Of a stretch of 34,887 nt of DNA, positions 1-34,887 are shown piece after piece (the first letter of the stretch is position 1; each line of letters opens with the position of its first letter). The translations under genes were made by a program, and so were the position numbers. A model generated the notes under the pieces. That model did no database searches, had not been told where the DNA came from, and worked only from the letters and a program-made list of their open reading frames with translations. Source of the DNA: Acrocarpospora corrugata (GTDB taxonomy: Bacteria > Actinomycetota > Actinomycetes > Streptosporangiales > Streptosporangiaceae); the NCBI RefSeq assembly GCF_009687845.1, contig NZ_BLAD01000053.1:1-34887 (forward strand), in the 5' to 3' direction.

Positions 1-405
1 ATTCGAGAAGCCGGGGGTGATCAGCCCGGGGCAGTTCGGGCCGATGATCCGGGTTCGGCCGGAGGCGCGGGCGCGGGCCAGGAACGTCAGGGTGTCGTGC
101 ACGGGCACGCCTTCAGTGATGACCACGCAGAGCCCGATCCCGGCGTCCACCGCCTCGAGAACGGCTCCCTTGGCGAACTTGGGCGGCACGAAGACCACGG
201 AGACGTCCGCGCCGGTCGCCTCCATGGCCTCCGCTACGCCGGAGAAGACCGGAATGCCCTGATGCGTGGACCCGCCCTTGCCCGGAGTCACCCCGGCGAC
301 CACCGTGGTTCCGGCGGCCACCATGCGGGCGGTGTGCCGGCTTCCCTCGGCGCCCGTCATGCCCTGCACGAGCACTCTGCTGTCTTTGGTCAGGAAGATC
401 GCCAT
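1..405 (-). CDS. sucD: Succinyl-CoA synthetase alpha subunit, partial (runs off the left edge)
   Basis: The visible 135 residues are the N-terminal CoA-binding Rossmann domain of the ADP/GDP-forming succinyl-CoA ligase alpha subunit. They begin [18 protein letters not shown] and continue with [18 protein letters not shown] and IIGPNCPG, all typical of SucD. The catalytic phosphohistidine lies beyond the window. The ATG at 405-403 has a GAGGAG ribosome site about 8 nt upstream. The gene starts 13 nt after the sucC stop, so the two form an operon. SucCD normally interconverts succinyl-CoA and succinate with phosphorylation of ADP. This pair shares a control region with an oxalate-type transporter, so it may be a paralogue acting on another dicarboxylate, such as oxalate or malate. 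The family call is secure; the substrate is not. Confidence 0.93.
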
Positions 406-418
406 TGTTTACCGCTCC

Positions 419-1570
419 TCACGCAGCCGAACGGGCCAGCCGGGCCGCCTCTTCGGCGGCGCCGTCCATGGTCGGGACCTGCCGGACGGAGGGATGCGCG
501 GCCCGGCTGAGGATCAGCCGGCCGGCCTCCGCGTTGTTGCCGTCCAACCGGACGACGATCGGGTGCCCGTGACCGCGCTCCCCGAGTGAGTCGAGCGCGG
601 CGACGATCCCGTCCGCGACCGCGTCGCAGGCCGTGATCCCGCCGAACACGTTGACCAGCACCGATTTCACGTCCGGGTCGGACAGGATGATCCCCAGCCC
701 GTCGGCCATGATCTGGGCGGACGCGCCGCCGCCGATGTCCAGGAAGTTCGCCGGGCGGGCGCCCGCCTGGGCGACCACGTCGAGCGTGCTCATCACCAGC
801 CCGGCGCCGTTCCCGATCACGCCGACCTCGCCGTCCAGCTTCACGTAATTGAGGCCCTTGGCCTTGGCCCGGCTTTCGAGGTCGTCGCCGTGGCCCGGCT
901 CAGGCTCCGCCGCCGGATGCCGGAAGGAGGCGTTCTCGTCCAGGGTGACCTTGCCGTCCAGGGCGATCACGCGGCCGTCGGCGGTGCGGGCGAGGGGGTT
1001 GACCTCGACGAGGACCGCGTCCTCCTCGACCATCACCCGCCAGAGCCGGACCAGGACGTCGGCGATCTCCGCGCGGATCTCCTCGGGTAACCCGGCCTGG
1101 TCCGCGATCAGCCGCGCCACGCGCTGATCGACCCCGGTCAGCGGATCGATCGGGAACCGGACCAGGGCCTCCGGGCTGGTGGCCGCGACCTCCTCGATGT
1201 CCATGCCGCCCTGGGCGGAGGCCATCGCGAGGAACGCGCCGTTGGCGCGGTCGACCAGGAAGGCCGCGTAGTACTCCTCCAGGAGCACGGTGGCCGGTTC
1301 GACCAGCACACTGTGGGCGATATGCCCTTTTATGTCCATGCCGAGGATCGCGTGCGCCTCCGCTTCGGCCGTGGCCGGGCCCGGCGCGACCTTGATGCCG
1401 CCCGCCTTGCCCCGCCCGCCGACCTTGACCTGCGCCTTCACCACCACCGGCATCGCCAGTTCCGCCGCGATGGCACCCGCCTCCTCCGGCGTGGTCGCCA
1501 CCGCGCCCCCGGGAATCGGGACTCCGTGCCGCGCGAACAGCTCCTTCGCCTGATGTTCGTACAGATCCAT
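419..1570 (-). CDS. sucC: Succinyl-CoA synthetase beta subunit (ADP-forming)
   Basis: This 383-residue protein has the usual length for SucC. An N-terminal ATP-grasp domain begins [18 protein letters not shown] and carries [16 protein letters not shown]. Further on are VEVNPLA and the C-terminal ligase motifs [22 protein letters not shown] and VNVFGGIT. I chose the ATG at 1570-1568 because GAGGAGG lies just upstream and because family members start with MDL. The open frame extends 35 codons further, across the operator region, which is unlikely to be translated. The gene diverges from the MFS transporter, and the 99-bp gap between them contains two copies of the locus-wide operator. That makes it probably an inducible copy rather than the TCA-cycle housekeeping copy. 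Malate-CoA or oxalate-CoA ligase activity is an open alternative. Confidence 0.93.
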
Positions 1571-1601
1571 CGAGCCCTCCTCAACCGGTTCCTGTAGACG
1601 G

Positions 1602-1612
1602 TATACCGTATG
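1602..1612. promoter_or_regulatory. Predicted GntR operator, sucC side
   Basis: On the minus strand this reads CATACGGTATA, matching CATACNGTATG except at the last base. It overlaps a perfect 12-bp palindrome, ACGGTATACCGT (1598-1609). It lies 32 nt before the sucC start, where a repressor would block transcription. Assignment to the local GntR protein is inferred from recurrence of the motif across the locus. Confidence 0.6.
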
Positions 1613-1661
1613 GCATCTGCGCCGTCCAGCCCTGGACAGTGAACCGGTACCTGGGATATCC

Positions 1662-1672
1662 CATACAGTATG
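1662..1672. promoter_or_regulatory. Predicted GntR operator overlapping the MFS start codon
   Basis: CATACAGTATG is a perfect odd palindrome. Its right half contains the ATG (1670-1672) of the transporter gene. A second perfect palindrome, TGGGATATCCCA (1652-1663), abuts it. No Shine-Dalgarno precedes the ATG, so the transporter mRNA may be leaderless with the operator covering the transcription start. Confidence 0.6.
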
Positions 1673-3079
1673 CACAATGCAATCGAGGTTCGCGACTGGC
1701 GGGGCCGGATCTACCTCGTCGGCCCCTCCGCCACCGAGCTGCTCCGCCGTCCCCCTTCCTGGATGTGGTGGGCGGCCTGGGCGGCCATGGCCGCCATCGC
1801 CCCCATGGAGTACGGCTACGCCGCCCTCTCCCCGCAGCTCGCCGCAGCCCAGGGCCTGTCCCTGGCAGGCTCACTCATCCCGCTCGCCGTCTGGCTGGCC
1901 TGCCAGGCGCTCGCCGCCCTGGCCACGGCGATCCTGCTGTCCCGCGGCCGGCTCCAGGCCCGCACCGCGCTCCGCTTTGGCGCGTTCCTGTCCGGCGCGG
2001 CCCTGCTCACCGTCGCGGCCACCGGCCAATCACCCACCCCGTCCCCCGCCATCTCCGCGCTGACGGCCCTGATCGTCGGGTACGGCCTGCTCGGCGGCAT
2101 CGGCGCCGGCCTGGTGTACGGCGCCTGCACGCAGACCGTCGCCCGGTGGTACCCGGACCGCCCGGCCATCCGGGTCAGCTTCGTGACCGGCGCGTTCGCG
2201 TACGGGACGATTCCCCTCACCGTGGCGGTCGGCCTGGACGACGACCTGCTCGGCCCGGCCTACCTGGTCGCGGCCGTGGTGGCCGTGGGCGTCATCACGG
2301 CGGCGGCGACACTGGTCAGCGCCCCGCCGCCGTTATGGTGGCCGCCGGAAGTCGACCCCCGCGCGTGGGCGCTGGACCGCTCGGTTCTGCACCGCCAGCC
2401 CCGGGCGGTGCGCCAGTTCTCCCTCAGCGAGGCGGCCAGGACCCGATGCCTGGCCGTTCTGGCGTTGATCCTGGTGGTCGCGGGGGCGATCGGGATCTTC
2501 AACGTCATCACCCTGGCGGTCACGCTGGACGCCGCGGGGCCGGTCATCGCCGCCCTCATCGCCTTGATGCTGCTGCTCAACGGCGCGGGAAGGTCCGCCG
2601 CGATCCTGCTCGCCGAGCGGTTCGGCCGGCCCCGGATCCTCTCGCTCGTCCTGCTGTCGCTGGGCGCGGGACAGGCCCTGCTGGCCCTGGCCGGGCTGGC
2701 AGCCCGCGCCGGGGCGGCGGCCTCCCGTGCGGCGGGGGCGGCGGTGTCGATCGGGGCGACGGATGCCGGGATCGGTGTGGGGTTTCTGGCCCTGGCCGGA
2801 GTGGGCCTCGCCGGGATCGGGAGCGGGGCCTGCTACCCGCTGGTCGCGTCGCTGGTTCGTGAATATTTCGGTGATGAGCGCATGTCGGGTATTCACGGTG
2901 TGGTCTACTCCGCCAAGGCCGTCGCGGGGGCCGCCGGGGTGGGTCTGGCGATCTGGGGGGCAGCGGACATCGTGTCGGCCTTCCTGGTCGCGGCCGTACT
3001 GTCGATCGGGGCAGTGGCGCTGTGCGGGCTGTTGCGCAGGCCCGGATTGCCGGTGACGCTCCCGATCAGGGTGCTGTGA
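1670..3079 (+). CDS. OFA-family MFS transporter (probable oxalate/formate antiporter)
   Basis: This 469-residue multi-spanning membrane protein has about 12 hydrophobic helices. After a short cytosolic start containing [12 protein letters not shown] comes the first helix region with [12 protein letters not shown]. Then follow [24 protein letters not shown], characteristic of the oxalate/formate antiporter branch of the MFS, a cytosolic loop with [11 protein letters not shown], and a late [16 protein letters not shown] helix. In the family, OxlT exchanges oxalate for formate. Here the likely job is import of oxalate (or a related small acid) for the CoA-dependent enzymes encoded downstream. 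The ATG at 1670 lacks a ribosome site and sits inside an operator palindrome, suggesting a leaderless transcript. It diverges from sucC. Substrate is inferred from family and neighbours. Confidence 0.82.
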
Positions 3080-3112
3080 TCGATCTCACCTCAGGGCATA
3101 GTGCCAGGAATG

Positions 3113-3123
3113 TATGCTGTAGG
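3113..3123. promoter_or_regulatory. Weak predicted operator upstream of gntR
   Basis: On the minus strand this reads CCTACAGCATA, matching CATACAGTATG at 8 of 11 positions. It is the most degenerate member of the motif set and lies about 70 nt before the regulator's start codon, where autoregulation would be expected. Support is modest. Confidence 0.35.
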
Positions 3124-3191
3124 CAGTCGACGACAAACAGTTAGGCGTCAGACTTTCGGCGAACAAGCCGCCCATTCTGGAGTTGAGAACG

Positions 3192-3923
3192 ATGCTCGCG
3201 AACCAGGGAGCCACTGCGAAGATCGCCCGGCCCACGACGCTCAGGGAAAGTGTGTTCGAAGCGATTCTCGAGCTCATAATCGTCGGGAATCTGGAGCCCG
3301 GCCAGCATCTGGTCGAGAACGAGCTGGCCGACATCCTCGGGGTTTCCCGTCAGCCCGTCCGGGAGGCGCTTCAGCTGCTCAGCGGTGAGGGGTGGGTGGA
3401 TCTGCGGCCGGGTCACGGCGCGTTCGTGCACGCCCCGACCGTGGCCGAGGCCGACCAGCTGCTGGCCGTGCGCACGCTGCTGGAGACCGAGTCCGCGCGC
3501 CTGGCCGCGCGCAACTCGGACGAACCGGGCGTGGCGCAGCTGCGGATGTTGTGCGCCCGCGGGCTGGCCGCGTTCGAGTCCGACGACGTGGACGGCTCGG
3601 TGGCCGCCAACTCGGAACTGCACGCCGCGGTGACCGCGCTGTCCGGCAACCAGGTCCTGGCCGAGCTGACCTCGCAGGTCGCCCGGCGGGTCCGCTGGTA
3701 TCACACGCCGGTCGCCCGGCAGCGTGGGCGGGCGTCCTGGGACGAGCACACGGCGCTGATCGACGCCATCGCGGACGGCGACGAGGAGCTGGCCGCCGAG
3801 GTCATGCGCCGGCACACCGAGCACACCCGGCATTCCTACCTGGAGCAGCGCGCCGGCCATGGCGAGGAGAGCGTGTCCGCACCCGCCCGGCGGCGCCGTC
3901 CGCGCGCCGCCGCCACGAGTTGA
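3192..3923 (+). CDS. GntR-family transcriptional regulator, FadR/FCD subfamily
   Basis: This 243-residue DNA-binding regulator has a winged helix-turn-helix at about residues 15-80, including LADILGVSRQPVREALQLLSGEGWV, and then an all-helical FCD ligand domain. The second domain shows the family's acid and histidine pattern in ANSELHAAV, WDEHTALIDAIADGD and HTEHTRHSYLE, expected to hold a metal and a carboxylate or acyl-CoA ligand. The ATG at 3192 has GGAG nine bases upstream; the TTG at 3183 abuts that site and is rejected. It is the only DNA-binding regulator in the catabolic locus. FadR-type proteins recognise short TATAC-centred palindromes like those before the neighbouring genes, so it is the best candidate for their repressor. 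The ligand is unknown; oxalate, oxalyl-CoA or glyoxylate are possibilities. Confidence 0.92.
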   Translation: MLANQGATAKIARPTTLRESVFEAILELIIVGNLEPGQHLVENELADILGVSRQPVREALQLLSGEGWVDLRPGHGAFVHAPTVAEADQLLAVRTLLETESARLAARNSDEPGVAQLRMLCARGLAAFESDDVDGSVAANSELHAAVTALSGNQVLAELTSQVARRVRWYHTPVARQRGRASWDEHTALIDAIADGDEELAAEVMRRHTEHTRHSYLEQRAGHGEESVSAPARRRRPRAAATS

Positions 3924-3983
3924 CACGCCTTTCATCGGCCGCCTGTTTCCTTGAAACACGACGGGTAGAGAATGGAACGGAAA

Positions 3984-3996
3984 GGAGGTGACCTCC
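3984..3996 (+). promoter_or_regulatory. Near-perfect Shine-Dalgarno embedded in a palindrome
   Basis: AAAGGAGGTGA at 3981-3991 is close to an ideal complement of the 16S rRNA 3' end, and the ATG follows at 3997. GGAGGTGACCTCC (3984-3996) is self-complementary around one central base, so the ribosome site could pair with the bases next to the start codon. Confidence 0.6.
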
Positions 3997-4206
3997 ATGA
4001 AGGCGTTTCTGAACCGGCTCCGCGGCCTCCGCGACAGACCCCGCACCGGCACGGCCGACGGCCGTCCGATGGGCCTCGGCCTGGCGACCGCGATGCGGAA
4101 CTACTCCTCCGCCCGCGACGCCGACCGCCACCTGCGCCGCTGGGCCGCTGAGCAGCAGCCCACCACCACTCCCGCCGACCACTCCGGCGACCCGCACTCG
4201 CGCTGA
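3997..4206 (+). CDS. Small hypothetical protein (69 aa)
   Basis: An ATG preceded by an exceptionally strong ribosome site opens a 69-codon frame ending in TGA. Nearly every third codon position is G or C, as in true genes of this window, so it is very likely translated. The protein begins MKAFLNRLRGLRDRP, is basic and arginine-rich in its first 50 residues, and ends in a proline/threonine-rich tail. No signal peptide, membrane segment or known domain is visible. It lies 73 nt after gntR in the same direction and faces the end of the terC operon. I do not recognise the family. It could be a small regulator or protein-interaction partner, but nothing in the sequence shows this. Confidence 0.6.
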   Translation: MKAFLNRLRGLRDRPRTGTADGRPMGLGLATAMRNYSSARDADRHLRRWAAEQQPTTTPADHSGDPHSR

Positions 4207-4492
4207 GCCACCCGCACACCCAGCCGAGCCGCCGCCACCCGATCACCAGCGATCCGCTGAGCACCCAGGGTCGACCAGGCACCCGACACCAACAGCAGGG
4301 GCAGAGCCGGACCAATGCCCGCCGCGGCCTTCGCGAGCGTCCCCCACCGGCTCCCCCGAAGCGAATCCCTCCCTCCAGCGAATCCTCCGACGATCCGGAT
4401 CCGTCGGCAGGCCGACCAAGAGCACCCGGCCAGCGGATTTCGCCTCCGCGAGCATCGCCTTTCAGCCACTTCGCCGTACCGGCGCAAGAGGG
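4207..4492. other. Intergenic region without a convincing gene
   Basis: Between the small gene and the hairpin before terC, the frames are short and lack ribosome sites. I see no RNA gene or repeat here. Confidence 0.5.
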
Positions 4493-4524
4493 CTGGCGGA
4501 CGGCCCGGAAGGGCCGCCCGCCAG
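4493..4524. terminator. GC-rich hairpin ending the terC operon
   Basis: A 14-bp stem with one A.C mismatch (4493-4506 with 4511-4524) closes a GGAA tetraloop. It lies 26 bp beyond the terC stop and also faces transcription from the small gene at 3997. No U-tract follows on either strand, common for actinobacterial terminators. Confidence 0.6.
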
Positions 4525-4550
4525 GGTGGTCGGAAGGTTCCAGAAAGGGG

Positions 4551-5540
4551 TTAGTTGTCGACTCCCGCGGGTTCGCGCTGGGTTTGGACGGCCGCGCGAC
4601 GGGTGTCGGAGCGGGACTTGATGAGGCTGGCGACCGTGGTCAGCGCCAGGGTGCCGATGATGACGCCCAGGGAGACCAGGATCGGCACCTCGGGGGCCCA
4701 GGAGACGCCGTCGTGGTGCAGTGCTTCCATGATGAGCTTGACGCCGATGAAGGCGAGCACGATCGACAGGCCCTTGCTGAGGTAGACCAGCCGGTCGAGC
4801 AGGCCCCCGATCAGGAAGAACAGCTGGCGCAGCCCCATCAGCGCGAACACGTTGGCCGTGAACACCAGGTACGGCTCCCTGGTCAATCCGAAGATCGCCG
4901 GAATCGAGTCCAGCGCGAACAGCAGGTCGGTCGTCCCGATGGCCACCATGACGATGAGCATCGGGGTGACCATCCGCCGCCCGGCGACCTGAATGGTGAG
5001 TTTCGCGCCGTGGTAGACGTCGGTGGCGGGCAGCACCCGCCGGACCGCACGGATCGCGATGTTCTCCGAGAACTCGGCTTCCTCCTCCTCATGGCCGATG
5101 AGCTTCCACGCCGTATAGACCAGGAACGCGCCGAACAGATAGAAGAGCCAGTCGAATCTGGCCACGGCCTCGGCGCCGGCCGCGATGAACAGGCCGCGCA
5201 TCAGCAGCGCGATCACGATGCCGACCAGCAGCACCTTCTGCCGGTACTCCCGCGGCACCGAGAACCGGCTCATGATCAGTAGGAAGACGAACAGGTTGTC
5301 CATGCTGAGCGAGTACTCGGTGATCCATCCGGCGAAGAACTCGCCGCCTCGGGCCGGCCCGGCCACGAGCAGCAACCCGCCGCCGAACAGTCCCGCGAGC
5401 GCCACGTAGAAGAGCACCCACCACGTGCATTCGCGAAAGGACGGTTCGCGCGGATTGCGGGCGACCAGGTAGAAGTCGAGGGCCAGCACGAGGGCGAAGC
5501 CGCCGATCGTGACGAGCCACACCCAGGTGGGCAGGTTCAT
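4551..5540 (-). CDS. TerC-family integral membrane protein (probable metal exporter)
   Basis: This 329-residue protein has about nine hydrophobic helices and the two TerC signature segments: EYSLSMDNLFVFLLI in an early helix and DLLFALDSIPAIFGL in a later one. Their aspartates are thought to bind metal. An acidic HEEEEAEF loop separates the halves. Characterised relatives (Alx, MeeF) export manganese, and others are linked to tellurium resistance. Its ATG overlaps the stop of the preceding small membrane protein by four bases (ATGA), so the two are translationally coupled. It is the last gene of the operon that begins with the Oxc-like enzyme. Why a TerC protein belongs in an acid-catabolic operon is unclear; metal handling for Mn- or Mg-dependent enzymes is one idea. 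Confidence 0.88.
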   Translation of the reverse strand: MNLPTWVWLVTIGGFALVLALDFYLVARNPREPSFRECTWWVLFYVALAGLFGGGLLLVAGPARGGEFFAGWITEYSLSMDNLFVFLLIMSRFSVPREYRQKVLLVGIVIALLMRGLFIAAGAEAVARFDWLFYLFGAFLVYTAWKLIGHEEEEAEFSENIAIRAVRRVLPATDVYHGAKLTIQVAGRRMVTPMLIVMVAIGTTDLLFALDSIPAIFGLTREPYLVFTANVFALMGLRQLFFLIGGLLDRLVYLSKGLSIVLAFIGVKLIMEALHHDGVSWAPEVPILVSLGVIIGTLALTTVASLIKSRSDTRRAAVQTQREPAGVDN

Positions 5541-6106
5541 CGAACCCCTTTCTTCGGCTTGGCCCGCCGCCGGTCACGGGCGCGCGACAGTGTCTCGGCG
5601 TGTTCCACATACCGCCGGAGCAGTAGCGCGGCTTCGGGGTTGTGGCCGGCCACCCGCATCAGCCACGGCGGCATGAAGCGCTCGTGCAGCCACAGGAAGC
5701 CGATCGCGAAGCCGAGGCTGACCATGGCCTGGTAGGCGAGGAAGCCGCCCAGGCCGCCGGACAGGTAGACCTGCCCGTGCAGGACGAGACCGGCGGCCGT
5801 CTCCTGGACCAGCCGGGCCAGTGGGAAGCCGATGAGCCAGTAGACCCCGGCCGGGGCGAAGACGCCGGGCCGGAACAGGCCGCTGAACCTGCCGCCGAAG
5901 GAGCGGGGGCCGAGCAGCATGCCGTACCCGGCGCCGAGGAGGCCGAGCGGGACGGCTAGGGCGAGCGCCGAGACGGCGGCCCAACCGGTGGACTGCCCCG
6001 CGAGGAGGGTCAGCCCACCGGCCATGGCGCCGGCGACGACTCCGATCGACAGCCCCGGGACAGCGAGCTCCGCGTAGTGTCGTCCGAATGATCGTCTTGG
6101 CGCCAT
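5537..6106 (-). CDS. Small integral membrane protein of unknown function
   Basis: This 189-residue protein has about four hydrophobic helices: near 17-36, 41-66, 88-108 and 118-143. It contains glycine-rich stretches such as GGLGGFLAYQAM and ends in a basic tail, RARDRRRAKPKKGVR. I do not recognise a family. Its ATG follows the stop of the NRAMP-like gene after a single base, and its own stop overlaps the terC start. The three membrane proteins are therefore made as a unit and may act together, for instance as an accessory subunit to one of the transporters. That functional link is inference from gene coupling only. Confidence 0.75.
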   Translation of the reverse strand: MAPRRSFGRHYAELAVPGLSIGVVAGAMAGGLTLLAGQSTGWAAVSALALAVPLGLLGAGYGMLLGPRSFGGRFSGLFRPGVFAPAGVYWLIGFPLARLVQETAAGLVLHGQVYLSGGLGGFLAYQAMVSLGFAIGFLWLHERFMPPWLMRVAGHNPEAALLLRRYVEHAETLSRARDRRRAKPKKGVR

Positions 6107-6107
6107 G

Positions 6108-7604
6108 TCAGCCCACTACCACGCCGAACGCGAACAGGCTGTAGAGCAGCATGCCGAGATAGAACACCGCGCCGAAGCCGATGATCACGTTCGTAAGGAG
6201 CTTGGGCCGGATGGGTTTGGGCAGCATCCGGTTGTTCACCAGCAGCAGTGTGACGCAGTACGCGCCCATCGCGAACGTTGACAGGAACGCCAGCGTGTCG
6301 AGAATGCCGCTGGGCCCGTCGGCCGGGCCGAACAGCAGGATGAGGATGCCGAAGGCGATGACGCCCCACAGGAAGATGGCGTAGAGGTGCGACATGCGCA
6401 GCCGCTTGGCGCCGCGGACGAAGTGATAGGTCATGTCGGCCTGGCCCCGGGAGAACGAGTCGAACAGCCCGAGGGTGGCGTTCATGCCGATCAGCGCGAT
6501 GAAGCCGAGGAAGACCACGCCCAGGACGGAGCTGCCCGCCGAGGCGAAGGAGTCGGCCATCGCGTTGAGCGCCGCTTCCCGCTCACCGTTCTCGATCACG
6601 TCCTTGACCCCGGGGGTGTTCCTGGCCGCGGCCTGGGCGATCACGGTGAACGAGATCGTGACGAGCATCGTGATACCCCAGAAGAGCAGCAGCGCGTCGA
6701 AGGTGACCCAGCGCCGCCAGCCCTTCCACTTGCGCATCTCCTCCGGGTTCTCGGTGTCGAACATGAAGCCGCGCGACGGCATGGCCTCCTCTTCGCCGGC
6801 GTGCCGGAGACCGCGGATCTGCGGGATGTGCGCGCCCATGCCTGCGCCGGAGTCGCGCAGATGCAGCGTGTACCACATCTGCTGCATACCGGACGGGCCG
6901 GCGAAGGCGATGGAGCCCACGATGACGGGGAACCAGGCCGCAGACAGCGCCTCCGACGGCAGGTAGCCGAAGGAGAACATGCCGGTGATGGTGTTCACCA
7001 CGTCGCCCCAGGTGCCGACCATGGCGGCGACGACGGCGGTGCTCACCACGAGCACGCCGATCAGGACCGAGAGCACGCTCTCCAGGAAGCTGTAGATCAC
7101 TTTGGCCAGGCTGAAGACAGTCCCGACCAGGAGTAATCCGACCACCGCCGTGATCATCCAGGGGATCCCGGTTATCTGTTCGAACGCCGCCGCGCCCGCC
7201 GACAGATGGCCGGGCCAGATGTAGACGAGGATGGCGACGATGAAGAAGAACCACATCAGCGGCTTGAAGACCCGGGCCGCGCCGAAGAAGATGCTCTCCC
7301 CCGTGGCCATCGCGTAACGCGCCATCTCCAGCATGACGACGGCCTGGAGGGTGACGCCGATCAGGAACAGCCATCTGATCTCCGGCCCGAACAGCAGGAC
7401 CAGCCGGGGCCACATGTAGGACTCGCCCATGCCCACGCCGAGCGCGACGAGGAACACGGTGGGCCCGAGGATGTGCACCGACGGGGGCGCGTCGGGCAGC
7501 GTGCGGATGGGCATCGGCTCCAGCTTGCCCGCCCGCCATACTCGTTCATCTTGATCCGCTGGGGCAGCCGTGTGCTCGGTCGCCGGTGTTCTTGACGTGT
7601 CCAC
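6108..7604 (-). CDS. NRAMP-related transporter lacking the canonical metal-binding motifs
   Basis: The 498-residue polytopic protein has about 11 helices and the overall look of the NRAMP (SLC11) branch of the LeuT-fold superfamily. The first helix reads VALGVGMGESYMWPRLV in place of the DPGN motif of true metal carriers. The sixth-helix region reads AFAGPSGMQQMWY in place of the methionine-histidine motif. These two unwound segments form the metal site in known NRAMPs, so the substrate may not be a divalent metal. The GTG start at 7604 has GAGGAGG seven bases upstream. The gene follows the acyl-CoA ligase by 78 bp and precedes two coupled membrane-protein genes. A carboxylate or atypical metal substrate is possible. 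Confidence 0.78.
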   Translation of the reverse strand: MDTSRTPATEHTAAPADQDERVWRAGKLEPMPIRTLPDAPPSVHILGPTVFLVALGVGMGESYMWPRLVLLFGPEIRWLFLIGVTLQAVVMLEMARYAMATGESIFFGAARVFKPLMWFFFIVAILVYIWPGHLSAGAAAFEQITGIPWMITAVVGLLLVGTVFSLAKVIYSFLESVLSVLIGVLVVSTAVVAAMVGTWGDVVNTITGMFSFGYLPSEALSAAWFPVIVGSIAFAGPSGMQQMWYTLHLRDSGAGMGAHIPQIRGLRHAGEEEAMPSRGFMFDTENPEEMRKWKGWRRWVTFDALLLFWGITMLVTISFTVIAQAAARNTPGVKDVIENGEREAALNAMADSFASAGSSVLGVVFLGFIALIGMNATLGLFDSFSRGQADMTYHFVRGAKRLRMSHLYAIFLWGVIAFGILILLFGPADGPSGILDTLAFLSTFAMGAYCVTLLLVNNRMLPKPIRPKLLTNVIIGFGAVFYLGMLLYSLFAFGVVVG

Positions 7605-7682
7605 GTATGGACCTCCTCGGGAGTTTGGTTGGTCCCGCCTGTCCCCGATTCGCCCCCTCGTTCTGTGCGGCCCTCCGCCCGC

Positions 7683-9809
7683 TCAGCCGCGCAGCAGTCC
7701 GGCCGCGCGGGCCCAGCGATACTTCGCGCCGAGCACCGCCACCGGTTGCTCCGTGGTGTACGGATAGGCGATGACACCGTGGTCGAAGAGGTATTCGCAC
7801 GCCTCCTCGACCTCGACGTCACCGGCCAGCGACGCCACTACCGGCTTGACGTTGCCGTTGGCCCGTTCCTCGGCCACGACCCGGGAGACGAGCTCGGCGA
7901 AGACCATCGGCGGGGTGACGATGGTGTGCCAGTAGCCGAGCACCAGGGCGTGGATCCGCGGATCGGTCAAGCCGAGCCTGAGGGTGTTCTCGTACGTGCT
8001 GGGTGGCTCGCCGCCCGTGATGTCGATCGGGTTGCCCGCCGCCCCGAACGGCGGAATGTACGCCTTGAACGCCTCGTCCAGATCCGGCGGGATCTCCATC
8101 AGGGTGAGCCCGTTGTCGACGCACGCGTCGGAGAGCAGCACCCCGGATCCGCCTGCGCCGGTGATGATGACGACGTTCTCGCCCTGGGGCGTGGGCATGA
8201 TCGGCAGCGACCGGGCGTATTCCAGCATGTCGTTCAGTCCGGGAGCGCGGACCACGCCGGCCTGCCGCAGGATGTCGTCGTAGACCTTGTCGTCGCCGGC
8301 CAGCGCGCCGGTGTGGGATCCGGCGGCGCGGGCGCCCATGGCGGTCCGCCCCGCCTTCAGCACGATCACCGGTTTGGTCTTCACGACCCGGCGCACGGCG
8401 TCGACGAAGCCGCGGCCGTCCTTGAGGTCCTCCAGGTGCATGGCCACGCAGTGGGTGTTGTCGTCCTGCTCGAAGAAGGTGAGCAGATCGTCCTCGTCCA
8501 CGTCGGCCTTGTTGCCGACGCCGACGATCGCCGAGACGCCCATCCGGGTGGTCCGGCTGAAGCCGAGGATGGCCATCCCGATGCCGCCGCTCTGCGAGGT
8601 CAGCGCCACACCGCCACGCACGTCATACGGCGTGCAGAAGGTCGCGCACAGGTTTTCCGGCGTGTAGTAGTAGCCGTAGATGTTGGGCCCCAGCATGCGG
8701 ACCCCGTGCCGCCGGGCGATCTCGACGATCTCCCGCTGGCCTTCGACGTTGCCGGTCTCGGCGAAGCCGGACGGGATCATGATCGCCCCGGCCACGCCCT
8801 TCACGCCCGCGTCCTCCAGCGCCCCGGCGACGAACTGCGCGGGGATGGCGAACACGGCCACGTCGACCTCGCCGGGCACGGCGGCCATGTTCGGATAGGC
8901 GGGTAACCCGAGGATCTCGGTGGCCTTCGGGTTGATCGGGTAGATCCGCCCCTGGTAGCCGCCGTTGATGAGGTTCCGCATCACCGAGTTGCCGATCTTC
9001 CCGTTCTCCGCGGAGGCGCCGATGACGGCCACCGCGCGGGGCTTGAAGATGCGGTTCATCGAGGCGAGGATCTCGTCCCGGGACAGCCTGGCCGGCGGCT
9101 CGGCCGGTTCGGGGTCGAGCAGGATGCGGACGTCGGCGGCGACCGCGCCGGTCGCGCTCGCGAAGACGGGGTTGAGGTCCACCTCGGCGATCTCGGGGTG
9201 GTCGGAGATGAGGGCGCCGACGCGCTCGATCATGCCCGCGAGCGCCTCGCGGTCAGCCGGCGCGGCCCCCCGCACACCTCGCAGCACTTCGGCCGCTCTG
9301 ATGTCATCGAGCATCCCGAGTGCATCATCACCTGAAAGTGGGGCAAGCCGGAAGGTCACATCTTTCAGCACCTCGACCAGGACCCCACCCAGGCCGAAGG
9401 CCACCACTTTGCCGAACGTGGGGTCGGTGACCGCGCCGATGATCACTTCGTGGCCGGCGCCCACCATCTGCTGCACCTGGACGCCGTCGATGGCCGCGTT
9501 CGGGTCGTAGGCGTGCGCCGCGGCCAGGATCCGGTCGTAGCCGGACCGCACCGCCGCGGGATCGGCCAGGCCGACGAGCACGCCGCCCGCCTCGGTCTTG
9601 TGCAGGATGTCCGGCGAGACGATCTTCAACACGACCGGGAAACCCATCCCGGCGGCCAGCGCGACGGCGTCCTCGGCCGAGGTCGCCACGCCCTCGCCGG
9701 GGGTGGCGATCCCGTACACGTCGCAGATCCGCTTGCCCTCCGGGGCGGTCAGCGCGAGCCGGCCCTCCGCTCGGGCCTTCTCCAGGATCTCTCCGACCTC
9801 GTTCGACAT
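7683..9809 (-). CDS. NDP-forming acyl-CoA ligase (acetate--CoA ligase family), fused beta-alpha
   Basis: This 708-residue single-chain enzyme joins both subunits of the ADP-forming acyl-CoA synthetases. An N-terminal ATP-grasp domain covers about residues 1-225 (VVLKIVSPDILHKTEAGGV, FGLGGVLVEVLKD, EVDLNPVF). The CoA-binding and ligase domains follow (PRAVAVIGASA, LTSQSGGIG, ASHTGALAG-like GSHTGALAG), where the histidine is the expected phosphorylated residue. It converts acid, ATP and CoA to acyl-CoA, ADP and phosphate. The ATG at 9809 begins one base after the frc stop, and GGAG lies nine bases upstream; a TTG at 9818 is less likely. In this operon the logical role is to make the first oxalyl-CoA or formyl-CoA that primes the CoA-transferase cycle. 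The substrate is not visible from sequence. Confidence 0.87.
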   Translation of the reverse strand: MSNEVGEILEKARAEGRLALTAPEGKRICDVYGIATPGEGVATSAEDAVALAAGMGFPVVLKIVSPDILHKTEAGGVLVGLADPAAVRSGYDRILAAAHAYDPNAAIDGVQVQQMVGAGHEVIIGAVTDPTFGKVVAFGLGGVLVEVLKDVTFRLAPLSGDDALGMLDDIRAAEVLRGVRGAAPADREALAGMIERVGALISDHPEIAEVDLNPVFASATGAVAADVRILLDPEPAEPPARLSRDEILASMNRIFKPRAVAVIGASAENGKIGNSVMRNLINGGYQGRIYPINPKATEILGLPAYPNMAAVPGEVDVAVFAIPAQFVAGALEDAGVKGVAGAIMIPSGFAETGNVEGQREIVEIARRHGVRMLGPNIYGYYYTPENLCATFCTPYDVRGGVALTSQSGGIGMAILGFSRTTRMGVSAIVGVGNKADVDEDDLLTFFEQDDNTHCVAMHLEDLKDGRGFVDAVRRVVKTKPVIVLKAGRTAMGARAAGSHTGALAGDDKVYDDILRQAGVVRAPGLNDMLEYARSLPIMPTPQGENVVIITGAGGSGVLLSDACVDNGLTLMEIPPDLDEAFKAYIPPFGAAGNPIDITGGEPPSTYENTLRLGLTDPRIHALVLGYWHTIVTPPMVFAELVSRVVAEERANGNVKPVVASLAGDVEVEEACEYLFDHGVIAYPYTTEQPVAVLGAKYRWARAAGLLRG

Positions 9810-9810
9810 C

Positions 9811-11037
9811 TCAGACAACTCCGTCTCTCTTCAGCTGGGCCAGTTCGTCGGCGGTGACGCCGAGCCCGGCGTAGATCTCCTGGTTGTGCTCGCCGAGCAG
9901 AGGCGGCGTGGTCACCTCGACCGGGGAGTCGGAGAGGTGGAGCGGGCTGCCGACGGTGACGAACGAGCCGCGCTCGGGGTGCTCGACGGTGATCACCGCG
10001 CCCTCGGCCCGCAGCGACTCGTCCTCGACGAGCTCGCGGGTGGACAGGATCGGCCCGCACGGGATGTTCTCCGCGTTCAGCCGGTCCAGCACGGTCCACT
10101 TGTCGTGCTGGACGGTCCACTCCTCGATGAGCTGGAACAGCTTGTCGAGTTTGGGCAGCCGCGCCTCCGGCGTGGCCCATTCCGGGTCCTCGGCCAGTTC
10201 GGGGCGGCCGATGATCGCGGACAGCGGCCGCCAGCCGACCGGCTGGACGATCACGTAGATGTAGTCGTTCGGGCCGCCGGGGGCGCAGCGCACCGCCCAG
10301 CCGGGCTGGCCGCCGCCGGACGCGTTGCCCGAGCGCGGCACCTCGTCGCCGAACAGCTCGTTCGGATACTCCCGGAGCGGACCGTGCGCCAGCCGCTGCT
10401 GGTCGCGCAGCTTGACCCGGCACAGGTTGAGCACGGCGTGCTGCATGGCGACCTGGACCCGCTGGCCCTTGCCGGTCTGGCCGCGCTGGTAGAGGGCGGC
10501 CAGGATGCCGGCCACGGCGTGCACGCCGGTGCCGGAGTCGCCGATCTGGGCGCCGGTGGCCAGCGGCGGGCCGTCGTCGAAGCCGGTGGTCGACATCGAG
10601 CCGCCCATGGCCTGGGCGATCACCTCGTACGCCTTGAAGTCCGCGTATCGCCCGGGGCCGAAGCCCTTGATCGACGCGTACACCAGGCGCGGGTTGAGCT
10701 CCTGCAGCCGCTCCCAGGTGAAGCCCATCCGGTCGACGGCGCCGGGGCCGAAGTTCTCGACCAGGATGTCGGCCTCCCGCACCAGGCCGGTGAACAGCTC
10801 CTTGCCGCGGGCGCTCTTCATGTTGAGCGTGATGCTGCGCTTGTTGCAGTTGAGCATCGTGAAGTAGAGGCTGTCCACGCCGGGCAGGTCACGCAGCTGC
10901 GACCGGGTGATGTCGCCGGAGGGGGCTTCCAGTTTGACGACGTCGGCGCCGAGCCAGCCGAGCAGCTGGGTGCACGACGGGCCGGACTGCACGTGGGTCA
11001 TGTCGAGGACGCGGACGCCCTCCAATGCCTTTCCCAT
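9811..11037 (-). CDS. frc: Formyl-CoA:oxalate CoA-transferase (class III CoA-transferase)
   Basis: This 408-residue enzyme moves CoA from formyl-CoA to oxalate, giving oxalyl-CoA and formate. The N-terminus carries [21 protein letters not shown] and [17 protein letters not shown], nearly identical to the corresponding stretches of E. coli YfdW/Frc as I recall it. The predicted catalytic aspartate is Asp167 in QIGDSGTG, and the glycine loop that gates the active site is GGGQPGW (241-247). [12 protein letters not shown] is also retained. These subclass-specific motifs separate it from carnitine or racemase-type relatives. The ATG at 11037 has GAGGGGA upstream and lies 11 bp after the Oxc-like gene. 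It is the strongest marker that the locus handles oxalate. Confidence 0.94.
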
Positions 11038-11048
11038 CGCCGTCCCCT

Positions 11049-12749
11049 CTACTTGTACATCGTCTGGTTCATGGTTCCGGGGGCGTAGACCTCCGGATCG
11101 ACCCATACGTTGATCAGCGCGGGCTTGCCCGACTCGCGGGCACGCTCCAGGGCGGGCCGGATGTCGGCCGGATCCCTGACCTCCTCGCCGTGGCCGCCCA
11201 GCATCCGGGCGAACTCGTCGTAGCGCACGTCGCCGAGGGTGTTGCCGACCCGGCCGCGGGCGTCGCCATACTTGGCGGCCTGCCCGTAGCGGATCTGGTT
11301 CATCGAGGAGTTGTTGCCGATGACGCCGATGAACGGCAGGTCGAAGCGGACCATCGTCTCGAAGTCCCACCCGGTGAGGCTGAAGGCGCCGTCGCCGAAC
11401 AGGCAGAGCACCTCCTTGTCGGGGCGCGCGTATTTGGCCGCCATGGCGAAGGCGACGCCGACGCCGAGGGTGCCCAGCGGGCCCGGGTCCATCCAGTGGC
11501 CGGGTGACTTGGGCTGCACGACCTGGCCGGAGAAGGTGACGATGTCGCCGCCGTCGCCGATGTAGATGGTGTCCTCGGTGAGGAACTCGTTGATCTCGTG
11601 GACCAGCCGGTAGGGGTCGATCGGCTGGGCGTCGGAGAGCTGGCGGGGCAGGCGGTTCTGGTAGGCCTTGGTCTCGACCGCGCGCAGCTCCTCCAGCCAC
11701 TCCTTACGCCGGGCCGCGCCGCTGTCCACCCGCCCCGAGGCGGCCTGCGCGGCGGCGGACAGGATCAGGCCGGCGTCGCCGACGATGCCCAGGTCGATGT
11801 CGCGGTTCTTGCCGACGGTGCGGTAGTCGAGGTCGATCTGCACCACGGTGGCCGACTTGGACAGGCGCTTGCCGTAGCCCATCCGGAAGTCGAACGGCGT
11901 GCCGACGATGATGATCAGGTCGGCCTCGGTGAACGCGTAGCGCCTGGACAGCTGGAAGTGGTGCGGGTCGCCGGGCGGGAGCGTGCCACGGCCGGAGCCG
12001 TTCATGTAGGACGGGACGTTGAGCGCGCGGACGAAGTCGATCGCGTCGTCGGTGGCGCGGCAGGTCCACACCTGGCTGCCGAGCAGCACGCACGGCTTCT
12101 CCGAGTTCACCAGCAGGTCGGCCAGGCGCTCGATGGCCTCCGGGTCGCCCGCCTGCCGGGTGGAGGCGCGATACCGCCCGGCCGCCGGAATCCGGGCCTT
12201 GGCCAGGGGCACGCGCGCGTCCAGCACGTCCCGCGGGATCTCCAGGAAGGCCGGGCCCGGCGCGCCGTGGTAGCACTCGCGGAAGGCCATCGACACGATG
12301 TCGGCCACCCGTTCCGTGCTCGGGACCGTGGCCGCGAACTTGGTGATCGGGGTCATCATGTCCACATGCGGCAGGTCCTGCAGCGAGCCCATCTTGTGCT
12401 GGCTGAGGGCGCCCTGACCACCGATGAGCAACATCGGGCTCTCCGCGCGAAAGGCGTTGGCCACACCGGTCACCGCGTCGGTCGTGCCCGGCCCCGCCGT
12501 GACCACCGCGCAGCCCGGCTTGCCGGTGATCCGCGCGTAGCCGTCGGCGGCATGCGCGGCCACCTGCTCGTGCCGGACGTCGATCACCTCGATGCCCTCG
12601 TCCACGCAGCCGTCGTAGATGTCGATGATGTGGCCGCCGCAGAGCGTGAAGATCACGTCGATCCCCTCCGCCTTTAGGGCCTTCGCCACCAGGTGGCCGC
12701 CGGAGATCGTTTCCGGCGCGTCCGCTGCCTGCGGCACTGGCTCCGTCAT
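11049..12749 (-). CDS. TPP-dependent oxalyl-CoA decarboxylase / 2-hydroxyacyl-CoA lyase-like enzyme
   Basis: The 566-residue protein has the three-domain fold of TPP enzymes. The catalytic glutamate is Glu61 in [15 protein letters not shown]. The TPP/Mg motif runs from GDG at 452-454 to NN at 479-480. Position just before frc argues for oxalyl-CoA decarboxylase (oxalyl-CoA to formyl-CoA plus CO2). The sequence, however, follows the HACL/IlvG-like branch ([39 protein letters not shown]). It lacks stretches typical of Oxalobacter and E. coli Oxc, such as GVVGIP, SAPGF and NEGANALD. Actinobacterial 2-hydroxyisobutyryl-CoA lyase, which also yields formyl-CoA, is a serious alternative. A gene-specific operator lies 50 nt upstream. 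Confidence 0.85.
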
Positions 12750-12798
12750 CTGTGTCGTCCTTCCGGGAGACGTTCTGCTTCATGTCTACGCCATACTG

Positions 12799-12809
12799 CA
12801 TACCGTATG
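12799..12809. promoter_or_regulatory. Predicted GntR operator before the Oxc-like gene
   Basis: CATACCGTATG is a perfect odd palindrome. A second related copy, CATACTGCATA, overlaps it at 12792-12802. Together they sit about 43-60 nt before the Oxc-like start codon, in the 106-bp gap after moeA. The six-gene minus-strand operon therefore probably has its own regulated promoter. Confidence 0.6.
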
Positions 12810-12855
12810 AGGAACATGGTTACTCTCCTGTCCCTGGGATGTCCAGAGGTTTCGG

Positions 12856-14052
12856 CTACTCGCTCAGACCCGGCTCGACCGGCAGGGCGAGCAGCTCCAC
12901 CGGGCCGCCGGCCCACCCGGGCGGGAGCACGGCCAGCGCGTCGGCCAGCGCCGGTCCGCGCAGCGAACCGGGCCGGTCATGCCCGGTCGGTACGGCGCCG
13001 CGCCCCGACCGCCGCACCGCCACCAGCCGGGTGTCGGCCGGATGAGCCATGACCGGCACGGCCAGCGCGGAGCGCTCCCCCACCGTCTCGGCCCGCCCCG
13101 CCAGCGCGCGCAGCATCGGAACCAGCAGCGTCAGCGCCGCCGCCAGCGCGGCGAAGGGATTGCCCGGCAGGCCGATCAGTGACCGCCCGCCGGGGAGCCT
13201 GGCCAGCAGCTGCGGATGGCCGGGCCGGACGGCCACGCCGTCGATCAGGATCGTCGCGCCGACGGCCGCCAGCACGGCCCGCAGATGATCGGCGGGGCCG
13301 CGGGAGGACGCTCCGCACACGACGACCACATCACCGGTCCCGTCGGCGAGCACGCCGGTGAGCACGGCCTCCTGGTCAGGCAGGTAGAGGGGCGGCAAGG
13401 ACTCCCCGCCCGCCCAGGCGATCAGCCCCGGCAGCATCGGGCCGACCGCGTCCCTGACCCGGCCGGGGCCCGGAACTCCGGTGGGCACCACCTCGTCCCC
13501 GGTGACCAGGACCTCCACGATCGGGCGGGGCCGGACGCGCAGGAGATCGTGGCCGAGCGCGGCGGCGAGGCCGAGCACCACCGGCGTGACGAGGGTTCCG
13601 GCCGCCAGGACCGGTTCGCCCCAGGCGCAGTCCTCGCCGCGCCGCCGGATGTGCCGCCCCGGCTCGGCCTCCCCGATGACGACGCCGTCGACGCCGCCGG
13701 CCGCCTCATAGGGCAGGACGGCCTCCGCTCCGATCGGAACCGGGGCGCCGGTGCCGATCTCGACGGCGGTGCCGGAGCGCAGGGTGCCGCCGTGGGCCGG
13801 GCCGCCGGCCAGCACCTGCCCGACCACCCGCCAGGGCGGCCGACCGGCCACGGCGTAGCCGTCCATGGCGGCCACGGCGTCCCGCGGCAGCGGGATCAGG
13901 GCGCGCAGCGGCTCGGCCAGCCGGCAGCCATACGCACCGGAAAAGGGCAGGTCGGCGATGGGGAGCGGGGCGGCGGCGCGGTAGGCGATCCGCCGCGCCT
14001 GGTCCCAGGGCACGTCCGTGCGGATGGAACGGACGCCGGAAGCGACAGTCAT
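12856..14052 (-). CDS. moeA: Molybdopterin molybdenumtransferase
   Basis: This 398-residue MoeA-type protein inserts molybdate into adenylylated molybdopterin to make active molybdenum cofactor. Motifs in order are RDAVAAMDGYAV, GTGAPVPIGAEAVLPYE, the VLVTGDEVVPTG turn, VCGASSRGPADHL and GLPGNPFAAL near the end of the central domain. A C-terminal beta domain follows. The ATG at 14052 has AAGGAGT upstream; the open frame extends over the operator and is not used. The gene diverges from the panE-like gene, with one operator between them. A MoeA dedicated to this locus fits the need of the adjacent formate dehydrogenase for a bis-MGD cofactor. Housekeeping MoeA copies usually sit elsewhere. Confidence 0.9.
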   Translation of the reverse strand: MTVASGVRSIRTDVPWDQARRIAYRAAAPLPIADLPFSGAYGCRLAEPLRALIPLPRDAVAAMDGYAVAGRPPWRVVGQVLAGGPAHGGTLRSGTAVEIGTGAPVPIGAEAVLPYEAAGGVDGVVIGEAEPGRHIRRRGEDCAWGEPVLAAGTLVTPVVLGLAAALGHDLLRVRPRPIVEVLVTGDEVVPTGVPGPGRVRDAVGPMLPGLIAWAGGESLPPLYLPDQEAVLTGVLADGTGDVVVVCGASSRGPADHLRAVLAAVGATILIDGVAVRPGHPQLLARLPGGRSLIGLPGNPFAALAAALTLLVPMLRALAGRAETVGERSALAVPVMAHPADTRLVAVRRSGRGAVPTGHDRPGSLRGPALADALAVLPPGWAGGPVELLALPVEPGLSE

Positions 14053-14079
14053 GGGCGACTCCTTGACCTTCAAACTTTC

Positions 14080-14090
14080 CATACTGTATA
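14080..14090. promoter_or_regulatory. Predicted GntR operator between moeA and the panE-like gene
   Basis: CATACTGTATA matches CATACNGTATG except at the last base and is followed by CC, extending a TGTATACC core. It lies 28 nt before moeA and 37 nt before the divergent panE-like start, where one site could govern both. Confidence 0.58.
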
Positions 14091-14126
14091 CCGAATGCAC
14101 GGTCGACGCGAGAACGGAGCTTGCTT

Positions 14127-15110
14127 GTGAAGGTCGCTGTTCTTGGCGCCGGCGCCATCGGTGCGTATGTGGGGGCCGCCCTGCACCGCGCCGGCGTCGA
14201 GGTGCATCTCATCGCCCGCGGGGAGCACCTCGCGGTCATGCGGAAGTCCGGCGTACGGGTGCTCAGCCCGCGTGGGGACTTCACCGCCCATCCGAACACC
14301 ACCGACGATCCCCGCGAGGTAGGACCGGTCGACCATGTCTTCCTGGGCCTGAAGGCCAACTCCTACGCCGCGGCCGGAGAAATGATCAAGCCGATGCTGC
14401 ACGAGACGACTTCGATCGTCGCCGCCCAGAACGGCATCCCGTGGTGGTATTTCCACCGGCTGGCGGGGCCGTACGAGGGATATCGCATTGAAAGTGTGGA
14501 CCCGGGGGGCGCGGTCACGGCCGCGCTGCCGCTGGAGCGGGCCATCGGGTGCGTGGTCTACGCGGCGACCGAGATCGAGGCGCCGGGCGTGATCCGCCAT
14601 CTGGAGGGGACCCGGTTCTCGATCGGGGAACCCAGCGGCGAGCTCTCGCCGCGCTGTGCCGAGCTCAGTGAAGCCATGATCGCGGGCGATCTCAAATGCC
14701 CGGTCGAGGCGGATCTGCGGCACGACATCTGGGTGAAGCTGATGGGCAACGTCGCCTTCAACCCGATCAGCGCGCTGACCCGGGCCACCATGGCCGGCAT
14801 CTGCCGGCACCGGAGCACCCGCGAGGTGGTGGTGACGATGATGCGCGAGACGGTCGAGGTGGCCCGGCGGGTCGGCTGCGATCCGCAGATCTCCATCGAG
14901 CGCCGGATGGCCGGGGCGGAGCGGGCCGGCGAGCACAAAACCTCCACACTGCAGGACCTGGAGAAGGGCAAACCGCTGGAGCTCGACGTGCTGCTCGCCG
15001 CCGTGGTGGAGCTGGCCGACCTGACCGGCGCCTCGGTGCCGACCCTGCGGGCGGTGCACGCGGTCACCGATCTGCTCGACGAGCAGGTCAGGCTTGTGGC
15101 ATCGGCGTGA
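14127..15110 (+). CDS. Ketopantoate reductase-family protein, probable oxalyl-CoA reductase (PanE2-like)
   Basis: This 327-residue NADPH-dependent reductase opens with the Rossmann motif VAVLGAGAIGAYVGAAL and carries LGLKANSY and QNGIPWW. Its C-terminal helical domain includes LMGNVAFNPISALT, with the family's lysine in DIWVKLMGN, and ends near KTSTLQDLEKGKPLELD. The GTG at 14127 has GGAG seven bases upstream. The family normally reduces 2-dehydropantoate for CoA synthesis. In Methylorubrum extorquens, however, panE2, located with oxalate genes, was linked to oxalyl-CoA reduction to glyoxylate. The same neighbourhood here makes oxalyl-CoA reductase the better hypothesis. It precedes the formate dehydrogenase operon, which has its own operator. 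Confidence 0.85.
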   Translation: MKVAVLGAGAIGAYVGAALHRAGVEVHLIARGEHLAVMRKSGVRVLSPRGDFTAHPNTTDDPREVGPVDHVFLGLKANSYAAAGEMIKPMLHETTSIVAAQNGIPWWYFHRLAGPYEGYRIESVDPGGAVTAALPLERAIGCVVYAATEIEAPGVIRHLEGTRFSIGEPSGELSPRCAELSEAMIAGDLKCPVEADLRHDIWVKLMGNVAFNPISALTRATMAGICRHRSTREVVVTMMRETVEVARRVGCDPQISIERRMAGAERAGEHKTSTLQDLEKGKPLELDVLLAAVVELADLTGASVPTLRAVHAVTDLLDEQVRLVASA

Positions 15111-15115
15111 ACGCG

Positions 15116-15126
15116 CATACCGTAGG
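15116..15126. promoter_or_regulatory. Predicted GntR operator before the formate dehydrogenase operon
   Basis: CATACCGTAGG differs from the consensus palindrome at one base. A perfect TGTATACA palindrome follows at 15128-15135. Both lie between the panE-like stop and the fdhA ribosome site, about 20-40 nt before the start codon. Confidence 0.55.
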
Positions 15127-15156
15127 CTGTATACAATGCTTGGAGGGATTGGGCCC

Positions 15157-17085
15157 ATGAAGAAGAGGAACCGTGCCGAGCACTACGATCGGCTGACCCA
15201 TCCTCTGGTCAGGGAGAACGGCGAGCTGCGCCGGGCGACCTGGGAGGAGGCGCTCGACCGGGCCGCCGAGGGTTTCCGGCGCAACGTGGCCGCGCATGGT
15301 CCCGACACGTTCGCCATGTTGTCGTGCGCGCGCTCCACCAACGAGATGAACTACGTGGGCCAGAAGTTCACCCGGGTGGTGATGGGCACCAACAACGTCG
15401 ACTCGTGCAACCGCACCTGCCACGCGCCGAGCGTCGCCGGGCTCTCGGCGGCGTTCGGCAGCGGCGGCGGCACCTCGTCCTACCAGGAGGTGGAGGACGC
15501 CGACGTCATCCTCATGTGGGGGTCGGCGGCGCGGAACGCCCATCCGATCTTCTTCCAGCACGTGCTGAAGGGCATCCGTAAAGGGGCCCGGATGTTCGCC
15601 GTGGACCCGCGGCGGACGGGCACGGCTCAGTGGGCCGACCGGTGGCTCGGGCTGAACGTGGGCACCGACATCCCGCTGGCGCACGCGGTGGCCCGGGAGA
15701 TCATCCATGCCGGGCTGCACAACACGGTCTTCATCGAGCGGGCCACCGAGGGCTTCGCCGAGTTCGCGGCCTCGGTGGAACCGTGGACGCTGGGCGTGGC
15801 CGAGCAGGTCACCGGCGTCCCGGCGGCGGCGATCCGCGAGATGGCGCATGCCTACGCGCTGGCGGACCGGGCGCAGCTCTGCTGGACGCTGGGCATCACC
15901 GAGCATCACAACGCGACCGACAACGTGCGGGCGCTGATCAACCTGGCGCTGCTGACCGGGCATGTCGGGCGTTACGGTTCGGGGCTCTCGCCGCTGCGGG
16001 GGCAGAACAACGTGCAGGGCGGCGGCGACATGGGCGCCATCCCCAACCGGCTGCCCGGCTTCCAGGACATCCTGGATCCGGCGGTCCGGGCCCGGTTCGA
16101 GGCGGCCTGGCAGACCCCGATCCAGCCGCGGTACGGGCGGAATCTGACCGAGATGCTGGGGGGCATGGCCGACGGGGAGGTCACCGCCTGCTACCTCATC
16201 GGCGAGAATCCCGTGCAGTCCGAGGCCGACTCGCTGAGCTGCGTCAAGCGGCTCAGCATGCTCGACCACCTGGTGGTACAGGACATCTTCCTCACCAAGA
16301 CGGCGCAGATGGCCGACGTGGTGCTGCCGGCGGGGGCGGCCTGGTGCGAGAGCGACGGCACCTTCACCAACAGCGAGCGGCGGGTGCAGCGGGTGCGCAA
16401 GGCGCTGGTCCCGCCGGGTGAGGCGCGCGACGACATCTGGATCCTGTGCGAGCTGGCCCGCCGCCTCGGCCACGACTGGCGGTACGACAGCGCGGAGGAG
16501 GTATGGGACGAGGTCCGCGGCCTGTCCCCCGCGCACGCGGGCATGTCCTACCAGCGGCTGGCCGATCTGCAGGGCATCCAGTGGCCGTGCCCGTCGGATG
16601 ACTCGCTCGAACCGCCCTATCTGCACGGCCGACTGTGGGAGACCGACCCGGCCAAGCGCGGGCCGCTCGCGCCGTTCGCCCTGCTGAGGCACTCTCCCCC
16701 GGTGGACCTGCTCGACGAGGAGTATCCGCTGCGGCTCACCACCGGGCGGCGGCTGGACTCCTACAACACCGGCGTGCAGTCCTCCGGGTTCGCGTCGCCA
16801 CTGCGGCGGGGAGAGAACATCGAGCTCTCCCCCGAGGACGCGGAGCGGCTGGGCGTGGTGGCGGGTGAGGAGGTCAAGATCAGTTCGCGGCGTGGCAGCG
16901 TGGTCGCGCCGGTGTACATCGACCCGGCGCTGCGGCCCGGCCTGGTCTTCATGACCATGCATTTCCCGGACGAGGTCGACACGAACGCGCTGACCATTGA
17001 GGCCACCTGCCCGATCGCGGGCACGGCCGAGTTCAAGGCCGCCGCCGTCCGGGTCGATCGGCTCGTCGCCGCGAAGGCCGGGTGA
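15157..17085 (+). CDS. Formate dehydrogenase catalytic subunit lacking the N-terminal Fe-S domains
   Basis: The 642-residue molybdopterin oxidoreductase oxidises formate to CO2. It contains the bis-MGD binding domains (LMWGSAARNAHP, AVDPRRTGTAQWADRWL, GQNNVQGGGDMGA, YLIGENPVQSEADS) and a C-terminal molydopterin dinucleotide-binding domain (LRLTTGRRLDSYNTGVQS). The metal ligand is predicted as Cys88, followed by His89, in NRTCHAPSVAG, so it is a cysteine rather than a selenocysteine enzyme. The protein starts directly at the molybdopterin region. The usual N-terminal 2Fe-2S, two 4Fe-4S and Fe4S4 segments are missing and are found in the third gene of this operon. The ATG at 15157 has GGAGG ten bases upstream; an in-frame ATG at 15136 lacks a ribosome site. 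Confidence 0.9.
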   Translation: MKKRNRAEHYDRLTHPLVRENGELRRATWEEALDRAAEGFRRNVAAHGPDTFAMLSCARSTNEMNYVGQKFTRVVMGTNNVDSCNRTCHAPSVAGLSAAFGSGGGTSSYQEVEDADVILMWGSAARNAHPIFFQHVLKGIRKGARMFAVDPRRTGTAQWADRWLGLNVGTDIPLAHAVAREIIHAGLHNTVFIERATEGFAEFAASVEPWTLGVAEQVTGVPAAAIREMAHAYALADRAQLCWTLGITEHHNATDNVRALINLALLTGHVGRYGSGLSPLRGQNNVQGGGDMGAIPNRLPGFQDILDPAVRARFEAAWQTPIQPRYGRNLTEMLGGMADGEVTACYLIGENPVQSEADSLSCVKRLSMLDHLVVQDIFLTKTAQMADVVLPAGAAWCESDGTFTNSERRVQRVRKALVPPGEARDDIWILCELARRLGHDWRYDSAEEVWDEVRGLSPAHAGMSYQRLADLQGIQWPCPSDDSLEPPYLHGRLWETDPAKRGPLAPFALLRHSPPVDLLDEEYPLRLTTGRRLDSYNTGVQSSGFASPLRRGENIELSPEDAERLGVVAGEEVKISSRRGSVVAPVYIDPALRPGLVFMTMHFPDEVDTNALTIEATCPIAGTAEFKAAAVRVDRLVAAKAG

Positions 17086-17092
17086 CCGGCTC

Positions 17093-19158
<2,066 letters not shown>

Positions 19159-19162
<4 letters not shown>

Positions 19163-20028
19163 CGGTTCCGCTCCGCCCGCCGCGGCGGCTCATAGAGATC
19201 ACTGTCGACGGCGAGGCCGTCCGGGTTCCGGAGGGCGACACGATCCTGGACGCGTGCGCCGCCGCCGGGAAGGACATTCCGACCCTCTGCTACGGCGACA
19301 CGCTGACCCCCAAGAACGCGTGCCGGGTGTGCGTGGTGGAGGTGGAAGGCGCGCGCACGCTGGCGCCCGCCTGCTCGCGTAAGGCCGAGCCGGGCATGGT
19401 GGTCGGCACCGCGACCGAGCGGGCCAGGCACAGCCGGAAGGTCGTGCTTGAACTGCTCGCCTCGTCGGTGGATCTGTCCACCACACCGCGCGCGGCCGAG
19501 TGGATCGACGAGTACGGCGCGGACCCGGAACGGTTCGGGCCCGACGCCGCGACGGTCGCGCAGCCCGCCAAAGTGGACAACGAGCTGTATGTCCGCGACT
19601 ACGCGAAATGCATCCTCTGCTACAAGTGCGTGGACGCCTGCGGGGACCAGTGGCAGAACTCGTTCGCCATCGCCGTCTCCGGGCGGGGGTTCGACGCGGC
19701 GATCTCCACCGAGTTCGACGCGCCGCTCACCGACTCGGCCTGTGTGTACTGCGGGAACTGCGTGGAGGTGTGCCCGACCGGGGCGCTGTCGTTCAAGACC
19801 GAGTTCGACATGCGCGCGGCCGGGACGTGGGACGAGGACGAGCAGACGCAGACCACCACGATCTGCAGCTACTGCGGTGTGGGCTGCAACCTGACCCTGC
19901 ACGTCCAGGAGAACCGGATCGTCAAGGTGACCTCGCCGCACGACAATCCGGTCACCCACGGCAACCTGTGCATCAAGGGGCGCTTCGGGTTCCAGCACGT
20001 GCAGAACGTGGGCGCGTCCGATGGGTAG
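19159..20028 (+). CDS. Formate dehydrogenase iron-sulfur subunit carrying the detached N-terminal domains of the alpha subunit
   Basis: This 289-residue protein packs four cluster sites. A plant-type 2Fe-2S domain has cysteines 44, 55, 58 and 72. A two-cluster ferredoxin domain has CILCYKCVDAC (151-161) and CVYCGNCVEVC (195-205). A C-terminal Fe4S4 segment of molybdopterin oxidoreductases has cysteines 236, 239, 243 and 271 and the GNLCIKGRFGFQ motif. In usual NAD-linked FdhA proteins these precede the molybdopterin domain in one chain. Here that domain is encoded two genes upstream. The ATG overlaps the previous stop and has GAGGAGG upstream. It should wire the Mo centre to the NuoEF-like subunit. 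The chain ends cleanly after the Fe4S4 motif, so this looks like a true split rather than a frameshift. Confidence 0.9.
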
Positions 20029-20848
20029 GGTCACCGTTCAGCGCCGGATCCTGCGCATCCGGGAGTCCGGCGGCAGCCGTCCGATGGATCTGCTGGCGGC
20101 CGAGGAACCGTTGGAGATCAGGCTCAACGGCACCCCGCTGACCATCACGATGCGCACGCCCGGGGATGACTTCGACCTGGCGGCCGGGTTCCTGGTCAGT
20201 GAGGGGGCCGTGGGGGCGGCTGGAGACATCGAGTCCATCCGGTACTGCGCGGGTGCGACGCAGGATGGGCGGAATACGTACAACGTCTTGGATGTGCGGC
20301 TTGCGCCTTGGGTGCGGCCGATGGCGACCTCGCTGGAGCGTAACTTCTACACGACGTCGTCGTGCGGGGTGTGCGGGAAGGCGTCGCTGGACGCCGTGCG
20401 TACGGTCGCGCGCTGGGAGGTGGCCGACGATCCGATCACCATGAATCCTTCGGTGATCTCGGAGCTGCCGGATCGATTGCGCGCCGCGCAGCGGGTGTTC
20501 GACCGGACCGGTGGTTTACACGCGGCCGGGCTGTTCACACCCGGGGGCGTCCCGCTCTGCGTGCGCGAGGACGTCGGCCGGCACAACGCGGTCGACAAGC
20601 TGGTCGGCTGGGCGCTCCGCGAGGGCATGCTGCCGTTGAGCTCGACGGCGCTGATGGTGTCCGGGCGCGCGTCCTTCGAACTGGTGCAGAAGGCGGTGAT
20701 GGCGGGCATCCCCGTGCTCGCCGCCGTGTCCGCGCCCTCGTCGCTCGCCGTGGAACTCGCGGCCGAGTCCGGGCTCACCCTGCTCGGGTTCGTCCGGGGG
20801 AACTCCATGAACGTGTACACGGGAGAGGCCAGGCTGGGCGCCCAATGA
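20021..20848 (+). CDS. fdhD: Formate dehydrogenase accessory sulfurtransferase
   Basis: FdhD (275 residues, usual length) transfers sulfur from a cysteine desulfurase to the molybdenum cofactor of formate dehydrogenase, which is required for activity. The signature cysteines are in SSCGVCGK. The cofactor-binding region includes FTPGGVPLCVREDVGRHNAVDKL and MVSGRASFELVQKA, and the chain ends with GFVRGNSMNVYTG. The ATG lies inside the end of the preceding gene (8-base overlap), so the four fdh genes are one translational unit. Its presence supports the view that the split enzyme is a working formate dehydrogenase rather than another member of the oxidoreductase family. Confidence 0.95.
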   Translation: MGRVTVQRRILRIRESGGSRPMDLLAAEEPLEIRLNGTPLTITMRTPGDDFDLAAGFLVSEGAVGAAGDIESIRYCAGATQDGRNTYNVLDVRLAPWVRPMATSLERNFYTTSSCGVCGKASLDAVRTVARWEVADDPITMNPSVISELPDRLRAAQRVFDRTGGLHAAGLFTPGGVPLCVREDVGRHNAVDKLVGWALREGMLPLSSTALMVSGRASFELVQKAVMAGIPVLAAVSAPSSLAVELAAESGLTLLGFVRGNSMNVYTGEARLGAQ

Positions 20849-20924
20849 ACGTCACTCCGGTGCAGTCACCACCATCCTTCGACCAGGGGCATAGGTCGAC
20901 GGCCGCTTCGCCGGGGTGACCGAC

Positions 20925-20971
20925 GGGATGCCGGTCGGCGATCCTTCGCCCCCTTCGCCGCCCGGCATCCC
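20925..20971 (+). terminator. Possible terminator of the fdh operon
   Basis: GGGATGCCGG at 20925-20934 pairs perfectly with CCGGCATCCC at 20962-20971 across a 27-base loop. It begins 76 bp after the fdhD stop. There is no U-tract, so support is moderate. The rest of 20849-21045 contains no convincing gene. Confidence 0.4.
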
Positions 20972-21045
20972 CGAACGCGCCCGAGAGTTGTTCACACCGG
21001 GAACCGTCCACCCCGAGAGCGTTCTCACCCAAAACCGTTCACACC

Positions 21046-21154
21046 GAGCTGTTCACGCCGGAGCCGTTCACGCCGGAGCCGCTCACACCAGGAGCCGCTC
21101 ACACCAGGAGCCGCTCACACCAGGAGCCGCTCACACCAGGAGCCGCTCACGCGG
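21046..21154. repeat. Tandem 15/16-bp minisatellite with a palindromic core
   Basis: Seven units of 15-16 bp lie head to tail. Four consecutive ones are identical GAGCCGCTCACACCAG (21076-21139). The first two are 15-bp GAGC(T/C)GTTCACGCCG variants and the last is truncated. Each core, GAGCCGCTC, is an odd palindrome. Looser copies extend leftwards to about 20990. The array runs into the last codons of the methyltransferase gene. Confidence 0.9.
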
Positions 21155-21935
21155 TGCAGATGATTTCGCCGTGGAGGACCGAGAGCCAGCCGTCGGGGGA
21201 GGCCGCCCAGGTGCGCCAGCCTTCGGCGATGCGGTCCAGGTCGGCCGTGGTGGCGCCGGAGGCGAGGGCCTGGCGGGCGATGGCGGAGGCGCGGACGCGG
21301 TCGGCCCACATACCACCCCACCAGGCGCGGTCTTCGGGGTTGGCGAAACACCAGGTCGAGGAGGTGGCGGTGACCTGCTTGAAGCCGGCTTCGCGGGCCC
21401 AGGAGAGCAGGAAGCGGCCCGCGTTGGGCTCGCCGCCGTTGGCTCGGGCGAGTTTCCGGTAGAGGGCGAGCCATTCGTCCAGTTCGGGGACCGAGGGGAA
21501 CCAGGTGAAGCCGTCGTAGTCACTGTCGCGCACGGCGACGATCCCGCCGGGGCGGCCCACGCGGCGCATTTCGCGCAACGCCTGGACAGGGTCGGCGACG
21601 TGCTGCAGTACCTGGTGGGCGTGCACGACGTCGAAGGACGCGTCGGGGAAGTCCAGCGCGTGCACGTCGGCCACGGCGAAGTCGATGTTGTCCTGGCCTC
21701 GGGCGGCCGCCTCGGCGCGGGCGAGGTCGAGTTCGTCCTCGCCGATCTCGGTGGCCGTCACCCGGCCGACCCGGGTGGCCAGGTCGACGGTGATCGTGCC
21801 GGGGCCACAGCCGACGTCCAGCAGCGACAGGCCCGGCCGCAGGTGCGGGAGCAGGTGGGCGGCCGAGTTCTCGGCGGTACGCCAGCGGTGGGATCGCAGC
21901 ACCGACTCGTGATGGCCATGCGTGTAAACACTCAT
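21147..21935 (-). CDS. Class I SAM-dependent methyltransferase
   Basis: The 262-residue protein has a Rossmann-type methyltransferase domain at about 35-150. Motif I is LLDVGCGPGTITVDLA, the acidic end of strand 2 is in ATEIGEDELDLARAEAA, and motif IV is FDVVHAHQVLQHVADP, followed by LREMRRVGRPGGIVAV. The C-terminal third is helical and tryptophan-rich. The overall pattern resembles UbiE/Coq5-like small-molecule methyltransferases; the substrate is unknown. The final codons and stop lie in the last unit of the minisatellite, which may have altered the C-terminus. It is 62 bp downstream of the DUF4236 gene on the same strand. The start ATG has no strong ribosome site. Confidence 0.88.
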   Translation of the reverse strand: MSVYTHGHHESVLRSHRWRTAENSAAHLLPHLRPGLSLLDVGCGPGTITVDLATRVGRVTATEIGEDELDLARAEAAARGQDNIDFAVADVHALDFPDASFDVVHAHQVLQHVADPVQALREMRRVGRPGGIVAVRDSDYDGFTWFPSVPELDEWLALYRKLARANGGEPNAGRFLLSWAREAGFKQVTATSSTWCFANPEDRAWWGGMWADRVRASAIARQALASGATTADLDRIAEGWRTWAASPDGWLSVLHGEIICTA

Positions 21936-21997
21936 GGCCGGAGATTAGCAGCCGTCTTACATTTCAAGAAAGAATGTCCCATATTTCGAGACAACTG

Positions 21998-22201
21998 CTA
22001 GTAGTAGTACCTCCGGCGGGGTTTGCCGACGGTCTTGCTGAGGTGAAAGCCGCCGGGGAGCCTGAGGGTCACGTGGCGTCGGCCGTCCGGGGTGCTCGTG
22101 ACGTGGAAGCGGCGGTTGCCGAAGCTGTGGCCGACCCCGTGCCGGGAGAGGTTGAGCCGGAACGGCCCGATCTCGATTGACTTCCGGTAGTGCCAGCCCA
22201 T
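21998..22201 (-). CDS. DUF4236-type small protein (67 aa)
   Basis: The protein begins MGWHYRKSIEIGPFRLNLSR and continues GVGHSFGNRRFHVT, the pattern of the DUF4236 domain (a short beta-rich segment of unknown function beginning F-x-R/K-K-S). It ends in a basic tail with three tyrosines. The ATG at 22201 was chosen because the domain begins there; a GTG directly before it, after AGGGGGAG, is also possible. It shares an upstream region with the divergent EF-Tu gene. The function is not known for this family, and the context gives no clue. Confidence 0.7.
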   Translation of the reverse strand: MGWHYRKSIEIGPFRLNLSRHGVGHSFGNRRFHVTSTPDGRRHVTLRLPGGFHLSKTVGKPRRRYYY

Positions 22202-22283
22202 CACTCCCCCTGAGATCGTCTTGCTGGGAAAACGTCCCACGCTCAACGGGAAGTTCCCGGAAAATGAGTTGCCCAAGCTCAGG

Positions 22284-22348
22284 GGCGTACCGGATGATCT
22301 GTCCCATGTTCCGGTACGCCGCCCTGCCTACGCCCGCCTTCGCGGGCG
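22284..22348 (+). promoter_or_regulatory. Hairpins in the leader region of the second EF-Tu gene
   Basis: A perfect 11-bp stem (22284-22294 with 22310-22320, 15-base loop) is followed by a perfect 7-bp stem with a CTTC loop (22331-22348). They lie 130-190 bp before the EF-Tu start and could be a leader control structure or a terminator. No gene is visible between 22202 and 22476. Confidence 0.4.
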
Positions 22349-22476
22349 CGCCGGCGCGTGCCCTGGTGCGATTCGACGGCGTCGAGCGCTGACCCTTTCC
22401 CGTGCGTCCTGGTGACCCGGCGGGGAGGGGTCGAAGCCACGCGGGTCACACGGAATCTGCACCAAAGGAAAGGGAC

Positions 22477-23643
<1,167 letters not shown>

Positions 23644-23648
23644 CGACA

Positions 23649-23688
23649 CCGCGCCGAGCGGGATTCGATCGAGTCCCGCTCGGCGCGG
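23649..23688 (+). terminator. Strong terminator after the second EF-Tu gene
   Basis: A perfect 15-bp GC-rich stem (23649-23663 with 23674-23688) with a 10-base loop starts 5 bp after the EF-Tu stop and is followed by TT. The gene is thus monocistronic. Confidence 0.85.
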
Positions 23689-23800
23689 TTGGTGATGGCC
23701 AGGATCTCGCTCGTCGTGGTCAATGAAGATCCCCCCGATGACGTCAAGCCCACCCGAATCTCGCTCCGCATGGTCGATTCCACGGCATACAGTGGTCGGC

Positions 23801-24166
23801 ATGATGGGGGCTATGGCGCAGATTGTCGTCGACTGCCGAGTTCCGGAGGAACTGGCGGAGTTCTGGGTTCGTGTCGTCGGTGGGGTGGTGGTGCATCGCG
23901 ATCCGGGATGGTCGTATGTGGATCCGCCCGCAGGGGTGCGAATCGCCTTTCAGCGGGTGCCGGAGGGCAAGGTCACGAAGAACCGGCTTCACTTGGATGT
24001 CACGGTCGATGATGTGGAAGCAGCCGCGAAAGACGCGATGCTCGCGGGGGCGTCCCCTGTCGGGGTTGTGCAACGCGATGCGCAAGGGGCGTTTCAGGTG
24101 ATTCAGGATCCTGAGGGCAATGAGTTCTGTTTCGTATCCACGGATGGCGTCACTCCATCCAGATGA
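23801..24166 (+). CDS. VOC/glyoxalase-like domain protein
   Basis: This 121-residue protein matches the small glyoxalase-like (Glyoxalase_6) VOC proteins common in actinobacteria. It has VVDCRVPEELAEFWVRVVGG at the start, then IAFQRVPEGKVTKNRLHLDV and a closing FQVIQDPEGNEFCFV. VOC proteins bind a metal and act as lyases, dioxygenases or resistance proteins; no specific substrate can be assigned. Start is uncertain: ATGs occur at 23801, 23804 and 23813 and none has a ribosome site. A TACAGT hexamer at 23788-23793 is placed to start a leaderless mRNA at the first ATG, which I chose for that reason. It converges with the next gene. Confidence 0.8.
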   Translation: MMGAMAQIVVDCRVPEELAEFWVRVVGGVVVHRDPGWSYVDPPAGVRIAFQRVPEGKVTKNRLHLDVTVDDVEAAAKDAMLAGASPVGVVQRDAQGAFQVIQDPEGNEFCFVSTDGVTPSR

Positions 24167-24863
24167 AACCGCCGAAGCGGCCCGTGCGGGCGTCTCGCCG
24201 ATAGGAGTACAGGTCCGGCGTTTCTATCGTGCAGCGGTCGTCGTGGCGGATGTCGGTGACGTTGGCCTTCTTCAGCTGGGCCTCGATCGCCGCGCGAATG
24301 TCCACGGCCGGCGTCCCCTGCCGCGTCGTCGACCACGCCTCCGGCACCGTCCGGGCGACGTCCTCCCGCATCTCGGCCGGCACCTCGTAACAGAGCCCGC
24401 ACGCGGCGGGCCCGATCAGCGCCACCATCTGGTACGGCTCCGCCCCCCGCGTCGCCATCGCCTCGACCAGCGCCAGAACCACACCCAACTGCGTCCCCGG
24501 ACGCCCGGAATGCGCCACACCGACCACCCGCGCGACCGGATCAGCCAGCAGAACCGGCGCGCAGTCGGCCACGAGCACGTTCAACGCCAGCCCCGGCTCA
24601 GTGGTGTAAATACCATCCAACGGCGGCGGATCATCACCAAACGGCTCGGCGACATATCGCACATCACGCCCATGAACCTGACGCATCATTACCACGCGAG
24701 CGGGATCAACCCCCAGCTCAACGGCCGTATCCCGACGATTGCGCATAACCGCGTCAACATCATCCCCGACCGCCCCGCCAAGGTTCCGCGACGTGTACGG
24801 CTCGGCGCTGACCCCGCCATGCCGATCAGTGATCACCGCGTGAATTCCCCTAGCCAAGAGCAC
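24150..24863 (-). CDS. PgeF/YfiH laccase-domain protein (polyphenol oxidase family)
   Basis: The 237-residue protein belongs to the YfiH/PgeF family, characterised as a peptidoglycan-editing or purine-nucleoside-processing enzyme. The metal-binding triad is visible: His in MMRQVHGRDV, Cys in LVADCAPVLLAD and His in VGVAHSGRPG. The usual HAGWRG motif is altered to HSGRPG, losing the tryptophan. The C-terminus ends YSYRRDARTGRFGGFIW, as in the family. The GTG at 24863 opens the frame, with no strong ribosome site. In actinobacteria the standard copy lies next to ftsZ; this one is isolated and may be a paralogue with another substrate. It overlaps the end of the VOC gene by 17 bp, tail to tail. 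Confidence 0.87.
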   Translation of the reverse strand: MLLARGIHAVITDRHGGVSAEPYTSRNLGGAVGDDVDAVMRNRRDTAVELGVDPARVVMMRQVHGRDVRYVAEPFGDDPPPLDGIYTTEPGLALNVLVADCAPVLLADPVARVVGVAHSGRPGTQLGVVLALVEAMATRGAEPYQMVALIGPAACGLCYEVPAEMREDVARTVPEAWSTTRQGTPAVDIRAAIEAQLKKANVTDIRHDDRCTIETPDLYSYRRDARTGRFGGFIWME

Positions 24864-25155
24864 CGAACGAGCTTACCAACCAGTCCCCCACCACCCTGCG
24901 GACCAACGACCGAGCCACCACCAAACCGAACCCGACCCCATCCACCACGCCAGAATCCGCCATGCGGCGCCGCACGCAAATAGCACTCGGCCCGCCTGAC
25001 CTACGCGATCAGGAACCGGGTGCCGACCTCCACGATCTCCCGCGCACCACGGCCATGCGGTGCCCACGCATGACACGCCGCAACCCCACCACGCGATGCC
25101 CACGCATAACCACGAATATCAGGACACGGCCCATCACCCGATAACCGGGACGCGA
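24864..25155. other. Intergenic region with no recognisable feature
   Basis: The plus strand is C- and A-rich with several short loosely repeated stretches around 25050-25110. No frame with coding character, RNA gene or clear hairpin is visible. Confidence 0.4.
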
Positions 25156-25662
25156 CTACCCGACCAGGGACAGAACCTGCTTCGCCACCTCGTGGATTGG
25201 CCGGTCGTCGTTCATCACGATGTGGTCTTCCAAGGCGGCCCGTTCGACTTGCGCCGTGAACTCATCCATTTCGGACAAATGGCCTGCGAGGGTCGCGCCG
25301 GAATCGCGGGAGCGGAGGCGTTGCCTGATCCGTTCCGGTGCGGCGGTCAGGCGGACAACGGTGATGGAGACGCCGGGGAGCGCCCGGCGGACAGCTGCCA
25401 GGTGGCCGGGCTTCAGGAGAGCACGAGCCAGGACAAGATGGCGGATTCCAGCGGCCTGGTAGTTATGCCAGACCGCGGCAAGGTTGGTTTCAAGCAATCC
25501 GTGAACATCCATCGAAGGACCGCACCAGCAAAGCCAGTCGAGATCGATCACGGCATAGGGAACGCCGCTCTCGTGGAGGATCTCGCCGATCTCAGTGGCG
25601 ACGGCGGTCTTACCGGCCCCCAGGCCACCGGTGAGCAACACAGCCTTGATCACGAGGGACAC
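25156..25662 (-). CDS. Small P-loop nucleotide kinase-like protein (168 aa)
   Basis: The chain starts with a strand and Walker A motif, VLLTGGLGAGKTAVATEI, followed by VIDLDWLCW, which fits the acidic base-contacting position of adenylate/gluconate kinase-like folds. A lid-like arginine-rich helix, ERIRQRLRSRDSGATL, lies near residues 110-125. It is related to small-molecule kinases and AAA_33-type proteins annotated as adenylyl-sulfate kinase or chloramphenicol phosphotransferase-like. The substrate is not evident. The GTG at 25662 is the first start; another GTG three codons downstream is possible. There is no operon partner on either side. Confidence 0.75.
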   Translation of the reverse strand: MSLVIKAVLLTGGLGAGKTAVATEIGEILHESGVPYAVIDLDWLCWCGPSMDVHGLLETNLAAVWHNYQAAGIRHLVLARALLKPGHLAAVRRALPGVSITVVRLTAAPERIRQRLRSRDSGATLAGHLSEMDEFTAQVERAALEDHIVMNDDRPIHEVAKQVLSLVG

Positions 25663-25869
25663 GCCCCGGCGACGGGCACCTTCGGAACGCGGCGCACAGT
25701 CGATCTCCCAACCTGTCCCAGGACCAAACCGGCCACCACAGTAAGCGCTCGGGGACTTCTTCGGCGAGACGCAAATGGTGTCGAACAGATCGAGAATCCT
25801 GCCAAGTTACTCACCGATATTCCGCGCCGTTCACGCAGGTGATGGCACTCACCGCATCGGCGCCAACGA

Positions 25870-25975
25870 GGCCTCTTCGGGCAGAGTGGGCGTTTTGTGC
25901 TCGTACGCCCCGGTCGCGGTCGCTGGCGGTGGCGATCACGGCCTCTTCGGGCAGAGCGGGCGTTTCTGTGCTCGT
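25870..25975. repeat. Direct repeat pair of about 35 bp in an intergenic region
   Basis: Nearly identical copies occupy 25870-25904 and 25940-25975, differing by one substitution and a small change in a T-run. The offset is 70 bp. They fill much of the gap between the kinase and the PLP-enzyme gene (25663-25990), which otherwise shows no gene. Confidence 0.8.
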
Positions 25976-25990
25976 GGTGGACCGGCTGCG

Positions 25991-26845
25991 TCATTGGTGG
26001 CTGGAGCCGGTGATGACCGCGACCACGGTTGTGCCGGGGGAGAAGGTGCCTGACGCGATCATGTCCAGGAGGCCGTACATCATCTTGGCGACGTAGATGC
26101 GGTCCAGGCGGATGCCGTGGCGGTGGTCGAAGTCTTCGATGAATGTGGAGAGTTCGGGGGTGGTGCGGGCGTAGCCGCCGAAATGGTACGTGGTTTCGAG
26201 GTGCCAGTTGGGGGTGGGGTGGCCGAGGGTTTCGTGTTGGAGGCGGGTGATTTCGTTGGTTAAGTAGGTGGCGCCGCGTAAGGCGGGGAAGCCGATGGCT
26301 CGTTGGCCGGGGGTGAGGCCGGCGGCGATTCCGGCGAGGGTGCCGCCGGTGCCGACGGGGCAGCAGATCACATCGAAGGGGATATAGGCCGAAATTTCGG
26401 CTGGTAACTCCATACATCCGCGGACGGCCGCCGGGTTGGAACCGCCCTCGGGCAGGATCCGATAACCGGGATATTCGCCGCGTAACCAATCAAGAACCTC
26501 AGGCGTGTGCTTAAGCCGATAAGTCGCGCGATCGAGGTATCTGAGCCGCATCCCCCGCCGGACGGCCTCCCCCAGCACCGGGTTCAACGGCAACCGCTCT
26601 TCCCCCCGGATCACTCCAACCGTCTCAAACCCATACCTCTCCCCCGCAACCGCCACAGCCCGCACATGGTTCGAATACGCCCCACCGAACGTCAGCACCG
26701 CCCCCGGCCCCACGTTGTACTTCAACTTCCTCCACTTATTTCCCGAAATATCACCCCCGATCAGGTCGTCGCGCTTCAACCACACCCGCACCGCACCCAC
26801 CCGATCGTCCCCCAGCAGCACAACCGGTGACTCCACCTCACTCAC
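25991..26845 (-). CDS. PLP-dependent ACC deaminase / D-cysteine desulfhydrase family protein
   Basis: About 284 residues of the fold type II PLP enzyme family. The PLP lysine lies in DISGNKWRKLKYN, then come LTFGGAYSNHV, the GTGGTLAG phosphate-binding turn and a final VVAVITGSSH. Relatives deaminate 1-aminocyclopropane-1-carboxylate or desulfurate D-cysteine to pyruvate, ammonia and H2S; the two cannot be separated by eye. The frame is open to a GTG at 26914, but that codon is two bases from the divergent galK ATG and lies across its ribosome site. I therefore prefer the GTG at 26845, just before the conserved start of the domain. A short, weakly supported leader is possible. Confidence 0.82.
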   Translation of the reverse strand: MSEVESPVVLLGDDRVGAVRVWLKRDDLIGGDISGNKWRKLKYNVGPGAVLTFGGAYSNHVRAVAVAGERYGFETVGVIRGEERLPLNPVLGEAVRRGMRLRYLDRATYRLKHTPEVLDWLRGEYPGYRILPEGGSNPAAVRGCMELPAEISAYIPFDVICCPVGTGGTLAGIAAGLTPGQRAIGFPALRGATYLTNEITRLQHETLGHPTPNWHLETTYHFGGYARTTPELSTFIEDFDHRHGIRLDRIYVAKMMYGLLDMIASGTFSPGTTVVAVITGSSHQ

Positions 26846-26916
26846 ACGCCCAAGGCTGGCATATCCCCCAAGACTCGCTACCCTACGATGAAGCCGTTGT
26901 TGAGGAGTGTTCACTT

Positions 26917-28044
26917 ATGCGCGTTCTTGATGCTTTTTCCGAAACGTACGACAAGTCACCAGAAGGCATCTGGTACGCCCCCGGCCGCGTCAACCTGATC
27001 GGCGAGCACACCGACTACAACGACGGCTTGGTCCTCCCCTTCGCCGTCCCCTGGGGCGTCACCCTCGCCGCCAGCCCCCGCGAAGACACCACGATCCGCC
27101 TGCGATCCCTGCAAACCGGCACCCAGACCGTCACCACCCTCGAAGACGCCCACGGCTGGGCCCGCTACCCGACCGGCGTCTTCTGGGCGCTCCGCCGCGA
27201 CGGCCTCCCGGTCCGCGGCGCCGACATCGTCATCGACGGCGACATCCCCGAGGGAGCCGGCCTGTCCTCCAGCGCCGCCCTGGAGGTCGCCACGGCCGTC
27301 GCCCTCAACGACCTCTACGCCCTCGCCCTGGACCCACTCGACCTGGCCAGGATCTGCCAGCTCGCCGAGAACGACTTCGCCGGCGCGCCCTGCGGCATCA
27401 TGGACCAGGCCACCGCCGCCCTGGCCAGGGAGGGCCACGCCCTCCTGCTCGACTGCCGCTCCCTCGCCAGCCGCCAGATCCCCTTCGACCTCGCCGCCCA
27501 CGGCCTGGAACTGCTGATCATCAACACCAACGTCAGGCACGCCGTCGCCGACGGCCAGTACGCCCGCCGCCGCCAGGAATGCGAGAACGCCGCCAAACGC
27601 CTCGGCGTCCCCGCCCTCCGCGACGTCACCGACCTCGCCGCCGCCCTGAACCGCCTCGACGGCGAGGAACGGAAGCGCACCCAGCACGTGGTCACCGAGA
27701 ACCACCGCGTGGAAGCCCTGATCGGCCTGCTCAGGGCCGGCGCGGTAACCGAGATCGGCGCCCTGCTCAACGCCTCCCACCTCTCGCTCCGCGACCAGTT
27801 CGAGGTCTCCTGCCCAGAACTCGACGTCGCCGTCGAATCCGCACTCCGCGGCGGCGCGCGCGGCGCCCGCATGACCGGCGGCGGCTTCGGCGGCTCCGCG
27901 ATCGCCCTGGTAGCCACCGAACGCGCCGACTCCGTCCGAACCTCCGTCGCAGCCGCGTACGCCGAACGCGGCTGGCGCGCCCCCACCTTCCTGACGGCAA
28001 CCCCGGCCGGAGGCGCCCGCCGTCTCGACACCCACGGCCAATGA
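26917..28044 (+). CDS. galK: Galactokinase
   Basis: This 375-residue GHMP kinase phosphorylates galactose at C1 with ATP (Leloir pathway). The galactokinase signature APGRVNLIGEHTDYNDGLVLPF lies near residues 20-42. The ATP loop is PEGAGLSSSAALEVA, the catalytic aspartate region is CGIMDQ, and the C-terminal GHMP motif is TGGGFGGSAIAL. The ATG at 26917 follows GAGGAG with a 9-10 base gap; upstream in-frame codons lack one. No galT or galE is nearby, so it stands alone here and may serve salvage of galactose. The last codons lie in a 36-bp tandem repeat that crosses the stop. Confidence 0.95.
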   Translation: MRVLDAFSETYDKSPEGIWYAPGRVNLIGEHTDYNDGLVLPFAVPWGVTLAASPREDTTIRLRSLQTGTQTVTTLEDAHGWARYPTGVFWALRRDGLPVRGADIVIDGDIPEGAGLSSSAALEVATAVALNDLYALALDPLDLARICQLAENDFAGAPCGIMDQATAALAREGHALLLDCRSLASRQIPFDLAAHGLELLIINTNVRHAVADGQYARRRQECENAAKRLGVPALRDVTDLAAALNRLDGEERKRTQHVVTENHRVEALIGLLRAGAVTEIGALLNASHLSLRDQFEVSCPELDVAVESALRGGARGARMTGGGFGGSAIALVATERADSVRTSVAAAYAERGWRAPTFLTATPAGGARRLDTHGQ

Positions 28045-28127
28045 GCAATCGCCCATCGTCTCGACGCTGACGGCCCATGATCAAAGCCCTGCCGTCTTGA
28101 CTATGGCGGCCGATGATCAAAGCATGG
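28021..28127. repeat. Three degenerate 36-bp tandem repeats across the galK stop codon
   Basis: Units start at 28021, 28057 and 28093, each beginning CGTCT(C/T)GAC and carrying a GGCC(A/C/G)ATGA(T/G)CAA core about 16 bases later. Copies 2 and 3 are most alike. The first unit encodes the last residues of GalK. Confidence 0.75.
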
Positions 28128-28161
28128 GGGGACATAGCCGACATCCCCCAGGAGGCGCCCC

Positions 28162-29208
28162 GTGCCGCAGCGTTGGCATCGCTGGTGGCGCCGGGCGATG
28201 TTCCGGTTGCGTCCGCGCCGCACGGTCGGCGTGGTCACCCTGCTCGGCGTCTCCGCCGGGCTGCTGACCTGGGCCAGAACAGCTCCCGAGGGCTTCCAGC
28301 AGGAGCTGATGCTCAACATCGGCGCGAGCGTCCTGGTGATCGCCTTCTCGTACGCGATCATCGACCCGATCTTCGAGGAGCTGCGCCGATCCAGAGTCGA
28401 GGAACACCCGCTCTTCGACGACCAGCGCTTCAGCGAACACGTCCGGGCAGCCGAACGAGTGGTGGCCGTCATGGACGTCGGCAGTCACCTCCTGGAAGGC
28501 CAGGCCAGCCGGGAACGCTTCCTGGAGTGCCTGCGCGTCGCCCTGCGCAGCGGCGCGACGGCCAGAGTGCTCCTCCTCGATCCATCCTCGACGGCCGCCG
28601 AACAGCGCGAGGAGGAGATCCGCCCGGTCCGGGTCCGGGACGTCATCTGCGACAACCTCCGCTACCTGGACCTGTTCACCCGGACCATCCCAGAACCCCT
28701 GCGCCCCCGCTTCCAGGTCCGCATCTACGACGCGCTCCCGTCCATCCAGCTCTACCGCTGGGACGACAAAGGCCTCATCTCCTTCTTCCCGATCGGCGTG
28801 CGCGCCTCCGCGTCACCCCACCTGGAAGTCGTCATGTCCAGCCCGCTCGGCGAATTCGTGCACGAACGCTTCGAAGCCCTCTGGCACCACCCGAGCACCC
28901 GCCCCCTGACCGAGTACATGGAACTCCCCGTCTCGGTACGGCACGCCGGCATCGTCATCCACGAATGCGCGGTCCGCTTCATCGAACTGGACGGCACCCG
29001 TTACATCGAAGGCGCGCGCATGCTGGCCCAGCTCACCGACCACGGCATCCACGGCCTCGACCTCGTCCTGGAAGACCGGATCTTCACCCTGAGCCGGGTC
29101 AGCGCCGAAGACGACGCCGACCACGCCCCGGTGAATCAGGCATTCCGCCTGAAATACGGCCGATCCAGCCTCGGCGAAAGCACGCTAATCATGAAGTTGG
29201 CACCCTGA
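28162..29208 (+). CDS. Membrane-anchored protein of unknown function with a possible PLD-like cytosolic domain
   Basis: The 348-residue protein starts with a basic segment and two hydrophobic helices (about 20-40 and 49-68). A cytosolic domain with alternating strands and helices follows. Segments such as GATARVLLLDPSS and, later, SPHLEVVMSSPLGEFVHERFEALW resemble the phospholipase-D-like sensor domains attached to actinobacterial regulators. No HKD catalytic motif is visible, so I do not assign an activity. The GTG at 28162 has AGGAGG six bases upstream. It stands alone and converges on the enoyl-CoA hydratase gene, with a 25-bp repeat at both gene ends. Confidence refers to it being a real membrane protein. 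Confidence 0.7.
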   Translation: MPQRWHRWWRRAMFRLRPRRTVGVVTLLGVSAGLLTWARTAPEGFQQELMLNIGASVLVIAFSYAIIDPIFEELRRSRVEEHPLFDDQRFSEHVRAAERVVAVMDVGSHLLEGQASRERFLECLRVALRSGATARVLLLDPSSTAAEQREEEIRPVRVRDVICDNLRYLDLFTRTIPEPLRPRFQVRIYDALPSIQLYRWDDKGLISFFPIGVRASASPHLEVVMSSPLGEFVHERFEALWHHPSTRPLTEYMELPVSVRHAGIVIHECAVRFIELDGTRYIEGARMLAQLTDHGIHGLDLVLEDRIFTLSRVSAEDDADHAPVNQAFRLKYGRSSLGESTLIMKLAP

Positions 29209-29259
29209 TCGACGAAAACCCCAAGCGACCGAACGATCATGACGTTGGCGCCCTGAGCG
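29187..29259. repeat. 25-bp direct repeat at two convergent gene ends
   Basis: Copies at 29187-29211 and 29235-29259 agree at most positions, sharing ATCATGA(A/C)GTTGGC. The first contains the stop of the upstream plus-strand gene and the second the stop of the minus-strand enoyl-CoA hydratase gene. Confidence 0.7.
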
Positions 29260-30028
29260 GCGGGAACTCCGGCGGTCGGCGCTCCAGGAAGCTGGCGACA
29301 CCCTCCGCGAAGTCGGGGCGGCCGAACGACTCGGTCATCAGCCGCTCGGCAGCATCTCTGGAGTCCTCCAGGCCCTTGTCCCAGTCACTCCAGACCTGCC
29401 GCTTGATCACAGCCATCGACGACGGCGAACTGTTGGTGGCCAGATCCCGCGCGTAAGCGAGCGTCTCGGCCAGCAGCTGCTCGCCGGGAACGGCCCGGAG
29501 CACCAGCCCCATCCGGGCAGCCTCGACGCCGGTAAACGTACGTCCCGACATCAGCAGGTCGAGCGCGCGCGCCTGGCCGATCAGTTTGGGCAGCACCCAG
29601 GCCATGCCGTACTCGGCGATGAGGCCGCGGCGGGCGAAGGCGGTGGTCCACTTGGCGTCGGCGGCGGTGAAGACGAGGTCGCAGACGAGGGCGTGCACCA
29701 TGCCGAGGCCGGCGCAGGCGCCGTTGACGGCCGCGATGATCGGCTTGTTGATGGACACCGGGTAGGTGTGCGGGCGCTTCTCGGGCTCGCCGACGTACTC
29801 GCCGGTCTGGATGGCGGTGAGCGTCTGGAAGTCGGCGCCGGCGCAGAAGCCCTTGCCCGCGCCGGTGACCACGATGACCCGGACGTCGAGGTCCTGTTCC
29901 GCTTCCTCCAGCAGGTCGAAGTAGCGACGGCCCATCTCGTCCGTCCACGCGTTCAGCCGGTCCGGCCGGTTGAACGTGAGCACGAGCACGCCGTCGGCGA
30001 GGTCGGTCAGCACCAGTTCCTCGGTCAT
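29237..30028 (-). CDS. Enoyl-CoA hydratase/isomerase family protein
   Basis: This 263-residue crotonase-fold protein has NRPDRLNAWTDEM at the N-terminus. The first oxyanion-hole segment is GAGKGFCAGADF, the second is INKPIIAAVNGACAGLGM, and a GLIAEYGMAWVLPKLIG stretch carries the glutamate expected in hydratases. It would act on an acyl-CoA, by hydration or isomerisation; the substrate is unknown. The ATG at 30028 has AGGGGA upstream; 17 extra codons upstream are open but have no ribosome site. It lies 22 bp after the nitric oxide synthase gene on the same strand, so the two could share a transcript, though no metabolic link is obvious. Confidence 0.9.
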   Translation of the reverse strand: MTEELVLTDLADGVLVLTFNRPDRLNAWTDEMGRRYFDLLEEAEQDLDVRVIVVTGAGKGFCAGADFQTLTAIQTGEYVGEPEKRPHTYPVSINKPIIAAVNGACAGLGMVHALVCDLVFTAADAKWTTAFARRGLIAEYGMAWVLPKLIGQARALDLLMSGRTFTGVEAARMGLVLRAVPGEQLLAETLAYARDLATNSSPSSMAVIKRQVWSDWDKGLEDSRDAAERLMTESFGRPDFAEGVASFLERRPPEFPPLRAPTS

Positions 30029-30050
30029 GGGATCCCCTCTCAGGACCGAA

Positions 30051-31211
30051 TTATGTTCTATCGGCTGTCGGAGCGGCAACCGCGGGGTGATGCGTGAAGG
30101 CGGGCGTCAGCCGCACGTCGTCGTAGTAGCGGTGGAAGACGGGGGTGAGCGCGCCCGAAAGCGGTGGCACGATCCAGGACCAGTCGGCGGGGCAGACCCG
30201 TCCGGATCGTTCCTCCTTCTCCAGGTGGGTCATGAAACGGCGGGCTTCGGTGTGATGGTCGGTCATGGTCACCCCGGCTTCTGCGTAGGAGTGCAGCACG
30301 GCCACGTTGAGTTCGACCAGGGCGTGGTCGCGCCAGAGCGTGCGGTCGTTACTGGTGTCCATGCCCAGATGCCGGGCGATCAGCGGCAGCTGGTCGTATC
30401 TGTCATGGTCGGCGAGGTTTCGGGCACCGACCTCCGTGCCCATGTACCAGCCGTTGAAGGGCGCGGCGGGGTAGCAGAGGCCGCCGATCTCCAGGCACAT
30501 GTTGGAGATCACGGGCACGGCGTGCCAGCGCAGGCCGAGCTGGGCGAACCAGGGGTAGTGCGGGTGCGTGATCGGCACTTCCATGATCACCTCCGCGGGC
30601 AGGGGACGGAGTTCGGTGACGCCCTTGACGTCGATCAGCAGCGGGAGCACGTCGAAGCGCCCGCCGGCGGCCGGCCAGCCGAGCGCGCGGGCCTGGTCGG
30701 TGAGGCCGGCGTAGAGCGGGTCGCCGACGACGGAACCGTCCGGCTGGCGGTGGCCCGCGTAGCGGATGAGCTGTTCGTTCCTGATCCGGGCCGCCGGGCG
30801 ACCGGGCCGGTCGGGGGCGAACACCGTGATCGTGGGGCGAATCCTGCCCCGGTTGCCCGCGAAACGCAGATGCTCCACGCACTCGTCGGTGATCCCGTCG
30901 GCGGTGTCCACGTGCCGCCGATCCCGCACCCGCAACGACCTCCAGTACAGGCGGCCGATGCACCGTCCGCTGTTCCGCCACGCCACCCGGGCGCCGAACG
31001 CGAGTTCGCCGGGTGTGTGGGTGTAGGTCCCGGTCTGATCGATCTCCATCAGGACGTCCCGGAGCCTGGGCCGTACCGACCCCGCGGGCGGGTTCTCCGC
31101 GTGATAAAGCCGGACGAACTCCTCCGCCGCCGCCCTGTCCACCCCCTCATCCTCGTTCTGTACGGCTTTCGCGACCTTCTTCCACCACGTGCCCACCAGA
31201 GAAACCGCCAC
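30051..31211 (-). CDS. nos: Bacterial nitric oxide synthase oxygenase
   Basis: A 386-residue protein matching the heme oxygenase domain of nitric oxide synthases, which converts L-arginine to citrulline and NO. The axial heme thiolate is Cys84 in AWRNSGRCIGRLYW. The arginine-binding glutamate is Glu260 in NGWYMGTEVGARNL. Other family stretches are PLYAGLTDQARALGW and EVPITHPHYPWFAQLGLRWHAVP. As in other bacterial enzymes there is no attached reductase, so electrons must come from a cellular flavodoxin or ferredoxin reductase. The start is a GTG with only a weak ribosome site, and an internal GTG at codon 6 is possible. Roles in relatives include oxidative-stress protection and nitration of natural products; no biosynthetic cluster is nearby. 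Confidence 0.93.
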   Translation of the reverse strand: MAVSLVGTWWKKVAKAVQNEDEGVDRAAAEEFVRLYHAENPPAGSVRPRLRDVLMEIDQTGTYTHTPGELAFGARVAWRNSGRCIGRLYWRSLRVRDRRHVDTADGITDECVEHLRFAGNRGRIRPTITVFAPDRPGRPAARIRNEQLIRYAGHRQPDGSVVGDPLYAGLTDQARALGWPAAGGRFDVLPLLIDVKGVTELRPLPAEVIMEVPITHPHYPWFAQLGLRWHAVPVISNMCLEIGGLCYPAAPFNGWYMGTEVGARNLADHDRYDQLPLIARHLGMDTSNDRTLWRDHALVELNVAVLHSYAEAGVTMTDHHTEARRFMTHLEKEERSGRVCPADWSWIVPPLSGALTPVFHRYYDDVRLTPAFTHHPAVAAPTADRT

Positions 31212-31462
31212 ATTCCGCTTGCGGGCCCCGACGCCGATTCCGGGCGGCGCTACGACCCTCTAGCGGTGGCCCTCCCCACCGCTGCGCATGTCGTTCCGCG
31301 GCTGCCACGCCTCGCGCGCGGCATACAGATCACATTTTCTGCCCTTGTCCAATGATTTGTCATCCAAATCTGTGCACGAATGACGACGGAACGTTGCGAG
31401 GCTTTTCGGGCCACTACTGCGAGAATCTTCGCAGACGCGGTCAGTAGTCATTGGAGGGGCTG

Positions 31463-31942
31463 ATGAGGCGTGTGATCGCCATTCTCGGGGCACTGGCGGG
31501 GTTTGCCGCCGGATGCGGGGACGCGGGATCGGAACGCGCGGCCCCGGGGGATCTCCGGCTCGCCAGTGTCCAGCAGCATCTGAGCGATCAGTGGGGGATC
31601 CGGTTCGCCGACGGGCGCGGCGACTACCGGCACACGCGGCACGGAAGCGTCGCCCGCACCGCCGGCGGGCAGTTCTCGGCGGTGCTCGGCGGGCGGGTGC
31701 CCGGAGAGGTCCGGACCATCTCCTGCCAGGCGTACGGAGGCCCCGCGGAAGCCGCCACCGGGTTCCTCCGGGACTGCGCGGGACTGCCGTTCCAGGGGCA
31801 GGTCGCGGCCACCCTGCCCAAGCTCTGGCCCCGGTACCAGCGCACCACCGTCAACGGGGTCAGGTACCGGCTGTCGTCGATGCCCGAGAAGGGCCTGTGG
31901 GTGCTCCGGCTGTCGATGCCCGACAGCTCACCCCTGCCGTAA
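31463..31942 (+). CDS. Small predicted lipoprotein (159 aa)
   Basis: The protein begins MRRVIAILGALAGFAAGCGD. Two arginines, a hydrophobic core and a lipobox AAGC with Cys18-type placement mark a secreted lipoprotein. The mature part contains two further cysteines (SCQAYGG and RDCAGLPF) that could form a disulfide, and no recognised domain. The ATG at 31463 has GGAGGGG upstream. It is monocistronic, ending at a terminator shared with tRNA-Asn. Region 31212-31462 between it and the divergent NOS gene holds their promoters, but I cannot place them. Function unknown. Confidence 0.78.
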   Translation: MRRVIAILGALAGFAAGCGDAGSERAAPGDLRLASVQQHLSDQWGIRFADGRGDYRHTRHGSVARTAGGQFSAVLGGRVPGEVRTISCQAYGGPAEAATGFLRDCAGLPFQGQVAATLPKLWPRYQRTTVNGVRYRLSSMPEKGLWVLRLSMPDSSPLP

Positions 31943-31948
31943 AAGAGA

Positions 31949-31978
31949 AAACCTCGCTGGAGGCGGCCAGCGAGGTTT
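31949..31978. terminator. Bidirectional terminator between the lipoprotein gene and tRNA-Asn
   Basis: A perfect 12-bp stem (31949-31960 with 31967-31978) has a 6-base loop. On the minus strand it is followed by a T-rich run, a classic intrinsic terminator for the tRNA gene. On the plus strand it closes the lipoprotein transcript. Confidence 0.88.
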
Positions 31979-31985
31979 GGTGGTG

Positions 31986-32058
31986 CTCCCGCGATAGGAC
32001 TCGAACCTATAACCTGCCGGTTAACAGCCGGCTGCTCTGCCGATTGAGCTACACGGGA
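31986..32058 (-). tRNA. tRNA-Asn (anticodon GTT)
   Basis: The minus strand folds into a standard 73-nt cloverleaf. The acceptor stem is TCCCGTG paired with CGCGGGA, the D arm contains GCTCAATCGGCAGAGC, the anticodon stem GCCGG/CCGGC holds loop CTGTTAA, and the T arm contains TTCGAGT. The anticodon GTT reads asparagine codons. No CCA is encoded directly at the 3' end. Confidence 0.95.
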
Positions 32059-32224
32059 TTGCTGCTGCCATGTGTTCCGGCCTTTCGACCTTCCGTACGG
32101 CGCGGAACTAGATTAGCGCACTCGGGGGGTGGTCTGTCACATCCATTTGGCCACATCGGCTCAGGTTGGATAGATGGCCTTTCTGGGGGTAGGGACCGGT
32201 TAGGCATGAGCCGGGAGGTGGAAG

Positions 32225-32524
32225 ATGCGCAACAAGATGATGTTCGCCGCCGGGCTGGGTGTGGGTTATGTACTGGGCACCCGGGCCGGGCGCGAGCGCT
32301 ACGAGCAGATCAAGGGTGCGGCACAGCGGGTGGCCGACAATCCGCGAGTCCAGGAGGCCGCCGGATTGCTGGGGGCCCGGGTGTCCCAGGCCGCGAACGC
32401 CGCCAAGGACATGGCCGACGACAAGTTCGGGGGGAAGGTGCCCTTTCGCGGAAAGACCGAGCACCGTGACAAGGTGACCACCCCGACCGGTTGGCCGGAG
32501 TCCGAGAACAACCGGATCACCTGA
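32225..32524 (+). CDS. YtxH-like small membrane-associated protein (99 aa)
   Basis: The N-terminus MRNKMMFAAGLGVGYVLGTRAGRERYEQIK is a glycine-rich short hydrophobic segment followed by RAGRERYE, typical of YtxH-domain and related actinobacterial proteins. An amphipathic alanine-rich helix and a polar tail follow. Function in the family is unclear; general stress or envelope association has been suggested for YtxH. The ATG at 32225 has GGGAGGTGG upstream. It stands alone between tRNA-Asn and a convergent conserved gene. Confidence 0.8.
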   Translation: MRNKMMFAAGLGVGYVLGTRAGRERYEQIKGAAQRVADNPRVQEAAGLLGARVSQAANAAKDMADDKFGGKVPFRGKTEHRDKVTTPTGWPESENNRIT

Positions 32525-32549
32525 GGCTGAACAGCCCCGGCTGAGGCGG

Positions 32550-33020
32550 TCAGACGCCCAGAGCGCGCCTGACCTCCTCCAGGGCCTGTTCCGCGGCGGC
32601 CCGGACGCCCGGATCGGTGGGATCCAGCTCCGGGTCGTAGACGAACTCCCACTCGACGGCGTCCTGCCCGGCGATCCGCCGCGCCACCAGCCGGACCCCG
32701 CCGGCCTCGCTGAGCCGCACATACCTGCTCGCGAGAATCGAGTTGGTGACCCGCTCCCTGATCGTCTCTGGCAGCAGCCCGGGTTCCGGCAGCACGACCC
32801 GATGCTGCGCGCCGCCCGTCATGACGATCGTCACACCCTCCTGGTCCCAGACCGCCCGATCGACCTGATGCCAGGGCACCCGCAGCCCGCCGGGCAGGTG
32901 CAGCGCGCCCAACGTGGCGACCGCGTACCCGCCTCCGGCCGTGAGAGCGTGGCTGAGCGGCCGCTCGCCATGCAGGGCACTACGAACATCAGCGGGCAGC
33001 CGGGAACCGAAGAGACGCAT
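32550..33020 (-). CDS. Conserved hypothetical protein (156 aa)
   Basis: A soluble-looking protein beginning MRLFGSRLPADVRSALHGERPL. The middle segment is rich in beta strands (LRVPWHQVDRAVWDQEGVTIVM) and resembles a PH-like fold, and the C-terminal helix is AAAEQALEEVRRALG. Proteins with this pattern are common in actinobacteria but, as far as I know, uncharacterised. It lies 67 bp downstream of the sigma-factor gene, beyond a strong hairpin, so it probably has its own promoter. Third codon positions are GC-rich as in real genes here. Confidence 0.75.
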   Translation of the reverse strand: MRLFGSRLPADVRSALHGERPLSHALTAGGGYAVATLGALHLPGGLRVPWHQVDRAVWDQEGVTIVMTGGAQHRVVLPEPGLLPETIRERVTNSILASRYVRLSEAGGVRLVARRIAGQDAVEWEFVYDPELDPTDPGVRAAAEQALEEVRRALGV

Positions 33021-33041
33021 GAGAAGACGCTACTGCGCCGA

Positions 33042-33075
33042 TCGATCTCCGCGTACAAGTCCACGCGGAGATCGA
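33042..33075 (-). terminator. Hairpin terminator of the sigma-factor gene
   Basis: A perfect 12-bp stem (33042-33053 with 33064-33075) around a 10-base loop starts 12 bp beyond the sigma-factor stop. No U-tract follows. Confidence 0.7.
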
Positions 33076-33087
33076 CCGCTCGTCGCG

Positions 33088-34266
<1,179 letters not shown>

Positions 34267-34300
34267 CAAAACGGCAGACCCATTTTTGGCACCGAAGGTA

Positions 34301-34330
34301 AGACTAACGTCATTACCGAATCGATATCAA
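34301..34330 (-). promoter_or_regulatory. Possible promoter of the sigma-factor gene
   Basis: On the minus strand a TTGATA (34330-34325) and a TAGTCT (34306-34301) are separated by 18 bp, a fair match to a housekeeping promoter. Transcription would start about 25-30 bases before the ATG. Confidence 0.4.
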
Positions 34331-34371
34331 ACCAATGTTTCGGCTCTGTGAGATCAGGAAAGTATTGTTAT

Positions 34372-34887
34372 TCACGCCCCGGCGGCGCGTTCTCTCAACA
34401 CGCGCCGCTGCTGCTCCAGCGCCACCAGTTCGGCGAACATCCGGTTGTACTCCTGCTGCTCCTCGACCGGGTTGAGGCGCTGCATTCTCGATTTCAATCG
34501 GTCCAATGCCCGGCCGACGGTGATCTCCTGGAGTTTGGTGAGGACTCCCGCCCCATACCGCTCCTCGGCGCTCACCTCGGCCCGGACCGGTTCCACCGCG
34601 AACCGGGTGAGCAGGGGGCGCAGCTCGTCGGAGGCGCCGTTCAGCAGCCGTTCGACCCATTCCCGGCCCCCGGGTCCACCGGCCGCGGTGCCGCCGGCGG
34701 CCGTGATGAGCTCGTAGAGGGCGACGTGCTCGGGCTGGGTGAACGCGTCGGCGCCCAGCGTGTCGAACTCGGGGCCCAGCAGGGCGGGGCGCTGCACGGC
34801 CAGTTTGAGCGCTTCGGCCTCCAGCCGGGCCAGCGGGTCCAGCGGCGCGTTGGCGGCGCGGGCCGGGCGGGCGGCGGCGGGGCGGGT
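34372..34887 (-). CDS. dnaG: DNA primase, C-terminal part (runs off the right edge)
   Basis: The 171 visible residues form the C-terminal helicase-interacting region of DnaG. The stretch DPLARLEAEALKLAVQRPALLG is typical of actinobacterial primases. It is followed by FDTLGADAFTQPEHVALYELI and a long helical tail with MFAELVALEQQRRVLRERA. The frame is open to the edge without a stop, so the zinc and TOPRIM domains lie outside the window. It precedes the sigma-factor gene on the same strand with a 105-bp gap. Confidence 0.9.
   Translation of the reverse strand, partial: TRPAAARPARAANAPLDPLARLEAEALKLAVQRPALLGPEFDTLGADAFTQPEHVALYELITAAGGTAAGGPGGREWVERLLNGASDELRPLLTRFAVEPVRAEVSAEERYGAGVLTKLQEITVGRALDRLKSRMQRLNPVEEQQEYNRMFAELVALEQQRRVLRERAAGA

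Follow-up and report, generated by a model that had tools for sequence, protein, structure and literature searches.

A predicted operator shared by oxalate- and formate-pathway genes of Acrocarpospora corrugata and its proposed GntR/FCD regulator

Genes and predicted operators of the locus

The window, that is, the whole stretch of 34,887 nucleotides analysed here (contig NZ_BLAD01000053.1, positions 1 to 34,887), carries a set of genes whose family matches point to a pathway for oxalate and formate.

1–405, minus strand: sucD, truncated at the contig start; shares 97% identity over 135 aa with sucD of a related locus (L041), without low-complexity filter
419–1570, minus strand: sucC, succinate-CoA ligase beta subunit (NF001913, 485.9 bits, cut-off 370)
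1670–3079, plus strand: MFS transporter, weak match to the oxalate/formate antiporter family (TIGR00890, 70.6 bits, cut-off 374.85)
3192–3923, plus strand: gntR, FCD-domain GntR regulator, proposed repressor (Pfam GntR and FCD)
4551–7604, minus strand: terC, orf189 and nramp, probably distal genes of the TPP-enzyme operon (operon inferred from order and strand)
7683–9818, minus strand: ADP-forming acyl-CoA ligase, acd-like (below the cut-offs of named ligase models)
9811–11037, minus strand: frc, formyl-CoA transferase (TIGR03253, 660.3 bits, above the cut-off of 504.2)
11049–12749, minus strand: TPP enzyme, oxalyl-CoA decarboxylase-like (below cut-offs, best 25 of 51 families)
12856–14052, minus strand: moeA, molybdopterin biosynthesis (protein-family match)
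14121–15110, plus strand: panE-like reductase, candidate oxalyl-CoA reductase (NF005089, 448.4 bits, cut-off 223)
15157–17085, plus strand: formate dehydrogenase catalytic subunit (TIGR01591, 639.4 bits, just under the cut-off of 666.25)
17093–19162, 19159–20028 and 20021–20848, plus strand: formate dehydrogenase NADH-type subunits and fdhD (named by eye; order kept in relatives)

Six predicted operators, S1 to S6 (no strand assigned unless given), and one further palindrome lie between these genes.

1589–1618: S1, core 1596–1611 AGACGGTATACCGTAT, before sucC; profile match, conserved in relatives
1656–1678: S2, ATACAGTAT at 1663–1671, ahead of the MFS transporter gene and overlapping its start codon
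3075–3090, plus strand: Crp-type palindrome TGTGATCGATCTCACC, upstream of the gntR operator
3112–3132: S6, GTATGCTGTAGGCAGTCGACG, before gntR, proposed autoregulatory; weak by consensus, conserved in orthologues
12786–12808: S3, core 12793–12808, reading ATACGGTATGCAGTAT on the minus strand, before the TPP-enzyme/frc/acd operon; conserved
14081–14096: S4, ATACTGTATACCGAAT, between the divergent moeA and panE
15117–15137: S5, ATACCGTAGGCTGTATACAAT containing the palindrome TGTATACA, before fdhA

Plants and fungi produce oxalate in abundance, and the soil bacteria that feed on it include actinomycetes. In relatives, hyi, glxR and gcl come after sucCD, and the sucC operon probably continues into hyi-glxR-gcl here as well. 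A regulon that probably reaches these genes would cover glyoxylate assimilation besides the rest of the pathway. Overall, the regulon would probably take in the uptake of oxalate, the decarboxylation and reduction of oxalyl-CoA, the assimilation of glyoxylate, the oxidation of formate and the supply of molybdenum cofactor.

The label "Oxc-like", which the sequence-only reading gave to the TPP enzyme, applies only at the level of family models. The enzyme fails the oxalyl-CoA decarboxylase model (TIGR03254, 245.1 bits against a cut-off of 739.4) and scores higher, at 363.6 bits, with an actinobacterial lyase model, also under the cut-off; its closest solved relatives are 2-hydroxyacyl-CoA lyases. 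These matches might suggest that the substrate is a different acid from which formyl-CoA arises, such as a 2-hydroxy acid split by a 2-hydroxyacyl-CoA lyase, formyl-CoA being an intermediate of this type of pathway (PMC7176365). The transporter would allow the same reading, as it lies far under the antiporter cut-offs and fails the OxlT model (TIGR04259, 39.4 bits against a cut-off of 335). However, Frc passes the oxalate formyl-CoA transferase model, and the site before panE, together with hyi, glxR and gcl after sucCD in relatives, fits oxalyl-CoA reduction and glyoxylate assimilation, so that a substrate other than oxalate appears unlikely.

Motif copies in the window, the genome and related genomes

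One operator motif, CATACNGTATG, had been proposed from the letters of this DNA before every transcription unit of the locus, and its copies are indeed present at 1602 (one mismatch), 1662 and 12799 (none), 14080 and 15116 (one each) and, as a partner, at 12792 (two). With up to two mismatches, CATACNGTATG has 10 matches in the window against 4.1 expected, a count reached by 1 of 100 shuffles; four of the 10 (6885, 8624, 14087 and 22286) were absent from the original list. The claim that no copy lies inside a gene is marginally wrong, because copy 1662–1672 runs into the start of the transporter ORF, whose ATG is at 1670. For every transcription unit to be preceded by a copy, as claimed, terC, orf189, nramp, acd and frc, which have no site of their own within the window, must belong to the TPP-enzyme operon. 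The copy at 3113, described as weak, is poor by its letters (12/16 against the composite consensus, a score that five other rows of the window scan equal or exceed), yet relatives keep it upstream of gntR.

The shorter 9-mer ATACNGTAT has 8 window matches with at most one mismatch against 1.3 expected (shuffle maximum 4, n = 100). Its exact form occurs at 9 places in the 9.27-Mb genome, 4 of them in the window (P = 2.5e-8 for four or more of the 9 if length alone decided), against 5 places genome-wide for the reversed control pattern. None of the five exact copies outside the window was taken into the regulon after inspection: one lies within an ORF (L007), two seem by eye to be inside genes (L006, L009), and two are just upstream of ATGs (L001, L008), with a partner core (4/6) only at L001. 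A genome scan with a profile of 71 sites from other genera (80 distinct sites less 9 Acrocarpospora rows) returned 8 places at E ≤ 10. Seven of these are in the window and cover S1 to S5, that is, 5/6 proposed sites; S6, before gntR, was not recovered at this threshold. By the 9-mer counts against the control and by the profile scan, the refuting condition named in the sequence-only reading, a motif just as frequent at unrelated promoters, did not come true.

Since the motif contains a −10-like hexamer at several promoters, one could regard the copies as conserved promoter −10 sequences (TATACT-like) instead of operators. However, the copy at the TPP operon sits downstream of the likely promoter, the motif extends in 7-bp steps, and outside the window it is no commoner than the control (5 and 5), which makes this explanation highly improbable.

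Several genera carry sites in front of the same genes. In loci fetched by gntR, with genes dropped if the match started more than 25 residues from the query start, the core (at most one mismatch) stands before sucC in 15/15 and tpp in 19/19 (16 exact), one assembly being counted twice in both, and before panE in 13/14 and fdhA in 12/12. In the same loci no core was found before the operon-internal genes acd (0/19), nramp (0/18), orf189 (0/18) and terC (0/18), or before the Fe-S subunit (0/10) and fdhD (0/11). The core precedes frc in 1 of 20 upstream regions in relatives, the NADH-subunit gene inside the fdh operon in 3/6 relatives, and gntR homologues in only 6/42. Furthermore, it is upstream of the TPP-enzyme gene in 25/25 genomes found by the TPP protein (19 and 5 in two locus sets, plus G007 by a match 45 bp upstream), and in four genomes (G046, G048, G049 and G051) the TPP gene with its site is on a different contig from gntR.

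A wider locus set (genes dropped beyond 30 residues from the query start) lists the core before sucC in 19/19, mfs in 23/23, tpp in 23/23, panE in 15/16 and fdhA in 12/13, counts that enter the shared sucC-mfs region from both sides and include loci chosen by the pattern itself; the argument here therefore draws on the gntR-fetched loci and the genomes defined by the TPP protein. Twenty extra loci, selected from among the pattern matches, hold the pattern or adjoin one. Pathway genes lie by a site in 11 of them (not directly before the gene in L091 and L083), a weak fdh-like gene lies away from the site in L092, and eight are without a pathway gene (L082, L084–L087, L097–L099), L098 and L099 coming from genomes without gntR. 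Loci L142–L144, L146, L149 and L150 likewise have no pathway gene next to the site. L042 (a duplicate of L079) and L071 were left out of the site sets; both are still in the gntR-locus gene counts, and L071 is also in the 7-bp-step core analysis described below.

Across 100 genomes, CATACNGTATRC is present in 29/41 with a GntR homologue (E ≤ 1e-40) and in 4/59 without (Fisher p = 1.3e-11, for related genomes that are not independent and a pattern chosen after viewing sites in these relatives). Within the family the counts are 27/36 and 3/25, and 12 of the 41 gntR-positive genomes are without CATACNGTATRC. Profile matches at E ≤ 0.5 occur in 27/41 gntR-positive and 0/59 other genomes, a comparison that is partly circular because the profile was built from sites of gntR-positive genomes. 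As gntR and the pathway genes mostly co-occur, the association cannot tell a motif bound by GntR from one that is simply a member of the pathway. Alternatively, the motif might serve as operator for a different regulator that is passed on together with the pathway, in which case the linked GntR would control something else. One genome, G005 (an assembly in 610 contigs), counts against the link between site and gntR in that it has the TPP gene with a variant site while its closest GntR is only 36% identical; in Pseudonocardia, moreover, an IclR-type gene adjoins hyi and one site. Against another regulator, no second one was found among the locus proteins run against family libraries, a conserved site is also upstream of gntR, the GTATAC core with its K/M flanks fits the FadR/VanR consensus, and the sites track gntR across genomes. 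We regard another regulator as improbable, and the earlier proposal of a single regulon under GntR gains support from the recurrence of the same genes in several genera and from the tracking of gntR by the sites. It is likely, though predicted from sequence, that S1 to S6 are operators of the FCD-type GntR at 3192–3923 and form one regulon for the oxalate/formate pathway.

The GntR protein and the architecture of its predicted operator

By sequence, the GntR protein is a member of the GntR/FCD regulators (FadR/VanR subfamily), with PF00392 (70.4 bits) and PF07729 (92.8 bits) both above cut-off. Its structure model (pLDDT 85.6) matches the folds of 7u5q (query TM 0.76–0.78), PmiR (0.68–0.70) and Atu1419 (0.59–0.64). 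The first helix starts at residue 17, about 16 residues preceding it, and a long NanR-like N-terminal extension is absent from the model. The recognition helix is nearly invariant in 40 homologues, and H144, H186 and H208 (and N140), invariant in 7 sequences, form a putative three-histidine metal site, for which the HypR residues are His142, His186 and His208 (PMC6608401).

The operator probably has the form ATAC-K-GTATRC-M-GTAT, in which a GTATAC palindrome of the FadR/VanR type is accompanied by half-sites at a distance of 7 bp. TACNGTA cores recur at a 7-bp step and are GTATAC-centred, and a second core at ±7 bp (at least 3/5 free letters) accompanies 78/96 sites, whereas 1000 shuffles of the flanks gave 17.6 on average and never more than 31; at S2 no partner core stands out (only 3/6 on either side). 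In 67 aligned rows, after removal of orientation ties and duplicates, the centre letters are K in 55/67 and M in 57/67, as the family consensus, a GT-N2 or N3-AC palindrome (PMC4494728), would predict. This bias is neutral in the sucC sites (5 and 6 of 10) and half absent in the gntR sites (0 and 3 of 3). Plain symmetry near the centre is higher for the dyad of the sequence-only reading (0.99, 0.99, 1.00, 0.70) than for the GTATAC dyad (0.87, 0.60, 0.98, 0.31), but the selection of sites relied throughout on the ATACNGTAT core and so builds in symmetry about the centre of that core. Symmetry does not choose between the two dyads, and the KGTATRCM core is the one favoured in the aligned sites. 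The KGTATACM dyad is preferred because of the neighbouring cores 7 bp away and the biased centre letters, and CATACNGTATG as a dimer site is ranked behind it, a preference and not a proof: its copies are real, but as an operator unit it is probably in the wrong phase relative to the functional dyad. Tandem GGTATA direct repeats, the NanR-type operator, do not occur in the sites here.

Proposed regulation and related systems

Promoter-like elements stand at constant spacing from the operator, which covers the predicted −10 element at sucC, panE and gntR and the predicted start region at the transporter. S4 overlaps the promoter-like element TTGACC-N18-TATACC (14063–14092), and at the TPP-enzyme operon the operator lies just downstream of a conserved promoter-like pair. 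A protein bound at the −10 or start region usually blocks initiation, and operators that overlap or adjoin predicted promoters suggest a repressor. Activation by GntR, or both effects depending on the site, would find some support in S3, which lies downstream of its putative promoter while other sites overlap the −10, so that site position varies, and in FadR-family members such as GlcC that can activate (PMC11323563). Given the overlaps at sucC, panE, gntR and the transporter, we think it rather unlikely.

In the repressor model, a GntR dimer would most likely bind the KGTATACM palindrome (GT-N2-AC), and half-sites 7 bp to one or both sides would let further subunits bind side by side. GntR would probably block RNA polymerase at the operators, and through S6 it would repress its own gene. 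Oxalate, oxalyl-CoA or glyoxylate at the three-histidine FCD site would release GntR from DNA. This would switch on together the genes for uptake, CoA transfer and decarboxylation, for reduction to glyoxylate and its entry into the glycerate pathway, and for formate oxidation and molybdenum-cofactor supply.

Several known systems share parts of this arrangement. Atu1419, a VanR-type FCD repressor of Agrobacterium fabrum and third among the fold matches, has the same FCD GntR fold, a GTATAC-centred palindrome (ATGTATACAT), a site in its own promoter region, like S6, and zinc with bound citrate in the FCD domain, where the protein here has the putative three-histidine site; however, its palindromes are 190 bp apart and can be brought into a loop by a tetramer, unlike half-sites at 7-bp steps, and its pathway is that of hydroxycinnamic acids (PMC7797058). 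E. coli NanR, an FCD-type GntR repressor, is alike in its close-set repeat array, bound cooperatively by several dimers, but it uses direct GGTATA repeats, whereas half-sites here alternate around GTATAC, and has a 32-residue N-terminal extension in place of the approximately 16 residues before the first helix (PMC8012715). FadR-subfamily sites combine the GT-N2/3-AC palindrome with weaker boxes 7–12 nt from the centre, much as here, although the motif search here first finds a flanking box with half of the palindrome; the sections of that study considered here show no oxalate regulon (PMC4494728). HypR of Streptomyces coelicolor is likewise an FCD protein of an actinomycete that represses a catabolic operon as well as itself and has a three-histidine metal site, differing in its motif, CTNTGC(A/C)ATGTCAC, and its hydroxyproline pathway (PMC6608401).

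On the enzyme side, panE is paralleled by PanE2/apbA2 beside frc-oxc in Methylobacterium and Cupriavidus, a panE-like gene with oxalyl-CoA activity in the former and close to frc-oxc in the latter, and hyi-glxR-gcl by their glycerate pathway gcl-hyi-tsr (PMC8411744, PMC7486775); GntR has 0 occurrences in PMC7486775. Among the literature matches listed, in a search that mostly leaves subscription journals outside, no title or abstract start names a GntR regulator of oxalate breakdown in actinomycetes. The proposed switch would be an ordinary kind of gene control, and what we describe is a well-supported prediction of a new regulon of the GntR/FCD type.

With a regulator, operator and gene set defined in several genera, the control of oxalate use could be tested directly. 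The regulon would also tie the panE-like gene to oxalate assimilation and point to the TPP enzyme as working in the pathway, and the regulator/operator pair might be developed into an oxalate biosensor. More tentatively, the operator may be an array, variable in length, of half-sites that interlock at 7-bp steps, in which at least two dimers on different helix faces share the central GTATAC and oxalate chelates the metal of the FCD pocket of an oxalate-sensing repressor; one ligand event would then free a whole pathway spread over several operons.

Sites in the window and the own genome

The Acrocarpospora corrugata genome (9.27 Mb, 170 contigs) has the window at the beginning of contig C53, where its genes are arranged as follows, those past fdhA being named by eye.

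1-405, head of sucD (cut), followed by sucC and the transporter gene (mfs)
3192-3923, forward strand, gntR, encoding an FCD-domain GntR regulator
Leftward after gntR: terC, orf189, nramp, an ADP-forming acyl-CoA ligase gene, frc and the TPP-enzyme gene (tpp, 11049-12749)
Then moeA
Then rightward: panE and the formate dehydrogenase genes up to fdhD
22402-23643, open reading frame resembling a divergent second elongation factor Tu, by eye
30051-31211, open reading frame resembling a bacterial nitric oxide synthase oxygenase domain, by eye

Six operators were proposed, before sucC (S1), the transporter gene (S2), the tpp operon (S3), moeA/panE (S4), fdhA (S5) and gntR (S6), and motif scans of the window recovered the copies listed by the sequence-only reading. 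Of the nine copies of the exact 9-mer ATACNGTAT in the genome, four fall in the window; by length, the chance of four or more there is 2.5e-8. Because the same pattern with its letters reversed has five copies genome-wide, the motif outside the window is at background level. A sequence profile built from 71 sites of relatives, with none from Acrocarpospora, gave eight matches in this genome at E<=10, of which seven lie in the window and jointly cover S1-S5, while the eighth (C67:55481) falls within an open reading frame. The individual E-values are modest (best 0.06), and the weight of this result lies in the location of the matches. S6 had no profile match in the genome at this threshold. The fit to the 16-letter consensus ATACKGTATRCMGTAT is complete for S3, 15 for S1 and S4, 13 for S2 and S5, and 12 for S6, a value also reached by five other window rows (block shuffles: average 2.1, maximum 5).

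Conservation in relatives and the link to gntR

In loci fetched via their gntR gene, and with up to one mismatch allowed, the core motif lies before sucC in 15/15 and tpp in 19/19 (16 exact), two counts in which one assembly was entered twice, and before panE in 13/14 and fdhA in 12/12. Control genes inside the operons have almost none: acd 0/19, nramp, orf189 and terC 0/18 each, the Fe-S subunit gene 0/10, fdhD 0/11 and frc 1/20. The NADH-subunit gene has an upstream core in 3/6, perhaps reflecting an internal promoter in some relatives, and moeA in 3/10, its site in the window being common to the divergent panE. The 25 genomes found via the TPP protein form a set picked neither by motif nor by gntR, and all 25 have a core before the TPP gene (G007 through the match C430:1054-1065). 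In four genomes (G046, G048, G049 and G051), the TPP gene and gntR are on different contigs; in G027, a distance of about 105 kb separates tpp-frc-acd, mfs and sucC, all with sites, from the gntR copy whose surroundings carry sites.

Among 100 genomes, a GntR homologue at E<=1e-40 is present in 41. Within these 41, the pattern CATACNGTATRC turns up in 29, with 87 matches against 29 for the reversed control; within the other 59 it turns up in 4, with 4 matches against 22 for the control. For the family alone the figures are 27/36 versus 3/25. The Fisher p-value over all 100 genomes (1.3e-11) is optimistic because the pattern was picked after sites had been seen in some genomes and the genomes are related. 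Profile matches at E<=0.5 are confined to 27 genomes, every one with the homologue, which adds little because the profile itself was built from such genomes. Since pathway and regulator mostly travel together, association alone is no proof of GntR binding. The main exception to the link is G005, which alone among the 25 TPP genomes lacks a GntR match at E<=1e-40 (best match, 36% identical). A variant operator, CATACAGTATCCGTCGACTGTATGC, whose cores are spaced by 14 bp rather than 7, precedes the TPP gene in G005 (L137:508), G051 (L138:2181) and G053 (L065:113).

Operator architecture and the GntR protein

A second core with at least 4/6 letters lies exactly 7 bp from the best core in 76/97 sites, compared with 0-8/97 at offsets of 8-13; without the letter common to both cores, at least 3/5 are kept in 78/96. 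Across 1000 flank shuffles this count averaged 17.6 and never exceeded 31. In the window, the partner core has 5/6 letters at S1, S3 and S4, 4/6 at S5 and just 3/6 at S2. When sites are oriented towards the second core, G/T is found as the first centre letter in 55/67 and A/C as the second in 57/67, as a KGTATRCM palindrome with outer half-sites would predict. This bias is present in mfs, tpp and panE, weaker in fdhA (7 and 6/10), half present in gntR (0 and 3/3) and absent in sucC (5 and 6/10). Plain symmetry is higher around the centre assumed by the sequence-only reading than around that of KGTATRCM, which is expected from the way the sites were picked, and this measure does not decide between the two dyads. 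The copies of CATACNGTATG, taken in that reading as the operator unit, are real; if the KGTATRCM dyad holds, each would rather be an outer half-site plus half of the central palindrome.

A KGTATRCM palindrome with outer half-sites would fit the FadR-subfamily consensus of Suvorova et al., GT-N2/3-AC with additional boxes 7-12 nt away from its centre (PMC4494728). The VanR-type protein Atu1419 binds ATGTATACAT (PMC7797058). The close-set half-site array is a strong form of a feature already reported for the family.

The nearest named relatives of the protein, which has Pfam GntR and FCD domains, are from Acrocarpospora (95-96% identity), Nonomuraea (76-78%) and Pseudonocardia (66-67%). Its AlphaFold model (pLDDT 85.6) best matches a Brucella GntR structure, PmiR and Atu1419. 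N140, H144, H186 and H208 are invariant in 7/7 sequences, and the three histidines parallel those of HypR (PMC6608401); a metal-held carboxylate is a plausible ligand. The recognition helix is nearly identical among the 40 homologues compared, including a paralogous clade mostly adjoining moeA (L057, L058, L059, L066, L070, L071, L075 and L078; L069, of the same clade, has no moeA match). Because the helix is the same, these paralogues might also bind these operators; near their loci there is no exact core, and one-mismatch cores are isolated or absent.

Promoter overlap and pathway reading

Promoter-like elements, judged by eye together with their spacing, keep a constant spacing in the window and relatives. 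For panE, TTGACC lies 17-18 bp from TATACC within the operator (window, L079, L049 and L052), and several more distant panE promoters have no clear TTGAC. For sucC, CTGGAC/CTAGAC lies about 18 bp from TATACC/TATACA within the operator in 12/19. Most tpp promoters listed have CTGGACA/CTAGACA and, about 17 bp on, a TAACCAT-like sequence, with the operator just downstream of this pair. The ATG of the transporter gene is overlapped by its operator. These positions point to a repressor: GntR on the operators would block polymerase at the pathway promoters. The gntR site sits over a conserved TATGCT, which suggests that gntR may repress itself. Upstream of the gntR operator, window 3075-3090 holds a Crp-type palindrome, TGTGA-N6-TCACC. 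Both elements occur in 13/40 gntR upstream regions; their centres are 33-35 bp apart in 12 of these, and L041 has 45 bp, roughly one extra helical turn. The palindrome pattern has 17 copies in the genome (reversed control, 3). The palindrome suggests that gntR could be under carbon-status control.

Frc scores above the cut-off of its curated model; the oxalate-family matches of the TPP enzyme and transporter are all under theirs. The TPP enzyme falls below cut-off with all 25 NCBIfam models shown (of 51), oxalyl-CoA decarboxylase among them, its closest solved relatives are 2-hydroxyacyl-CoA lyases, and it is the weak point of the oxalate reading. PanE2 of Methylobacterium has been characterised as an oxalyl-CoA reductase (PMC8411744), and Cupriavidus has a homologue near frc-oxc (PMC7486775). 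The presence of moeA and fdhD is consistent with a formate dehydrogenase that uses molybdenum. In the relative L041, hyi, glxR and gcl follow sucCD; in the own genome, these three genes and the sucD tail end contig C75. Most likely, C75 and C53 join within sucD, so that the operon under S1 would take in the glycerate pathway, and gcl, glxR and hyi probably belong to the regulon. The simplest reading of the gene set would be that oxalate is consumed along two branches, one leading to formate and carbon dioxide, the other to glyoxylate and glycerate. Among the papers listed by literature searches on GntR with oxalate breakdown and on motif strings, none described this proposed regulon, judging by title and abstract start.

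Contigs of G003, G031 and G047 likewise start at or near sucC. In Pseudonocardia, hyi-glxR-gcl and a divergent gene for an IclR-type regulator related to BhcR have a site between them (L045:8493 and L046:4310).
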